64,000 nucleotides of DNA. It comes from Collimonas sp. OK242. Lineage in GTDB: Bacteria > Pseudomonadota > Gammaproteobacteria > Burkholderiales > Burkholderiaceae_D. The notes beneath the pieces were generated by a model. The model did not search any database. It had not been told where the DNA came from and was given only the letters and a program-made list of their open reading frames with translations. A program made the position numbers and the translations under genes. The stretch covers positions 186,001 to 250,000 of the forward strand of contig NZ_FNOR01000006.1 of assembly GCF_900107095.1 (NCBI RefSeq). The letters are read 5' to 3'. Shown here piece after piece: positions 1-64,000 of this stretch (within the stretch, counting starts at the first letter, position 1; each line of letters opens with the position of its first letter).

Positions 1-663
1 GAAGTGGGGGCGGAGAACCAGGCCGGCGCTTACTACGAACCCGGAACGCCGGATGGTTCGCGGCCGGGTTATTTCGTCGCCAACCTGTCGAAGCTGGATT
101 CGCGTCCTAAGTGGGAAATGGAAACCCTCACCCTGCATGAATCGGTGCCGGGCCACCATTTGCAAACCGCGCGCGCCCAGGAAATAAAAGGTTTGCCCGA
201 GTTCCGGCGGTTCGGCTGGTACGTTGCGTTTGGCGAAGGCTGGGCGCTGTATGCTGAAAGCCTGGGTGGCGAAATGGGTTTCTATACCGATCCCTATTCG
301 AAGTTCGGGCATCTCAACGACGAGTTGTTCCGGGCCGCCCGCCTGGTGGTCGATACCGGGATGCATGCGCTGGGCTGGACGCGGCAACAGGCGATTGATT
401 ACATGAACGTGAACACTGCCAATCCGCCGCACGACAACCAGGTTGAAATCGACCGCTACATCGTCGATCCGGGCCAAGCCCTGGGTTACAAGATCGGCCA
501 GCTGAAAATCAAGGCCTTGCGCGAAAAAGCGCAGCAGGAATTGGGTAGCAAGTTTGACCTGCGGCGCTTTAACAACGCCGTCATCGACAATGGCGCCTTG
601 CCGCTGGAGATGCTGGAAACGCAGATAAACAATTGGATTGCGCAACAGGCCGCAGCCGCCTAG
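1..663 (+). CDS. DUF885 family protein, C-terminal part (5' truncated by window edge)
   Basis: The reading frame is open from base 1, so the real start lies upstream; about 220 C-terminal residues are visible. The DUF885 hallmark HESVPGHH, a zinc-peptidase-like HExxxGHH motif, is followed about 30 residues later by a conserved GEGWALYAE segment. Family members are usually about 580-620 residues, often with signal peptides, and are thought to be metallopeptidase-like or carboxypeptidase-like proteins; the substrate cannot be told from this fragment. It ends in an alanine-rich tail and converges on the LysR gene after a 41-bp gap. The family call is solid, the function is only inferred. Confidence 0.85.
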   Translation, partial: EVGAENQAGAYYEPGTPDGSRPGYFVANLSKLDSRPKWEMETLTLHESVPGHHLQTARAQEIKGLPEFRRFGWYVAFGEGWALYAESLGGEMGFYTDPYSKFGHLNDELFRAARLVVDTGMHALGWTRQQAIDYMNVNTANPPHDNQVEIDRYIVDPGQALGYKIGQLKIKALREKAQQELGSKFDLRRFNNAVIDNGALPLEMLETQINNWIAQQAAAA

Positions 664-704
664 TTGTGAGTACCTGAGCTGGCCTTGGGATGGTTCAGGT
701 CGGC

Positions 705-1604
705 TCAGGCATAGCGGGCCGCCAGCAATTTGGCGACCCAGTCGACAAATACCCGCACGCGCGGCGACAGGTGTTTGTTGTGGGCGTACACCACGGATAC
801 CGGCAATGGCGCCGGCTTGAAATCCGGCAGCACTTCTTCAACGGCGCCGCTCTCCAGCAATTCTTCCAGACCGAAGCGCGGCGCCTGTATCAATCCTAGT
901 CCGGCGATGCAGGCGGCCAGGTAAGCCTCCGAGCTGGCCACCGAAATCTGGCCGGGAAGCTTCAGGAAACGCAATTCGCCATCCTCCAGATATTCCCAGC
1001 CAAGGTCGCGCCCGGTGCGGCTGGAAAAATAATTGACCACCATGTGATGCTGCAAATCGCCCAAGGTTTGCGGCCGGCCGTGGCGATCCAGGTAAGACTT
1101 GGCTGCGCAGTTGATCTGTTCCATGCTGCCGATGCGACGCGCGACCAGGCTGGAATCGCTGAGCGGACCGGCACGCACCACGCAGTCGACCGCTTCGCCG
1201 ATGAGGTCGACGAAACGGTCGGTGGCGCTCAACTTGATCCGCAGGTTGGGATACTGCGCAAAAAAATCCGGCAACGCGGGAATGACCACCGTGTGTGCCA
1301 GGCGTTCCGGCAGGTCGACCCGGATCACGCCGCGCGGCTGCAACTGGTCACGCTGGAACAGGGTATCGACATCTTCGAATTCGGCCAACAAGCGGGTGCA
1401 GCGATCGAGGTAGCTTATGCCTTCATCGGTAAGGGTTACCTTGCGCGTGGTTCGCTGCAGCAGGCGCACCCCGATGTGTTTCTCAAGGGCCTGAACCGCG
1501 TTGGTGACGGTTGCCGGCGGCAAGTTCAACTGCTCGGCCGCGCGGCTGAAGCTGCCCAGTTCGGCGACGCGTGAGAAGACTTCCATTGCTTGAATCCTAT
1601 CCAT
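705..1604 (-). CDS. LysR-family transcriptional regulator
   Basis: A 299-residue protein with the usual LysR layout: an N-terminal winged helix-turn-helix (about residues 4-62, with FSRVAELGSFSRAAEQL and the wing RTTRKVTLTDEG) and a periplasmic-binding-protein-like effector domain from about residue 90 to the end. It belongs to the large CrgA/DmlR-like subgroup. It is divergent from the aldo/keto reductase at 1742, with 137 bp between the starts, the classic arrangement for a LysR regulator controlling its neighbour. The effector is unknown. Confidence 0.9.
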   Translation of the reverse strand: MDRIQAMEVFSRVAELGSFSRAAEQLNLPPATVTNAVQALEKHIGVRLLQRTTRKVTLTDEGISYLDRCTRLLAEFEDVDTLFQRDQLQPRGVIRVDLPERLAHTVVIPALPDFFAQYPNLRIKLSATDRFVDLIGEAVDCVVRAGPLSDSSLVARRIGSMEQINCAAKSYLDRHGRPQTLGDLQHHMVVNYFSSRTGRDLGWEYLEDGELRFLKLPGQISVASSEAYLAACIAGLGLIQAPRFGLEELLESGAVEEVLPDFKPAPLPVSVVYAHNKHLSPRVRVFVDWVAKLLAARYA

Positions 1605-1741
1605 GGCCGCTCCAATTATTAATAATTTCCGAATAAAGAAATCATTTTATGCGCATTTATTAATCTTTAGGCGGGGACGATAATGTGTTCAAGGCGGCCA
1701 GATCTGGTTTCGCCCTTTTAATCGGCTACATGAAGGATGTC

Positions 1742-2752
<1,011 letters not shown>

Positions 2753-2765
2753 GGGGCGTCCCTGT

Positions 2766-3221
2766 CTAGTGGACGCCGCCGCCATGGCTGCCAAGATTGG
2801 CCGGCGCGTCGTCTTCCATGCTGGCCAGGCCTTGCAGGATGCCGCAATCCTTGGCGGCCTGGGTTTTCTGGCATTGCTTGCGCAATTGCTTCAGTTGCGT
2901 TTGCAACGCTTTCAATTCGCTGATCCGGTCGGCGACATGCTCGATATGGTGGTCCAGCAAGGTATTGACTTCGGCACAGTTATCTTCCGGCAAGTCGCGA
3001 AACTGCAGAAGTTTGCGTACTTCATCCAAGGTCATGTCCAGCGAGCGGCAATGGCGGATGAATTGCAGGCGTTCGATATGCGCTTGTCCGTATAGCCGGT
3101 AATTGCTTTGAGAGCGCGCTGCCAGCGGCAGCAAGCCTTCGCGTTCGTAATAGCGGATGGTTTCGACCGGACAGCCGGCGTGACTGGCCAGCTCGCCGAT
3201 TTTGAGTGAGGTTGCGCTCAT
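2766..3221 (-). CDS. cadR: Cd(II)/Pb(II)-responsive MerR-family regulator CadR
   Basis: A 151-residue MerR-family metal sensor. The N-terminal winged helix contains ETIRYYEREGLL, followed by a long dimerisation helix. Three cysteines at about residues 82, 117 and 126 occupy the metal-binding positions of CadR/PbrR proteins, and the C-terminus is His-containing (SHGGGVH), as in CadR. It is divergent from the cadA ATPase, and the shared region carries a MerR-type promoter. By family knowledge it distorts that promoter on binding Cd or Pb and activates cadA. Confidence 0.92.
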   Translation of the reverse strand: MSATSLKIGELASHAGCPVETIRYYEREGLLPLAARSQSNYRLYGQAHIERLQFIRHCRSLDMTLDEVRKLLQFRDLPEDNCAEVNTLLDHHIEHVADRISELKALQTQLKQLRKQCQKTQAAKDCGILQGLASMEDDAPANLGSHGGGVH

Positions 3222-3253
3222 GCCTGTTTTTCCTGTTACTTCAAAGTAAATCC

Positions 3254-3284
3254 TTGACCTTATAGTAGCTACAGGGTTTTAAAT
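3254..3284 (+). promoter_or_regulatory. MerR-type cadA promoter with CadR operator
   Basis: A -35 box TTGACC (3254-3259) and a -10 box TTAAAT (3279-3284) are separated by 19 bp, the overlong spacer typical of MerR-family targets. An imperfect dyad at 3257-3277, with ACC and GGT ends and a TAGTAGCTA core, fills the spacer where CadR would bind. The sequence is read directly; binding is inferred from the family. Confidence 0.75.
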
Positions 3285-3364
3285 ATGCAAGGAGTATGCG
3301 ATTGAGAGCAATCGATTGCTTCATTGCGTTATTAAATAAGACCCGAGTCAAGGAGAAGCACACC

Positions 3365-3520
3365 ATGGGCCGTTGCGGACACGACCATCACGACCATCAG
3401 CATAAGCACGAGGACCCGCATGAGCATGCTTACGCGCATGCCGGCCGTCAGCCGCGCGTCGTTGCTTGCCGGCGCCGAGCAGGCCGTGTTCCTGATCCAG
3501 AAGATGGATTGCCCGACTGA
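3365..3520 (+). CDS. His-rich N-terminal segment of cadA, in a different frame
   Basis: From ATG 3365, preceded by AGGAG at 3351-3355 (9-nt spacing), the frame encodes a metal-ligand-rich stretch beginning MGRCGHDHHDHQHKHE and continuing with more histidines to about residue 26. This is the usual start of CadA/ZntA-type ATPases in this group. After about 3443 the frame becomes arginine-rich nonsense and stops at 3520, while the ATPase continues in the frame one base over. Dropping one base between about 3443 and 3452 fuses the two into one protein of about 762 residues. It is therefore most likely the real N-terminus of cadA, split by a frameshift. Confidence 0.6.
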   Translation: MGRCGHDHHDHQHKHEDPHEHAYAHAGRQPRVVACRRRAGRVPDPEDGLPD

Positions 3521-5654
3521 AGAAAAACTGATCAGTGACAAGCTCCGAAGCATGGCCGGCATCGAAGCCATGCAATTCAATCTGATCCAGCGCGAGCTGA
3601 CGGTCCAGCATCGTTTGCCGTCGGTGGCCGCGATCGTCGCCGCCTTGACAGCGCTGGACATGGGGCCGACGCTCAAATCGGACACGCTGACCGGCGCAGT
3701 GGATCTGACCGATGGCATGGGCGATGGCGCTTTCAAGATATCCAGGAAAAAATGGCTGCTGATGGCAATCTCCGGCATGACCGCCGCCGGCGCCGAGGTC
3801 GTGGTCTGGAGCGGCGGCCAGGACCATTCATGGCCGGTGATCGGCCTGGCGCTGATGGCGATCCTGAGCGGTGGCCTGGATACGCTGAAAAAGGGTTGGA
3901 TCGCGCTACGGAATTTCTCTCTCAACATGAATTTCCTGATGTCGCTGGCGGTAACCGGTGCTGCCATCATCGGCCAATGGCCGGAAGCGGCAGTCGTGAT
4001 CTTCCTGTTTGCTCTGGCAGAAATGATTGAAGCATTGTCGCTCGACCGCGCCCGCAACGCGATTAAAGGCTTGATGGCGATGGCGCCGGATCTGGCGACT
4101 GTGCAAGATGCCGATGGCGAGTGGCGCGAAGTTGCCACCGGTGAGGTAGTGTTAGCTGCGCTGATCAGGGTCAAGCCGGGTGCGCGGGTGCCCCTGGACG
4201 GGCTCGTGACGGAAGGCCGAACCACCATCAACCAGGCAGCCATCACCGGCGAGAGTATGCCGGTGGAGAAGCAGGCAGGCGATCAGGTGTTCGCCGGCAC
4301 CATCAATGAGCGTGGCTCGTTTATCTATCGGGTAACTGCACTGCAAGCCAATTCGACCCTGGCGCGCATCATCAAGAGCGTGCAGCAAGCGCAAGGCGAG
4401 CGTGCACCGACGCAGCGTTTGGTCGATCAGTTTGCGCGCTATTACATTCCGGCGGTGGTGTTGGCCGCGATACTGGTCGCCATCTTGCCGCCATTGCTGA
4501 TGGGCCTGGCGTTTTATCCGTGGCTGTACAAGGCGCTGGTGCTGCTGGTGATCGCCTGTCCTTGTGCGCTGGTGATTTCTACGCCGGTGACGGTGGTAAG
4601 CGGGCTGGCGGCGGCGGCCAGGAACGGGGTGTTGATCAAGGGCGGTGCGTACCTGGAGATGGGGCGCAAGATCAAGGCAGTGGCATTGGACAAAACCGGC
4701 ACGCTGACGCAGGGCAAGCCGCGCGTCACCGATGTGCAGCTGGTGCAGCCGCTAGCCGATGCCGACGGCCGCGGCTTATTGCAATTGCAGCGTCAGGCGG
4801 CGAGTCTGGCCAGCCGTTCCGATCATCCGGTATCGGGTGCGGTTGCGGCGCATTGGCAGGCATCGGGCAATACAGAGAATTTGTTTGAAGTCGGCGCTTT
4901 CGAAGCGTTGACCGGTCACGGCGTGCAGGGCGATATCGACGGCCAACGATTCTATCTGGGCAATCATCGGCTGGTGCACGAAATGAATATCTGCAATCCA
5001 GCCTTGGAGGCACGCTTGTCGGCGCTGGAGAGCGAAGGAAAAACCACGGTGGTGCTGTGCTCGGCCGTGCAGCCTTTGCTGATTCTGGCGGTCGCCGATA
5101 CGGTGCGCGATACCGCGGCGGAAGCGGTGGCCAGCTTGCATGCGATCGGGGTCGAGGCCGTCATGCTGACCGGCGACAATACGCATACCGCGCAAGCCAT
5201 CGCAGCGCAGGTAGGTATCAGCGATGCCCGTGGCGACCAGCTGCCGCAAGACAAGCGCGACGCCATCAATGATTTGCGCCAGCGTTATGGCTACGTCGGC
5301 ATGGTGGGCGACGGCATCAATGATGCGCCGGCGCTGGCGCAGGCCAATATCGGATTTGCGATGGGGGCGGCGGGCAGCGATACGGCGCTGGAAACGGCGG
5401 ACGTGGCGCTGATGGATGACGACCTGCGCAAGATCGCAGATTTCATTCGCTTGAGTAAAAAGACGCACACGGTGCTGATGCAAAATATCACCTTGGCGCT
5501 GGGCATCAAGGCGGTCTTCCTGGTGCTGGCCCTGAGCGGCGAAGCGACGCTGTGGATGGCGGTGTTCGCCGACATGGGCGCGAGCTTGCTGGTGGTGTTT
5601 AACGGCTTAAGACTGCTGCGCGCATTGACGATTAAAATGACTAAAAAGCGGTGA
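3420..5654 (+). CDS. cadA: heavy-metal P1B-type ATPase (Cd/Zn/Pb exporter) CadA
   Basis: A 744-residue frame exporting Cd(II), Zn(II) or Pb(II) across the inner membrane using ATP. In order: a heavy-metal-associated domain with MDCPTEE (Cys31), membrane helices from about residue 110, the actuator motif TGES (276-279), the CPC metal site (Cys380 and Cys382), the phosphorylation motif DKTGT (Asp424), the HP-containing SDHPVS and GDGIND (630-635). ATG 3420 has a GAGGA 5 nt upstream, but family members carry a His-rich extension that lies upstream in another frame (3365). Internal initiation, a natural frameshift or a sequence error are all possible. Controlled by the divergent cadR. Confidence 0.93.
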   Translation: MSMLTRMPAVSRASLLAGAEQAVFLIQKMDCPTEEKLISDKLRSMAGIEAMQFNLIQRELTVQHRLPSVAAIVAALTALDMGPTLKSDTLTGAVDLTDGMGDGAFKISRKKWLLMAISGMTAAGAEVVVWSGGQDHSWPVIGLALMAILSGGLDTLKKGWIALRNFSLNMNFLMSLAVTGAAIIGQWPEAAVVIFLFALAEMIEALSLDRARNAIKGLMAMAPDLATVQDADGEWREVATGEVVLAALIRVKPGARVPLDGLVTEGRTTINQAAITGESMPVEKQAGDQVFAGTINERGSFIYRVTALQANSTLARIIKSVQQAQGERAPTQRLVDQFARYYIPAVVLAAILVAILPPLLMGLAFYPWLYKALVLLVIACPCALVISTPVTVVSGLAAAARNGVLIKGGAYLEMGRKIKAVALDKTGTLTQGKPRVTDVQLVQPLADADGRGLLQLQRQAASLASRSDHPVSGAVAAHWQASGNTENLFEVGAFEALTGHGVQGDIDGQRFYLGNHRLVHEMNICNPALEARLSALESEGKTTVVLCSAVQPLLILAVADTVRDTAAEAVASLHAIGVEAVMLTGDNTHTAQAIAAQVGISDARGDQLPQDKRDAINDLRQRYGYVGMVGDGINDAPALAQANIGFAMGAAGSDTALETADVALMDDDLRKIADFIRLSKKTHTVLMQNITLALGIKAVFLVLALSGEATLWMAVFADMGASLLVVFNGLRLLRALTIKMTKKR

Positions 5655-5668
5655 CTAAAAAAGAACGC

Positions 5669-6277
5669 TTAAAATGACGAACCGGGCTGCTGCAGGAAGT
5701 CCAGCTCTTCAGGTGTCGACTGGCGCTGCAGAATATGGTTGCGATGTGGAAAGCGGCCGAAGCGGGCAATGATGTCGCGGTGCCGAATGGCGAATGAGAG
5801 GTAGCCGGAAAAACACGCCTTCTGGCTTGGCGCGACTTGTTCGACCAGTGCAGTGCACAGCGCCACCGCCTGCTCCTGGTCTTGCAGCAGTTCTGAATGC
5901 GTCAGCGGCAAGTGCAGGAAGGTCCTTTCGATCGGACGCAATGCAGCATAGAAATCCGGCTGCAGGCCGCGACGGCAAAAACGGCGCGCGAGCGTATCGA
6001 ATGCGAATGAACGTGGCGTGTTGCGGTACATATTCCTGGGAAACTGGTCAGTCAGCAGCACCAGGGCCATGACGCCTTGCGGCGTGTTTTCCCAATCTGC
6101 CAACTGGTTTTTCTCAACGGCCAGCAAGGTTGTTTCAAACCGCTGCCTGATGCGCAAATCGAGATCAGGATGTTTGCTCCACCAAAGCTTGGCTTGTTGC
6201 GTGGCGGTGGCGACATCGTCCGGATTGTCGCCGAACCAGAATTCCCTGATCGCCTGAATATTTTCCATTTTTTGCAT
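5669..6277 (-). CDS. DUF924 family protein
   Basis: A 202-residue soluble protein of the DUF924 family, recognised by IREFWFGD near the N-terminus, WWSKHPDLD, LLTDQFPRNMYR and the C-terminal FGRFPHRN. The family is an all-helical, TPR-like fold with no proven function. It converges on cadA with a 14-bp gap and is the last gene of a minus-strand run starting at 7243 or further upstream. An alternative start at the second Met (6268) is possible. Family call is confident, function unknown. Confidence 0.9.
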   Translation of the reverse strand: MQKMENIQAIREFWFGDNPDDVATATQQAKLWWSKHPDLDLRIRQRFETTLLAVEKNQLADWENTPQGVMALVLLTDQFPRNMYRNTPRSFAFDTLARRFCRRGLQPDFYAALRPIERTFLHLPLTHSELLQDQEQAVALCTALVEQVAPSQKACFSGYLSFAIRHRDIIARFGRFPHRNHILQRQSTPEELDFLQQPGSSF

Positions 6278-6298
6278 CTGCCCGGCGCCGGCTAACGA

Positions 6299-6529
6299 TC
6301 AGCCCGCGTTGCGCCGAGGCAGCACATAGATAAGAACGTCGCCGATGGTCACTTTTTGACCAGCTTGAATCTTGCAAGTCTTGCGTAATTCAATTTTGCC
6401 GTCGACCGCCACCACGCCGCTGGCAACCAGCGCCTTGCCGGCGCCGCCGCTGTCGCACACGCCGGTCAGCTTGAGCAGTTGATTGAGTTCGACGTAATCG
6501 CTGTTGAGGCGTAATTCCAGTTGTTGCAT
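6299..6529 (-). CDS. S4-domain RNA-binding protein (YbcJ-like)
   Basis: A 76-residue protein consisting of one S4 RNA-binding domain: YVELNQLLKLTGVCDSGGAGK, cut short here, then VAVDGKIELRKTCKIQAGQKV. This matches the small YbcJ/RQC-P1-like proteins thought to bind structured RNA or ribosomes. It lies 21 bp from the DUF924 start and 26 bp after the preceding gene, so these are probably co-transcribed. Confidence 0.85.
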   Translation of the reverse strand: MQQLELRLNSDYVELNQLLKLTGVCDSGGAGKALVASGVVAVDGKIELRKTCKIQAGQKVTIGDVLIYVLPRRNAG

Positions 6530-6555
6530 AGTATTCCGATGGGATAAATAAGTGT

Positions 6556-6843
6556 TCAGGTGTTAGCTGTGCGGTTCAGCGCCAGTTGCGCCTGGTCCAG
6601 CCAGACGTGCAGATGGTCCAGTAAATCCTGCTGGCTGAACGAGCAGCTCTCTTCAGAGAACAGGTTGCCGGCTTCCAGGCGCCCGAGAAAATTTTCCGCT
6701 ACGTCCGCAAAGCGAGGCGGTAAAGACGAGAACAGCGCAGCCTGCGCACGCCAGGTCTGGCATAGGGCGCTTACGCTGCCGGCGTTATTCTGCAATGCGC
6801 TTACGGCGTCGCGCAGCAATTGAATGGTGTCTTGAAGCTGCAT
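6556..6843 (-). CDS. hypothetical protein, about 95 residues
   Basis: A small soluble, helix-rich protein without signal peptide or membrane segment. The frame is open further upstream to 6912 but would overlap the MAPEG gene; the Met at 6843, 16 bp after the MAPEG stop, is the sensible start. Sequence features are amphipathic helices (QDTIQLLRDAVSALQ and DLLDHLHVWLDQAQLAL) separated by a FADVAENFLGRLEAG segment. I do not recognise a family. Its place between MAPEG and S4 genes suggests co-transcription only. Confidence 0.65.
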   Translation of the reverse strand: MQLQDTIQLLRDAVSALQNNAGSVSALCQTWRAQAALFSSLPPRFADVAENFLGRLEAGNLFSEESCSFSQQDLLDHLHVWLDQAQLALNRTANT

Positions 6844-6859
6844 GTTGTAACTATCTGGT

Positions 6860-7243
6860 TTAGTGAGCCAGTCCCGCCGATACGAACAAGCCGATCGCGG
6901 CCGCGAACGCAATGCCCCACACGGCCGAACGCAGGCTAGGGCGATCTTGCAGATACAAGACGGTATAGACGATGCGGGCGACGATGAAGATCACTGCCAG
7001 CAAATTCACTATGTTTTGTGCGGCTTGTACCTGCTGCGCAATGATTACGCCGGCGGCAAAAAAAGGGAATGCCTCGAAATGGTTGCGATGCGCATAGTCG
7101 GCGCGACGCCGTATGCCCGACTGCTTCTCCAGCCAGGCGCGCGGTTCGGCGTTGTCAAAGTCGGGGCGGCCGCGCTTGGCGATCGCGATGGTAAATAACG
7201 GCATCAATCCAGCTATCAGTACGCACCAATAAGCAATTGTCAT
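6860..7243 (-). CDS. MAPEG family membrane protein
   Basis: A 127-residue integral membrane protein with four predicted helices, matching bacterial MAPEG proteins (membrane-associated proteins in eicosanoid and glutathione metabolism). Visible are RRADYAHRNHFEAFPFFAAGV, cut here, and a VARIVYTVLYLQD segment corresponding to the conserved RxxY helix. Bacterial members may have glutathione-transferase-like activity, but most are uncharacterised. Probably the head of the operon running to DUF924. Confidence 0.85.
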   Translation of the reverse strand: MTIAYWCVLIAGLMPLFTIAIAKRGRPDFDNAEPRAWLEKQSGIRRRADYAHRNHFEAFPFFAAGVIIAQQVQAAQNIVNLLAVIFIVARIVYTVLYLQDRPSLRSAVWGIAFAAAIGLFVSAGLAH

Positions 7244-7271
7244 AGGTCTTTCCGGTCAATGAAACACCCCG

Positions 7272-8153
7272 CTAGAGTGTCTTTACTTCAAATGTATTGC
7301 AGGATTTGACTTCGCCGCTGCTGACGCCCTGTTTGAACCAGCGTACCCGTTGCGCCGAAGTGCCATGGGTGAACGAGTCCGGCACGACGTAACCTTGTTC
7401 CTGTTTTTGCAAGGCATCGTCACCGATCGCCGTAGCGGCGTTCAAAGCACTTTCGACATCGCCCTGCTCCAGGATGCTGCGCGCCTGGTTGGCGTGGAAG
7501 GCCCAGACTCCGGCCAGGCAATCGGCTTGCAGTTCGAGCCGCACCGACATGGCGTTCTTCTGCGCTTTCGACATCTGGCGTTCGGCGCTGTTGACCTTGT
7601 CCATGATACCCATCATGTTTTGCACATGATGGCCGACTTCATGGGCGATCACGTAAGCTTGCGCGAATTCCCCCGATACATGAAAGCGCTGCTGCATCAA
7701 TTGATAAAAGCTGAGGTCGATGTATACCTTGCGATCGCCTGGGCAATAAAAGGGGCCGGAAGCGGTCTGGCCGGTGCCGCAGGCGGTTGGCGTGGCGCCG
7801 GAAAACAGCACCAGGGTCGGCGGTGCATACGTCTTGCCATTGACGCGGAAAATCTGGGTCCAGACGTCTTCAGTATCGGCCAGCACGGTGCGCACGAATT
7901 TGGTCTGCGGGTCTTCGGCGCGCGCGGTGCGGTTGGGGCCGGAGGCTTGCTGCGACTGCTGCTGGCCGCCCGGGCCGCCGCTTAGCAGGCTCAGTATGGT
8001 AGTCGGGCTGATGCCGAAGAAATACGACGCCGCCAGCGCAATGGCGATAGTGCCAAGTCCAATGGAACGACCACCGCCGAAACCGCCACCGCCGTCACCA
8101 TCACTGCGGCGGTCTTCGACGTTGTCACTTTCCCGATTGCCTTCCCATTTCAT
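7272..8153 (-). CDS. neutral zinc metallopeptidase (YpfJ/KPN_02809 family)
   Basis: A 293-residue protein with a charged, Gly-rich N-terminus (GGGGFGGGRS), one membrane-anchoring helix (about residues 30-50), and a peptidase domain with HEVGHHVQNMMG, the zinc-binding HExxH motif. A later Glu in LELQADCLAGVWA supplies the third ligand. The family is usually described as putative neutral zinc metallopeptidase, anchored with its catalytic domain in the periplasm. AGAGGAAG precedes ATG 8153. The substrate is unknown. Confidence 0.9.
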   Translation of the reverse strand: MKWEGNRESDNVEDRRSDGDGGGGFGGGRSIGLGTIAIALAASYFFGISPTTILSLLSGGPGGQQQSQQASGPNRTARAEDPQTKFVRTVLADTEDVWTQIFRVNGKTYAPPTLVLFSGATPTACGTGQTASGPFYCPGDRKVYIDLSFYQLMQQRFHVSGEFAQAYVIAHEVGHHVQNMMGIMDKVNSAERQMSKAQKNAMSVRLELQADCLAGVWAFHANQARSILEQGDVESALNAATAIGDDALQKQEQGYVVPDSFTHGTSAQRVRWFKQGVSSGEVKSCNTFEVKTL

Positions 8154-8249
8154 GGCTGCTTCCTCTGCTGATTTTAGTAGGCAATTTTAACGGAATAGCT
8201 ACTGCCGACAACAGATAGATGCAAAACTACTGTGGGATATCGTAAAAAT

Positions 8250-9368
8250 TTATTTGAAATCCCACTTCATCTGTTCGGCAATCGGAATGTGTTTTGCCGA
8301 TTCGACGCAGAGCGGAATGTAGTCGGTGAAGCGTGGCGCCGGCTGAATTCCTTCGGCAAGCAGGTTTTCATTGCTAAATACATAATTCAGGCCGGCAAAC
8401 GCACCGTACAGCTTGAGTGCGCGCAGCAGCAGCCGGTCATTGCATTCAGGCACGCATTCGCGCATGCGCGGCAGCAGAGTGGCGATAGCATCCGGCGTGA
8501 TTTGCCTGTAAGTAGGGCCGATCGGTTCGATGCCGCGAGCGGCAGCCAGCGCCAGGTCGATTTCGCGGAACGATACGCTGGAGCCGAGTCCTGCCGAGAT
8601 ATGGAATACATTGTGTGTCAGCGTATCTTTCTGGGCCAGATCGATGATGGCCTGGGCGCACCAGTCAACCGGGACCACATCGACTTTTTCATCGAGGGAG
8701 GTGGTCAGCGCGCCCAGCAATTGCCAGACCATGAAGACCCAGAAAATACTTTGCGACGGCGCACAACCCAGCTTGGTGTGGCCGACAATAATCGACGGCC
8801 TGACATACACCACCGGCAGGTCGGGAAACATGTCGCGCAATTTCTTTTCACCCAATGCCTTGGAGCGGGTATATGCCACCAGATGCTCGTCGCCGAGCGG
8901 CAAGTCGATCCGTTCTTTTACCACGGCATTGATGCCGGCGCCTTCACCGCAAGCCATGGCGGTGCCGATGTACATGAAGCGCTTCAAGGCAGGCCGCCGA
9001 TGCATCAGCTTGCCGAGCGCCACAGTGCCATCGACATTGATTGTTTCGAGCAAAGGATGATTCGAGAAAGTAGCCAGCGCCGCCGAATGGATCACGATCG
9101 ATACCCGATCCAGGCGCGGATCGTCGCTAATGCTATCAAGTTCCGATAAGTCAGAGCAGAGGATTTGATCGACGCCGATTTGTGCAACGTCAGCCGCACT
9201 CGCGCCCAGCAGCTGCAAATTTTCGACAACCCTGGCATGCGCCGCGGCAGGGGTTTCCGCCCTTGCCAACAGCAACAGATTTTTACCTAGACCGCGATGA
9301 ATTGCTTCAACTGCATTGGCGCCGCCTAGAAAGCCGGTCGCACCGGTCATCAAAATTAAATTATTCAT
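8250..9368 (-). CDS. SDR-family NAD(P)-binding oxidoreductase (thioester-reductase-like)
   Basis: A 372-residue extended short-chain dehydrogenase. The Rossmann motif TGATGFLGG is at residues 8-16, and the active-site Tyr/Lys pair is probably in YTRSKALGEKK. The region VVYVRPSIIVGH and the C-terminal layout resemble male-sterility / fatty acyl-CoA or thioester reductase domains (Pfam NAD_binding_4) rather than sugar epimerases. It is a single gene with a 97-bp gap to the metallopeptidase start. Its substrate, probably an acyl thioester or steroid/lipid, is an inference. Confidence 0.8.
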   Translation of the reverse strand: MNNLILMTGATGFLGGANAVEAIHRGLGKNLLLLARAETPAAAHARVVENLQLLGASAADVAQIGVDQILCSDLSELDSISDDPRLDRVSIVIHSAALATFSNHPLLETINVDGTVALGKLMHRRPALKRFMYIGTAMACGEGAGINAVVKERIDLPLGDEHLVAYTRSKALGEKKLRDMFPDLPVVYVRPSIIVGHTKLGCAPSQSIFWVFMVWQLLGALTTSLDEKVDVVPVDWCAQAIIDLAQKDTLTHNVFHISAGLGSSVSFREIDLALAAARGIEPIGPTYRQITPDAIATLLPRMRECVPECNDRLLLRALKLYGAFAGLNYVFSNENLLAEGIQPAPRFTDYIPLCVESAKHIPIAEQMKWDFK

Positions 9369-9933
9369 GAAAGGCGTGTGCTCTTGTAACTTATCTAAAG
9401 TGAGTTGGTGGTTGCCTGCTGTTTGGGCTGGCTGCGGGCGTGCTTATGACGATGAGCTTGCTTGCTAAATTTGGAGACTTAATTTTTTGTCATTATTTTT
9501 CATTCGTCGTCGCGCAAGATTGCAAAAGCACATATAGACATCGTAACGCGCGATTCTATAGCAGGGTTGACAAACCGATACAAAGATTTACAAAAAATTT
9601 CATGTTGCCTATAGGATACCTCTTTATTGATTGTCAAATTATCATGATAAATGACTGTTGCATAACATTTAAATTTGCTTCCTGTGAACTTTCGTCAGAT
9701 AAAAAGTGACCAAAGGTTAAAGCAAGAACTATCGGGTCATATTATCAGGCAAGGCTTGTGCCTGGGACTCCCCAACGGGCGCCCGATGGGGAGTCCGTTG
9801 GGGAGTCCGTTGGGGAGTCCGTTCTACATTCAATCCTGTCCTATCCTGTGTTCATGGCCGCGATTCTGTTTTGAGTCTTATTACGGCCATGACCCGGATG
9901 CGCGCACGATGAACCGCCAAATTGGGAGTCAAC
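9369..9933. other. 565-bp AT-rich intergenic region upstream of fadE
   Basis: This stretch between the divergent SDR gene and fadE is clearly richer in A/T than its surroundings from about 9470 to 9740. A TTGACA hexamer at 9567-9572 is a possible -35 box but lacks a convincing -10. A short open frame at 9440-9709 has no ribosome-binding site and no recognisable protein, and I do not call it. Its right part contains the 12-bp repeat array listed separately. Confidence 0.6.
9765..9823. repeat. 12-bp tandem repeat with an inverted copy
   Basis: The unit GTTGGGGAGTCC occurs at 9797-9808 and 9809-9820, with a one-mismatch copy at 9785-9796. An exact inverted copy (GGACTCCCCAAC) is at 9765-9776. 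In RNA the inverted copy can pair with any of the three direct copies, giving alternative hairpins about 110 nt before the fadE start. It lies outside coding sequence. A regulatory role is inference; slippage expansion of the repeat is an alternative. Confidence 0.8.
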
Positions 9934-12429
9934 ATGTTCTATTGGATCGCAGCGCTGCTTATCGGCGCTATGGCATTAATGCAGTTGCGCGTAAGCGCCT
10001 GGTTTTGGCTGCTTGCCATTCTGCTCTGGATCGGCGGCGGCTTCTGGCTGGCCGGGATCGGTCTGCTGGCAGCGATACTACTGTTGCTGCTGCTGGCGAT
10101 TCCCGCTCTGATCGTGGCTGTCAAACCACTGCGATACAGCCTGCTGAGCCGTCCGATATTGAAAGTATTCCAGCGCATCTTGCCGCGCATGTCGCAGACC
10201 GAACGCGATGCAATTGAGGCAGGTACTACCTGGTGGGACGCCGAACTGTTTTCCGGCAAACCGGCCTGGGACAAATTGCTGCAGCTGGCAGCACCGAAAC
10301 TGACGGAGGAAGAGCAGGCGTTCTTCGATAACGAAGTCGAGCAGCTGTGTGGCCTGATCAGCGACTGGGACAGCACCGAAATCTGGCAGGATCTGTCGCC
10401 GCAGGCCTGGCAGTTCGTCAAGGAGAAAGGTTTCCTCGGCATGATCATTCCTAAGCAATATGGCGGCAAGGAATTCTCAGCCTACATGCATTCGCAGGTG
10501 ATCATGAAGTTGTCGTCGCATTGTTCAGCTGCCGCGATTTCGGTGATGGTGCCGAACTCGCTGGGGCCGGCTGAATTGCTGTTGCAATACGGTACCGAAC
10601 TACAAAAGGATTATTTCCTGCCGCGGCTGGCCGCCGGCGAGGAAATCCCGTGTTTTGCCTTGACCAGTCCCTACGCCGGTTCCGATGCGGCGGCGATCCC
10701 GGATATCGGCGTGGTGTGCATGGGCAGCTACGACGGCCAGGAAATGCTGGGTTTCAGGATCACCTGGGACAAGCGTTACATCACGCTGGCGCCGGTAGCG
10801 ACGGTGCTGGGGCTGGCATTCCGGGTCCATGATCCGGATCAATTGCTGAGCACCGGCGGCACGACAGACCTGGGTATCACCTGCGCGCTGATACCGGCCA
10901 ATCATCCCGGTGTGGTGGCCGGGCGCCGTCACTGGCCTTTGAACGCCGTGTTCCAGAACGGTCCGACTTCCGGCAAGGATGTTTTCATCCCGCTCGACTG
11001 GGTGATTGGCGGCCGCGAACAGATCGGCAAGGGCTGGCGCATGCTGATGGAATGCCTGGCCGCCGGCCGCGCAATTTCGTTGCCGTCTTCGACTGTCGGT
11101 TTTTCCAAGCTGGCGGTACGCGGTACCAGTGCGTACGTCGCGATGCGTCATCAATTCCGGATTCCGATCGGCAAATTCGAAGGAATACACGAAATGCTGG
11201 CGCGCATGGGAGGCAACCTGTATCTGATGGATGCGGTGCGCAGGCTGTCGGCGCTGGCGGTGGATGCCGGAGAAAAACCTTCGGTGATTTCGGCGATCTC
11301 CAAATACCATGTGACCGAGCGCGGCCGGGTTCTGGTCAATGCAGGCATGGATGTGTTGGGCGGCAAGGGCATTTGCATGGGGCCGAATAATTTCCTGGCG
11401 CGCAGTTATCAGCAGATGCCGATTGCGATTACGGTTGAAGGCGCGAATATCCTGACGCGCTGCCTGATCATTTTCGGCCAGGGCGCGATTCGTTGCCATC
11501 CTTATGTGCTGAAAGAAATGAGCGCCGCCAGCGAGCTCGATCAAGGCCGCGCCCTGGCCGCATTCGACCAGGCATTCTTCGGCCACATCAGTTTTGTGTT
11601 CGCCAATTTTTCACGGACATTGCTGGCCGGTTTGTCTAGCGGCAGTTTGCCAGGTGCGCCGCGGGCAGCGCCGCAAGAGCTGCGGCATTTTTATCGCGCG
11701 GTCAACCGCATGTCGGCAGCGTTCGCCTTGCTGAGCGATATGTCGATGTTCGTATTCGGCGGCTCGCTTAAATTCCGCGAGCGTATCTCCGGACGGCTGG
11801 GCGACATCCTGTCGCAGCTGTACCTGATATCCAGTGTGCTCAAGCGTTACGAGGATGACGGCCGGCCGCAGGAAGATTTGCCCTATGTGCACTGGGCGAT
11901 ACAAGATGCCTTGCATCAGGCGCAGGAAGCCTACCTGGGGGTGTTGGACAATTTCCCGAATCGCGTACTGGCAGTGCTGTTGCGTTGCATCGCCTTTCCT
12001 TTCGGCCGGCCTTACCAGTTGCCATCGGATGCGCTGGACAGTACGGTAGCCCGTATCATGCAAACCAACGGCGACAGCCGCGACCGGCTGACCGCTGGCA
12101 TGCACATGCCAAGTGCAGAGCAATCGCCGCACGCCTTTGGCGAGCTGGCTTTCCAGTTGATCCCGCAAGTGAACGCGATCGAAGCGCGGCTCAAGCCAGC
12201 GTTCCAGGCTGGCACGCTGGCGCCAATGCCGCAAAGCCTGATCGAGATGCAGCACTGGGCAATTGCGGCTGCAGCCAGCGGCGACATCACCGAACAAGAG
12301 CAGCAGGTCTTGCAGGATTATGCGCGTTACGGCGATACCAGTGTTCAGGTCGATGATTTCCCGCAGGATTTCAACTTGCTGGAATCGGTACAGAAGCGCA
12401 TGCAGGCGCATGCTCAGCCACAGTCTTAA
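9934..12429 (+). CDS. fadE: acyl-CoA dehydrogenase FadE
   Basis: First step of fatty-acid beta-oxidation: FAD-dependent oxidation of acyl-CoA to trans-2-enoyl-CoA. At about 831 residues it matches the long FadE type (E. coli FadE is 814), not the 380-600 residue dehydrogenases. N-terminal membrane helices (about residues 1-60) precede a core with ALTSPYAGSDA and the late ITVEGANILTR segment, then the FadE-specific C-terminal domain (DUF1974). The start at ATG 9934 is supported by GGGAG six nucleotides upstream; an in-frame TTG at 9922 is less likely. Followed after 56 bp by speG. Confidence 0.93.
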   Translation: MFYWIAALLIGAMALMQLRVSAWFWLLAILLWIGGGFWLAGIGLLAAILLLLLLAIPALIVAVKPLRYSLLSRPILKVFQRILPRMSQTERDAIEAGTTWWDAELFSGKPAWDKLLQLAAPKLTEEEQAFFDNEVEQLCGLISDWDSTEIWQDLSPQAWQFVKEKGFLGMIIPKQYGGKEFSAYMHSQVIMKLSSHCSAAAISVMVPNSLGPAELLLQYGTELQKDYFLPRLAAGEEIPCFALTSPYAGSDAAAIPDIGVVCMGSYDGQEMLGFRITWDKRYITLAPVATVLGLAFRVHDPDQLLSTGGTTDLGITCALIPANHPGVVAGRRHWPLNAVFQNGPTSGKDVFIPLDWVIGGREQIGKGWRMLMECLAAGRAISLPSSTVGFSKLAVRGTSAYVAMRHQFRIPIGKFEGIHEMLARMGGNLYLMDAVRRLSALAVDAGEKPSVISAISKYHVTERGRVLVNAGMDVLGGKGICMGPNNFLARSYQQMPIAITVEGANILTRCLIIFGQGAIRCHPYVLKEMSAASELDQGRALAAFDQAFFGHISFVFANFSRTLLAGLSSGSLPGAPRAAPQELRHFYRAVNRMSAAFALLSDMSMFVFGGSLKFRERISGRLGDILSQLYLISSVLKRYEDDGRPQEDLPYVHWAIQDALHQAQEAYLGVLDNFPNRVLAVLLRCIAFPFGRPYQLPSDALDSTVARIMQTNGDSRDRLTAGMHMPSAEQSPHAFGELAFQLIPQVNAIEARLKPAFQAGTLAPMPQSLIEMQHWAIAAAASGDITEQEQQVLQDYARYGDTSVQVDDFPQDFNLLESVQKRMQAHAQPQS

Positions 12430-12485
12430 GCACGGCAATCGCAGAACTCAACAACAGAATTTGCAACAAGTAAGAAAGAAATCAG

Positions 12486-13022
12486 ATGACTACCCTGGTG
12501 CAGCCGGGCCTGAAACTGCGGCCCCTGGAACGTAACGATTTGCACTTTGTGCATCAGCTCGACAACAACAGCAACATCATGCGTTATTGGTTCGAAGAGC
12601 CGTACGAAGCTTATGTCGAACTGGTGCAGTTGTACGACCAGCACGTACATGATCAAAGCGAACGGCGGTTTATCCTGGAAAGCGACAACGGCGAAATGGT
12701 GGGGCTGGTCGAGCTGGTCGAGATCACCCATATTCATCGGCGCGCGGAATTCCAGATTATCGTCGCACCGGGTGCGCAGGGCAGGGGTTATGCCGAGCGC
12801 GCAACCCGGCTGGCGATTGAATACGCGTTCTGCGTGCTCAATCTATACAAGCTCTACCTGTACGTTGATAAGGAAAACCAAAAGGCGATCCATATTTACC
12901 AAAAATGCGGATTTGAACTGGAGAGCGAGCTGAAAAGCGAATTTTTCATCAATGGCGTGTATCGCGATGCGGTTCGCATGTGCATGTTCCAGCCTGAATA
13001 TCTGGCGAAACGAGCGCGTTGA
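12486..13022 (+). CDS. speG: spermidine N1-acetyltransferase SpeG
   Basis: A GNAT-fold acetyltransferase of 178 residues that acetylates spermidine or spermine with acetyl-CoA, lowering polyamine levels under stress. Visible are [18 protein letters not shown] at the start, cut here, the polyamine-site segment [13 protein letters not shown], the acetyl-CoA loop [13 protein letters not shown] and the conserved [19 protein letters not shown]. Length and motifs match SpeG dodecamers. A probable terminator follows at 13058. Confidence 0.92.
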
Positions 13023-13057
13023 GATGTTTTTCTGGTTCATCCGGGTAGTCAGTAAGC

Positions 13058-13115
13058 GGGGCCAGGACAGCTCTCGATCGCACGAGAATTATCCTGGCCC
13101 TGCCTGGCATTTTTT
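13058..13115 (+). terminator. probable terminator between convergent speG and sbcB
   Basis: An inverted repeat GGGCCAGGA (13059-13067) / TCCTGGCCC (13092-13100) contains a nested TCTCG/CGAGA stem. A run of six T follows at about 13110, separated by a short CTGG-containing spacer. The spacer makes it atypical for an intrinsic terminator. Confidence 0.5.
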
Positions 13116-13148
13116 CAGCCACGCCCGGACCAGCCGGCGACAGGCAGC

Positions 13149-14582
13149 TTAATCGCGCGCCGGTGCGATCATTTCTGCATAGTCGTACAAGGCGCCGAGA
13201 ATTTCTTCGCCGCGCTCGTCCGTGGATTCCGATAAATTATCGATCTCTTCAAACAGCATGTCGACCGTACGCGCCTTGCCTTCGCCGTCGAACAGGCGGG
13301 CGGCGCGATGCTCTTCCCAGCGTTGCCGGTCTTCTGCCGTCAGGGTTTCGGGGAAGTTGCGGGCGCGGTAGCGGAATGCCAGTTCCTCCAGGCGCTGATC
13401 GTCAAAACTGACATGCGCGGCGGCCAGCTTTTGCGGCGACAGCGCGCGCAATTCATTCAATTTGCGACGATCGTTATTGCCGACGAAACCGCCATACAAG
13501 TCTTCGTCGACATCGTTGGCGGCCTCTTCGGGGCGCTGGAACACCTGGCGCCATAAACCGCCGAGGTCGGGCGCCCGGGCCGCAATCTCGGCATGGCGCA
13601 GCGCTAGCGGAATATCTATGCCCCAGCGCGTCGCCATGTCTGCCGACAGCGTTTGCAGTTTGTTGATCACCATCGGCGATTTATTCAGATGCACCGATTT
13701 CAACGGTAGACGCGTTACACCCTCGGGCAAGGCATCGGTTTTGCTGAACAGCCGGGTGCGCACGGTATCCGCATCCATGGAAAATAGTTCGCTGGGATCA
13801 AACGCCAAATCCCAGGCCAGTATTTCATTCTTGTTGGTGGGATGCACGCCGATCGGCCACATGACCGCGAGGCAGCCGCGTTCGGCCGGGAACATGCCGG
13901 AAATATGCAGGAATGGACGCGGCGTCGGCAGGCCGATTTCAGCGCCGGCGCGATCTTTCTTGTGTAGCGCGAGGCAGAAATCGAATAATTTCGGCTGATG
14001 TTGCCGGATCAGTCGTGCCAGGGCTATCGTCGCCCGCACGTCGGACAGCGCATCGTGCGCGGCTTCGTGGCTGAGTCCGTTGGCGGCGGTCAGGTGTTCC
14101 AGGCGAAAACTCGGCCGTCCCTCGTCGTTGACAGGCCACTGGATACCGTCCGGCCGCAAGGCATAGGCGGTACGCACCACATCCAGGATATCCCAACGGC
14201 CGCACTGGTTTTGCCATTCCCGCGCATAAGGATCGATCAGGTTGCGCCAGAACAGGAAACGCGTGACTTCGTCATCAAACCGGATCGTGTTGTAACCCAC
14301 GCCTATGGTGCCAGGTTCGGAAAACGCTTTCTCAATCTGTGCCGCGAACTGGTATTCGGCGATGCCGCGTTCCAGGCATACCTGCGGCGTGATGCCGGTA
14401 ATCAGGCAGGACTGCGGATCAGGCAAGAAATCATTTGCCGGTTGGCAATATAACATGATCGGTTCGCCGATTTCATTCAATTCGGCATCCGTGCGGATTG
14501 CTGCAAACTGAGCCGGACGGTCGCGTCGCGGCTGGACGCCAAAAGTTTCGTAGTCGTGCCAGAGGAAGGTATGCGTTGACAT
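13149..14582 (-). CDS. sbcB: exodeoxyribonuclease I
   Basis: A 3'-to-5' single-strand DNA exonuclease of 477 residues, acting in recombination and mismatch repair. The DEDDh exonuclease domain shows HDYETFG (Asp10, Glu12) at the start, FRLEHLTAANGLSHEAAHDA with HDALSD (catalytic His/Asp), followed by the exonuclease I SH3-like and helical C-terminal domains. Length matches E. coli ExoI (475). It converges on speG and stands alone. Confidence 0.95.
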   Translation of the reverse strand: MSTHTFLWHDYETFGVQPRRDRPAQFAAIRTDAELNEIGEPIMLYCQPANDFLPDPQSCLITGITPQVCLERGIAEYQFAAQIEKAFSEPGTIGVGYNTIRFDDEVTRFLFWRNLIDPYAREWQNQCGRWDILDVVRTAYALRPDGIQWPVNDEGRPSFRLEHLTAANGLSHEAAHDALSDVRATIALARLIRQHQPKLFDFCLALHKKDRAGAEIGLPTPRPFLHISGMFPAERGCLAVMWPIGVHPTNKNEILAWDLAFDPSELFSMDADTVRTRLFSKTDALPEGVTRLPLKSVHLNKSPMVINKLQTLSADMATRWGIDIPLALRHAEIAARAPDLGGLWRQVFQRPEEAANDVDEDLYGGFVGNNDRRKLNELRALSPQKLAAAHVSFDDQRLEELAFRYRARNFPETLTAEDRQRWEEHRAARLFDGEGKARTVDMLFEEIDNLSESTDERGEEILGALYDYAEMIAPARD

Positions 14583-14833
14583 TGAGGGCTAGCGTGTGTG
14601 CGTGAGGGAGGTGCAGCAGTTTACAGGGATCTTTCCATGCCTGTATAGCAGTTTTGCAACGCTTTAAGCCAAATCATAAGAAGCGCTGAAATAGGGCTTT
14701 TAGCCCCTTAAATTCACCAAACTGATAACTGCTATTGGCAATCGAAATTGGATAATTTATGGGGAAACGCTATTCTGATTGTGCGACGCAACAATTGGCT
14801 TGCGGTGAACGCAAAACGAAAGAGGAAAACATC

Positions 14834-15079
14834 ATGTCTACAATGACAATCAGCAACAGTTCTAGCATCTCCCGTCCAGCCACTTCGGTACAAGTTGCCG
14901 GCGTTTTCAGCGGTGTCGCTGCTTTCTTCAAGCGCCTCGGCAATGCTTATGAGCGTTCGGAAGCGGCACGTAAAGAAGCTTACCTGGCAGAAGCAGTCGA
15001 CCTGTACGACCTGGAATATCGCATGCAACGCCTGGACCGTGAAAGCGCCGAGACTGCAGCATGGATCAAGGGTTTCTAA
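14834..15079 (+). CDS. DUF3563 family protein
   Basis: An 81-residue protein. The C-terminal part has the DUF3563 pattern: AEAVDLYDLEYRMQRLDRES, ending WIKGF. The family consists of small, highly charged proteins common in Burkholderiales and of unknown function. The frame runs upstream to 14759, but AGAGGA at 14821-14826 fits the ATG at 14834. The 250 bp upstream is AT-rich and contains a small GGGCT/AGCCC hairpin at about 14694, but no clear promoter. Confidence 0.85.
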   Translation: MSTMTISNSSSISRPATSVQVAGVFSGVAAFFKRLGNAYERSEAARKEAYLAEAVDLYDLEYRMQRLDRESAETAAWIKGF

Positions 15080-15285
15080 GTTCCAAGCATAGTGTCAGGT
15101 TTTACGGCAGCTAATTGCCGGCAGTAAGCAGTAGTTATAAGCAGTAGTTCGGTATCTTGCAGTTCATCTATATCACTGCGTAGCAGTCGGGCATCCCGCC
15201 GGCATTGGCCGTCAGACCGGGTTGCCCTGCTGCTCACACAGTGCATTTCTGTTCACAATTTCCAGTATTAATTCCTGGTATTAAT

Positions 15286-15588
15286 TCAGTTTGATTCCGC
15301 CAATAGCGTGAAATGCTCGACGACCGGCGCCACCGCGAAAAATGGCCCGACCAGCGCACGCCACTCGGTAAATGCCGGCGATTCGCGAAAATCGACCGTA
15401 TGGTTTTCCAGCGTTTGCCAGGAAATTGTCAGCACATAGCGTTCTGGCGATTCAATGCCCTTGTGTACCTTGAAACCGGCAAAACCTTTGGCTTTGCTGA
15501 TGATTTGTTCAACTCCGCGTTGAATGGCGGCATCAAATTCCTGTTGTTTACCGGGTTGGATGCGGATATCGGCTAATTCGAGAATCAT
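15286..15588 (-). CDS. antibiotic biosynthesis monooxygenase (ABM) domain protein
   Basis: A small 100-residue single ABM domain (dimeric ferredoxin-like fold). MILELADIRIQPGKQQEFD starts the domain, and LTISWQTLENHTVDFRESPAF carries the conserved W and H pattern. Such proteins are heme-degrading or quinol monooxygenases or simple stress proteins; the exact reaction cannot be told. The open frame extends to 15645, but the domain begins at the Met at 15588, taken as start without a strong ribosome-binding site. Confidence 0.82.
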   Translation of the reverse strand: MILELADIRIQPGKQQEFDAAIQRGVEQIISKAKGFAGFKVHKGIESPERYVLTISWQTLENHTVDFRESPAFTEWRALVGPFFAVAPVVEHFTLLAESN

Positions 15589-15710
15589 GGGGGTTTCCAT
15601 CGTTGTTGGTTGGCGGAATCCGGATTGTCGCATTTTTAGCGGCAATCAACCTTTGTGGATTCCCTGCCGATTGACTATGCTGAAAGCATAACCAGTCATA
15701 GGAGACCATC

Positions 15711-16229
15711 ATGTTGGGCAGACAACGACTTTATTTCATGTTGCCGGACGTTTCCAGTGCACGCAGCACACTAGACGAATTGCTGCTGGCCCGGGTCGGG
15801 ATTCGGCACATTCACTTCTGGGGCGCTGAAGGGACATTGCCGGCAGATATGCCTGAAGCCAATGTGCTACACAAAACCGACCTCGCCAATGGAGCAGAAA
15901 TAGGTTTGCTGGCGGGCGGTGTGTTAGGTCTGCTGCTAGGCATGTGGCTGGTGTATTTCCCTCCGGAGTGGGTGCACCTGAACTGGCTGGCGTTGGTGGG
16001 TCTGACGCTGGCCGGAGCGGTGCTGGGCAGCTGGATGTCAGGAATGGCGGCGGCGGCGCTGCCCAACTCCCGTCTGAAAGCGTTCCATGCCGGGATTGAA
16101 GGCGGCAAGATATTGCTCCTGATCGACGTGCCGTTCAAGCGCGTGCCGGAAATAGAGGAATTAATCGAGAAGCGTCATCCGGAAGCCGCTTTCTCTGGCG
16201 TGGAAAAACATGTTCCGGTCTTTCCCTAA
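15711..16229 (+). CDS. putative membrane protein with two-helix glycine-rich core (DUF1269-like)
   Basis: A 172-residue protein. A soluble ferredoxin-like N-terminal part (LYFMLPDVSSARSTLDELL) precedes two membrane segments, about residues 62-84 and 94-116, rich in Gly, Ala and Leu. A C-terminal soluble part contains LLIDVPFKRVPEIEELIEKR. The pattern resembles the DUF1269 and related general-stress membrane proteins. Single gene followed by a strong terminator. No catalytic motif is visible. Confidence 0.75.
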   Translation: MLGRQRLYFMLPDVSSARSTLDELLLARVGIRHIHFWGAEGTLPADMPEANVLHKTDLANGAEIGLLAGGVLGLLLGMWLVYFPPEWVHLNWLALVGLTLAGAVLGSWMSGMAAAALPNSRLKAFHAGIEGGKILLLIDVPFKRVPEIEELIEKRHPEAAFSGVEKHVPVFP

Positions 16230-16250
16230 TTTCATCGGACTAGCGAGAAT

Positions 16251-16280
16251 AAACACCGGCCATCCCGCCGGTGTTTTTTT
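16251..16280 (+). terminator. intrinsic terminator
   Basis: A perfect stem AAACACCGGC / GCCGGTGTTT around a 6-nt loop, ending in a seven-T run, 20 bp after the stop at 16229. Confidence 0.9.
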
Positions 16281-16465
16281 ATGTCAGTCGCGCTGTAATT
16301 CTTCCTGATTCTTTCCTGGTTGATTGTTATTTTGTGCTTAGCTTCGTACACTAGCCTCCGGTTAAAAACAAAATCAATCACACGGTTTTACCTTGTCCGC
16401 CCGGCTCAGTGAATACCTGACCCAGTCGTGGCCGGCAGGTAAATCGACATACAGGGAGGAAATGC

Positions 16466-17764
16466 ATGGCAGCTTCTTATTTTCCCAAATGGCGTTTGCG
16501 CGCCAGCACGGCGGACGGGCAGGGGCAGGTTATCGCTGCCGACGAGCGTTTGCCGTGGCCGCAGACTTTCGCCATGGGGGTGCAGCACGTTGTAGCGATG
16601 TTCGGTGCGACGGTGCTGGCGCCGCTGCTGATGGGATTCGATCCGAACCTGGCGATTTTCATGTCGGGCATCGGCACCTTGCTGTTCTTTGTCCTGGTGG
16701 GCGGCCGAGTGCCGAGCTACCTCGGTTCCAGCTTTTCTTTCATCGGCCTGGTGATTGCGGTTAGCGCTTACAGCGGCCATGGGCCCAATCCCAACCTTGG
16801 CGTGGCGCTGGGCGGCATCGTTGCCTGCGGCGTGGTGTACGCGTTGATCGGCTTGCTGGTGATGGCGATCGGTACGCGCTGGATCGAAACCTTGATGCCG
16901 CCGGTAGTCACCGGTGCGGTGGTGGCAGTGATCGGGCTCAATCTGGCGCCGATTGCGGTGAAGGGCGTCAGCGGCAATAATTTCGATGCCTGGATGGCGC
17001 TGGGGACGGTCTTGTGCGTCGGCGGCGTCGCCGTGTTTGCGCGCGGCATGCTGCAGCGGCTGCTGATACTGGTCGGCTTGATGCTGGCGTATGTGATTTA
17101 TGCGGTGCTGACCAACGGCGCCGGGCTTGGCAAGCCGATCGATTTCGGCATCGTCGCCAATGCCGCCTGGTTCGGCATCCCGCATTTTTCCGCACCGGTC
17201 TTCAAGGCCGATGCGATGGCGCTGCTGGCGCCGATTGCGATTATCCTGGTGGCGGAAAACCTGGGCCATATCAAGGCGGTGGCCGCCATGACCGGACAGA
17301 ATCTCGATAAATACATGGGCCGCGCCTTTGTCGGCGATGGCTTGGCGACGATTGTTTCGGGCAGCGTCGGCGGTACCGGCGTCACCACCTATGCTGAAAA
17401 TATCGGCGTGATGGCGGTGACCAAGATTTATTCGACCCTGGTATTCGTGGTTGCGGCTGGCCTGGCGATCGTCTTGGGTTTTTCACCGAAATTCGGCGCC
17501 GTGATTCAAACCATTCCAGGTGCGGTGCTTGGCGGGGTCTCGATTGTGGTGTTCGGCCTGATCGCTGTCTCCGGCGCCCGCATCTGGGTCGAAAACAAGG
17601 TGGATTTTTCGAACAACCGCAATTTGATCGTTGCCGCCGTGACCTTGGTGCTGGGGGCCGGCGACTTTACCCTGAAGCTTGGCCAGTTCTCCCTGGGCGG
17701 TATCGGCACTGCGACTTTTGGCGCTATCATCCTGCACGCTTTGTTGCGGGAAAAGAAAACCTGA
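16466..17764 (+). CDS. NCS2-family nucleobase permease (uracil/xanthine type)
   Basis: A 432-residue inner-membrane symporter of the nucleobase:cation symporter-2 family, with 12-14 hydrophobic helices. Family marks are MGVQHVVAMFGATVLAPLLMG near the N-terminus, cut here, the VPSYLGSSFSFIG helix and the substrate region AENLGHIKAV. These resemble the uracil permeases UraA, PyrP and RutG more than xanthine transporters. GGGAGGA at 16454-16460 precedes ATG 16466. It is monocistronic with its own terminator, and no pyrimidine genes are adjacent. Confidence 0.88.
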   Translation: MAASYFPKWRLRASTADGQGQVIAADERLPWPQTFAMGVQHVVAMFGATVLAPLLMGFDPNLAIFMSGIGTLLFFVLVGGRVPSYLGSSFSFIGLVIAVSAYSGHGPNPNLGVALGGIVACGVVYALIGLLVMAIGTRWIETLMPPVVTGAVVAVIGLNLAPIAVKGVSGNNFDAWMALGTVLCVGGVAVFARGMLQRLLILVGLMLAYVIYAVLTNGAGLGKPIDFGIVANAAWFGIPHFSAPVFKADAMALLAPIAIILVAENLGHIKAVAAMTGQNLDKYMGRAFVGDGLATIVSGSVGGTGVTTYAENIGVMAVTKIYSTLVFVVAAGLAIVLGFSPKFGAVIQTIPGAVLGGVSIVVFGLIAVSGARIWVENKVDFSNNRNLIVAAVTLVLGAGDFTLKLGQFSLGGIGTATFGAIILHALLREKKT

Positions 17765-17780
17765 GTTCGACTTCCCCTAC

Positions 17781-17820
17781 AAAAAAGCTGCGCAAGGGCA
17801 CACCTTGCGCAGCTTTTTTT
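17781..17820 (+). terminator. intrinsic terminator of the permease gene
   Basis: Stem GCTGCGCAAGG / CCTTGCGCAGC with a 5-nt loop, flanked by A6 and T7, so it can work in both directions. Confidence 0.95.
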
Positions 17821-17949
17821 GCTTGGTATTTAGTACTTGTTTTAAGTACCAAAAATGAAGCTCGTTCCGATTCTGTTGCCGGGGTTTGTCTTGGTTTTAT
17901 TTTCAAAAAGAAAACAATATACGGTGATCAATAGCCTAAATTTAAATTG

Positions 17950-17979
17950 ATTGAACGTCCAATAAATTTAAATTATACT
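17950..17979 (+). promoter_or_regulatory. bet promoter overlapped by a BetI-type operator
   Basis: TTGAAC (17951-17956) and TATACT (17974-17979) are spaced by 17 bp and form a good sigma-70 promoter. The dyad ATTGAACGTCCAAT (17950-17963) resembles known BetI operators and covers the -35 box. Identical 11-bp blocks AAATTTAAATT flank it at 17938-17948 and 17964-17974. Autorepression by BetI relieved by choline is inferred from the family. Confidence 0.8.
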
Positions 17980-18036
17980 GAATTCAGGCAGCGCGGGTGG
18001 GCAGGCCGTTGTTCGTGAACGTTTTGGGAGCGCGAG

Positions 18037-18648
18037 TTGAGGAAAAGAAACGAAATGCTGCCGCTGCGCCGCAAGCAGCTGATCCAGGCGACGCTGGAAG
18101 TGATCGACCGGGTCGGCCTGGCGGATGCAACGATTGCCCTGATTGCCCGGCAAGCCGGGTTGTCGACCGGCATCATCAGCCATTATTTCGGCGACAAGAG
18201 CGGGTTGCTGGAAGCCACCATGCGGCAGATTCTGCGCGACTTAAGGGAAGACACCTTGCGTCGCCGCAGCGAACTGGCTGAAGACAGCGCTGCTGCACAT
18301 TTGCGCGCCATCGTCGACGCCAACTTCAACGATAGCCAGGTCAGCGGGCCGGTCATGAAGACCTGGCTGGCCTTCTGGTCGTCCAGCATGCATCAGGAAT
18401 CGCTGCGCAGATTGCAGCATGTAAATGACCAGCGCCTGCGCTCCAACCTGTGCTGCCAGTTTTTACGCGAACTGCCGCTGGCGCGGGCACGCCATGCCGC
18501 GCGCGGGCTGGCGGCGATGATCGACGGCTTATGGCTGCGCGGTTCTTTATCCGGCGCCGCCTTCGATGCCGACGCGGCTCGGCAACTGGCTTACGAATAT
18601 CTGGATCACCAACTGGCAAAGAAAATCGGCGCAACGCCCGCGGCCTGA
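18037..18648 (+). CDS. betI: TetR-family choline-responsive repressor BetI
   Basis: A 203-residue repressor of the choline-to-betaine genes. The helix-turn-helix [20 protein letters not shown] is followed by [15 protein letters not shown], both near-diagnostic for BetI. The C-terminal ligand domain retains [13 protein letters not shown]. The frame opens just downstream of a stop at 18016; TTG 18037 has GGGAG 6 nt upstream, while ATG 18055 is an alternative giving a protein 6 residues shorter. First gene of betI-betB-betA; betB starts 45 bp later. Confidence 0.93.
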
Positions 18649-18693
18649 GCGTTGACCTATCTGATTGACAGCAACCCATTGAGGAGAATCACC

Positions 18694-20166
18694 ATGCCTG
18701 TTTTCAAGCGACAGCAACTTTATATCGGCGGCCGCCGGGTCGATGCCAGCGGCAGCGATACTTTTCAAACCGTCAATCCTGCCAATGGCGAAGTGCTGGC
18801 CGAAGTCCAGCGCGCCACCAAGGCCGATGTGGATCTTGCGGTCGCCAGTGCACAGCAAGGCCAGCGTGAATGGGCGGCCCAAAGCGCCATGCAGCGCTCG
18901 CGCGTGTTGCGCCGCGCGGTAGCGATCCTGCGTGAGCGCAATGACGAACTGGCCGAGCTGGAAACCTTGGACACCGGCAAGGCTTTGTCAGAAACCCGCG
19001 CCGTCGATATTGTCACCGGCGCCGACGTCCTGGAGTATTACGCCGGCCTGGTGCCGTCGCTCGAGGGTACGCAAATCCCCTTGCGCGAAAGTTCTTTCGT
19101 CTATACCCGCCGCGAGCCGCTGGGCGTGGTGGCCGGCATCGGCGCCTGGAATTATCCGATCCAGATCGCCTTGTGGAAATCCGCGCCGGCGCTGGCTGCA
19201 GGCAATGCGATGATTTTCAAGCCTAGCGAAATGACGCCGTTGAGCGCGCTCAGGCTGGCCGAAATCTATACCGAGGCTGGCTTGCCGGATGGCGTATTCA
19301 ATGTGCTGACCGGCAGTGGCCGCGAAGTCGGCACCTGGCTCACCGAACATGCCGGCATAGCAAAAATATCGTTTACCGGCGGCACCGCCACCGGCAAGAA
19401 AGTGATGGCCAGCGCATCCAGTTCGACTCTCAAGGAAGTGACCATGGAACTGGGCGGGAAGTCGCCGTTGATTGTGTTTGCCGACGCCGATCTGGAGCGC
19501 GCCGCCGATGTCGCCGTGATGGCCAATTTCTACAGCTCGGGCCAGGTCTGTACCAACGGCACCCGGGTGTTTGTACATAGTTCGATCAAGGCAGCGTTCG
19601 AAGCCAAGGTGCTGGAACGGGTAGCGCGGATCCGCCTCGGCAATCCGCTCGACGTGCACACAAATTTTGGCCCGCTGGTCAGTTTTTCGCATATGGATAA
19701 CGTGCTGTCGTATATCGAATCCGGCCGTGCCGAAGGTGCGCGCCTGCTGATTGGCGGCCAACGCGAAGTAGGCGGCGCGTATGCCAACGGTGCGTATGTG
19801 CAGCCAACCGTGTTCACCGACTGCCGTGACGATATGAAGATCGTCCGCGAAGAGATTTTCGGCCCGGTGATGAGCATTCTCTCCTTTGACGAAGAGGATG
19901 AAGTGATACGCCGCGCGAACGACAGCGAGTATGGTTTGGCTGCCGGCCTGATGACAGAGAACCTGAGCCGTGCGCACCGCGTCATCCATCAACTGGAAGC
20001 GGGCATCTGCTGGATTAATACCTGGGGCGAATCGGCCGCGGAAATGCCGGTCGGCGGTTACAAGCAATCCGGCGTCGGCCGTGAAAACGGCTTGACCACG
20101 CTGGAACACTACACCCGCATCAAATCGATTCAGGTGGAGCTGGGCGCTTATACCTCGGTGTTCTGA
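18694..20166 (+). CDS. betB: betaine-aldehyde dehydrogenase BetB
   Basis: NAD(P)-dependent oxidation of betaine aldehyde to glycine betaine, the second step of osmoprotectant synthesis from choline. The 490-residue aldehyde-dehydrogenase fold has the Asn-containing [10 protein letters not shown], the catalytic Glu region [12 protein letters not shown], the nucleophile Cys in [13 protein letters not shown] and the C-terminal [13 protein letters not shown] typical of BetB. The start at ATG 18694 follows GAGGAG; upstream in-frame codons to 18652 lack support. Confidence 0.95.
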
Positions 20167-20240
20167 ACGCGGTTTTTTAGCGCTACCACCTGCGTCTCAC
20201 AGCGATGCCGCCTGGCCGGCATCGGCAAGGAAGGATCGTC

Positions 20241-21911
20241 ATGCAGCAAGCAAAAGAATACGACTACATCATCATTGGCGCCGGTTCGGCCGGCAATGTC
20301 CTGGCGACGCGATTGACTGAAGATGCCGGCACCAGCGTGCTGTTGCTGGAGGCGGGCGGGCCGGACTATCGCCTGGATTTCCGTACCCAGATGCCGGCGG
20401 CGCTGGCGTTTCCATTACAAGGGCGGCGCTATAACTGGGCCTATGAAACCGATCCGGAGCCGCACATGAACGGCCGCCGCATGGAGTGTGGCCGCGGCAA
20501 GGGTTTGGGCGGTTCGTCGCTGATCAACGGCATGTGCTACATCCGCGGCAATGCGCTGGATTACGACGGCTGGGCGCAACGGGAAGGGCTGGAAAACTGG
20601 TCTTACCTGGATTGCCTGCCATACTTCAAGAAAGCCGAAACCCGCGACATCGGCGGCAATGATTATCACGGCGGCGACGGTCCGGTCAGCGTCACCACGC
20701 CGAAGAGCGGCAACAACGAGCTCTACCATGCGATGGTGGAGGCCGGAGTGCAAGCAGGTTATCCGCGCACCGACGACCTCAACGGTTATCAGCAAGAAGG
20801 TTTTGGCCCGATGGACCGCACCACGACGCCGCAAGGCCGGCGCGCCAGTACGGCGCGCGGGTATCTGGACCAGGCGCGGGCGCGGCCTAACCTGACCATC
20901 GTCACGCATGCCTTGACGGACCGTATACTTTTTTCCGGCAAGCGCGCTGTTGGTGTCGCCTATTTGCACAATGACCGGCCGCAATCGGCGCAAGCCAGGC
21001 GCGAAGTGCTGCTCTGCTCAGGTGCGATCGCCTCGCCGCAAATCCTGCAGCGCTCCGGCGTCGGTCCGGCTGCACTGCTGCGTGAACACGATATTCCGGT
21101 GGTGCTGGATCTGCCTGGCGTCGGCGCCAATTTGCAGGATCATCTGGAGATCTACCAGCAATACGAATGCAAGCAGCCGGTTTCGCTGGCGCCGGCATTG
21201 AAGCCATGGAATCAGCCGCAAATCGGCGCTGAATGGTTGTTGATGGGGAGCGGCATCGGCGCCAGCAATCAGTTTGAAGCCGGCGGTTTCATCCGTAGCG
21301 ATGACAGCTTTGAATGGCCGAATATCCAGTATCACTTCTTGCCGGTAGCGATCAATTACAACGGCAGCAATCCGATCAAGGTGCATAGCTTCCAGGCGCA
21401 TATGGGATCGATGCGTTCACCGAGCCGCGGCCGTATCCATTTGCGCTCGAAAGATCCGCGCCAGCATCCGAGCATCTTGTTCAACTACATGTCGACCGAG
21501 CAGGATTGGCAGGAATTCCGCAACGGTATCCGGATTACGCGCGACATCGTCGCGCAGCAGGTGCTGTCGGCCTACGCCGGGCGCGAGATTTCACCTGGCG
21601 TTCAGGTGCAGACGGATGCCGAGCTGGATGCCTTCGTGCGCCAGCACGCCGAGACCGCCTTCCATCCATCCTGTTCCAACGCCATGGGATACGATGCGAT
21701 GGCGGTGGTGGACAATGAGGGGCGAGTGCATGGTTTGCAAGGCCTGCGTGTAGTCGACGCTTCGATCATGCCGCTGATCACCACCGGCAACCTGAATGCG
21801 CCGACCATCATGATCGCCGAAAAAATCGCCGATTGCATCCGCGGACGGCAACCGTTGCCACGCGTGGAAGTGCCGTATTACGTCGCTGGCGGCAAGCCGG
21901 CGCGGCAATAA
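20241..21911 (+). CDS. betA: choline dehydrogenase BetA
   Basis: Membrane-associated FAD enzyme oxidising choline to betaine aldehyde (and partly on to betaine). A GMC oxidoreductase of 556 residues: FAD-binding [19 protein letters not shown] signature [18 protein letters not shown], and the active-site His in HPSCSNAMG near the C-terminus. ATG 20241 has AAGGAAGG upstream. Completes the betIBA operon; no BetT or ABC choline transporter is next to it. Confidence 0.95.
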
Positions 21912-21965
21912 GCGTACCGGCTCAGAGGCTTTCGTCTGTGTGCGTGGCGCTGGTCGAGCTAGTAC

Positions 21966-23225
21966 TCAACGTTTCTGCAGTACGCCAATCACCAGCATGG
22001 TAATTGCGTAAGCGATGCCAAGCAGGCAGACCGCAGTCCAGCCGCCCTTGACCCAGGCCAGCGCGGCGCTGGCCGCACCGAGCGCGCCGCCGACAAAAAA
22101 AATGCCGACGAATAAACCGTTCAAACGCCCGCGCGCTTCCGGCTGCAACAGGTTGATGGCGCGCCGGCCCAAAGTCTGATCGGTGGTGACGCCGGCATCC
22201 AGGCCGATCGCGGCGAGCACCAGCAGGCCGACCGCCAGCAGCGGATGGGCGGCAATCGTAAACCCGCCCCAGCCGGCGCCGGCAATCCCGGACAGCAGCA
22301 ATGCCGCGATCATCAGCAGATGTGCGGCCAGGCTGGCGGGCCGGGTCCAGCCATGGTCGCCGACACGGCCGGCGAGCGGCGCCGCAACGGCTCCGGCGGC
22401 GCCCGCCAGCGCAAACAGGGCGATCTGGCGCTGGTTCAGATTGAAAGGCGGCTGTGTCAAAAGCAGCGCAACCGCGGTCCAGAACAGGCTGAAGGTAGCC
22501 ATCGCCAATGCGGCGGTCAGTGCGCGCCGGCGCAGGACCGGCTGGCTCAGCAGCAAATTCCACAGGGATCTGATCAAGGCCAGGTAAGACAGGCCGGCAA
22601 CCGGTTGCCGGGTTGGCAGCGTGCGGCTCAAAGTGGCCGCCACCACTGCTACCGACGCGGTCAGCACCAGATACAGCAAACGCCAGCCGCCGAGAGCGAC
22701 CAGCAAGCTGGCCAGCGGGCGCGATAGCAGAATGCCCAGCATCAGGCCGCTCATCACATTGCCGACCACTCTGCCGCGATGCGCTTCGCAAGCCAGCAGG
22801 GCGGCCAGCGGCACCATGATCTGGATCGCGCTGGAGGCGCTGCCCGCCAGGAAGATCGCCAGCAGGAATAGCCAGCCGGAAGTCGACACGGTCGCAGCCG
22901 CCAAGGCCAGCGCGCAGCAAGCCAGCAGGCGCACGATAAGCTGGCGGTTTTCCAGCAGGTCGGCCAGCGGCACCAGCAGGATCAGGCCGGCGGCATAACC
23001 CAGTTGCGGCAGCATGGCGATCATACCGCTCACACGGTAATCCAGGCCGAGCGCAGCCGCGATCGGGGCGATCAGAGTCTGGGTTGCAAATAGATTAATG
23101 ACCGTGATGCCGACTGCGGCAGCAAACAATATTTGCAACGCGGCCGGGATGCCGTCATTTGCAGCATGCGCGGTGATTGCCTGCGCGGCAGGGTAGGCGG
23201 CATTGGGGGGTAAGGGTGCGTTCAT
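21966..23225 (-). CDS. MFS transporter (DHA1-like efflux family)
   Basis: A 419-residue major-facilitator protein with about 12 hydrophobic helices. The loop 2-3 motif region reads PLADLLENRQLI, and helix 4-5 has GNVMSGLMLGILLSRPLAS. It resembles drug-efflux-type permeases of the AraJ/YdhP kind. It is divergent from the LysR gene at 23366 with 140 bp between starts, so that regulator probably controls it. The substrate is unknown. Confidence 0.87.
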   Translation of the reverse strand: MNAPLPPNAAYPAAQAITAHAANDGIPAALQILFAAAVGITVINLFATQTLIAPIAAALGLDYRVSGMIAMLPQLGYAAGLILLVPLADLLENRQLIVRLLACCALALAAATVSTSGWLFLLAIFLAGSASSAIQIMVPLAALLACEAHRGRVVGNVMSGLMLGILLSRPLASLLVALGGWRLLYLVLTASVAVVAATLSRTLPTRQPVAGLSYLALIRSLWNLLLSQPVLRRRALTAALAMATFSLFWTAVALLLTQPPFNLNQRQIALFALAGAAGAVAAPLAGRVGDHGWTRPASLAAHLLMIAALLLSGIAGAGWGGFTIAAHPLLAVGLLVLAAIGLDAGVTTDQTLGRRAINLLQPEARGRLNGLFVGIFFVGGALGAASAALAWVKGGWTAVCLLGIAYAITMLVIGVLQKR

Positions 23226-23365
23226 GACTATTCTTCGCGTGACACGGCTTGCAGCGGGAGCGGCGTAGTCCTATCCCTGGCAAACGGTTTTCAATGCGGT
23301 GATTGTGCATCGACGATCTTTATGCTACAAGTGAATTATTATCATAACTATTATGCGAGTTTGTT

Positions 23366-24277
23366 GTGAATACTCATGATATCGAAGCTTTCGTGGCCGT
23401 GGTCGAGACCGGTTCGATTGTTGCAGCGGCAACCCGTCTGCATCTGACTCAGCCGGGCATCAGCCGGCGTGTCCAAAGCCTGGAAGACAGGTTGGGAGTG
23501 GCCCTGCTGGAACGCCAGTCGAAACCGCTGAAACCTACCGCTGCCGGCCGCGAGGTTTATCAACGTGGCCGCCGTGTGCTGGGATCGGTTGCGGATTTGC
23601 TGGCCGGCGTAGAACCCGGTTCGGAGGCGAGCGGTGAATTTCGTCTGGGGGTGGCGCCGTTTCTGGCGGAATTGGCCCTGACTCACCCCATTGATCGCTT
23701 ACGCACCGAGTTCGTCAAGCTGACCTTGCGCATCACAACCGGCTGGTCGCCGACCCTGCTGACTCTGTTGGAAAGCAACGCGATCGATGCCGCTGCGGTG
23801 GTTTTGCCGGACGACGTGATGCCGCCCAATACGCTGACGACACATTTGCTTAGCCACCAGCTGCCGGTGATCGTGGCGCAGCGTGAAGCGGGTTTGAGCG
23901 AGGGCCGCTTGTCGCTGCAGGAACTGGCATCGCAAGCCTGGATCTTGAACCAGGATGGTTGCGGCATCCGCCGCTCGATCCGGCATACGCTGGACGCAGC
24001 GCGTTTGCCGGTCGATGTTGCGGTCGAAACTTTCGGCACCGAACTGCAATTGTCGCTGGTGGCGCGCGGCATCGGCATCGGCATGGTCATGCCTGGCGCC
24101 TTGGCGCGCAGTGCATTTCGCGCTCAGTTGCGGGTGTTGCAGGTTCCGGAATTCAAGGCCGGCGTGAATACCTGGCTGGTGCATGCCCGCGCGCCGGGAC
24201 GACTGGCGGCGCCGATCGAGCGTTTGCGCCGGGATATGAGCGAGATGCTGGATGCGGAGGAACGCCTGTTGATTTGA
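23366..24277 (+). CDS. LysR-family transcriptional regulator
   Basis: A 303-residue LysR protein. The N-terminal helix-turn-helix includes FVAVVETGSIVAAATRLHLT and GISRRVQSLEDRLGVALLERQ, cut here; the effector domain runs from about residue 88. The only in-frame start is GTG 23366. Divergent from the MFS transporter. The intergenic AT-rich stretch near 23325-23360 (ATTATTATCATAACTATTAT) could hold the LysR site. Confidence 0.88.
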   Translation: MNTHDIEAFVAVVETGSIVAAATRLHLTQPGISRRVQSLEDRLGVALLERQSKPLKPTAAGREVYQRGRRVLGSVADLLAGVEPGSEASGEFRLGVAPFLAELALTHPIDRLRTEFVKLTLRITTGWSPTLLTLLESNAIDAAAVVLPDDVMPPNTLTTHLLSHQLPVIVAQREAGLSEGRLSLQELASQAWILNQDGCGIRRSIRHTLDAARLPVDVAVETFGTELQLSLVARGIGIGMVMPGALARSAFRAQLRVLQVPEFKAGVNTWLVHARAPGRLAAPIERLRRDMSEMLDAEERLLI

Positions 24278-24394
24278 GCCGGCGGGTGCGATACAGCGCC
24301 GGCATAAAAACGCGACCATCAGTTATATAGGGTGAAAACACTACGATCACGATCACGATGATGAAGACGATGAATGATTTTTGCGGCGCTTGCG

Positions 24395-24859
24395 CTACCT
24401 TATCCAGCGCTTCGATAGAAAATGGTCGAAAGACCAATTCCCGGCGCCACGGCATAGCAGCACCAGCAGCATCGCAGCCCATTGGATATGCGTGGGCCAC
24501 GCTAGCGGATAAACAAATATCTCAATGACCATCGTCATACCCAGCAGTATCAGAGCCACGGGCCTGGTCGCCAGTCCCAGCACCAGCAGCACCGGCGCAG
24601 TCAACTCGACCGACACCGCCATGTAGGCCGCAATTTCCGGTGGCAGGAGCGGCAATTTATATTCTTCCCGGAATAGTTCGAGAGCAGTGTCCCAATTCGC
24701 CAGTTTGGTCATCGCTGAGTTCCAGAATATCGTCGCAACCGCGATCCGCAACGGAATGGCGAGGAAGGTATAAGGTACACGCTCGAACCACTGCATAAGA
24801 CGTATCAAGCGGTTTTCATTGCGGCGCTGCGGCGTAGCCGATTGCGATAAGGGCGTCAT
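24395..24859 (-). CDS. DoxX-family membrane protein of the bufferin operon (BufD-like)
   Basis: A 154-residue inner-membrane protein with four helices. DoxX marks are PLRIAVATIFWNSAMTKLANW, cut here, LPPEIAAYMAVSVELTAPVLLVLG and THIQWAAMLLVLL. The open frame extends to 25225, but AGGAG lies 8-10 nt before ATG 24859. DoxX genes regularly close operons of the DUF2282-DUF692-DUF2063 type; the role is thought to be membrane-associated support of metal handling or redox, without a proven reaction. Last gene of the operon, 29 bp after bufC. Confidence 0.85.
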   Translation of the reverse strand: MTPLSQSATPQRRNENRLIRLMQWFERVPYTFLAIPLRIAVATIFWNSAMTKLANWDTALELFREEYKLPLLPPEIAAYMAVSVELTAPVLLVLGLATRPVALILLGMTMVIEIFVYPLAWPTHIQWAAMLLVLLCRGAGNWSFDHFLSKRWIR

Positions 24860-24888
24860 GACCGAATTCTCCTGAATGTTAACAGGCC

Positions 24889-25665
24889 CTAGAACGTCGT
24901 GTCTGCCGGACCGACGTCCACAAAGCATCCGCGTACCAGATGCGAGGCCAGCACGGTTTGCGCATCGGTACAGGGCGCCTCCCTCAGCGCAGCATGCAAT
25001 GGCCGCCCGGAAAACAGCGCCGCCGTAAAGCGCCATTGGCATTGGCTCAGGCGCGCCACTTCGACACCGCATTCCGTTCGGTGCAGGAGCAACCAGGCCG
25101 GACCATCTGCTAGATCGATCGCCGCCATGGCATGATCGTCGCGCTCCAGTACTGCATGCCAGATGGCGTCCGCCGGAAAATCGCAGCGCAGCAGTTTTGC
25201 CGCAGGGTGAGGTGCAAACCGCCAATGCGCCAGCTCAGCTTTATCTAATTGCGCAAGCCGAGCTATCTTGAGCGGCTGGGCGTCCGCTGCATGCAAAACG
25301 ATATTCACTTGCCATTCAAGGCGGGCTACATCGGCGAGATAGGGCAACGATGCGGCCTGCGGAAGCTGCGCCAGGAATTCAGGAAAATCTGCACCATATT
25401 CATCCAGCAATGCACTGTGTGGCGGGCCTTCGGCGGCGAACAGGCGCGCCACACCTTCGAAGAATTCCGCACCCACCAGATAGCGGACGGCCGGGAAAGA
25501 CAGGGTCAGTGCCGTTGTAAGCACACTGGTGCAGGTATTGCGGTAAATGTCGAGCCGCGCGCTACCGCCCAAACCGTCGGCGATCACATAGGCAGACAGG
25601 TCGCCATCCATATGATGCCGCATGCTTTGCTCAATCGTGCGTTGCAGTTCAAGCAGCGTTGGCAT
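24889..25665 (-). CDS. bufC: DUF2063 protein, partner of the MNIO enzyme (BufC-like)
   Basis: A 258-residue protein. The N-terminal DUF2063 region has ARLDIYRNTCTSVLTTAL, LSFPAVRYLVGAEFF and PYLADVARLEW. In bufferin and related systems this protein is required, with the DUF692 oxygenase, for modifying the precursor peptide, probably by recruiting it. Its 5' end overlaps the bufB 3' end by 17 bp, indicating tight coupling. Older annotations call such proteins DNA-binding, which the context does not support. Confidence 0.85.
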   Translation of the reverse strand: MPTLLELQRTIEQSMRHHMDGDLSAYVIADGLGGSARLDIYRNTCTSVLTTALTLSFPAVRYLVGAEFFEGVARLFAAEGPPHSALLDEYGADFPEFLAQLPQAASLPYLADVARLEWQVNIVLHAADAQPLKIARLAQLDKAELAHWRFAPHPAAKLLRCDFPADAIWHAVLERDDHAMAAIDLADGPAWLLLHRTECGVEVARLSQCQWRFTAALFSGRPLHAALREAPCTDAQTVLASHLVRGCFVDVGPADTTF

Positions 25666-26539
25666 GGATGGGCTCCTGTCGCTGTTGCTCGAGAGCCGCT
25701 TCGGCGGTCGCGGCTTCCTCCATCAATATTTCAAGCGCCGGCACTTCAGTATCCCATTCAATCAAGGTGGGAACCGGCCCGAAACGTTCAAGCGCTTCCT
25801 GATAGAGCGCCCAGACTGCGGGAGCTACGCGCGAGCCGTGGTCATCGATGCGTAGCGTTTGTCCGTTCTCTAGCTGCCGGATGCTATGGCCGGCCAGATG
25901 GATTTCGCCGATCGCTGCTGGCGGCAGAGCGCGCAGATAGGTAATAGGATCCCAGCCGTGATTGCTGGCGCTGACGTAGATGTTGTTGACGTCACATAAG
26001 ATTCCGCAGCCGGTACGCTGGACGACTTGCGCGAGGAATTCCCATTCCGGGATAGTCGAGTGGCGGAAACGCAGATAGGTCGAAGGATTTTCGACCAGGA
26101 TGCGTCGCTTGAGGTGAGCCTGCACCTGATCGACATGCCGGCAAACAACTTGCAATGCTTCTTCGGTCATCGGCAGCGGCAGCAGATCGGCCAGATACCT
26201 GCCGCCGACGGCGCTCCAGGACAGATGCTCCGAAACCAGGCCAGGTTCTATCCGTTCGGCCACACCCCGCACGCGAGCCAGGTGTGCGCCGTCAAGGCCG
26301 TCGGCACTGCCAAGGGACAAACCGACGCCATGCAGCGAAATCGGGTAGTCGCGACGAATTTTATCCAGGTACTGTGGCGCGCTGCCGCCGCCCATGTAAT
26401 TTTCGGTGTGCACCTCGAACCAGGCGACATCGGGCGTCGCATCAACAACGGCTTGATGATGACGGTAGCGCAGCCCGACACCCGCTTGCGCGGGGATCGG
26501 GCCGGGCGCATCTTGCGGCCTGACAACAGAAGTATGCAT
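25649..26539 (-). CDS. bufB: DUF692 multinuclear iron-dependent oxidase (MNIO), BufB-like
   Basis: A 296-residue TIM-barrel enzyme of the MNIO family (DUF692), which uses two or three iron ions to modify cysteines in RiPP precursors. Metal-ligand motifs are all visible: FEVHTENYMG, SLHGVGLSLGS, SEHLSWS, VENPSTYL, DVNNIYVSASNHGWD, EIHLAGH and LIEWD. The frame extends to 26656, but ATG 26539 follows the bufA stop by 14 bp and gives the usual family start. The likely substrate is the Cys-containing BufA encoded directly upstream. Confidence 0.9.
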   Translation of the reverse strand: MHTSVVRPQDAPGPIPAQAGVGLRYRHHQAVVDATPDVAWFEVHTENYMGGGSAPQYLDKIRRDYPISLHGVGLSLGSADGLDGAHLARVRGVAERIEPGLVSEHLSWSAVGGRYLADLLPLPMTEEALQVVCRHVDQVQAHLKRRILVENPSTYLRFRHSTIPEWEFLAQVVQRTGCGILCDVNNIYVSASNHGWDPITYLRALPPAAIGEIHLAGHSIRQLENGQTLRIDDHGSRVAPAVWALYQEALERFGPVPTLIEWDTEVPALEILMEEAATAEAALEQQRQEPIHANAA

Positions 26540-26553
26540 ATGCCGGTGCCGCT

Positions 26554-26871
26554 TCAGCTTGCCTGCAACTTGCCGCCCTGAATCTTCGAGCAGTCGCCGG
26601 CCGGCAGCAACACGAAGGACTTCGGATCGCGTGCTTGAGTGGCTTGACCCGCACAAGAATGCGCACCTTCAGCGCAGTCGTTCTTCGAGACCGCATTAAT
26701 GCCGTAACATTTCTCCAGCTTGTTTTTTGCCATTCTCGCCATATTGTCCTTGACGGGCTGTGGCATGGCGCTCATGTCCTTCATGTTCTGGGCCTGTACC
26801 GGCGCTGACATGGCGAGTGCGAGACCGATTGCGGCGGACAGTGTTGACGCTGCCCATGCTTGTTTGCTCAT
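26554..26871 (-). CDS. bufA1: DUF2282 bufferin-type precursor peptide (BufA1-like)
   Basis: A 105-residue exported protein. A signal peptide (residues 1-27, cleavage after VQA) precedes a mature part with four cysteines at 55, 66, 73 and 94 (KCYGINAVSKNDC, HSCAGQA, GDCSK). This is the DUF2282 layout. Family members are metal-binding RiPPs whose Cys residues are modified by the neighbouring MNIO and which buffer excess copper in the periplasm. TTGAGGAGAATG-type ribosome-binding sequence precedes the start. First gene of bufABCD; a sigma-F-like promoter lies 51 bp upstream. Confidence 0.9.
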   Translation of the reverse strand: MSKQAWAASTLSAAIGLALAMSAPVQAQNMKDMSAMPQPVKDNMARMAKNKLEKCYGINAVSKNDCAEGAHSCAGQATQARDPKSFVLLPAGDCSKIQGGKLQAS

Positions 26872-26921
26872 TTTTCATTCTCCTCAAGTTGAGGTCGCAG
26901 GGTCGCGGCCTTGCTGATAAA

Positions 26922-26947
26922 TTCGCCTGGAGTCCGCCAAAGGTTAC
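26922..26947 (-). promoter_or_regulatory. sigma-F-type promoter of the bufferin operon
   Basis: On the minus strand GTAACC (26947-26942) and CGAA (26925-26922) are separated by exactly 16 nt. This matches the GTAACC-N16-CGAA type of promoter described for the ECF sigma factor SigF of Caulobacter, which drives a bufferin operon there. The cognate sigma gene is divergent at 27006. No such element is seen on the plus strand for sigF itself. Confidence 0.75.
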
Positions 26948-27005
26948 GCCGCATAAAAAATTTATTTTTCGAGACAGAATCCTCCCTGGAGCGCAAAATT
27001 TGCCT

Positions 27006-27665
27006 ATGTCATCCAAAACACGTCGCCCCAGCCCATCGCTGAATCTCGTACAGAGTCCTCAGGATTCGGGCGCGCCGGGCAATTCTGCCGCAGCATCGGA
27101 TACCCGCTCCGACGGCACACCGGATTGGTCCATCTATATGGCTCGGGCGCAAGACGGCGACGGCGAGGCTTACCGACGCCTGCTCGAAGAGATTGTTCCT
27201 TATCTTCGGGCGCTTGCCATCCGCCGCATCGGCAATCGCAGCGATGCCGAGGATACTGTGCAAGATATTCTGCTGACGATACACACAGTGCGGCACACGT
27301 ACGACCCGACTCGTCCGTTCGGCCCGTGGCTGGTTGCCATCGCCAGCCGGCGCATCATTGACGGCCTACGGCGACAGGGGCGCCATAACGCACACGAAGC
27401 ACCGCTCGATCAAGAATATGAAACCTTGTCGACCCATGAGGCGAATCTCCAAGAAGAGGCAACAGATGCCGGCATGCTGCGTGCGGCCGTTGCGCGCCTG
27501 CCGGTCGGACAACGAAATGCGATACAAATGCTGAAACTGGAAGAAATGTCATTGAAGGAAGCTGCCGCGTCTAGCGGCATGTCGGTCGCTGCGCTGAAAA
27601 CTGCGACTCATCGCGCCTTGAAGAGCCTGCGCAAGATGATTGACAAACGAGGTGGCAAACCATGA
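27006..27665 (+). CDS. sigF: ECF sigma factor (SigF-like)
   Basis: A 219-residue sigma-70-family ECF factor. Region 2 is at about residues 55-120 (AYRRLLEEIVPYLRALAIRR, then DAEDTVQDILLTIHTVRHTYD, cut here), and region 4 at about 155-215 (LPVGQRNAIQMLKLEEMSLKEAA). An unstructured N-terminal extension of about 40 residues is present. The next gene, a DUF1109 anti-sigma factor, overlaps it by 4 bp, the signature of the SigF/NrsF group. It should activate bufABCD in response to metal stress sensed by the membrane partner. The start at ATG 27006 lacks a clear ribosome-binding site. Confidence 0.88.
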   Translation: MSSKTRRPSPSLNLVQSPQDSGAPGNSAAASDTRSDGTPDWSIYMARAQDGDGEAYRRLLEEIVPYLRALAIRRIGNRSDAEDTVQDILLTIHTVRHTYDPTRPFGPWLVAIASRRIIDGLRRQGRHNAHEAPLDQEYETLSTHEANLQEEATDAGMLRAAVARLPVGQRNAIQMLKLEEMSLKEAAASSGMSVAALKTATHRALKSLRKMIDKRGGKP

Positions 27666-28318
27666 AATCGACCGCCAATCTGATTAACTCATTAGTCACA
27701 GATGTCAAGCCGGTGCGGCGCCTGCGATCGCCAATGGTGCGTGCGGCGTGCTGGTTATTGTTTGCCGCATTGATGCTGGTGCTGGTTGCTGTCGGACATG
27801 GTGTGCGGCCGGATCTGATGCTCAAGCTGCGTCAGCCTGTTTTTATCACCGGCGTCGCTGCAGCTCTTCTGACCGCTGTTCTTGCTGCGATGGCGTCGTT
27901 TATTGTCAGCATTCCCGGACTGTCACGGCGCTGGCTGTTATTACCGATGCCTGCTCTCGCGGTGTGGGTTTCGACGATTGGCTACGGATGCCTGACTAAC
28001 TGGGTCAGTATTGGCCCGGACGGCCTGTCTCTTGGAGAGACTGCGCGCTGCTTCGTGACGTTAGTGGTGACCAGTATCCCTTTGTCGCTGGCGATGCTCA
28101 TCATGCTGCGTTACGTAGCGCGTTTATCTCCAGCACCGGTAGTGATGACAGGCAGTCTCGCGGTCGCAGCGATGACGGCGGTCGCCTTGTCCCTGTTCCA
28201 TCCGCTCGATGCAACGATCATGATTCTGATGTCGAACTTCGGCGTGACGGCTCTGCTCTTGGCTCTCGGCAACAGATACGGACAACGGCTGTTTGCATGG
28301 GTAGCGTCACGCGGATGA
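27662..28318 (+). CDS. nrsF: DUF1109 (NrsF-like) membrane anti-sigma factor
   Basis: A 218-residue inner-membrane protein with six predicted helices starting at about residue 28, after a short cytoplasmic N-terminus. The C-terminal HPLDATIMILMSNFG segment is characteristic of DUF1109. NrsF proteins hold SigF inactive at the membrane until metal stress; in Caulobacter two conserved cysteines are needed. Here Cys112 (GYGCLTN) and Cys128 (ARCFVT) are candidates. ATGA overlap with sigF implies translational coupling. Confidence 0.87.
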   Translation: MKSTANLINSLVTDVKPVRRLRSPMVRAACWLLFAALMLVLVAVGHGVRPDLMLKLRQPVFITGVAAALLTAVLAAMASFIVSIPGLSRRWLLLPMPALAVWVSTIGYGCLTNWVSIGPDGLSLGETARCFVTLVVTSIPLSLAMLIMLRYVARLSPAPVVMTGSLAVAAMTAVALSLFHPLDATIMILMSNFGVTALLLALGNRYGQRLFAWVASRG

Positions 28319-28355
28319 GGCGGTTCGAGACTCCCGGAAAGACGTATGCCGGATA

Positions 28356-28571
28356 CTATTTACAACACCCATGCTGGGCTTGAATCGGCGGACATTTCAC
28401 CGAGCCGAAGGAGCAAAACACACAGCAATCACCCGGATTGGCTCGTAAAAGCGCCTTGCAGTTACTGCATTCGTAATAGAACTGGCAAGCGTCAGTAGGC
28501 ATGCTTTCTAGCTTGGCAACGCCGCATTGCGGGCAAGTCAGAACAGATTCAAGGACGATAGCGTTGGGCAT
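28356..28571 (-). CDS. GDCCVxC-domain small protein
   Basis: A 71-residue cysteine-rich protein. It has an N-terminal zinc-ribbon-like pair (LTCPQCGVAKLESMP), a YYECSNCKALLR pair and the signature GDCCVFCSFGSVKCPP. NCBI calls the family GDCCVxC domain-containing (seleno)protein; some homologues carry selenocysteine, this one uses cysteine (the start of the signature is GDCC). It occurs with merT/merP genes and may be a mercury chaperone or redox protein. Six bp after merP; converges on nrsF. Confidence 0.85.
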   Translation of the reverse strand: MPNAIVLESVLTCPQCGVAKLESMPTDACQFYYECSNCKALLRANPGDCCVFCSFGSVKCPPIQAQHGCCK

Positions 28572-28577
28572 GGCAGG

Positions 28578-28853
28578 TCACTTGTGCAAAGTGGAGGGAT
28601 AGCCGGCGTTCGCGGTGGCCTTGGTCAACGCTTCAGCCTGAGCTTTGTCTGGGTCATAAGTAACGATCGCTGTCTTCTTATTGAAGTCGACCGTGACGGC
28701 ACTCACGCCAGTCACCTTCTCCAGCGATTTTTTGACAGTAATTGGGCACAGTTCGCACGTCATGTTTTTGACCTCGAGCGTGACAGTTTTCGAGGCGGCC
28801 GCCAGCGTCATGACAGGCAACGCGGCGAGCATGGCAATCAGCAATTTACGCAT
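28578..28853 (-). CDS. merP: periplasmic mercury-binding protein MerP
   Basis: A 91-residue exported heavy-metal-associated domain. The signal peptide (about residues 1-20, ending LAAA) is followed by NMTCELCPITVKKSLEKV with the Hg-binding Cys33 and Cys36. MerP carries Hg(II) to MerT. It lies 12 bp downstream of merT in the same operon. The motif has Glu-Leu between the cysteines where Ala-Ala is usual. Confidence 0.93.
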   Translation of the reverse strand: MRKLLIAMLAALPVMTLAAASKTVTLEVKNMTCELCPITVKKSLEKVTGVSAVTVDFNKKTAIVTYDPDKAQAEALTKATANAGYPSTLHK

Positions 28854-28865
28854 GGGGAATTCCTT

Positions 28866-29213
28866 TCAGTAGAACAGCGGTGCCAGCGAGGGTACGGCCA
28901 GCAGGCCGAGTAACAGGACAGCGACAATCCAGAATATCAGCCGCTGCCGCTTAAGTGCGCGCGGATCGGCGCAGGATGTGCCTGGTGCGCAGACCTGCGG
29001 CACTAGGTAGAGCTTGCGAAATGCAAGGCCGAGAAACAGCAGCGTGAACCCAATGAAGATGGGCCGGTACGGTGCCATCGCCGTCAGATTGCCTACCCAC
29101 GTACCGCCGATGCCGAGCGCCAGCAAGATCAGCGGCCCGACGCAACACACCGAAGCACCGATGGCAGCCAATACGCTCGCAATCAACGAGCCTTTTTCCG
29201 GGAATTGCGTCAT
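28866..29213 (-). CDS. merT: mercuric ion transporter MerT
   Basis: A 115-residue inner-membrane Hg(II) importer with three helices. The CysCys pair in the first helix (residues 23-24, IGASVCCVGPLILLALG) and the cytoplasmic-loop cysteines 75 and 81 (VCAPGTSC) are intact. First gene of merT-merP-GDCCVxC, divergent from merR. No mercuric reductase gene follows, which is unusual for an importing system. Confidence 0.94.
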   Translation of the reverse strand: MTQFPEKGSLIASVLAAIGASVCCVGPLILLALGIGGTWVGNLTAMAPYRPIFIGFTLLFLGLAFRKLYLVPQVCAPGTSCADPRALKRQRLIFWIVAVLLLGLLAVPSLAPLFY

Positions 29214-29246
29214 GTTTGTCGCCTTGAACTTGCTTATCCTAGTATT

Positions 29247-29278
29247 ACTCTACACTCTGTACCTAGGTACGGAATCAA
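29247..29278 (-). promoter_or_regulatory. mer promoter/operator
   Basis: On the minus strand TTGATT (29278-29273) and TAGAGT (29252-29247) are 20 bp apart, and the spacer contains the palindrome GTACCTAGGTAC (29259-29270). This matches MerR operators, where the extended spacer is corrected by Hg-bound MerR. It lies between the divergent merT and merR. Confidence 0.85.
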
Positions 29279-29288
29279 GGAAAATATG

Positions 29289-29699
29289 ATGGCGACGGAA
29301 CTGACTATCGGCAAGCTGGCGGAAGCTGCCGGGGTGAATGTCGAAACGATCCGCTACTACCAGCGGCGCGGGTTGCTGGACGAACCAGCCAAGCCGCTGG
29401 GCGGCCATCGGCGCTATCCGGCGGACATGTCTAAACGGGTTCGTTTCATCAAACGGGCGCAGGCGCTCGGTTTCACGTTGTCCGAAGTTGGCGGGCTGCT
29501 CAGCTTGGATGAGGCACATGCCTGTACTGACACGCGGGCACTCGCCGCCCGCAAGCTGATATTGATCGATCAGAAGATGGCAGACCTTGCTGTCATGCGG
29601 CAAATGTTGGGGGGATTAATGCAGCAGTGCGTCGGCGACGGCCACGCAGTCTGCCCTATTATTGATGCGCTGACGCGGGAAGAAAATTCGGCTGAATGA
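29289..29699 (+). CDS. merR: mercury-responsive regulator MerR
   Basis: A 136-residue MerR protein. The helix-turn-helix and wing contain ETIRYYQRRGLL and GGHRRYPADMSKRVRFIKRA, cut here. The three Hg-binding cysteines are at 79, 114 and 122 (HACTD, QQCVGDGHAVC), with spacing as in Tn21 MerR (82, 117, 126). AAGGAA at 29277-29282 suits ATG 29289 better than the adjacent ATG at 29286. Represses and activates the divergent merTP operon. Confidence 0.94.
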   Translation: MATELTIGKLAEAAGVNVETIRYYQRRGLLDEPAKPLGGHRRYPADMSKRVRFIKRAQALGFTLSEVGGLLSLDEAHACTDTRALAARKLILIDQKMADLAVMRQMLGGLMQQCVGDGHAVCPIIDALTREENSAE

Positions 29700-29777
29700 C
29701 ACGTCAAGGTTAGCGCTGAAAGGGATCTGAACCCCTGCGACTGGACTAGGCCGGGGGGAAGAATTTGATACGTTGCC

Positions 29778-29796
29778 GTGTTTCAATTCGAAACAC
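29778..29796. promoter_or_regulatory. perfect 7-bp dyad upstream of the glycine-zipper gene
   Basis: GTGTTTC AATTC GAAACAC forms a perfect inverted repeat, and TTGATAC-like sequences flank it (TTTGATACG before, TTGATACAC after). It lies about 80 bp before the gene at 29874 and could be an operator. No regulator is recognised. Confidence 0.5.
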
Positions 29797-29873
29797 TTGA
29801 TACACGATCCGGATAGGTTGGCGGCCGATACGTTCGTACAATCAAATCGTTGTCAACGTCGAAGGAGAATCAA

Positions 29874-30455
29874 ATGGAAGCCAACCAAACAGCCACTCGC
29901 TTGCACCCCTTGGTCGCCGGCGCTGCCGCATCCCTGATCCTGGTGAGCTTGCTTGGCGTCGCAGCGATGACTGGCTTTCTTCCTAGTTCCCACGGCAGCG
30001 TGGCTGGAACCCAGGCTCCGGAGGCAACTTCCGCCGCGCAGCAGCCGATGGCAAATGCCGCTGCGCCGATAACGCCGACAACCGCAGCACCGGTATTGGT
30101 GCAGACCGCGAACGGCTATCAATATATGCAAGCGGCTGCCTCGCCCGCAGTGGCGGGATATCAGGTTGAACCGCCCCTCACCGCGCCCAGACAAAAACCG
30201 ATAGTGCATCATGTTTATCGCAATCATGCAGCAACCTATGCGCAGGCTGGGCCGGCGCCGCAATACCTGGCGCCGGTCGAGCAAGCTCGCCCGACTGCAC
30301 AGCTAAGCCCGTTGGGGATAGCTACCGGCGCGGTAATCGGCGGCCTGCTGGGTCATCAGGTTGGCGGTGGCAACGGCCGTACGCTGGCGACAGTAGCGGG
30401 CGTGGTTGGCGGTGGATATTTGGGTAATACAGTCGCCAGAAATTACGGCTACTAA
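29874..30455 (+). CDS. glycine-zipper 2TM domain protein
   Basis: A 193-residue envelope protein. An N-terminal membrane anchor (about residues 12-33, AGAAASLILVSLLGVAAM) is followed by an Ala/Pro/Gln-rich low-complexity spacer and, from about residue 148, a glycine-zipper region (GIATGAVIGGLLGHQVGGGNG, cut here) ending GGYLGNTVARNYGY. This resembles the rickettsial 17-kDa antigen/SlyB family, thought to stabilise the outer envelope. AAGGAG at 29862-29867 supports ATG 29874. Confidence 0.87.
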   Translation: MEANQTATRLHPLVAGAAASLILVSLLGVAAMTGFLPSSHGSVAGTQAPEATSAAQQPMANAAAPITPTTAAPVLVQTANGYQYMQAAASPAVAGYQVEPPLTAPRQKPIVHHVYRNHAATYAQAGPAPQYLAPVEQARPTAQLSPLGIATGAVIGGLLGHQVGGGNGRTLATVAGVVGGGYLGNTVARNYGY

Positions 30456-30935
30456 CTCATTGATGCTCGCCACTACCAAAAGGGCAAGAGCTGTAACTCA
30501 AAAAAGGATTTGCTCGCCCGTGTCGGTGAGCCGATTTACGACGAGAGATTAGATCGCGCTCTTGAGTGTCCTGTGCATTCGTGGCTCCGCGCTTTGCCGG
30601 ATTGCGGATGCGTCGCTTCGGGATTATTGATACTTACGTAAATCATGACAACCATTTTGAATTTCAAACGTTATCGACTGCACGCAACAAGCTCAAGAGC
30701 GCTCAAAAACGCCCTTCGATTATCGCCGCCTGCTGGGCGCAGGCTACCTTGTGGTGATGTCATGAATTATGAAAGTCTCAATAATTGGCCCATACCATGC
30801 CACAGACGCGACACACTGAATTCCGAGCGCCAATGCAAAGACTAAGAACAGTTTTTTCGTTTCCGACACTCAGGATTGATCTGATTTCGACATAGGTGGC
30901 CAAAGCTGTCACTCGGCAATCCCTGCGCGTTGAAA
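30456..30935. other. 480-bp region without an intact gene, left edge of the island
   Basis: Holds the first 54-bp IS630-like end (30622-30675). The bases before it (about 30490-30620) contain an open frame reading ...LLARVGEPIYDERLDRALE... that could be a gene remnant, but I cannot assign it. After the repeat the sequence becomes AT-rich and shows no gene. Confidence 0.5.
30622..30675 (+). repeat. left-end remnant of an IS630-like element (copy 1)
   Basis: 54 bp matching 33368-33421 with two mismatches, in the same orientation. It includes the element end and the first ten codons of the transposase (MTTILNFKRY versus MTTILDFKRY). After this the match stops, so only the 5' tip of the element remains. 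Together with copy 2 it brackets the AT-rich island. Confidence 0.85.
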
Positions 30936-32063
30936 TTAGTGTAGGTTTCTCTTAAACTTAGTTTCAGCCTCCGCCACCGTCTCTTGGATGTTTTTATTGG
31001 CAGGATTTTGCGCAGCATAAAGGCCAATGTTATTTTGCGCCACACGAAGGGCTCCGAATTGATCAACGCGCTCGGCCCATCGCTCCCCATCCCCCGACGA
31101 AATCAAAAATGAAATAATTTTTCTGGGGTCAGTTGTCGCGGTGTTTAACTCGTTTAATAAATATTTATCATAATTTGCAGTATTTCCAGAACTAGCAAGC
31201 AGTGCAGTCGCTTGTAACCATGCCGCATAGGCAACTGCGTCCGTCAAACCAAATTGATTCTGGTTTTCTGAAAATTGTGGTTGGTGTTCAGCGAGTATCG
31301 CTTGAACAGTGCCGTAGGTTTCCGGTGAAAATTGTTTTAAATCGTCTGGTTTTTGTATGGAATATGTTAAAACGTCTACGGAGTACTGATTCCCGCCTAA
31401 CTTAATTTTGTTGAGGATGTCGCTTTGCGCATCTTTAGGCGCTTGTGATGCCAAAAACGCGAGTTGGCCATAGTATTCTTCGTCACCAAGATATCCCGCA
31501 TCTTTTACATCTGATAGAACACGCAGAGAGTCAGGTAAATAACCGAAATTAGAATATGCTAGTGCCGCCGCACGCCCGATTCCTTTGTTTCCAGAGTTCA
31601 TGAGGTCTTTCAACTCAGTAAGAACTTCGCTATTCAAGCCAAGCGCATCATCTCGTGAGTGAAATCTCGAAAGCATTTCCGTTAGGGTAATTCTCTCTTC
31701 GTTAGTGGTTTTTGATTTGAGAAGCTCTTGTACCCGGCGAAAGTTTTCAATGGTACGCGGCAGCCCCAATGCATCGATCGTTTCAAGCAATGCTCGACCT
31801 TCTACGCCACTTCCAATATATTTTTTCTGATACAGAGAAAACAACCTTTTTGCCTCAACTTCTTTGGGCTTGTTTGGATCTGGTTTTTCTGATTCAGAAA
31901 AAGAGAAGTCTATCGCCTCAACTGCCCGAGGAAGACTGTTCATCGTCTGTGTTGGCGAAGGGGTTAGGAAGAACCCCTCCCGGACGGCGTTCGTAGATGG
32001 TAATGCATAGACCAAGAGAACTAAACATACCAGGCCGCCGATTATCCATAAGACTTTTTTCAT
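30936..32063 (-). CDS. membrane-anchored hypothetical protein
   Basis: About 375 residues from ATG 32063. An N-terminal anchor helix (KKVLWIIGGLVCLVLLVYAL) places the rest in the periplasm. The remainder is strongly helical and partly HEAT- or TPR-like (ELKDLMNSGNKGIGRAAALA; FRRVQELLKSKTTNEERITL), with no catalytic motif. Its start overlaps the stop of the upstream peptidase-like gene in an ATGA, so the two are translationally coupled. Base composition is lower in GC than neighbours. I do not recognise the family; a partner or inhibitor of the upstream protein is a guess. Confidence 0.75.
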   Translation of the reverse strand: MKKVLWIIGGLVCLVLLVYALPSTNAVREGFFLTPSPTQTMNSLPRAVEAIDFSFSESEKPDPNKPKEVEAKRLFSLYQKKYIGSGVEGRALLETIDALGLPRTIENFRRVQELLKSKTTNEERITLTEMLSRFHSRDDALGLNSEVLTELKDLMNSGNKGIGRAAALAYSNFGYLPDSLRVLSDVKDAGYLGDEEYYGQLAFLASQAPKDAQSDILNKIKLGGNQYSVDVLTYSIQKPDDLKQFSPETYGTVQAILAEHQPQFSENQNQFGLTDAVAYAAWLQATALLASSGNTANYDKYLLNELNTATTDPRKIISFLISSGDGERWAERVDQFGALRVAQNNIGLYAAQNPANKNIQETVAEAETKFKRNLH

Positions 32064-32719
32064 GACCAACTATTTAATGTTAGAAAGAGATTTGCAGGAA
32101 ACGCCGTCCAAATATTGAGTAGTCTGGATTGCCATGTCGCGTCGACTGGACGATTTGTTTGATAGTTGTTTCCATAGGGGATTGTCGATGTGTAGACAGA
32201 AAGAATGAAAGTGTCGCATCGATACCTCCCGCGTGTTCGATTCCTGATGCCGTCAGCCGGGTACGCGCGTAAATAACTTGGACTTACCGTATAGTCGGCG
32301 CCGATCAAGTACTGTTGTCTGGCGTATTGCACTAGCGCTATACGTGTACTAACGCTCTGGACGGGTCCTTGAGGTGCAGGAAGAGTACTGGTGCAGCTCG
32401 TATCAAAACAATTGTAGACGGTATAGTTAGGGATCTTAGGAGTCGCAGCGCCCCAATATGTCGTTCTCGATTTGAAGTTGGCGAGGCTGTTATAGTGGAT
32501 AGCATTAGGCCCAGCGGATGGGTCTAGAACTTCCACTACGTTACCACCATCCCACATCCCCACATGTCCGACTACCCCTAGCACGCTGTCCAGATTTCGT
32601 CCCACCACGTCACCTGCTTGTGTTGGGTCAGGGAACGCAGGTGCAGGAGGGCGATTTACGATCATGCCGCCACCATGATGCGCACTTTGAGAATATGCGC
32701 TATGGCAGCTAAGAATCAA
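32060..32719 (-). CDS. secreted cysteine-peptidase-like protein (permuted NlpC/P60-like), 5' end frameshifted
   Basis: 219 codons from an in-frame TTG at 32719, but a better start lies at ATG 32751 with AAGGA 7 nt upstream. Restoring one base in the adjacent T/A homopolymers (32739-32747) gives a proper signal peptide (MLFKNIATLAFLILS...SQS). The mature part has GDVVGRNLD, a His in GHVGMWDGGNVVEVL and a late Cys in RYRCDTFILSVY. His before Cys is the order of circularly permuted NlpC/P60 (YiiX-like) enzymes, suggesting a peptidoglycan or amide hydrolase. The assignment rests on motif order only. AT-rich, coupled to the next gene. Confidence 0.6.
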   Translation of the reverse strand: MILSCHSAYSQSAHHGGGMIVNRPPAPAFPDPTQAGDVVGRNLDSVLGVVGHVGMWDGGNVVEVLDPSAGPNAIHYNSLANFKSRTTYWGAATPKIPNYTVYNCFDTSCTSTLPAPQGPVQSVSTRIALVQYARQQYLIGADYTVSPSYLRAYPADGIRNRTRGRYRCDTFILSVYTSTIPYGNNYQTNRPVDATWQSRLLNIWTAFPANLFLTLNSWS

Positions 32720-32884
32720 AAATGCCAGAGTTGCTATATTTTAAAAAGCATAATATGTTCCTTATATTTAACATTGAAAAACAACGATCTACATTTAGTG
32801 TCAAATAGGCAATAAATTGCTTTTATGATAATGCGTACTTAAGAAGTTCACAACTCCTCTTTCTGGAACAAGACTTGTGCCAGT

Positions 32885-32990
32885 AAACGTGTTAATCGGC
32901 CGGGGCTTCCAGTAGTTCACCGTGCTAAAACGGCTTTACGGTTGGCCGACACGTTTGAGCAAAGGGCGCTCCTGGAGCGCCCCTTTTTAT
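32885..32990 (+). ncRNA. possible structured small RNA or 3' UTR with terminator
   Basis: AAACGTG (32885-32891) and TCGGCC (32896-32901) pair with GGCCGA (32944-32949) and CACGTTT (32950-32956), enclosing a smaller stem-loop. Immediately after, GGGCGCTCC / GGAGCGCCC with five T (to about 32988) makes a strong terminator. No plus-strand gene lies upstream and no clear promoter is visible, so this is only a candidate RNA. Confidence 0.35.
32960..32990 (+). terminator. intrinsic terminator
   Basis: Near-loopless stem AGGGCGCTCC / GGAGCGCCCCT followed by TTTTTATT on the plus strand. On the minus strand it abuts the end of the formyltransferase remnant. Confidence 0.8.
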
Positions 32991-33367
32991 TGTTCTAACC
33001 TCCGTCGTGAGAATGACGGCTCCCAGGTGGCCAGTGCCTCATCTTGACAATGCGATGCCAAGCAACCTAGTGCAGTACGCTCCAGCGACAGCCTGAACAG
33101 CCTTATACCCGTCGGCCCGAGTTCACGCCGCCACAGGCTGGCCTCGGTATCCCCCGGTTGGATAAAACACCAGTCCTGGGCGATCACCGGCCCTGCGTCG
33201 GCCCGCTCATTCATCCAATAGACGCTGCCGCCTGTGACAGGCTCATGCATCCGTATAGCCCAGGCAATGGCGTCCCGGCCGCGATGCAGCGGTAACAGGC
33301 GCAGGTGATAGCCAATCGCGGCCAACCGGGCCTCGTCGGTGATGTAGCAATGGGCGTGGGCGGCAAT
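32987..33367 (-). pseudogene. formyltransferase-family gene, 5' end removed by the IS630-like element
   Basis: The minus-strand frame is open from the element border at 33367: IAAHAHCYITDEARLAAIGY, then LRLLPLHRGRDAIAWAIRM, GGSVYWMNERADAGPVIAQ and a WEPSF C-terminus. This is the second half of a methionyl-tRNA-formyltransferase-like catalytic domain (HxSLLPxHRG and the downstream Asp). The N-terminal half of the domain is missing. Any start codon, such as the one at 33325, would give only a fragment, so it is most likely a dead gene. Confidence 0.75.
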
Positions 33368-33920
33368 GATTATTGATACTTACGTAAATCATGACAACCA
33401 TTTTGGATTTCAAACGCTATCTCTCCAAGGTTGATATTGGAGAGAGTTTGAATGGCACAAAAGCGATTGAGCGATGCCGCCAGAAAGCGGTTAAAGGCTG
33501 GGCGATGTTGCTGGCTGGGAAAGGCTGCGCGGAGGTAGCGTTGGCTGTGGATGTGGATGTGGCTCGGCAGACGGTATACACATGGAAGCGGTTGCTCGAT
33601 GAAGGCGGCATTGAGGCTCTGCGGGAGGTTCCTGAGCGAGGGCGACCAGCCCAGCTTGATGAACAACAGTTGGCGGCTATTCGCGCCACGCTTTTGCAAG
33701 GTCCGACTGAACAAGGATTTGGTACAGAACTGTGGACGCTCAAGCGCGTGGGTGCTGTCATCGAACGCATGCATGGTGTTCGCTTTAGCCAGACGCAGGT
33801 CTGGCGCATCCTTGGCTCTCTGGGCTTTAGCCCGCAAAAGCTGGAAAAGCGGGCTATCGAGCGCAACGAAGATGCCGTGCGCAGCTGGAAACGCCGTACC
33901 TGGCCGACTCTCAAAAAAAA
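33368..33920 (+). mobile_element. truncated IS630-family insertion sequence
   Basis: The element begins with the 54-bp end shared with 30622-30675 and contains the N-terminal part of an IS630-type transposase. Homology ends in an A-run at about 33913-33920, which is also the T-run of the terminator of the downstream DUF1993 gene. The DDE catalytic part and right end are missing. Confidence 0.8.
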
Positions 33921-33969
33921 TGCCCCAATCGAGTGTGAATGGGGCATTTTTTTAGGAAGAATTTTCTGA
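33391..33969 (+). pseudogene. IS630-family transposase, N-terminal part
   Basis: About 175 genuine residues: a helix-turn-helix segment (CRQKAVKGWAMLLAGKGCAE; VARQTVYTWKRLLDEGG), a GRPAQL linker and a winged helix (GFGTELWTLKRVGAVIERMHG, cut here). It ends at WKRRTWPTLKK where full-length proteins continue into the DDE domain starting near FIDESG. The last residues up to 33969 come from the terminator sequence. No transposition activity is expected. Confidence 0.85.
33913..33953 (-). terminator. bidirectional intrinsic terminator
   Basis: Perfect stem AAAAAAATGCCCC / GGGGCATTTTTTT with an 11-13 nt loop. It lies about 105 bp beyond the DUF1993 stop on the minus strand and marks the right edge of the truncated IS element. 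Confidence 0.9.
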
Positions 33970-34057
33970 AATTATTATATTGCGGCTACCCCAGATAACT
34001 GATGGCCGCGTTTTCTTCAAGCAAGGTCAAACCGGTTTGCGGTCAGTTGCGCTGAAT

Positions 34058-34567
34058 TTAATACGCACCCATGAAATCACGCTTGCCGACTTCCACGCCG
34101 TTGTGGCGCAGGATGTCGTAGGCGGTGGTCACGTGGAAGAAAAATTGCGGCAAGCCATAGCCCAGCAGGTAAGTCTGGCCGGTCAGTTTCTTCTCTTTCG
34201 GCGTGCCAGGACGCAATACGATTTCGAGCGTTTCGCTGCCGTCGATTTGCGCCGCGCTCAAGCCGTCGATAAATGCCAGCGTCTTCTTGATGCGGGCGTG
34301 CAGATCGGCGAAAGTTTGTTCGTTGTCTTCATACGCCGGAACTTCGGCGCCGGCCAGGCGAGCCGGCACGCTTTTGGCAAAATCGGCGGCGATCTGTACC
34401 TGGCGGATCAGCGGGAACATGTCCGGGAACAGGCGTGCTTGCAGGAACGCGTTAGGGTCGATTTTCTTTTCGGTCGCGTGTACTTCAGCCTTTGCCAACA
34501 CGTCGTTGAGGGCCGTCAGCATTTGTTTGAACACGGGAATCGAGGCGCTGTGCATGGAGATGGTCAT
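34058..34567 (-). CDS. DUF1993 family protein
   Basis: A 169-residue soluble, helix-rich protein matching DUF1993 (DinB-like fold): SIPVFKQMLTALNDVLAKAE, LFPDMFPLIRQVQIAADFAK and the late LLGYGLPQFFFHVTTAYDIL, with the His expected for a DinB-type metal site, then GKRDFMGAY at the end. Function unknown. It is a single gene outside the island. Confidence 0.9.
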   Translation of the reverse strand: MTISMHSASIPVFKQMLTALNDVLAKAEVHATEKKIDPNAFLQARLFPDMFPLIRQVQIAADFAKSVPARLAGAEVPAYEDNEQTFADLHARIKKTLAFIDGLSAAQIDGSETLEIVLRPGTPKEKKLTGQTYLLGYGLPQFFFHVTTAYDILRHNGVEVGKRDFMGAY

Positions 34568-34679
34568 GAGTGTTCCTTGGTTGGTGTTGCAGAGTGTTCG
34601 GGAAAGGTGGTGTGGCTAAGTGGCGTGATTATAGTGCTTGCTTGAAGAATCCGCTGCCGGCGCCTTATTGCCGTAAACG

Positions 34680-35150
34680 CTAAAGCCCCAGCAATTTTTT
34701 CTTGGTGCTGATCCATTCCGAGCGCGAGATAAGTCCCTGCTTGTATTGTTCAGCCAGTCTGTCCAGCTGTTCAAAATCTACGGGCGCACGGGTGAGTACC
34801 AGGGAGGCAGCGATTTTTTTCTCGATCTCGCTTTTCAGATGCGCGAATCTGGTGAGTTGCCTGCGGTTGAACAGCACCGTATTTTCATCGTTGGCGGCGC
34901 GCATAAGCGTGGTGTCGCTTTGCGTGCCGTTGGTTAAATAAAAGCGGATATAACCATTGGTCAAAAGTCCGGGCAATTCGATGCGAACCCCGCTCAGTGC
35001 GGAAATCGGAATGTCTTTGTCGCCATTCCTGGACTGGGTCAGCCGCGCCATGGCGCCGGCGCGTTTTATCTGGACTCGGTCGCTGAGCAGCGTTACCTGG
35101 CCATTGACACCCCGTAACTGTATTTCCACCTGTATGACCGCTGGCTCCAC
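34680..35150 (-). CDS. SHOCT-domain protein
   Basis: A 156-residue protein. The N-terminal part resembles a bacterial PH-like/DUF4429 beta-domain (VTLLSDRVQIKR; IPISALSGVRIELPG; GYIRFYLTNG). The C-terminal 30 residues are a SHOCT motif (DFEQLDRLAEQYKQGLISRS, then EWISTKKKLL). GTG 35150 has GAAGG about 9 nt upstream. Such proteins are cytoplasmic and of unknown function. Confidence 0.82.
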   Translation of the reverse strand: MEPAVIQVEIQLRGVNGQVTLLSDRVQIKRAGAMARLTQSRNGDKDIPISALSGVRIELPGLLTNGYIRFYLTNGTQSDTTLMRAANDENTVLFNRRQLTRFAHLKSEIEKKIAASLVLTRAPVDFEQLDRLAEQYKQGLISRSEWISTKKKLLGL

Positions 35151-35247
35151 GCTGACTTACCTTCTTTTTTACCTTCTATTGCAATCTTCTTAGCGTCAAT
35201 TACTGCTGCCCATGGTCAGATAATGTAACACCGGCTTGGCAAGTAAT

Positions 35248-35283
35248 AAAGACGCCGCACCGAATTTACGGTGCGGCGTCTTT
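35248..35283 (-). terminator. terminator downstream of glnS
   Basis: Fifteen-bp perfect stem AAAGACGCCGCACCG / CGGTGCGGCGTCTTT with a 6-nt loop, 42 bp beyond the glnS stop. Confidence 0.9.
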
Positions 35284-35325
35284 AGCGTGCCGAAGATGGG
35301 CCGAGTTGCGGTTTGAACCGGGTTG

Positions 35326-37101
<1,776 letters not shown>

Positions 37102-37254
37102 GGAGAATTGATTTATACGCTTTGCTGAATGGTAGGGAGGTACTTCATTCTACCGTAGCGAGAGCATTTTCAGGCGCGGCCGGGCAGATTTTGTTGCACC
37201 GCATATACGGGACGGCGTAAATAGAATATTTATCAAAAAGATATTTTTAAATTC

Positions 37255-38049
37255 TTACATCTGACGGAACAAGTGGGCAAATACGCGGCTCACGGTCGGC
37301 ATCTCTGTGCGGCCGCGCAGCTTGAGCGACAGCTTGCCGCTTTCGTCGCGTACCGCCATCTGGATCGATTGGTGATTGACGACGGTGCCGCGGTGTACCT
37401 GCCAGAACTGCCGGCTGTCGAGCTGCGGCAACAGTTCCTTGAGGCTGGTGCGGATCAGCGACTCGCTATCGGCGGTGACGACATTGATGTATTTGTCGCT
37501 GGCTTCGAAATAAATCACCTCGCTGATCGGGATCATGCGGATCTGGTTGCCGACCGCGGCGCGGATCATGGTCAGCGGCTCGGCGCTGGCCTTGGGCTGC
37601 ATGTTGTGCAGCTGGCCGATCAGGCTATCCAGCGCAGCATTGCTGTCGCTGTTTTGTTGCAGGCGCTGCTGCAGGCGGGCAATGGTCTTGCCCAGGCGCG
37701 CATCGCTGATCGGCTTTAGCACGTAATCGGCGGCGGCATGCTCGAAGGCGCTGATCGCGTATTCATCGTAGGCGGTAACAAACACGATGAGCGGGAAAGC
37801 TTCATTCTCTGGCCATTCTTCGGCTAGCTCCTGAGCCGCTTCGAGCCCGCTTTTTCCGGGCATCTTGATATCGAGGAACAGAATGTCGGGACGTTGCCGG
37901 AGGGTTTGCTCGATCACCGCCTGGCCGTTGGCGACGCTGGCGATGATCTGCAACGCCGGCCACAGGCGCTGCAATGCCTGCACCAGCGCGGCCGCCAGGA
38001 TCGGTTCGTCTTCGGCAATCAGGGCGCGCAATTTGGATGATGGTGTCAT
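37255..38049 (-). CDS. LytTR-family response regulator
   Basis: A 264-residue two-component regulator. The receiver domain (residues about 8-125) has the acidic pocket AEDEP, phospho-acceptor Asp60 in FLDIKMPGKSG, and Lys in YVLKPISDA. A LytTR DNA-binding domain occupies about 160-260 (VIYFEASDKYINVVT; WQVHRGTVVN). Its start overlaps the kinase gene by 4 bp, so they form a cognate pair of the LytS/LytR (AlgZ/AlgR) type. Confidence 0.92.
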   Translation of the reverse strand: MTPSSKLRALIAEDEPILAAALVQALQRLWPALQIIASVANGQAVIEQTLRQRPDILFLDIKMPGKSGLEAAQELAEEWPENEAFPLIVFVTAYDEYAISAFEHAAADYVLKPISDARLGKTIARLQQRLQQNSDSNAALDSLIGQLHNMQPKASAEPLTMIRAAVGNQIRMIPISEVIYFEASDKYINVVTADSESLIRTSLKELLPQLDSRQFWQVHRGTVVNHQSIQMAVRDESGKLSLKLRGRTEMPTVSRVFAHLFRQM

Positions 38050-39152
38050 GACGGGATAGGCAGTTGGAGTTGGGCGATGACGCCGTGCGGCAGCTTCGGT
38101 TGCACGGTCAGGCTAGCTTGCGAACCATACAGCGCCTGCAGGCGTTCATGAATATTGCTGAGACCGATGTGGTGCATTTGGCCAGCCGCTGTCTGCTGTG
38201 GTTCCGCCGTCAGGCCGAGGCCGGTGTCGCTGACGTCGAGCAGTAGCAATTGTCCTTGGCGGCGGGCGCTGACTTCGACCCGGCCGCCTTCGATCTTGGG
38301 TTCCAAACCGTGCTTGATGGCGTTCTCGACCAAGGGCTGGAGCAGCATCGGCGCAATCACGGTATCGCGCAGCGCGGCCGGTAATTGCAGGTCGAAGCTG
38401 AGCCGGCTGCCCATGCGCAGCGACATCAGTTCCAGATAGGCTTCCATCAGGCTGAACTCTTGCACCAGCGTGGTTTGTTCGATGCGTGACGAGGAGAGCG
38501 AGGCGCGCAGGAAATGTATCAACTGGTCCAGCATCTGCTGCGCCCGCGCTGCGTCCAGCGCAATCAGGCTCTGCAATGTCGCCAGCGTATTGAACAGCAT
38601 GTGCGGTTCGATCTGTGCCTGCAGCATCTGCAGCTGCGCCTGCAGCGCCTGTTTCTCGACGGCGGCGGTGCGCGCTCTTTCCATCGCGGCCTGATTGCGC
38701 AATTCGGCCAGTGTGCTGAGGTTCCAGAAAAACAGCGTGGCGCCGACGCAGACCGAGACGGTCAGGATAATCAGGCCGACGCCGTTTACGTTCAGATACG
38801 CAGACATAGAGAAATTATTTGTTGGCAGGCCGAGCAGCTGATAGGCCAGTCGGCTGCCGAGGACTTGGGCAATGCCTGCCGCCAGCAGTATGTATGCGAG
38901 AAAGTGTGCTTTGTGCGGCGTGGTGTTACGCCAGAACACATAGCGGCCGCCTTCTATGAACACCATCGCCAGCATGCCGATGCACAGCGAAAACACCAGG
39001 TTCGGCAAGAACTGGTCGCTGATGCGCATCACATAAGTGACAATCACAGCGCACATGATGGTGATGCCGAGGTTGATGCACAGGCTGCGCAGCAGGCGCC
39101 GTGCCAGCGGCTCGGCAGTTTGCGGCAATGCGGTCTCGGGTGTCGGCTTCAT
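38046..39152 (-). CDS. LytS/AlgZ-type sensor histidine kinase
   Basis: A 368-residue inner-membrane kinase with four N-terminal helices (about residues 25-150) and no recognised periplasmic sensor domain. The His_kinase domain (PF06580) has the phospho-acceptor His in QAQIEPHMLFNTLATLQS and the ATP lid N-box LLQPLVENAIKHGLEP, followed by DVSDTGLGL. Overlaps the 2TM gene before it and the regulator after it, each by 4 bp. Confidence 0.92.
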   Translation of the reverse strand: MKPTPETALPQTAEPLARRLLRSLCINLGITIMCAVIVTYVMRISDQFLPNLVFSLCIGMLAMVFIEGGRYVFWRNTTPHKAHFLAYILLAAGIAQVLGSRLAYQLLGLPTNNFSMSAYLNVNGVGLIILTVSVCVGATLFFWNLSTLAELRNQAAMERARTAAVEKQALQAQLQMLQAQIEPHMLFNTLATLQSLIALDAARAQQMLDQLIHFLRASLSSSRIEQTTLVQEFSLMEAYLELMSLRMGSRLSFDLQLPAALRDTVIAPMLLQPLVENAIKHGLEPKIEGGRVEVSARRQGQLLLLDVSDTGLGLTAEPQQTAAGQMHHIGLSNIHERLQALYGSQASLTVQPKLPHGVIAQLQLPIPS

Positions 39153-39445
39153 GCTGGAGGGGTAGGGTTATGTTTTTTTAATTCTCGTTCTATCATGCGC
39201 CGTTTCCATTGCGCGCCAGGGTTCCTGAGAAACACTGTCAAGGCGTGGAATAGTAACCCGATTCCCCAGCCCAGGACAGGTCCCAGCACCCACGGACGAT
39301 CCGGATTATGCAAGAAATTCAGTAGCAACAGGCCGCTGTTGACAATCAAGTATGCCGCCAGATGCAGGTAAAAGCCGACTTTCCTTTCGATCTGACGTTG
39401 CGCATCTTGATAGTGTGGATTGGCGTTCGGGTTGGCGTCACTCAT
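39149..39445 (-). CDS. 2TM-domain small membrane protein
   Basis: A 98-residue protein with a charged N-terminus (QRQIERKVGFYLHLAAYLIV) and two membrane helices around a short NPDRPW loop, matching the 2TM family (PF13239). It is the first gene of the overlapping 2TM-kinase-regulator operon. In such loci it may act as an accessory membrane partner of the LytS-type kinase; this is inferred from gene order. Confidence 0.87.
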   Translation of the reverse strand: MSDANPNANPHYQDAQRQIERKVGFYLHLAAYLIVNSGLLLLNFLHNPDRPWVLGPVLGWGIGLLFHALTVFLRNPGAQWKRRMIERELKKHNPTPPA

Positions 39446-39711
39446 GCTAATCCTCCGTAGTGTGGGAATGAAGCCATTGTGAGCGGGTCCGCAGCCGCAA
39501 AAAAGTGAAATGCGACGAAACCGGGATTGCGTGGAGCGAATCGCCGTCGGCGGTCGCCGATTGCCAAAACAGTCAAATCCATTAAGAATGAGGGTAAGGC
39601 AAGATTGTCTCTGACTGAGCGTAACTGGTTGCAGCAGTTGCTTGCAAATAGTTCCGGTCGGTCACGGAGTCATTCTGGCTTACTTATTCATTCGATAGAA
39701 AGAGAAGATTC

Positions 39712-40497
39712 ATGTGGCCCTATCCCAAAATAGTCGCGCATCGCGGCGGCGGCACGCTGGCGCCGGAAAATACGCTGGCCGCGCTGCGTTGCGGCCTGGA
39801 ACATGGATACCGGGCGGTCGAATTCGACGTCATGCTGGCGCGCGACGGCGTGCCGATTTTGATGCACGACGCCGTATTTGGCCGCACCGTGCGTGGCGTC
39901 GGCAAGGTTGCCGACTTCACCTCGGATGAGCTGACTGCAATGGATGCCGGCAGCTGGCTCGGCCCGCAGTTTGCCGGCGAGCCGATATGCACTTATCGGC
40001 AGGTACTCGATTTTTGCCGCCGGCATGGCATCTGGATGAATGTTGAAATCAAGCCGGCCGAAGGGTTTGAGGTGGAGACGGGGCGTATCGTCGCCCAGGT
40101 AACAGAGGAATTCTTTGCCGATGAGATAGCGGCGCATGAGGCCAGCGGCCGCGGTACCTGGGCCGATCCTGCATTGCCATTGTTTTCGTCTTTTTCGTTT
40201 GAAGCCCTGCGCGCTGCGCAAGTGGCGGCGCCGGATATCCCGCGCGGCTTCCTGACGGACGTCATCGAAGATGACTGGCAACTGCGTTTGCAGGAGCTGG
40301 ATGCGGTTGCCTTGCATACCAATCACAAATACCTGTCGCCGATGCAGGCGCAGGCAGTCAAGCAGGCTGCTTATGGTTTATTTTGCTATACGGTAAATAC
40401 GCCGACGCGCGCCAGGGAGATACTTGGCTGGGGCGTGGACGGATTCTGCACGGACCGGATTGATCTGATCGGCGCCGACTTTTCCTTGCCCGGCTGA
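39712..40497 (+). CDS. ugpQ: glycerophosphodiester phosphodiesterase
   Basis: Cytoplasmic hydrolysis of glycerophosphodiesters to glycerol-3-phosphate and an alcohol. A 261-residue GDPD TIM barrel with VAHRGGGTLAPENTLAAL (catalytic His and metal Glu), EFDVMLARDGVPILMHD and NVEIKP. No signal peptide, so it is the UgpQ type rather than periplasmic GlpQ. No ugp transporter genes are adjacent. ATG 39712 has AGAGAAG upstream. Confidence 0.93.
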   Translation: MWPYPKIVAHRGGGTLAPENTLAALRCGLEHGYRAVEFDVMLARDGVPILMHDAVFGRTVRGVGKVADFTSDELTAMDAGSWLGPQFAGEPICTYRQVLDFCRRHGIWMNVEIKPAEGFEVETGRIVAQVTEEFFADEIAAHEASGRGTWADPALPLFSSFSFEALRAAQVAAPDIPRGFLTDVIEDDWQLRLQELDAVALHTNHKYLSPMQAQAVKQAAYGLFCYTVNTPTRAREILGWGVDGFCTDRIDLIGADFSLPG

Positions 40498-40703
40498 ACG
40501 GGAAGCGGCTTGCAAGCCGGCGGCGTCAGAAAAATAAAAACACGCTGTAGCATCATGTCAACCGAATCAAAAAGCTGGCGTTAATAGAGTGCGGAACCGA
40601 GTTTCAGACCATATTCACAGCAATCATGCTGATGGTTGATCGTTAGTTTTACTTGTAAAGCATTAAATTTACTTGTTTTTTAAATAATTTAAAGGAAATC
40701 AAA

Positions 40704-40934
40704 ATGAAGATCAACAAATTGCTGGCTGCCGTAGTCATCGCTGCTTTCGCTCTGCCTGTCATGGCACAAAGTGCTCCTGCCGCAGCGCCGGCTTCTGCCG
40801 CACCAATGGCAGCTCCTGCCGCCGCACCAGCTGCATCTGCACCTGCTGCTGCGCCAGCTGAAAAAATGCATAAAAAGCATCATCGCGCTAAAAAACACGC
40901 TATCAAAGCAGTACCGACCAACAAAGGCGCCTAA
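40704..40934 (+). CDS. small secreted Ala/Pro-rich, Lys/His-tailed protein (acid-shock-like)
   Basis: A 76-residue protein. A clear signal peptide (residues 1-21, ALPVMA/QS) is followed by an Ala/Pro low-complexity stretch (about 22-53) and a basic tail KMHKKHHRAKKHAIK. The composition resembles the Asr acid-shock protein but the sequence is too simple for firm homology. AAAGGAAATC precedes the start. The 200 bp upstream is AT-rich from about 40640. Confidence 0.7.
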   Translation: MKINKLLAAVVIAAFALPVMAQSAPAAAPASAAPMAAPAAAPAASAPAAAPAEKMHKKHHRAKKHAIKAVPTNKGA

Positions 40935-41005
40935 TAGCCTGCTGTAGCCTGATACGGAGCTGAAACTGAGCTGAATTTCGTCAGAATACAGGCTTCATGT
41001 CATTC

Positions 41006-41042
41006 AAAGCCCGTCGGGGGAGATCCTGATGGGCTTTTTTCA
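41006..41042 (+). terminator. intrinsic terminator
   Basis: AAAGCCC (41006-41012) pairs with GGGCTTT (41031-41037), extended by GTC/GAT with one wobble pair, and a T-run follows. It closes the small secreted-protein gene. Confidence 0.8.
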
Positions 41043-41216
41043 TCGTGCCGCGGCGGAGGTCTAGTTAACAATTGCCTGGCTGGTATCACGTATAATCAAA
41101 GGTTTGCAAAAGGACGTGCACGTAACCGTAGCGTGATCGATCTCGGATCTGCCTATGATGTTAAGCGTGTGCTCCCTTGCTTTTTTCCTTGCACCGTTTC
41201 ATTTTTGCCCAAGAAC

Positions 41217-43841
41217 ATGAATTCAGCCGAAATCCGCGAAAAGTTTCTCAAATTCTTTGAATCCAAAGGCCATGCCATCGTGCGCTCGTCGAGCCTGGTG
41301 CCAGGCAACGATCCGACACTGCTGTTTACCAACTCCGGTATGGTGCAGTTCAAGGATGTGTTCCTGGGTACCGAAAAGCGCAACTATGTGCGCGCCACGT
41401 CGGTACAGCGCTGCCTGCGCGCCGGCGGCAAGCATAACGATCTGGAAAACGTCGGCTACACCGCGCGTCACCACACTTTTTTCGAGATGCTGGGCAACTG
41501 GTCGTTCGGCGACTACTTCAAGCACGATTCGCTGGTCTGGGCCTGGGAGCTGCTGACCAAGGTATATGGCCTGCCGGCTGACAAGCTGTGGGCTACCGTG
41601 TACGAGACGGACGACGAAGCTTACGATATCTGGCACAAGGTGATCGGCCTGCCGAAGGAGCGCATCGTGCGCATCGGCGACAACAAGGGCGCACCGTATG
41701 CATCGGACAATTTCTGGCAAATGGCCGACACCGGCCCTTGCGGCCCTTGCTCCGAAATTTTCTACGACCATGGTCCCGACGTCTGGGGCGGTCCTCCGGG
41801 CAGCCCGGAGCAGGATGGCGACCGCTACATCGAAATCTGGAACAACGTGTTCATGCAATTCGACCGCCAGATCGATCCGAAAACCGGCGTCGCCACCCTG
41901 ACGCCATTGCCGAAGCAATGCGTCGATACCGGAATGGGCCTGGAGCGTCTGGCCGCGGTATTGCAACATGTTCACAGCAACTATGAAATCGACTTGTTCC
42001 AGAGCCTGATCAAGGCGGCTGCACGCGAGACCCATGTCACCGCTCTGGAAAACAATTCGCTGAAAGTGATCGCCGATCATATCCGCGCCTGTTCTTTCCT
42101 GGTGGTCGATGGCGTGATTCCCGGCAATGAGGGACGCGGTTATGTGTTGCGCCGGATTATCCGCCGCGCGCTGCGCCACGGCCACAAGCTGGGCCAGACC
42201 AAGCCGTTTTTCTACAAGCTGGTCAAGGACCTGGTGCTGGAAATGGGCGCGGCCTATCCGGAATTGCCGGAAGCCGCAGAGCGTGTCGAACAAGTACTCA
42301 AGCAGGAAGAAGAACGTTTCGGCGAGACGCTGGAACACGGCATGAAGATTCTGGAAGCGGCGCTGGCCAAGACGCCGAAGAAGCTGGACGGCGAAACCGC
42401 ATTTACGCTGTACGACACTTTCGGTTTCCCGCTCGATCTGACCGCGGATATCTGCCGCGAACGTGAGGTCGAGCTGGATGAAGCAGGTTTTGCCACGGCG
42501 ATGGAACGGCAGAAATCGACTGCGCGCGCTGCCGGTAAATTCAAGATGGCGGCGGCGGTGGAATACAGCGGCGACAAGACCCGCTTCGTCGGTTACGACG
42601 CTCTGGCGCATGACGCCAAAGTGCTGGCGCTGTATGTGGATGGCAGCGCAGTACAAAAAATCGAAGCCGGCCAGGACGCCATCGTGGTGCTCGACACTAC
42701 GCCGTTCTACGCCGAGTCGGGCGGCCAGGTTGGCGATTCCGGCATACTGGAAGCGGCAAGCGCCTTGTTTGACGTGGCCGATACGCTGAAAATCCAGGCC
42801 GAAGTTTTCGGTCATCACGGCAATCTGCGCAGCGGATCGCTGGCAGTCGGCGCCAAGCTGAGCGCCAAGGTGGATACCGCAGTGCGCGGCCGCACCATAC
42901 GCAATCACTCGGCAACCCACCTGATGCACAAGGCTTTGCGCGAAGTGTTGGGCAGCCATGTTGCGCAAAAAGGTTCGCTGGTCGATGCCGACAAAACCCG
43001 TTTCGACTTCAGTCACAACGCCCCGGTCAGCGCCGACGAAATTCGTCGCATCGAGGAAATCGTCAATCGCGAAATCCTGGCCAATGTGGCTACCGAAGCC
43101 AGGCTGATGTCGTTCGACGACGCGGTTGGCGCCGGCGCCATGGCATTGTTCGGTGAAAAATATGGCGACGAAGTACGCGTATTGTCGATTGGCAGCTCAC
43201 GTGAATTGTGCGGCGGCACCCACGTCACCCGTACCGGCGATATCGGCTTGTTCAAGATCGTGGCCGAAGGCGGCGTTGCAGCCGGCATTCGCCGTATCGA
43301 AGCGGTGACCGGCGAAGCCGGGCTGGCGCTGGTGCAGAACCTGAGCAATCGCGTCAACGAAGCCGCGGCGGCATTGAAAGCGCAGCCGGAAGAACTGACG
43401 CAGCGTATCGCCCAGGTGCAGGAACACGTCAAGGCGCTGGAAAAAGAGCTGAGCAGCCTGAAGTCGAAACTGGCTGCGAACCAGGGTGACGAACTGGTAA
43501 GCCAGGCGGTCGACGTCAATGGCATCAAGGTATTGGCGGCTACGCTGGAAGGCGCCGATAGTGCGACCTTGCGCGAAACCATGGATAAGCTGAAGGATAA
43601 GCTGAAGACTGCGGCAATCGTCCTGGCTGCCGTGAAGGATGGCAAGGTGAGCCTGATCGCCGGCGTCACGGCCGATGCTACTGCGAAGGTCAAGGCAGGC
43701 GAGCTGGTCAATTTTGTCGCATTGCAGGTAGGCGGCAAAGGCGGCGGCCGTCCCGATATGGCGCAAGCCGGCGGCACCGATGCCAGCGGCCTGGCGGCGG
43801 CGTTGCAAGGTGTCGCTGCGTGGGTCGGCGAACGCGCATAA
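41217..43841 (+). CDS. alaS: alanine--tRNA ligase AlaS
   Basis: Class II synthetase charging tRNA-Ala and editing Ser/Gly. 874 residues: catalytic core with [17 protein letters not shown], the C-terminal editing domain with [12 protein letters not shown] and the zinc Cys in LCGGTH, then the C-Ala domain ending [12 protein letters not shown]. The frame runs upstream to GTG 41133, but ATG 41217 gives the standard start [18 protein letters not shown] and the expected length. TATAAT at 41091-41096 is a likely -10 box, with no good -35. Confidence 0.97.
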
Positions 43842-43898
43842 CATCAGTCGCAAGTGACTAAGTTGCCACCGGGCTGGCACTGAGATCGTGGCAAGCGG

Positions 43899-43955
43899 AA
43901 GCGGGAAGCATCAAATCGCAGTAGTATCGCGGATTGGTTCTTCCCGTTTTTTTAT
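43899..43955 (+). terminator. probable alaS terminator
   Basis: CGGGAAG and CTTCCCG pair around a long loop of about 30 nt and are followed by a seven-T run. The long loop weakens the call. Confidence 0.5.
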
Positions 43956-43981
43956 TCTGTCCTCAACTGACCAACTCTGAC

Positions 43982-44512
43982 ATGAGTGAATTTAAATTTT
44001 GTCCGGTGTGTGCGAAATCCCTGATTCAGCGTGCCGACGACGGCGAAGCCGGAAAGTCGCGCCTGGCCTGTCCCGATGGCCACTGGACCCATTGGGATAA
44101 TCCGTTGCCGGTGCTGGCGGCGGTAGTCGAGATCGACGGCAAGATCCTGCTGGCGCGCAATGCGGCATGGCAGGAGGGCATGTTTGCGCTGATCACCGGG
44201 TTCATGGAGCGCGATGAGACCCCGGAGCAGGGCATCGCGCGTGAACTCAAGGAAGAAACCAATCTTGACGCCGAGCAGGTCACGCTGATCGGCGTCTACG
44301 AATTCATGCGCAAGAACGAACTCATCATCGCCTATCACGTCAAGGCATCCGGCCGGATTCAACTGTCGCCGGAATTGCTGGAATATCGCCTGCTGGAGCC
44401 GGCGGCGTTGCGTCCCTGGCGCGCCGGCACCGGCCACGCTGTCGCCGACTGGATGCGGGCGCAAGGACTGGCGGTTGAGTATGTTGAGCGGCCCTTGTTG
44501 CAGACGGCGTAG
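43982..44512 (+). CDS. NUDIX hydrolase with zinc-ribbon N-terminus (NudC-like)
   Basis: A 176-residue pyrophosphohydrolase. A zinc-ribbon-like start (FCPVCAKSL, CPDGHW) is followed by the Nudix box GFMERDETPEQGIARELKEE, cut here, with all catalytic Glu positions present. Domain order resembles the C-terminal half of NADH pyrophosphatase NudC, but the N-terminal NudC domain is absent, so the substrate may differ. ATG 43982 is chosen because the zinc motif follows directly; upstream codons to 43934 are hydrophobic and contain the alaS terminator. Confidence 0.88.
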   Translation: MSEFKFCPVCAKSLIQRADDGEAGKSRLACPDGHWTHWDNPLPVLAAVVEIDGKILLARNAAWQEGMFALITGFMERDETPEQGIARELKEETNLDAEQVTLIGVYEFMRKNELIIAYHVKASGRIQLSPELLEYRLLEPAALRPWRAGTGHAVADWMRAQGLAVEYVERPLLQTA

Positions 44513-44649
44513 CCTGAAGCTGTCTTGAAAACCTGAGAACGCGCCTCGGCCAAGGCGGAAGCATTGTAGTTGGCAAAAAAAAGCGCTGCCATACGGCAAT
44601 GACTAGGTAAAATTGCGCTATTACAATTCCTTCCCGCTCTTGAGCCGCC

Positions 44650-46239
44650 ATGTTGATTATCCCGGTAGACCGTAAGCCAGACTGGAAGCGCCCGCCGCTG
44701 GTGACTATCCTGCTGGTGCTGATCAATCTGCTGATTTATTTCGGCATTCAATGGCATGAGCGCAGCCAGATGGAGCCGGCCGCGCATTATTATCTGGTCG
44801 AGTCGCGCTTACCCGAATTCGAGTTTCCCGCCTATGCGCGTTATCTGGAAAGCGATGACAAGCCCGAGGCCGCCGCAACCATGCGCAAGGCCCTGGAGCG
44901 TTGGCGGCAATTGCGGGCACGTGCCGATCTGGCTGCGGCACGCGACGGCAAGACCGCTTCATTGGAAAATTATCAGCAACTTATCCAGCGCTGGTATGTG
45001 CTGGACGCCGACCTCCGTTTTGCGGCCTTGATGCAGCAAGCGAAACCGGCTGTGCTGGGCACGCTCAGCGATGACGACCTGGCCGAATGGAAAGAGCAGC
45101 GAGAGCGCTACGTGCTGACCCGCAAGCAGAGTTTTACCGAGCGCTATTCGTTGATACCGGCGCAGGCGTTCGAGCGCCCGGTTACGCTGCTTACCCACAT
45201 GTTCTTGCACGCCAGCGTCGACCATGTGCTGGGCAATATGGTGTTCCTGGCGATGGTCGGCTATGCGGTTGAAATCTTGTTGGGCGGCGCCTGGTATTTG
45301 CTGTTTTACCTGGCATCGGGTTTGTTGTCTGCGGCATTTTATCTTTTGTTCGAGGGCGACAGCATGATGTTGTCGCTGGGAGCGTCGGGCGCCATTTCCG
45401 GAGTCATGGGGATGTACACCGTACTGTACGGCTTGCGCAAGATACGTTTCTTTTACTGGTTCCTGTTTTATTTCGATTTCTTCAAGGCGCCGGCATTGAT
45501 CATGTTGCCGATCTGGGTCGGCAAGGAAGCGTTCGACTTGTTGTTTGGCGCACCGTCGAATACCAATTACTACGCCCATATCGGCGGCTTGCTGGGCGGC
45601 GCATCGCTAGCCTTGCTCTATCGCTTGCTGGCGCGGCGCAAGCTGGATCAGGCGCACGCTAATTATGTCGCCCCTGCCGACGACGATCAGCAATTGCGCA
45701 AGCTGCAGCAGAGTGCGTATTCAGCCCTGAGCCGGCTGGATTTCACGCGCGCCCGGCGCGACTTCAGCAGCCTGGTGAGCAAAACCCTGGCGCAACAGAA
45801 GACGCCGAAGCCGGACTGGCTGCTGCAATTATTCAATCTGTCGAAAGAAACGCCGGCTGCGCCGATCTTCCACAAGACCGCAGAGATGTTGCTGCGTCTG
45901 CCAAAAGGCAGCCTGGCCGAAGATAAAATTCATCAGGCCTACCTGGATTATGTGGCAAGAGCCGAACCGCGGCCGCAGCTGAGCAGCGAGCAATCGCTGG
46001 CAGTCGCCAGGCGATTCGCATTGAACGGGCAGCCGCAAACGGCAGCGGCCATCTTGCAGATATTGATGGTGACTGCGCGCCAGCATCAGCAATTGCCGCA
46101 GCTGGTGCAGTTCGTGGCCAGGGGCTTCATGGCGGCGGGCATACACGACAAGGCGCAGCATTATCAGAAATTGCTGCTGCAGCAGTTTCCTCTGAGTGAA
46201 GAAAGCCGCTTGGCTACCAGCCCCGGCAATCGATACTAA
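44650..46239 (+). CDS. rhomboid-family intramembrane serine protease
   Basis: A 529-residue membrane protein. After a first helix (about 17-35) comes a long soluble insert (about 40-165), then the rhomboid core with HMFLHASVDHVLGNM, the catalytic Ser246 in GASGAISG and His310 in AHIGG. The C-terminal 200 residues are soluble and helical (TPR-like). It should cleave membrane proteins within the bilayer; targets are unknown. Its stop abuts the stop of the convergent gene at 46240 with no gap. Confidence 0.9.
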   Translation: MLIIPVDRKPDWKRPPLVTILLVLINLLIYFGIQWHERSQMEPAAHYYLVESRLPEFEFPAYARYLESDDKPEAAATMRKALERWRQLRARADLAAARDGKTASLENYQQLIQRWYVLDADLRFAALMQQAKPAVLGTLSDDDLAEWKEQRERYVLTRKQSFTERYSLIPAQAFERPVTLLTHMFLHASVDHVLGNMVFLAMVGYAVEILLGGAWYLLFYLASGLLSAAFYLLFEGDSMMLSLGASGAISGVMGMYTVLYGLRKIRFFYWFLFYFDFFKAPALIMLPIWVGKEAFDLLFGAPSNTNYYAHIGGLLGGASLALLYRLLARRKLDQAHANYVAPADDDQQLRKLQQSAYSALSRLDFTRARRDFSSLVSKTLAQQKTPKPDWLLQLFNLSKETPAAPIFHKTAEMLLRLPKGSLAEDKIHQAYLDYVARAEPRPQLSSEQSLAVARRFALNGQPQTAAAILQILMVTARQHQQLPQLVQFVARGFMAAGIHDKAQHYQKLLLQQFPLSEESRLATSPGNRY

Positions 46240-47589
46240 TCAGGTTTGCCCGGCATCTTGTGTCAGGCGCTCGATCACATTTTTGTATTGTTGCGCTTCG
46301 CCGGCCGCCGGGTTGCTTGGCCATTGCGCTATCACGTGATTGAACAGCGACAAGGCGCGGGCGTCCTGGCGCAGGTGATCGGACAGCAGCTTGCCGGCCA
46401 GGACCAGCACCGCCGGCACATCTTTATGACGCGCTGCGCGCTTGTGGAAACCGGATACGATTTCCAATGCAATCTGATGTTCGCGTACCGAGGCGGCGGC
46501 CGCCGCAATTTCCAATACATGATCGGGATTGTCGATCTTGAATTCTGGATCAAGCAGGCGCGCTTGCCTCCAGCTATCGCCGATCCGGCCGCCTTTGCCC
46601 GAGCGGGCCAGGGCAAACAGGTGACGTGGCGCATACTCCAGCTGCTTGCTCTTGTCGCCCTTGAGCATCAGCAGTTTGGCGTAGTGGCTCGACAATTGCG
46701 CGTTGAACTGGTCGTAGCGCAGCTCTTCCCATACCATCTCCATCGCCAGGCCGATGTCGCCGTCGCGCACCAGCGCACCGATTTGCTGCGCCAGGATTTC
46801 ATCGTCGCTAAGAGGGCGGTTTTGGCGGCTGCCGGCGAGTGCGTTGACGTCAAAATTGCGATCCGGCGAATAACCGATCTCCTGATGGTATTGGTACATC
46901 GTATAGCCCATCAGGTTGAAACCAACCAAAGTGAAATAGGCGCAAGCGAAGACGCTCAAGCCGATCAGCAGGGTGATCGGCACTTTGCCCAGAAACAGCA
47001 TGGCGGTAATCGGTGCGCACTGGCTCAGTATGAATCCGAACGCCCATAGCGCCAGATAGGGCCAGCCGCAGGCCTTGATCATCTTGAACACGTTGAAGGG
47101 ATTGATGGCGTCGCTGAAGCTGTGGGTATGTCCCAGCACCATGATGCTGGCCGGCAGCATCAGATTGACCACGGCGCTTCCCAGCAGCCCGAGAAACGGA
47201 TGGATGTCGGCCATGATGGCAATGAAAATGCCTTGCACCAGCATCGCAAAATAGAGCTTGTAGGGCGTCATCTTGTGCATGTCGTCCGGCTCGTCGAAAT
47301 CGGCATGGCGCAAATTGCCGAGCGAGGTTTGTTCCAGGATCCGGAACGCCTGCCGCATCAGGTCGATGGATAGACCTATGCCGACCAGTACCGCAACGAT
47401 CAGTATGACCGGAGAGAATCCGTCGTCCTCGCCGCTCCTGCCTAGCAGCCATAAGCCGCTGCTGAGCAAGGCGTAAAACACCGGACGCCAGATCAGCTGC
47501 TGCTGCATTGGATACAGGAAAAATTGAGGTAAGCGCTGCCAGAACGGTGTAACGTTGCTGAAAGGTTTTTCGCTAAGGTTGTCTCGCAT
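46240..47589 (-). CDS. multi-pass membrane protein with C-terminal TPR-like region
   Basis: A 449-residue protein. About six hydrophobic helices fill residues 30-235, including GIFIAIMADIHPFLGLLGSA and LPASIMVLGHTHSFSDAIN. A soluble C-terminal half (about 260-445) of helical repeats follows (GDIGLAMEMVWEELRYDQF; QDARALSLFNHVIAQWPSNP). It resembles uncharacterised betaproteobacterial membrane proteins with DUF4013-like cores. Convergent with, and touching, the rhomboid gene. Confidence 0.72.
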   Translation of the reverse strand: MRDNLSEKPFSNVTPFWQRLPQFFLYPMQQQLIWRPVFYALLSSGLWLLGRSGEDDGFSPVILIVAVLVGIGLSIDLMRQAFRILEQTSLGNLRHADFDEPDDMHKMTPYKLYFAMLVQGIFIAIMADIHPFLGLLGSAVVNLMLPASIMVLGHTHSFSDAINPFNVFKMIKACGWPYLALWAFGFILSQCAPITAMLFLGKVPITLLIGLSVFACAYFTLVGFNLMGYTMYQYHQEIGYSPDRNFDVNALAGSRQNRPLSDDEILAQQIGALVRDGDIGLAMEMVWEELRYDQFNAQLSSHYAKLLMLKGDKSKQLEYAPRHLFALARSGKGGRIGDSWRQARLLDPEFKIDNPDHVLEIAAAAASVREHQIALEIVSGFHKRAARHKDVPAVLVLAGKLLSDHLRQDARALSLFNHVIAQWPSNPAAGEAQQYKNVIERLTQDAGQT

Positions 47590-47850
47590 GCTGTTCCTCA
47601 GAATGGTTCGCCATGAGTTGCCATGGGGCGGCGTTATCTCCGGCGATTGTGTCTGTTAAATGTTGTTACTTTGTGAATGAATGTTAGCACGCGGATGGAA
47701 GCAGAAATTGCATTAAAGACATATTTATTTGCGGCACTGCTGTTGTAAAAATGATTGATGCTTTGTTGCAACGCGTCAAAGGCGTCTGCGTTTGGAGTAG
47801 AATCAATAAATAGCATCAAATGTTAAAAATCTTTACCTTACGAAGTGGTT

Positions 47851-48078
47851 ATGGAATTTAATAAAGAACTCGACGCACGCGGTTTGCATTGCCCACTGCC
47901 GATTTTGAAAACCAAGAAGGCGTTGGCAGACATGCTGAGCGGCGAAGTGCTACGTGTGATGGCGACGGATTCTGGCTCGGTGCGCGATTTTCAGGCGTTC
48001 GCGAAGCAGACGGGTAATGATTTGCTGGAGCAGAGCGAAGAAAACAGAGAATTTATTTTCTTCATGAAACGCAAGTAA
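47851..48078 (+). CDS. tusA: TusA-family sulfur carrier protein
   Basis: A 75-residue sulfurtransferase/sulfur carrier. The family motif CPLPILKTKKAL has the persulfide Cys14; ATDSGSVRDFQAFAKQTGN follows. TusA proteins pass sulfur for tRNA thiolation and molybdenum cofactor; this short version could also be a YedF-like paralogue. ATG 47851 is preferred over GTG 47845. No other sulfur-relay gene is adjacent. Confidence 0.85.
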   Translation: MEFNKELDARGLHCPLPILKTKKALADMLSGEVLRVMATDSGSVRDFQAFAKQTGNDLLEQSEENREFIFFMKRK

Positions 48079-48470
48079 GAAAGTAAATGCGCGTCGTCGA
48101 CTTATAGTCGATTCATGGCCAGCCTTTCACCGTAGTCTCCGCAGCAGATTTTTATCCATCAATATATGCCGCAACCAGCGTTCTGCTGGTCGCGCAATAC
48201 CTCGGTTTTATCCCTTTCCGCCTTCCGTTTCAGGTCGGCGCAACGCATTTCCATTGCATAAATCACATTGAGCGTATTTTGTTTTAGAAAAAACTGGTGC
48301 GATTAGTCCGTTTGCTCTAAGATTTAATAGAACGATCGTGCTAAATTTCAGCGTCGGAACGAATTCTCTCTTATAATTCCTAATTAAGATTTACGTTAAC
48401 GTCAATTGGCGTCAATTGACGTCAGCCCGCATCAACCCAGATTTTTTTATTTCAATAAAAAGGCATACCG
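48079..48470. other. 392-bp intergenic region upstream of etfB
   Basis: The right half is AT-rich and carries a TATAAT at 48372-48377 (weak -35) followed by the LiuR-like boxes listed next. The left half shows no gene, RNA or repeat that I can recognise. Confidence 0.6.
48390..48421. promoter_or_regulatory. LiuR-like operator and overlapping dyads upstream of etfBA
   Basis: TTTACGTTAACGTCAA (48390-48405) is a palindrome at 14 of 16 positions and resembles LiuR (MerR-family) sites that control acyl-CoA and branched-chain amino acid degradation genes. A second perfect palindrome CGTCAATTGACG lies at 48410-48421. Direct 8-bp GTCAATTG copies start at 48401 and 48411. Position just downstream of the TATAAT would suit repression. 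Confidence 0.6.
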
Positions 48471-49223
48471 ATGAAAGTATTAGTACCAGTCAAGCGTGTC
48501 GTCGATTACAACGTCAAGGTGCGGGTCAAGTCGGACGGCAGCGGTGTCGATATTGCGAACGTCAAGATGTCGATGAATCCGTTTGACGAAATCGCGGTGG
48601 AAGAAGCCACGCGCCTGAAAGAAGGCGGCAAGGTGACGGAAGTGATCGCGATTTCCTGCGGCGTCACGCAATGCCAGGAAACCCTGCGCACGGCGATGGC
48701 GATTGGCGCCGACCGCGGCGTGCTGGTCGATACCGGCGACACCGATCTGCAACCGCTGGCGGTGGCCAAGCTGTTGAAGGCCGTGGCCGACAAAGAACAA
48801 CCGCAGCTGATCATCCTCGGCAAGCAGGCGATCGACGACGATTGCAACCAGACCGGCCAGATGCTGGCTGCGCTGCTGGGCTGGCCGCAAGCGACCTTTG
48901 CTTCCAAGGTCGTGCTGGAAGACGGCAAGGTGACGGTCACGCGTGAAGTCGACGGCGGCCTGGAAACCCTGGCACTGACGCTGCCGGCCATCATCACCAC
49001 CGATTTGCGCCTGAACGAGCCGCGCTATGTGACGCTGCCGAACATCATGAAGGCCAAGAAGAAAACCTTGGATGTGTTCAAGCCGGCCGATCTCGGTGTG
49101 GATGTCGCACCGCGCCTGAAGACGCTGAAAGTGGTGGAGCCAGCCAAGCGCAGCGCCGGCATCAAGGTGCCTGACGTCGCTACCCTGGTCGCCAAGCTGA
49201 AGAACGAAGCCAAGGTACTGTAA
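48471..49223 (+). CDS. etfB: electron transfer flavoprotein subunit beta
   Basis: The AMP-binding small subunit of ETF, which takes electrons from acyl-CoA dehydrogenases and delivers them to ETF-ubiquinone oxidoreductase. 250 residues with the N-terminal [19 protein letters not shown], the AMP-loop region [19 protein letters not shown] and the recognition-loop segment [20 protein letters not shown] (signature region ending KAKKK). First gene of etfB-etfA-acyl-CoA dehydrogenase. Confidence 0.96.
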
Positions 49224-49330
49224 GCGAAGCTGACTTAGCCCGCCGAATCAACCATAACCTATTCAAGAATCAAGCGTAGCGCCGCATCATGATCATGATG
49301 CAGGCGAGCGTACATAACTCTGGAGCCAAC

Positions 49331-50260
49331 ATGACAGCCCTCGTCATCGCCGAACACGATAACGCCTCGTTAAAAGGCAGCACCCTCAATACCATTACCG
49401 CCGCCAGCCAATGCGGCGGCGAAGTCCACGTGCTGGTCGCCGGCAGCAACTGCGGCGCAGCCGCCCAAGCCGCCGCGCAAGCTGCCGGCGTGAGCAAAGT
49501 GCTGGTTGCCGATGCCGCCTACTTTGCCGATGGCCTGGCCGAAAACGTCGCCGAGCAGGTGCTGGCCCTGGCCGCCGGCTACAGCCACATCCTGGCGCCG
49601 GCCACCGCTTACGGCAAAAACATCCTGCCGCGCGTCGCCGCCAAACTGGACGTCGGCCAGATTTCCGAAATCACCAAGGTCGACAGCCCGGATACCTTTG
49701 AGCGTCCTATCTATGCCGGCAACGCCATCGCCACCGTGCAATCGAGCGACGCCACCAAAGTCATCACCGTGCGTACCACCGGTTTTGACGCTGCTGCCGG
49801 CGGCGGTTCCGCAGCCGTGGAAAATATCGCAGCCGCAGCCGACTTCGGCAAATCCGCATTCGTCTCGCGCGAGCTGGCCAAATCGGATCGTCCTGAACTG
49901 ACGGCAGCCAAGATCATCGTCTCCGGCGGCCGCGGCCTGGGTTCGGCGGAAAATTTCAAGATCCTGGAGCCGCTGGCGGACAAGCTGGGCGCCGCCATGG
50001 GCGCCTCGCGCGCCGCAGTGGATGCGGGCTTCGTGCCCAACGACTGGCAGGTCGGACAAACCGGCAAGATCGTGGCGCCGCAGCTGTATATCGCCGTCGG
50101 TATTTCCGGCGCGATCCAGCATCTGGCCGGGATGAAAGATTCCAAGGTGATCGTCGCCATCAACAAGGATGAAGAAGCGCCGATTTTCTCGGTCGCGGAC
50201 TACGGCATTGTGGGCGACCTGTTCGAGATCGTGCCGCAACTGGTGGCCGAACTGGGCTAA
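49331..50260 (+). CDS. etfA: electron transfer flavoprotein subunit alpha
   Basis: The FAD-binding large subunit of ETF, 309 residues. The C-terminal FAD domain shows [33 protein letters not shown], cut here, and [17 protein letters not shown]. The frame extends to 49289, but TGGAG before ATG 49331 and the standard start [11 protein letters not shown] favour that codon. 107 bp after etfB. Confidence 0.96.
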
Positions 50261-50285
50261 GCCGACCGGCGTTTTGCAGTGCGTT

Positions 50286-50297
50286 GGGGGGGGGGGG
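50286..50297 (+). repeat. poly-G tract of 12
   Basis: An uninterrupted run of twelve G between etfA and the acyl-CoA dehydrogenase gene, 117 bp before the latter's start. It is outside coding sequence; length may be variable or misread. Confidence 0.9.
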
Positions 50298-50414
50298 CTG
50301 GCTTTTGATGCGCGGCCTTTCAGCGTTTTGTTGAAAATCGAAAGTATACGGGTGGTATTGCGGGTGCTGGCGGTGTCAGGCTCAGCGGTGCCGCCCAATT
50401 TTTTGGAGTAACTC

Positions 50415-52205
50415 ATGAGTTATGTCGCCCCGTTGAAAGACATGCTGTTCGTGCTGAACGAATTGGCCGGTCTGGAGCAGGTCAGCACATTGCCTGGCTG
50501 TGAAGATGCGACGCCGGAAACCGTGGAAGCCGTGTTGCAAGAGAATGCCAAGTTTTGCAGTGAAGTGGTCGCGCCCTTAAACCGCAGCGGCGATCAAGAG
50601 CCGAGTTACTGGCATGACGGCGAAGTCACTACCAGCAAGGGTTTTAAAGAAGCATTCAAGGCCTTTGCGCAAGCCGGCTGGCAAGGTGTGCAGCATCCGG
50701 TTGAATTTGGCGGCCAGGGTTTGCCCAAGCTGGTGGCGACACCATGCATAGAGATGCTGAATGCGGCCAATCTGTCTTTTGCTTTGTGCCCGCTGTTGAG
50801 CGACGGTGCGATTGAAGCCTTGCTGACCGCCGGCAGCGATGAGCAAAAGCGGATTTACCTGGAGAACCTGGTATCCGGCAAATGGACCGGCACCATGAAT
50901 CTGACCGAGCCGCAAGCCGGCTCCGATCTGGCGCTGGTGCGCACCCGTGCGGTACCGCAGGGCGACGGCACTTACAAGATTTCCGGCACCAAGATTTTCA
51001 TCACCTACGGCGAGCACGATATGGCTGAGAATATCGTGCATCTGGTGTTGGCGCGTACTCCGAACGCGCCGGAAGGCGTGAAGGGCATTTCGCTATTCAT
51101 CGTGCCGAAATTCATGGTCGATGCCGACGGCTCGCCCGGCGCGCGCAACGACGTCCATTGCGTCTCGCTGGAGCACAAGCTCGGCATCAAAGCCAGTCCG
51201 ACAGCGGTGCTGCAGTTCGGCGACCACGGCGGCGCTGTCGGTACCTTGGTGGGCGAGGAGAATCGCGGCCTCGAATATATGTTCATCATGATGAATGCGG
51301 CGCGTTTTGCGGTTGGCCTGCAAGGCATCAGCGTTGCCGAGCGCGCTTATCAAAAAGCGCTGGCTTACGCCAAGGACCGCGTGCAATCGCGCGACCTGGC
51401 CGGTTCAGCCGGCGCCGTGACGATTATTCATCAGCCGGATGTACGGCGCATGCTGATGAGCATGCGCTCGCAGACTGAGGCGGCACGCGCCTTGGCGTAT
51501 GTGACCGCGGCTGCGCATGATGCCGCCCATCATCATGCCGACTCAGCGACGCGTAAAGCGAATCAGGCGTTCTATGAGTACATGGTGCCGATCGTCAAAG
51601 GCTGGTCGACCGAGATTTCGATCGACGTGGCGTCCACCGGCGTGCAGATTCATGGCGGCATGGGCTTTATCGAGGAAACCGGCGCGGCGCAGTTCTATCG
51701 CGATGCGCGGATCTTGACGATTTATGAAGGCACCACGGCAATCCAGGCCAACGATCTGGTCGGCCGCAAGACTGCGCGCGATGGCGGCGCCGTCGCCAAG
51801 GGCATCATTGCCCAGGTGCGTGCTACGCAAGCGGAGCTGGCGAGCAGCGGTGCGGCCGACCTGGTCGCTATCGGCAAACAACTGGCCAGCGGCGCTGATG
51901 CGCTGGAACAGGTGGTCAGCTACGTGGTCGATAATCTGAAGAGCGATATCAAGGGCGTGTTTGCCGGTAGCGTGCCGTATCTGAAGCTGGCCGGCATCGT
52001 ATTGGGCGGCTGGCAGCTTGGACGTGCTGCGCTGATTGCAAACCAAAAATTGCAGTCGGCCGCGGGCGACAGCAATTTCTATCAGGCCAAGATCGGTACG
52101 GCGCGCTTCTTTGCCGAGCATATACTGTCCCAGGCTGATGCTTATCGCATCTCGATTGTCGAAGGCAGCAGCGGCGTGATGGCGTTGACGGAAGACCAGT
52201 TCTGA
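50415..52205 (+). CDS. acyl-CoA dehydrogenase with extended C-terminus
   Basis: A 596-residue FAD enzyme oxidising an acyl-CoA, handing electrons to the ETF encoded just upstream. Landmarks are MNLTEPQAGSDLALVRT (FAD/substrate), the catalytic Glu in RILTIYEGTTAIQANDLVGR, and a C-terminal extra domain (about 470-590) typical of the AcdA/FadE5-like long group. Substrate chain length is not evident. Start ATG 50415 has TTTTTGGAG upstream. Confidence 0.93.
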   Translation: MSYVAPLKDMLFVLNELAGLEQVSTLPGCEDATPETVEAVLQENAKFCSEVVAPLNRSGDQEPSYWHDGEVTTSKGFKEAFKAFAQAGWQGVQHPVEFGGQGLPKLVATPCIEMLNAANLSFALCPLLSDGAIEALLTAGSDEQKRIYLENLVSGKWTGTMNLTEPQAGSDLALVRTRAVPQGDGTYKISGTKIFITYGEHDMAENIVHLVLARTPNAPEGVKGISLFIVPKFMVDADGSPGARNDVHCVSLEHKLGIKASPTAVLQFGDHGGAVGTLVGEENRGLEYMFIMMNAARFAVGLQGISVAERAYQKALAYAKDRVQSRDLAGSAGAVTIIHQPDVRRMLMSMRSQTEAARALAYVTAAAHDAAHHHADSATRKANQAFYEYMVPIVKGWSTEISIDVASTGVQIHGGMGFIEETGAAQFYRDARILTIYEGTTAIQANDLVGRKTARDGGAVAKGIIAQVRATQAELASSGAADLVAIGKQLASGADALEQVVSYVVDNLKSDIKGVFAGSVPYLKLAGIVLGGWQLGRAALIANQKLQSAAGDSNFYQAKIGTARFFAEHILSQADAYRISIVEGSSGVMALTEDQF

Positions 52206-52216
52206 TTTTTTCCGAT

Positions 52217-52250
52217 GAAAAAAAAGCAGCCGCGGCTGCTTTTTTTTTTG
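52217..52250 (+). terminator. intrinsic terminator
   Basis: AAAAAAAGCAGCCG/CGGCTGCTTTTTTT stem with almost no loop and a ten-T tail, 12 bp after the dehydrogenase stop. Also serves the convergent TM2 gene. Confidence 0.92.
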
Positions 52251-52277
52251 GTGCCGGCGCGTACCGGGTTCCAAAGC

Positions 52278-52697
52278 TCAACCGTAGGCGCCGCCGGTGA
52301 ACAGCAGGTCGAATGTCCGGGCAATTGAGCCAATCAAAGCGATCGCGCCGATTCCCACGGTTAATACCACCAGCAAGACGACAAACCAGCTGGAATCGGA
52401 TTGGCGGCCGGAGTTGGCATTGTATTGGGCGTCCCATTTCTCGTCCGGGGTTAATCCTATGACCAGCGATTCGATGCAGGCAATCAGGCCCGAGATGATC
52501 AGTGGTCCGAACAGGAACGTCACTTGTTGATTTTGTCTAAAAAACAAGTAGGCGAGTATGGAAATTGGCAGAGCGGCAAAATGCAGCCAGCCCCAGATAT
52601 CTTGCAATCCCTTCAGATAGAAACGGTGCAGGCCTATGCTGCCAAATACGGTGGCCGTGAAGGTGGCGAGTGTCTTGTTCTTGTGGGATCGGGTCAT
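52278..52697 (-). CDS. TM2-domain membrane protein
   Basis: About 139 residues. The TM2 start HKNKTLATFTATVFGSIGLH, cut here, with HRFYLKG is followed by four hydrophobic helices in total. A cytoplasmic loop contains TPDEKWDAQYN. The frame is open to 52757; Met at 52697 gives the family-typical start but has no clear ribosome-binding site, and Met 52730 is an alternative. Function unknown. Confidence 0.82.
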   Translation of the reverse strand: MTRSHKNKTLATFTATVFGSIGLHRFYLKGLQDIWGWLHFAALPISILAYLFFRQNQQVTFLFGPLIISGLIACIESLVIGLTPDEKWDAQYNANSGRQSDSSWFVVLLVVLTVGIGAIALIGSIARTFDLLFTGGAYG

Positions 52698-52979
52698 TGG
52701 CAGGATGGGTGAATGAAATGTCTGGAACATGTAATTTAAAGCAGGCAATCCTTGCATCAGCTAGGAATATTGCTAATATACTGGCTTGGCTATCGCCACT
52801 GATGTTTCCGAGGTGCACCATGCGTGTCGGAAAGCAGATTGAGGGCGTAGTGTACAGCCTGCTTCAATAGAATGTCACTTTGATAGTCAGGCCCGCTTGC
52901 GGCGTAGAGCCGCAAAGCGTTTTGGAGCCCTGCAAATACCTGTTTGACGTAGTGTAACCACACCCATGGCCTGCTTTGG

Positions 52980-53009
52980 TTGCGGGAGTGGCTCACTTTG
53001 CGTTATAAT
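52980..53009 (+). promoter_or_regulatory. promoter of the rpsP operon
   Basis: TATAAT at 53004-53009 with TTGCGG at 52980-52985, an 18-bp spacer, 40 bp before the rpsP start. The 350 bp between the TM2 and rpsP starts otherwise shows no gene. Confidence 0.65.
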
Positions 53010-53049
53010 TTGCGGCTTTTTCCGTGTTCGAACACTTTTTGGAAACATT

Positions 53050-53301
53050 ATGGTCGTTATTCGTTTATCCCGTGGTGGCGCAAAGAAGCGTCCTTTTTAC
53101 AACATCGTAGCTACTGATTCGCGCAATCGCCGTGACGGTCGCTTCATCGAGCGTATCGGCTTTTACAATCCGGTAGCTTCCGGTGCAGAAGAGACTTTCC
53201 GCATTGCTCAGGACCGCCTGACGCATTGGCAAGGTGTTGGCGCACAAATGTCGCCGACCGTTGCGCGTCTGGTTGCCGACGCTGCCAAGAAAACTGCTTA
53301 A
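53050..53301 (+). CDS. rpsP: 30S ribosomal protein S16
   Basis: An 83-residue ribosomal protein with the start [37 protein letters not shown] and the C-terminal [15 protein letters not shown]. The frame extends upstream to 52966, but only ATG 53050 gives S16. First gene of rpsP-rimM-trmD-rplS. Confidence 0.97.
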
Positions 53302-53330
53302 TTAAGCAGTTTGAACCGTTAAGTCAGCCG

Positions 53331-53912
53331 ATGAGCGCGTCAGTAAATTTGTCGGTCACAGCACCAGCTGGAACTGCAATACCTTCAGACTTGGTGGTGG
53401 TCGGTTACATTACTGGCGCCTACGGCATTAATGGCTGGGTGCGGATCAAACCGTATTCGGCGGATGCCGATGCACTGTTGCACGCCAAGACATGGTGGCT
53501 GAACCGGCAGAATTCGCCGGAATTGCACGATGTCGAAATGATGCAGGCGAAAAACCACAGTGGCGACATTGTGGCGCGCCTGATGGGTGTGGCAGGGCGT
53601 GACGCAGCCGAAGCCATGAAGGGCAGTGTGGTGCATATTCCACGCAGCCATTTTCCGGCGCTTGCGGACGATGAATTCTATTGGGTCGATCTGATCGGCC
53701 TGGTGGTTGAGAATCTGCAAGGCGAGCATTTGGGCGTGGTCGCTGATTTGATGGACAACGGCGCGCATCCGATTCTTCGGATTACGGTGCCGGCAGTCGC
53801 AGGTCAGGACAAAACCGCAGCAGAATTATTGATCCCGTTTGTTGAGCAGTTCGTCAAGACGGTGGATCAGGCAGCAAAGAAAATCACGGTTGACTGGGGA
53901 CTGGATTATTAA
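53331..53912 (+). CDS. rimM: ribosome maturation factor RimM
   Basis: A 193-residue 30S assembly factor that binds S19 and helps mature the 30S head. The N-terminal RimM domain has [20 protein letters not shown], cut here from longer conserved sequence, and the C-terminal PRC-barrel has [14 protein letters not shown]. An N-terminal extension of about 25 residues precedes the usual start. 29 bp after rpsP. Confidence 0.95.
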
Positions 53913-53992
53913 ATCCAGGCTTGAATTCAGCATCAGCTCCAGGCAGCTAAAGCAGCAAACAAGATCGCAAGCGAAACAAAAAGGTGCGCGGT

Positions 53993-54742
53993 ATGCAATT
54001 TGATGTCGTCACACTGTTTCCCGAAATGTTTGCCGCACTGACGCAATCGGGTGTTACCCGGCGTGCGTTTGAACAAAAAAGATGTGAGCTGGCCTTGTGG
54101 AATCCGCGTGATTTCACGACCGACAATCATCGTACCGTGGATGACCGGCCTTATGGCGGCGGCCCTGGCATGGTGATGATGGCGAAGCCGCTGGAAGCTG
54201 CGATTGAAGCGGCCAAGGCGCGTCAGCTGCAACAAAGCCTGCCTGCACCGAGAGTAGTCTATCTGTCGCCGCAAGGCCGGCCGCTGACCCATCAGCGCGT
54301 CATGGAATTGCGTACCGAACCCGGTTTGGTATTGCTCTGCGGCCGTTATGAAGCGGTTGACCAGCGTTTGCTGGATCGTTGCGTGGATGAAGAAATCAGC
54401 CTTGGCGATTTCGTTTTGTCCGGCGGCGAATTGCCGGCGATGGCTTTGATGGATGCGGTGATCCGGCAGTTGCCCGGTGTGCTGAATGATGGAGCATCGG
54501 CGGTCGAAGACAGTTTTGTCAATGGCTTGCTGGATTGTCCGCATTACACCCGGCCGGAACAGTATGAAGGCGTAGCGGTGCCGCCGGTCTTGATGGGCGG
54601 GCATCACGCTGAAATCGAAAAATGGCGGCGTCAGCAAATGCTGTCTGCCACGGTAAAGAAACGGCCGGATCTGATTCAGAAGATACGCGCTGCCGGTTTG
54701 CTGAGCGCGGCCGATGAAAAGTTTTTACGGAATATTGATTAA
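53993..54742 (+). CDS. trmD: tRNA (guanine-N1)-methyltransferase TrmD
   Basis: Methylates G37 of tRNAs using S-adenosylmethionine. 249 residues with the trefoil-knot SPOUT motifs [24 protein letters not shown] and [23 protein letters not shown] at 53981-53984 supports ATG 53993 rather than GTG 53984. Third gene of the rpsP operon. Confidence 0.97.
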
Positions 54743-54916
54743 GCGAAAATGCTTGTAAAAGCGCTTGATCGCCCGCTTGTAGTTGGTAGTAAATAGTAGT
54801 TGAGCAGTACCGCAGTACCAAGGGGAGGCCAGCCGGCCACCTGTGTATTAACCCCATCCTCTACTGAGCAGTGCTTTGCACATTTGGCGTCAGCAAGATG
54901 GTATATGGAGCTAAAA

Positions 54917-55309
54917 ATGGACTTGATCCAACAACTTGAGCAAGAAGAAATTGCTCGCCTTGCCAAAAATATCCCTGAATTCGCACCAGGCGATACTGTC
55001 ATCGTCAGCGTTAACGTAGTTGAAGGTACGCGCAAGCGTGCTCAGGCTTACGAAGGCGTTGTGATTTCGCGTCGTAACCGTGGTCTGAACTCCAACTTCA
55101 TCGTCCGTAAGATTTCTTCCGGCGAAGGCGTTGAGCGTACATTCCAACTGTACTCGCCACTGATCGCTTCGATCGAAGTCAAGCGTCGCGGCGATGTCCG
55201 TCGCGCCAAGCTGTACTACCTGCGTGAGCGTTCCGGTAAATCGGCACGTATCAAGGAAAAATTGCCACAACGTCGCAACACTGCAAAGGCTGCACCAGCA
55301 GCAGAGTAA
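54917..55309 (+). CDS. rplS: 50S ribosomal protein L19
   Basis: A 130-residue ribosomal protein at the 30S-50S interface: [20 protein letters not shown], then [20 protein letters not shown] and [21 protein letters not shown] at 54907-54910 supports ATG 54917. A short Ala-rich tail is typical of betaproteobacteria. Last gene of the operon. Confidence 0.97.
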
Positions 55310-55343
55310 GTCGTTGTTATGCAGGCATAGGTATTGCATAAAG

Positions 55344-55372
55344 AAAGGGGCGCCGTCAGGTGCCCCTTTTTT
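55344..55372 (+). terminator. terminator of the rpsP-rimM-trmD-rplS operon
   Basis: AAAGGGGCGCC / GGTGCCCCTTT with a GTCA loop, one wobble pair and a six-T tail. Confidence 0.92.
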
Positions 55373-55538
55373 GCATTTGCGATGTATGTTTGCTGCAGGC
55401 TATCGTATGGTTCCCACTATATAGTTGCCGCAAAGTAAAATGGTGCTAATTGTTATTATCTGTGACTGCGATAGCTCCTTGGCCGTCATCGCGGTAAAGT
55501 GTTGAAGTAGTGTTGAAAAGATTGCTAGAGGAATTTTC

Positions 55539-56219
55539 TTGGTTAAATTGACTTTCGATCCCCTGATGTTGCCGGTTGATGCGGTTGCCGGCGAATCTGC
55601 GCTGGCGCCCGAAAGGATGAATGCGGCATGGCTGCGTCAGCGTTTTGCGCAGCGGCCGGAATGGCATCCGGAGCGCATGGATGGCCAGACTGTGCAACGC
55701 CTTGCACAGCAGCAGGGCAAGCCGGCAACGCCGGCATCGGTGTTGATTCCCATCGTCATGCACGAGCAGCAGCCGACGCTGTTGTTTACGCAGCGCGCCG
55801 CCCATCTGACCGATCATGCCGGGCAAGTGAGTTTTCCGGGTGGGCGTATGGAGCAGAGCGATGCTTCGCCAATCGAAACCGCCTTGCGTGAAGCTGAAGA
55901 AGAGATTGGCCTGGCGCGCAGCCAGGTTGAGGTGATCGGCAGCTTGCCGGAGTATTTTACCGGTACAGGCTATCGTGTAACGCCGGTGGTGTGCCTGCTC
56001 GATCCGCCTGTCAGCTTGCGCGCCGATCCGGACGAGGTAGCTGAAATCTTTGAAGTCCCGCTGGCATTTCTGATGGACGGCCTGAACCATCAATTGCGCA
56101 GTATCGATCTGCCGGACGGCTATCGCCGCACCTTTTATGCAATGCCTTACGAGCGCTTCTTCATTTGGGGAGCGACTGCCGCCATGTTAAGAAATTTGTT
56201 TCATTTTCTCCGGGCTTGA
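55539..56219 (+). CDS. CoA pyrophosphatase (NUDIX, NudL type)
   Basis: A 226-residue NUDIX hydrolase. The CoA-pyrophosphatase signature LLFTQRAAHLTDHAGQVSFP and the Nudix box GGRMEQSDASPIETALREAE plus EEIG are both complete. Predicted to cleave CoA to 3',5'-ADP and phosphopantetheine. The only upstream start is TTG 55539, backed by AGAGGA 6 nt before it; the first Met is at 55566. Confidence 0.92.
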   Translation: MVKLTFDPLMLPVDAVAGESALAPERMNAAWLRQRFAQRPEWHPERMDGQTVQRLAQQQGKPATPASVLIPIVMHEQQPTLLFTQRAAHLTDHAGQVSFPGGRMEQSDASPIETALREAEEEIGLARSQVEVIGSLPEYFTGTGYRVTPVVCLLDPPVSLRADPDEVAEIFEVPLAFLMDGLNHQLRSIDLPDGYRRTFYAMPYERFFIWGATAAMLRNLFHFLRA

Positions 56220-56445
56220 ATCGGGGCTTGAATTTATTGTGCGACACCAGAAGGTGTGGAAAGCACGGAACACAAGTTCAGTACAAGTTTGATTCTGTGC
56301 GTGTGCTGCGTTATCGTATGGGATACTGCAATTTTAGATGTTATGGCAACACCCCCGCGCCGGGTTTTAGCGGGTATGGATGCCGATTGCTGCACTGCTG
56401 CATGCGCGGCTACTTGATGCAGTTACTTGATTTATAGGGTTGTTA

Positions 56446-57402
56446 ATGACATTTCTCTCTATTCTGTTTGCATTGCTGATCGAACAACTGAAGCCGCTGC
56501 GTGCGGACAATCCCGTCTATGCATGGGTCAAGCATTTCGCGAGCAAGATAGAGGCTTCGTTCAATGCAGGTCAGGCGCGTCAGGGCCGGCTGGGCTGGTT
56601 TTGCGTGATACTGGCGCTCACCGTCCCGACTGCGTTGATCTATTGGTTATGCGTGCATGTCGGCGCCTGGGCTGCACTGCTCTGGAATGTCTTGATCGTG
56701 TATCTGACTCTCGGCTTCCGCCATTACAGCCATTACTTCAGCTCGATTCAGCTGGCTCTCAATACCGGCGACGACGCCACGGCGCGCACCCTGCTGGCCG
56801 AGTGGACCAAGCTCGATACCACTGATATGGATGTCAGTGAAATCTCCCGCATCGCCGTGGAAAAGGCGCTGATCACTACGCACCGCCATGTGTTCGGCGT
56901 GTTCTTCTGGTTCCTCATGCCGGTTGGCCCGGCTTGCGCCGTGATGTACCGCGTCGCCGAGTATCTGGCACGCGGCTGGAATGAGCCGGATCACATGCGC
57001 AATGAAGCTTTCGGACGTTTTGCGGCCCAGGCATTTTATTGGGTAGACTGGATTCCGGCGCGCATGACGGCGGCGGCCTTTGCGGTAGTCGGTAATTTCG
57101 AAGACGCGATCTACGCCTGGCGTAATTTTGCCGATCGCTGGAAAAGTGAGACCGACGGCATCATTTTGTCTACCGGCGGCGGCGCCATGGGCGTGTTGCT
57201 GGGAGCGCCGCCGGAAACCGCGATTTCCATCCTGCCAGCCGATGCGTCGACGGTTGATTCCACCGCCATGGAAAGCGAAAGCCCGCCGGGCGATGTTCCC
57301 ACCCCGCGCGCCTTGCAAAGCACGGTCGGCCTGGTTTGGCGCGCCCTGTTGCTATGGATGTTCTTGCTGCTTCTGCTGTCGGCCGCAGTCTGGCTCGGGT
57401 AA
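56446..57402 (+). CDS. CobD/CbiB-family membrane protein
   Basis: A 318-residue inner-membrane protein with four or five helices. Family marks are the N-terminal FLSILFALLIEQLKPLRADN, the LRxx-H-like GFRHYSHYFSS and the late MTAAAFAVVGNFEDAIYAWR. It belongs to the CobD/CbiB family (adenosylcobinamide-phosphate synthase), but no cobalamin gene or B12 riboswitch is near. Betaproteobacterial members next to NUDIX genes may have another role (AmpE-like). ATG 56446 is preferred over TTG 56440. Confidence 0.85.
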   Translation: MTFLSILFALLIEQLKPLRADNPVYAWVKHFASKIEASFNAGQARQGRLGWFCVILALTVPTALIYWLCVHVGAWAALLWNVLIVYLTLGFRHYSHYFSSIQLALNTGDDATARTLLAEWTKLDTTDMDVSEISRIAVEKALITTHRHVFGVFFWFLMPVGPACAVMYRVAEYLARGWNEPDHMRNEAFGRFAAQAFYWVDWIPARMTAAAFAVVGNFEDAIYAWRNFADRWKSETDGIILSTGGGAMGVLLGAPPETAISILPADASTVDSTAMESESPPGDVPTPRALQSTVGLVWRALLLWMFLLLLLSAAVWLG

Positions 57403-57541
57403 ATCAGCGGTCGGGCAGTAGTATGGCAGTCTTCTATAAGATATAATACGTAAGAATCACTTACGCAAAACTAGTCGCTTGCTTCTACCCGAGGCTAAGC
57501 AATGTCTGTAGCAAGCGTTATAGAAGAAACGAGCTGTACGC

Positions 57542-57889
57542 ATGGCCGAACCAATTCAATCTCCTGACGCACCCGCCCGCGAATTTTTTATTCAAGGTAT
57601 CACCAGCGATGGCAGGCAGTTTCGTCCCAGCGACTGGGCCGAGCGCTTGTGCGGCGTCATGGCCTGTTTTCGCCCGGAAGGATCGGGCGGTCGCAATGCG
57701 CATCTGCAATATTCGCCCTACGTCCGGCCGGTGCTGCTGAATGGCGTGCGGTCGGTGGTCGTCAATGAAGATTTACGCCAGATCGAGCCTTTGGCCTATC
57801 ATTTTGTAGTCAATTTCGCGAAAGACAACGATCTGCAAATCTTGCAGGGCTGCTTGTTGCCAGACGCCGAAACACCGAAATCGCCCTGA
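57542..57889 (+). CDS. DUF3579 family protein
   Basis: A 115-residue soluble protein matching DUF3579: FFIQGITSDGRQFRPSDWAE, cut here, then YSPYVRPVLLNGVRSVVVN and a C-terminal MVxFAKxND-type segment (NFAKDNDLQILQG). Widespread in betaproteobacteria, unknown function. Two hairpin-forming inverted repeats lie in its 5' region (ACGTAAG/CTTACG near 57450; CGCTTGCT 57476-57483 with AGCAAGCG 57510-57517), and TATAAT is at 57442-57447. Confidence 0.88.
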   Translation: MAEPIQSPDAPAREFFIQGITSDGRQFRPSDWAERLCGVMACFRPEGSGGRNAHLQYSPYVRPVLLNGVRSVVVNEDLRQIEPLAYHFVVNFAKDNDLQILQGCLLPDAETPKSP

Positions 57890-58025
57890 TTTTTCATCTG
57901 TTACCGCAAGGATTCTTTCCTTGTGGCTTTTAGTTGGCCTGCAGTACTAAAAAGAAATCAAAGTGTAACGTTATCGGGTAATAAGACCGTGTAATATTTC
58001 GCCTATTGTTCGCAATGGAGTAGAA

Positions 58026-60866
58026 ATGTTTCGTCGTGGTTCGTCAATCTTCATACCCATTGCCTCTTTATCCAGTTTGATATTGGGTCTGGCGATCACG
58101 CTCGGCTTGTTTGTCTCGGTCCGTCATCTCGAATATGAAAAAATGGATGCCGAATTCCGGCGCCTGGCCAGTGGCCATCTTAAAGCGGTGGTAGACGGTC
58201 TGGATGGCCTGGTGCATGAAGTGGAAACCGTCAATCGCCTGTTCCTCACCGTCGACGGCGTCAGTCGCGAACAGTTCCGCACCTTTACCGAACCGATGCT
58301 GCGCCGCGCTCCGTATATCAAGTCGCTGGGCTTTCAGCGCCTGGTGACGGCAGCCCAGCGGCCTGCCTATGAAGCTGAGATACGCAAGCATTATCCTGAT
58401 TTTTCGATTCGCCAATTAAGCGACGGCAAGCCGGAACCTGCGGCTGGACATGATCAATATCGAGTGGTCGAATTTCTCGAGCCGATGGCCGGCAATGAAG
58501 GTGCGTTTGCCATGGATGTGGCGAACAGTGCCATTCAGAGCGAAGCGGCGAATCGCGCACGCGACACCGGTTTGCCGGCCTCTACCGATCTGTTTGAACA
58601 AAAGTCGGCCAAGAACGGCAGCAAGCTGATCATGATGGTCCTGATGCCGGTTTATCAGCACGGTGCGGTGTTGGACAGCCTCGACGACCGCCGTCGTGCG
58701 TTGATCGGTTATACCAGCGCAGCCTTGCGCGCTGATGCTTTCGTCAACAATATCCTGGCCCGCGACGGCGTGCAGGCGCGTGAAGATTTTTACCTTCGGG
58801 TATATGCCAGCGCCAAGCCGGAAGAGGGTAGCTTGGTCTACCGCCAGGGCAGCCAGGCTACGCTGTCGAATGCCAGCGATTGGCTGCCGGCCTGGTTGTT
58901 GTATGACGCTCCGCAAGACATGTCGCAAACTTTCGAACTTGCCGGTAAATCCTGGTTTATTGAGGCATCGGCGCCGGCGCGCGTATTCACCAAGAAAAAT
59001 GCCGGATCGATCCTGGTATTGATACTGGGTAGTTTGCTGAGCTGGATGGGGGCCATCTATCTGTATTTTCAATCGACGCGCTCCAAGCGGATCGAGTGGC
59101 TGGTAGACGCCCGTACCCAGCAAGTCAAGCTGGCGACGCAAATGATGAAAGAGGATATCGTCGCCCGCAAGCGCGCCGAAGACGCCTTGCAACTGCGCGA
59201 GCGGGCCATCGAATCGAGTGCGAACGCCATCATCATCTCCAGCGCCAAATTACCGGATTACCAGGTGGAGTATGTCAATCCCGCATTCGAGAGGATTACC
59301 GGTTACTCCGCCAAGGATATGATTGGCCGCAATCTGGAAATGCTGCATGGCGACGATCACGACCAGATCGGCCTGGAGGAAATTCGCGCTGCCTTGCGCG
59401 AAAAGCGCACCGCGAATGCCGTGTTCCGCAGTTATCGCAAGGACGGCACCTTGTTCTGGAACGAGCTTTACGTGGCGCCCGTGAAGGATAGTTCCGGCCG
59501 CGTCAGCCACTTCGTCACGTCTTTGTACGACATCACGGAAATGAAGAGTTACGAGGCAGAGCTGGAGCATCAGGCCCAGCACGACACCTTGACCGGCCTC
59601 GCCAATCGCAATGTGCTGAGCGACCGCCTGAGCCAGTCGATTGTCTATGGTGAGTTGTACGGTCACAGGGTGTGGGTGTTGTTCGTCGATCTGGACCGCT
59701 TTAAATTCGTCAACGATACGCTCGGGCACAATGCCGGCGATCTGTTGCTGAAGGAAGTCGCCAGCCGCCTGAAAACGTTTACTCGCGAAGCTGACACCAT
59801 CGCGCGGCTGGGCAGCGATGAATTTGTCTTGATCTTGCCGGAGCGTCTGGATGAAGAGCTGAGCGTAGGCCTGATTCAACGGCTGATGGATGCGATTGCG
59901 CGCCCTTTGCAAATTGAAGGCTATGACTTTTTCCTGAGCTGCAGCGTCGGCGTCGCAGTCTATCCGAATGACGGCGAAGACCCTGACAGCTTGCTCAAGC
60001 ATGCCGATATCGCCATGTATCGGGCCAAGGAAATGGGGAATAACAATTACCAGTTCTACACTGCCGCGATGAATGAACGAGCGCTTGAACGCCTGCAGAT
60101 CGAGGGTGATTTGCGCAACGCGCTGGAACGCAAGGAATTGCTGCTCTACTATCAACCGCAAGTGGATTTGCGTACCGGCCGCATGGTCGGCATGGAGGCT
60201 CTGATTCGCTGGAAACATCCGCAACTGGGCATGATCTCGCCCACGCGTTTCATCGACCTGGCTGAAGAAACCGGCCTGATCGTGCAGATGGGCGCCTGGG
60301 TAATGCACACCGCTTGCGAACAGAACAAGACGTGGCAGCGCATGGGCCTGGGGTATTTGCGGATGTCGGTGAACCTGTCGCCGCGCCAATTTTTCCAGCA
60401 AAATCTGGTGCAGCAGGTAGCCGAGATGCTGGAAGTTACCGGACTGGCGCCGCATTACCTCGAAATCGAATTGACCGAAAGCCTGGTGATGACAGATGTC
60501 GAGCTGGCCGTGGGTATTCTGAACGACCTGAAATCGATAGGGGTGCAATTGTCGATTGATGATTTTGGCACCGGCTATTCTAGCCTGGCCTATCTCAAGA
60601 GTTTTCCGATCGACGCATTGAAGATCGATCAATCCTTTGTGCGCGACATCACGGTCGACCAGGACGATGCTGCGATCGTCGCCTCGATCATCTCCCTGGC
60701 TCACAACCTGCGTTTGCAAGTGATAGCCGAGGGGGTTGAAACGCAAGAGCAACTGTCTTACCTGCAACGTCATCGCTGTGACGAAATGCAAGGTTTCTAT
60801 TTCAGCGAGCCGGTAGCGGCTGCTGACATCGAAATCCTCCTGCGCGAAGGAAAAGTATTACCATAA
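58026..60866 (+). CDS. CHASE-PAS-GGDEF-EAL cyclic-di-GMP signalling protein
   Basis: A 946-residue inner-membrane protein. TM1 is at about 8-32, a periplasmic CHASE domain at about 60-310, TM2 at about 325-347, a PAS domain at about 390-505 (YVNPAFERITGYSAKDMIG), GGDEF at about 525-680 and EAL at about 690-940. The GGDEF signature reads GSDEF (596-600), so the second Gly is Ser. The EAL domain keeps Glu724-Ala-Leu and DDFGTGYSSLAYLKSFPIDA, so phosphodiesterase activity is more likely than cyclase activity. Periplasmic ligand unknown. Confidence 0.93.
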   Translation: MFRRGSSIFIPIASLSSLILGLAITLGLFVSVRHLEYEKMDAEFRRLASGHLKAVVDGLDGLVHEVETVNRLFLTVDGVSREQFRTFTEPMLRRAPYIKSLGFQRLVTAAQRPAYEAEIRKHYPDFSIRQLSDGKPEPAAGHDQYRVVEFLEPMAGNEGAFAMDVANSAIQSEAANRARDTGLPASTDLFEQKSAKNGSKLIMMVLMPVYQHGAVLDSLDDRRRALIGYTSAALRADAFVNNILARDGVQAREDFYLRVYASAKPEEGSLVYRQGSQATLSNASDWLPAWLLYDAPQDMSQTFELAGKSWFIEASAPARVFTKKNAGSILVLILGSLLSWMGAIYLYFQSTRSKRIEWLVDARTQQVKLATQMMKEDIVARKRAEDALQLRERAIESSANAIIISSAKLPDYQVEYVNPAFERITGYSAKDMIGRNLEMLHGDDHDQIGLEEIRAALREKRTANAVFRSYRKDGTLFWNELYVAPVKDSSGRVSHFVTSLYDITEMKSYEAELEHQAQHDTLTGLANRNVLSDRLSQSIVYGELYGHRVWVLFVDLDRFKFVNDTLGHNAGDLLLKEVASRLKTFTREADTIARLGSDEFVLILPERLDEELSVGLIQRLMDAIARPLQIEGYDFFLSCSVGVAVYPNDGEDPDSLLKHADIAMYRAKEMGNNNYQFYTAAMNERALERLQIEGDLRNALERKELLLYYQPQVDLRTGRMVGMEALIRWKHPQLGMISPTRFIDLAEETGLIVQMGAWVMHTACEQNKTWQRMGLGYLRMSVNLSPRQFFQQNLVQQVAEMLEVTGLAPHYLEIELTESLVMTDVELAVGILNDLKSIGVQLSIDDFGTGYSSLAYLKSFPIDALKIDQSFVRDITVDQDDAAIVASIISLAHNLRLQVIAEGVETQEQLSYLQRHRCDEMQGFYFSEPVAAADIEILLREGKVLP

Positions 60867-60950
60867 GACTTTGCTGACGGCCTGCGAACTCTTTATATAT
60901 AGCTATAGTCTCGCTGCAGCCTCGGACATCGCCACTTTTATGGAGTTGAA

Positions 60951-62342
60951 ATGACTACCAGCAGAACCGAACGCGATACCTTTGGCAAGATTGAAGTTCC
61001 GGATGAGCGGCTGTGGGGCGCGCAGACCCAGCGTAGCCTGCATCATTTCCATATATCCAGCGAACGCATGCCGCCCGAACTGATCGTGGCGCTGGCAGCC
61101 GTCAAGCAAGCCTGCGCGCAAGTCAACCAGGATCTCGGCAAGCTGCCGAAAACCCAGGCCGCCGCCATCATGCAGGCGGCGCAGGAGGTCGTGGCAGGGC
61201 GGCATACGGATGAGTTTCCATTATCTGTCTGGCAGACCGGTTCCGGTACCCAGAGCAACATGAACATGAACGAGGTACTGGCTAATCGCGCCTCGGAAAT
61301 TCTCGGCGGCGTGCGTGGCGAAGCGCGTCTGGTGCATCCCAACGATGCGGTCAATCTGAGCCAGTCATCGAACGATATCTTTCCGACTGCGATGCATGTC
61401 GCCGCTGCGCTCGCCATCGCCAATGCATTGTTGCCGGCGCTGCAAAAACTGCGTGCGACCTTGCACAGGAAATCGCTGGATTTTGACGACATCGTCAAGA
61501 TCGGCCGCACCCATCTGCAAGATGCGACGCCGCTGACATTGGGCCAGGAATTCTCTGGCTATGTTGCACAACTAGATCACGCCGAAAAAATCATCAAGGC
61601 CACGCTGGAGCCTTTGTGCGATCTGGCAGCCGGCGGCACGGCGGTAGGCACCGGGCTCAATGCGCCTAAGGATTTCGGCAGCCGCGTTGCCGCGCAATTA
61701 GCCACGAGCGAAGGCCTGCCATTCCGCACTGCCGACAATAAATTTGCCGCGCTGGCGGCGCACGATGCCTTGGTTGCGGCACACGGTACCTTGAAAACAT
61801 TGGCCGCAGCCCTGATGAAGATTGCCAACGATGTGCGCTGGCTGGCGTCCGGCCCGCGCTCGGGCCTGGCCGAAATCAGCATCCCGGAGAACGAACCGGG
61901 CAGCTCAATCATGCCCGGCAAGGTTAACCCGACCCAGTGCGAAGCGTTGACCATGTTGTGTTGCCAGGTATTCGGCAACGATGTGGCGATCAATTTCGGC
62001 GGCGCTTCCGGCAATTTCGAGTTGAATGTATTCAAGCCTCTGATTGCGCATAATTTCCTGCAAAGCGTACGCCTGCTGGCCGACGGCATGGCCAGCTTCG
62101 AGCAGCACTGCGCCGACGGCATCGCCGCCAACCGCGACCGGATTGCCGAACTGATGGAGCGGTCGCTGATGCTGGTGACAGCGCTGGCGCCGCATATCGG
62201 TTACGACCGTGCGGCACAAATCGCCAAGCATGCGCACCATGACGGCAGTACGCTGAAGCAGGCGGCGTTGGCGCTCGGCTATGTGACTGAACAAGAATTC
62301 GCCGAATGGGTGCAGCCGGTCAAGATGACCTATCCGGAATAA
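60951..62342 (+). CDS. fumC: fumarate hydratase class II
   Basis: Reversible hydration of fumarate to malate in the TCA cycle; the iron-independent tetrameric type. 463 residues with [33 protein letters not shown] and the fumarase signature [15 protein letters not shown]. Single gene, 84 bp after the c-di-GMP protein. Confidence 0.97.
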
Positions 62343-62473
62343 AGTTTTGACGGGCTAAGCTGGGCTGATGTCCCCAGGTTTATCGGGCTCAAATAAGCGA
62401 GGTTAAATCATGTCACATCGCGCCATGGATGCGGAGCATCCAATACAATGACGTCAATGAAATAATAGCGTTT

Positions 62474-62503
62474 TTGCAATGCGAAAACGATATTTGTTAA
62501 AAT
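62474..62503 (+). promoter_or_regulatory. predicted tamA promoter
   Basis: TTGCAA (62474-62479) and TAAAAT (62498-62503) with an 18-bp spacer, giving a leader of about 75 nt to ATG 62587. A short open frame starting inside it (62479-62580) would begin upstream of transcription and is not called. Confidence 0.55.
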
Positions 62504-62586
62504 GCCCGTCCGCTATCGTTGTTTCTGCCACTGCTTCTGTCTCTGCCTATGCTCTTACTGGTTTTCCCGATAAAAACTGATATGCG

Positions 62587-64000
62587 ATGTTCGGCTGCAG
62601 GCTGCCGCGCATGCTGAAATGTTTTCGCATGTCCACAAGCTGCTTGAAACCCTCTGCCTATGGCGTGGTTTTCGGCCTGCTCTGCCTGAGTGCGATGCAC
62701 GCCAACGCCACATATCGGGTCGCGATCGAAGCACCGGCTGAATTAAAGGCCTTGCTTGAACAGCATCTGGATCTGGCGCGTTACAAGGATCGCCAGGATT
62801 TGAGCGAAGATCAATTGAAATTCCTGATTGATACCGTGGATGAGCAAGTTACGCAACTGACGTCGACAGAAGGTTATTTCTCACCTAAAACCACTGTTAG
62901 CGTGGAGCCGGGCGAGATCAAGAGCATTCACCTGAAAATCGATCCGCAACAGCGCACCACGGTGTCCGCCGCCACCATCGATGTGATCGGCAGCGCCGCT
63001 GCCGAGGTGCCTGAACGTGTGAGTCAGATACAGCAGAACTGGGGTTTGCCCGCCGGCCGGCCGTTTCGCCAGGCCGACTGGGCGACAGCCAAGGAAAATG
63101 GCTTGCAGGTGTTGCTCAAGAAGCGCTATCCGGCGGCCAAGATTGCCCATTCGGAAGCGCGGGTCACGCCTGAAGACAACGAGGCCGAACTTTCGGTGCA
63201 ATATGACAGCGGCCCCGGATTTACCTTGGGAGCGTTGCATATCACCGGCACCAAACGTTATCCGGCCAGCATCATCGAAAACGTCAATCCCCTGCGGGTG
63301 GGGGAAGAATACAGCGTCGACCGTTTGCTGCTGCTGCAGCGGCAGATCCAGAACACGCCATACTTCGGCAATGTGATCGTCAGCATTGACGATGATCCGG
63401 CGCACGCGCAAGAGTCACCGGTCAATGTCCAGGTCACCGAGTTCCCGACGCAGAGGCTGCGCACCGGGCTTGGCTACGCCTCCGATACCGGGGCGCAGGT
63501 GCAGGGCCGGTACACCAATTACAATGTTTTCGGCAAAGCCTGGGTGTTCGACGCCCAGACCAAGATTGAACAGCGCCGGCAATACGGCGCGCTGGATTTG
63601 TCGATGCCGCCGGATACGCGCAGTTTCGTCAACGGCGTCAACGGTTCGTATGACCGGACTACCTTGCAAGGCGTTGATTTGCGCAGCATGAAAATCGGAC
63701 TCAAGCGTGCGCGCTCGCTGGAGAATTACGATACCGCCTTGACCCTGGATTATTACCGCGACCGCCTGCAGCAGATTGACGGCGCAACCCTGCCGCCGAA
63801 TACCGTGGTTCGGCCGGGAGAGCATCAGGCCCTGGTTCCCGGTTTTGCCTGGGTCCGGCGGGCTGTCGACGATCCCATTTTCCCGCGCAGCGGCCATATC
63901 TTTTCGATACAAACCGGCTTCGCCTTAAAGGGCTTGCTGACCGACCAGACTTTTTTCCGGGCCGACGGCCGTTATAAACATTATTTTCCCGTCGCAAAAC
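62587..64000 (+). CDS. tamA: autotransporter assembly factor TamA (3' end beyond window)
   Basis: An Omp85-family outer-membrane protein, 471 codons visible and still open. A signal sequence (hydrophobic YGVVFGLLCLSAMHA) is followed by POTRA-type domains (about residues 45-310, with GALHITGTKRYPASIIENVN, cut here, and LRVGEEYSVDRLLLLQRQIQ). The beta-barrel start has RLRTGLGYASDTGAQVQGRY. With TamB it helps insert autotransporters and other outer-membrane proteins; tamB should follow outside the window. In-frame starts at 62587, 62611 and 62629 are possible, none with a strong ribosome-binding site. Confidence 0.88.
   Translation, partial: MFGCRLPRMLKCFRMSTSCLKPSAYGVVFGLLCLSAMHANATYRVAIEAPAELKALLEQHLDLARYKDRQDLSEDQLKFLIDTVDEQVTQLTSTEGYFSPKTTVSVEPGEIKSIHLKIDPQQRTTVSAATIDVIGSAAAEVPERVSQIQQNWGLPAGRPFRQADWATAKENGLQVLLKKRYPAAKIAHSEARVTPEDNEAELSVQYDSGPGFTLGALHITGTKRYPASIIENVNPLRVGEEYSVDRLLLLQRQIQNTPYFGNVIVSIDDDPAHAQESPVNVQVTEFPTQRLRTGLGYASDTGAQVQGRYTNYNVFGKAWVFDAQTKIEQRRQYGALDLSMPPDTRSFVNGVNGSYDRTTLQGVDLRSMKIGLKRARSLENYDTALTLDYYRDRLQQIDGATLPPNTVVRPGEHQALVPGFAWVRRAVDDPIFPRSGHIFSIQTGFALKGLLTDQTFFRADGRYKHYFPVAK

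Follow-up and report, generated by a model that had tools for sequence, protein, structure and literature searches.

A four-gene operon within positions 24395–28318 of the window (the whole stretch of 64,000 nucleotides analyzed here) is, judged from its sequence, a Buf1-type bufferin cluster with an intact precursor and an intact maturase. It diverges from genes for an ECF sigma factor and an NrsF anti-sigma factor, which by alignment and tree placement belongs to a separate group that lacks the second conserved cysteine and is distinct from the Caulobacter type. As the best explanation for all steps taken together, we consider it reasonably probable that a horizontally acquired Buf1 module is controlled here by a metal- or oxidant-sensing NrsF of this group, referred to as type II.

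Gene content of the bufferin locus

All six genes of the segment were found in the order, on the strands and at the coordinates that had been claimed for them. Gene order and family matches thus bore out the proposed DUF2282–DUF692–DUF2063–DoxX operon, divergent from an ECF sigma factor with a DUF1109 anti-sigma factor. The features of the locus and its surroundings are as follows.

24307–24333, plus strand: imperfect 27-bp inverted repeat, left copy, near the accessory-segment edge
24395–24859, minus strand: DoxX-family membrane protein, 154 aa, gigT-like (PF07681, 64 bits)
24889–25665, minus strand: DUF2063 partner protein, 258 aa (PF09836, 70 bits)
25649–26539, minus strand: MNIO bufferin maturase, bufB, 296 aa (NF050167, 388 bits; PF05114, 358 bits)
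26554–26871, minus strand: DUF2282 bufferin precursor, bufA, 105 aa (PF10048, 74.2 bits, cut-off 22.4)
26922–26947, minus strand: SigF-type promoter word GTAACC-N16-CGAA facing bufA (pattern scan)
27006–27665, plus strand: ECF sigma factor, SigF/RpoQ-like, 219 aa (PF04542, PF08281; TIGR02937, 79 bits)
27662–28318, plus strand: NrsF/DUF1109 anti-sigma factor, type II, 218 aa (PF06532, 106 bits, cut-off 26.8)
28356–28571, minus strand: GDCCVxC small Cys-rich protein, 71 aa (NF041374, 102 bits, cut-off 40)
28578–28853, minus strand: MerP (TIGR02052, 105.5 bits, cut-off 92.55)
28866–29213, minus strand: MerT (PF02411, 125 bits; 128 bits against NCBIfam PRK13751, which demands 150)
29259–29270, no strand: palindrome GTACCTAGGTAC in the merR–merT spacer (putative MerR-type operator, by eye)
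29286–29699, plus strand: MerR, Hg(II)-responsive type (TIGR02051, 161 bits, cut-off 151; start codon by eye)
33988–34014, minus strand: imperfect 27-bp inverted repeat, right copy

NF050167 is the NCBIfam ‘MNIO family bufferin maturase’ (cut-off 310); for TIGR02937 the cut-off is 42.9, and the sigma factor domains are Sigma70_r2 and r4_2. The gene of the DUF2063 partner adjoins that of the bufferin-type MNIO, with an overlap of 17 bases at the gene ends. The partner scored 43 bits against the HvfC family and the DoxX protein 59 bits against HvfX, below the respective cut-offs of 142 and 80. On the other side of the promoter, the DUF1109/NrsF gene adjoins the sigma factor gene.

BufA contains the four cysteines predicted for it, in a pattern that also occurs in its relatives, and has a hydrophobic N-terminus ending in SAPVQAQ (read by eye). 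It matched no NCBIfam family, and the bufA leader showed no RNA structure beyond that of shuffled sequences (z = 0.65). The predicted integrity of the MNIO motifs was confirmed: E42, H70, H105, E150, D183, N185, H214, D232, H234 and E261 are identical in 42/42 aligned MNIOs, and E104 is the same residue in 41 of them. Some of these conserved residues are presumably the iron ligands. Among solved structures, 3bww is a relative of the MNIO (E = 5e-38).

Bufferin operons with a sigma/NrsF pair are already known, also from a betaproteobacterium. Sigma/NrsF genes have been reported in Buf1 clusters, whose gene content is the same as in the window, although separate merR, merT, merP and GDCCVxC neighbors and a type II NrsF appear to set the window apart (PMC12452194). 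The gigPABT-rpoQ-rsqA genes of Cupriavidus metallidurans CH34 form such a divergon in a betaproteobacterium: a small four-Cys GigP, GigA, a DUF2063-type GigB and a DoxX-like GigT are encoded on one side, and an ECF sigma factor and an anti-sigma factor on the other (PMC10304878). In Caulobacter crescentus, sigF-nrsF and CC3254–CC3257 likewise comprise DUF2282, DUF692, DUF2063, DoxX and NrsF family members (PMC3511200). Caulobacter has a second, paralogous operon, whereas the whole genome studied here has one DUF2282 and one MNIO gene.

A conserved promoter word faces bufA

The word GTAACC-N16-CGAA, given as the SigF word for Caulobacter (PMC3511200), had been predicted to face the precursor gene. 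It was found at 26947–26922 on the minus strand, followed by 50 bases and the bufA ATG, and it is kept across bufferin loci. GTAACC-N(14-18)-CGAA occurs upstream of bufA in all 21 betaproteobacterial (beta) type II and all 12 type I (classical) bufferin loci with wide flanks. The bufA-facing word starts with GTAACCTTT in 20/21 beta type II and 0/12 type I loci. A scan of L039–L050 returned bufA-facing sites and two GTAACG words (L041 and L047). Counting against the model, this pattern gave no bufA-facing site at L071, an additional type I locus of 3.5 kb, or at the Rhizobium type II loci L113 and L114.

The genome scan that the original prediction had called for did yield four further exact sites, but no enrichment: the 4.98-Mb genome contains five, compared with 13 for the reversed control pattern. 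The word alone was therefore dropped as evidence, and its weight derives from position and conservation rather than from its genome-wide count. Among the five sites, only the window copy has the GTAACCTTT start. The other four overlap open frames of 435–732 codons; since the window site itself lies over a 304-codon frame, such overlap separates little. Frames of 473, 142 and 102 codons come after sites L005, L003 and L001, respectively, and we do not claim a second target.

Autoregulation of sigF was rejected: the Caulobacter gene itself has a similar promoter sequence (PMC3511200), whereas the window sigF has none, which counts against the model. No sigF-directed word was found at 20/21 beta type II loci; at the remaining one, L088, the match is looser (GTAACT). 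The idea that SigF controls the mer genes was also discarded, as the sole GTAAC-type site in 24000–30500 faces bufA. A further point against the model is that in C. metallidurans the start of gig transcription by RpoQ was assumed, and evidence for it was not obtained (PMC10304878).

An NrsF type with exchanged sensor residues

Both C131 and C181 of the Caulobacter NrsF have been shown to matter, and a C. metallidurans ortholog is reported to have both cysteines (PMC3511200). The window NrsF retains the first as Cys130 (aligned with C131 of Caulobacter and C129 of Bradyrhizobium), but has His180 in place of the second (C181 and C179, respectively) and a new Cys110, 20 residues before Cys130. 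In a 13-row alignment of the close NrsF set, C110, C130, H180 and D183 are invariant and Cys at the second conserved position is absent (0/13); the classical rows for comparison were 13, picked by the close-set profile from 30 classical loci (L009–L038). Three rows classed as ‘both’ have the new Cys and, in addition, a Cys that occupies or adjoins the second position. Across 82 NrsF of all types, C130 is the only invariant residue. In the tree, the window NrsF falls into a 20-row set made up entirely of type II (99/98, starred), which sits within a 37-row group containing all type II rows (92/90, not starred); L006 and L081, which are among the 35 rows that a scripted rule classed as type II, were dropped from the tree. 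Among the matches listed from the open-licence literature, we recognized no published NrsF variant without the second Cys. Hence, the earlier statement that the same regulator pair operates here as in Caulobacter holds for the SigF/NrsF type and the promoter word, but not for the pair itself, because this NrsF lacks one key Cys and groups separately.

Hydropathy, for the window protein alone and as a 31-row average, indicates six hydrophobic segments. C110 and C130 lie in loop 108–132 and H180 and D183 in loop 177–185, both Lys/Arg-poor, which suggests that these loops are on the periplasmic side. Two observations count against this: loop 45–64, which alternation would place on the periplasmic side, is not poor in Lys and Arg (2.35), and C129 of the Bradyrhizobium anti-sigma factor OsrA was placed in the membrane (PMC3420878). 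An AlphaFold model of NrsF (13 rows) was set aside as poor (pLDDT 55), and no solved structural relatives were found at E 1.

The Bradyrhizobium pair EcfF–OsrA consists of an ECF16-type sigma factor and a DUF1109 anti-sigma factor; in OsrA, C129 possibly serves to hold the sigma factor and C179 is required for the H2O2 response (PMC3420878). The window NrsF keeps an equivalent of C129 and lacks C179. NrsF relatives responding to H2O2 (PMC3420878) and HOCl (PMC8315932) are consistent with an oxidant such as peroxide or hypochlorite as the signal, sensed by a C110–C130 disulfide without metal, and a YedY-like gene lies nearby in 24/43 wide type I loci. However, no YedY-like match was found in window positions 19001–35000. 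Of the 22 beta type II loci, a sample of which several were found by similarity to the window NrsF, L109 alone has YedY-like genes without bufferin genes, and the other 21 carry bufferin genes. We regard a purely oxidant signal as very unlikely.

Linkage to mer genes and accessory location

The mer module that the original prediction placed beside the operon is present, with merR, merT, merP and the GDCCVxC gene. MerR and MerP exceed their NCBIfam cut-offs, while MerT was called by PF02411. The palindrome GTACCTAGGTAC is a putative MerR-type operator, by its likeness to the mer operator. No MerA exceeded the family cut-off (best match 318 bits vs. 454) in the genome, a draft of 56 contigs with completeness given as 100. 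The name GDCCVxC does not occur in the literature matches listed (10 of 56).

MerT, MerP or GDCCVxC occurs within 7 kb in 14/21 beta type II but 0/12 type I bufferin loci (Fisher’s test, p = 1.6e-4, for sampled loci with kin loci treated as independent), and in several gene arrangements. Flanks were mostly 6–7 kb, less at some contig ends. The count left out L087 (a copy of L040), L109 (type II without bufferin genes, outside the 21) and loci shorter than 6.5 kb, of which the bufferin ones are L004, L006, L007, L008 and L051 (partial window copies), L015, L021 and L072 (present again as L158, L164 and L091), L071 and L082. Weak positives were L110 (a 21-residue GDCCVxC fragment; 13/21 without it), L044 (MerT 1–60 only) and L046 (GDCCVxC 49% identical). 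Genome G097 (L089), with GDCCVxC, MerP and MerT ~8.3 kb from nrsF, was scored negative. The different sensor and the recurrent mer linkage lend support to the earlier guess that the metal may differ.

The bufferin block lies within an accessory segment of ~9.8 kb, and NrsF was found in 3/12 genomes of the host genus among those listed; the host is a soil-type bacterium. Horizontal acquisition by Collimonas, as part of the best explanation, is probable to the same degree as the whole. Of 74 plasmid records matching the window NrsF, 30 of them listed, 11 were taken in; Burkholderia glumae records (35% identical to the window NrsF), among the plasmid matches listed, were left out.

Accessory location and this occurrence within the genus also fit an ordinary Cu/Au-responsive gig/bufferin operon, in which the NrsF changes are neutral drift and the mer genes reflect island clustering of metal genes. 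The gig genes of C. metallidurans respond to Cu and Au (PMC10304878). MerT adjoins GDCCVxC in 12/30 loci (L124–L153), mostly away from bufferins; of these 12, only L150, the window’s own, has bufferin/NrsF genes within 2–3 kb, and one further locus, L139, has a type II nrsF at a distance of ~8.3 kb. The window mer cassette moreover has its own merR and no SigF-type word nearby. Unlike what drift would give, C110, H180 and D183 recur in alpha- and betaproteobacterial loci whose grouping is distinct from that of the C181 type (the eight ‘alpha’ loci include L091–L093, placed to the same phylum only), and mer/GDCCVxC linkage differs between the two types as counted above. On balance, we find drift and island clustering rather unlikely.

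Proposed mechanism and implications

According to the preferred explanation, type II NrsF would hold the sigma factor at the inner membrane until a thiophilic metal ion or an oxidant reaches the periplasm. Among the metals, Cu(I) is the likeliest, followed closely by Hg(II). Cys110 and Cys130 would detect the signal, and His180 and possibly Asp183 would contribute additional ligands. Once freed, the sigma factor would read GTAACC-N16-CGAA and transcribe bufA-MNIO-DUF2063-DoxX. MNIO and its partner would turn BufA cysteines into metal-binding heterocycles, and the exported peptide may buffer metal in the periplasm.

In a more specific reading, replacement of the peroxide-signaling Cys by His and the gained Cys would build a periplasmic Cys2-His(-Asp) site, re-specifying type II NrsF as a sensor for Hg(II) or another very soft ion, and the bufferin would be a mercury buffer acting with MerP, MerT and GDCCVxC. 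We consider this doubtful. It would place a mercury buffer in a bacterium without a recognizable mercuric reductase. Bufferin roles with other metals have already been proposed, citing mercury-related MerC–bufferin fusions (PMC12452194), and the word ‘mercury’ is absent from the main text of PMC10304878.

In the sources available to us, the DUF1109 anti-sigma family has so far been described by one pair of signaling cysteines. Type II NrsF, with one Cys lost to His and another gained, is a natural experiment on the choice of signal by an anti-sigma factor, and comparison of type II with type I makes the question of the NrsF signal directly testable. The group also points to metals beyond copper for bufferins.

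Bufferin operon and divergent regulator genes

The original observation of a bufferin module divergent from sigma and anti-sigma factor genes at 24395–28318 was confirmed. All six genes matched Pfam families:

24395–24859, minus strand, DoxX
24889–25665, minus strand, DUF2063 partner
25649–26539, minus strand, MNIO enzyme; also matches the curated "bufferin maturase" model (388 bits, cut-off 310)
26554–26871, minus strand, DUF2282 precursor of 105 aa (bufA)
27006–27665, plus strand, ECF sigma factor, overlapping nrsF
27662–28318, plus strand, DUF1109/NrsF anti-sigma factor

The DUF2282, NrsF, and MNIO genes each occur once in the whole genome. Among named relatives, Collimonas antrihumi has the most similar NrsF (89% identical). 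This type of module is already known. Sigma factor and NrsF genes within Buf1 clusters have been described (PMC12452194), and the same divergon (gigPABT-rpoQ-rsqA) has been published for Cupriavidus metallidurans; that study found no evidence that RpoQ drives gig transcription, yet its authors assume RpoQ control (PMC10304878). A bufA relative in Polaromonas (L045:4555–4862) matches in two frames, an apparent frameshift, and its first frame encodes 84 aa with three Cys.

The module is accessory DNA. It lies in a segment of ~9.8 kb (24283–34048) between flanks (to ~24283 and from ~34048) that are colinear in three congeners, which carry other DNA at this position instead (3.1 kb in G153, 1.6 kb in G948, and 0.33 kb in G117). 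NrsF was found in three of the 12 genus genomes listed. At the C. antrihumi locus (genome G061, placed in the same genus), a block 87% identical to positions 24402–28811 is located on a different contig from the left flank. Near both segment edges lies an imperfect 27-bp inverted repeat (24307–24333 and 33988–34014, 89% alike); a search of five congener stretches turned up no copy of it. The segment also contains a helix-turn-helix, transposase-like fragment (33391–33969), which we take to be IS630-like, and, 2.7 kb upstream of the start of this fragment, a 54-bp near-copy (30622–30675, 96%) of positions 33368–33421; the fragment and the near-copy are probably insertion-sequence remnants. Two adjacent minus-strand genes inside the segment (30936–32719; 377 and 219 aa) had no Pfam match.

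A Cys-to-His variant of NrsF

In Caulobacter NrsF, C131 and C181 both matter (PMC3511200). In OsrA, the NrsF-type anti-sigma factor of Bradyrhizobium, C179S abolished the H2O2 response, and with C129S the sigma factor was no longer held in check (PMC3420878). Whereas the Caulobacter protein has C131 and C181, NrsF in the window has C130, C110, and a His at the position of the second Cys. In an alignment of the window NrsF and 12 close relatives with 13 classical proteins, 13/13 classical versus 0/13 close rows had the second Cys, and 13/13 close versus 0/13 classical rows had the new Cys (C110). The earlier assumption that the regulator pair is the same as in Caulobacter was only partly supported; the anti-sigma factor is of another type. 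C130 occurred in all 26 aligned rows and was the sole invariant residue among 82 NrsF, while C110, C130, H180, and D183 were invariant across the 13 close rows. The match of the window NrsF to PF06532 reached 106 bits, compared with 193–248 bits for 58 of 68 matches across 195 family genomes.

A scripted rule assigned 99 distinct NrsF rows to type I (classical, with the second Cys; 43), type II (with the new Cys; 35), type III (neither second Cys; 18), or "both" (second and new Cys; 3). In a tree of 97 rows, the type III rows formed one group (100/100) and 42 of the 43 type I rows a separate one (100/99). Together with the three "both" rows and a single row on a long branch that was scored as type I, all type II rows fell inside a 37-row group (92/90, not starred). 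The window NrsF was placed in a set of 20 rows, all of type II (99/98). The Cys-to-His sensor is a new variant, and no paper describing such a group was recognized in searches of an open-licence library.

The universal Cys is retained, without either second Cys, in a third NrsF group (L052–L070 and L082) that comes mostly from families of the order other than that of the window. At a Nitrobacter hamburgensis locus, the end of a type II nrsF is overlapped by a gene for a TlpA-like thioredoxin (L112:7663–8265), and genes for a copper-binding protein and a copper oxidase follow ~5.5 kb beyond it. Among the wide type I loci of the family (L103 and part of L167–L193), YedY-like genes were near 24 of 43 nrsF genes, and bufferin genes occurred at 12 of 43, which suggests a split between oxidant and metal outputs.

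Promoter word upstream of bufA

The predicted promoter GTAACC-N16-CGAA, which matches the SigF word reported in Caulobacter (PMC3511200), faces the precursor gene at 26947–26922 (minus strand), followed by 50 bases and the bufA ATG; GTAA/CGAA is also used by Brucella BcrS sites (PMC8315932). Its presence was borne out. The exact word was not enriched genome-wide (five exact sites versus 13 for the reversed control). With a spacer of N(14–18), the word preceded bufA at 21/21 betaproteobacterial type II bufferin loci, 12/12 type I bufferin loci with wide flanks, and 5/8 other type II bufferin loci; of the remaining three, L091 has GTAACT and L113 and L114 yielded no such word; nor was it found upstream of bufA at the small type I locus L071. 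Judged from sequence, the comparison across loci is stronger evidence for the putative promoter than the genome-wide count. The word was extended as GTAACCTTT at 20/21 betaproteobacterial type II loci (L105 has GTAACCTTC) and at 0/12 type I bufferin loci, eight of which show GTAACCGG.

Linkage to mer genes

As observed earlier, the module adjoins mer genes, namely those for GDCCVxC (a small Cys-rich protein), MerP, MerT, and a divergent MerR. The best match to MerA in the genome scored 318 bits, below the cut-off of 454, and therefore these mer genes have no reductase as far as the 56-contig assembly shows. MerT, MerP, or GDCCVxC hits were located ≤7 kb from nrsF at 14/21 betaproteobacterial type II bufferin loci, compared with 0/8 other type II bufferin loci, 0/12 type I bufferin loci, and 0/31 type I loci lacking a complete bufferin pair; the 43 type I loci were drawn from the family of the window. 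The Fisher p value for this linkage, 1.6e-4, treats the loci as unrelated. The arrangement varied.

Arrangement of the mer genes
Window: minus strand, divergent merR
L039, L041, L047: plus strand, ~115 bp after nrsF
L108: after DoxX, with merR
L105, L046: after DoxX, GDCCVxC alone
L115, L048: full merR-T-P-A-B

The cassette was also found without bufferins in the stretches examined, and it is thus a frequent neighbor and only a candidate part of the module. With the palindrome GTACCTAGGTAC, recognized by eye, between merR and merT, the mer genes in the window look MerR-controlled.

Candidate metal ligands in NrsF

A hydropathy average over 31 rows showed six segments. C110 and C130 fall in loop 108–132, with C130 at a membrane edge, and H180 and D183 in loop 177–185. 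Both loops are probably periplasmic, because they are low in Lys/Arg; loop 45–64 would be on the same side by alternation, yet it is not Lys/Arg-poor. The AlphaFold model (pLDDT 55) was too poor to place the residues of the proposed site. The new Cys and the His, together with C130, may make up one site. With a His replacing one Cys and another Cys gained nearby, it is plausible that a metal-ligand set has been retained.
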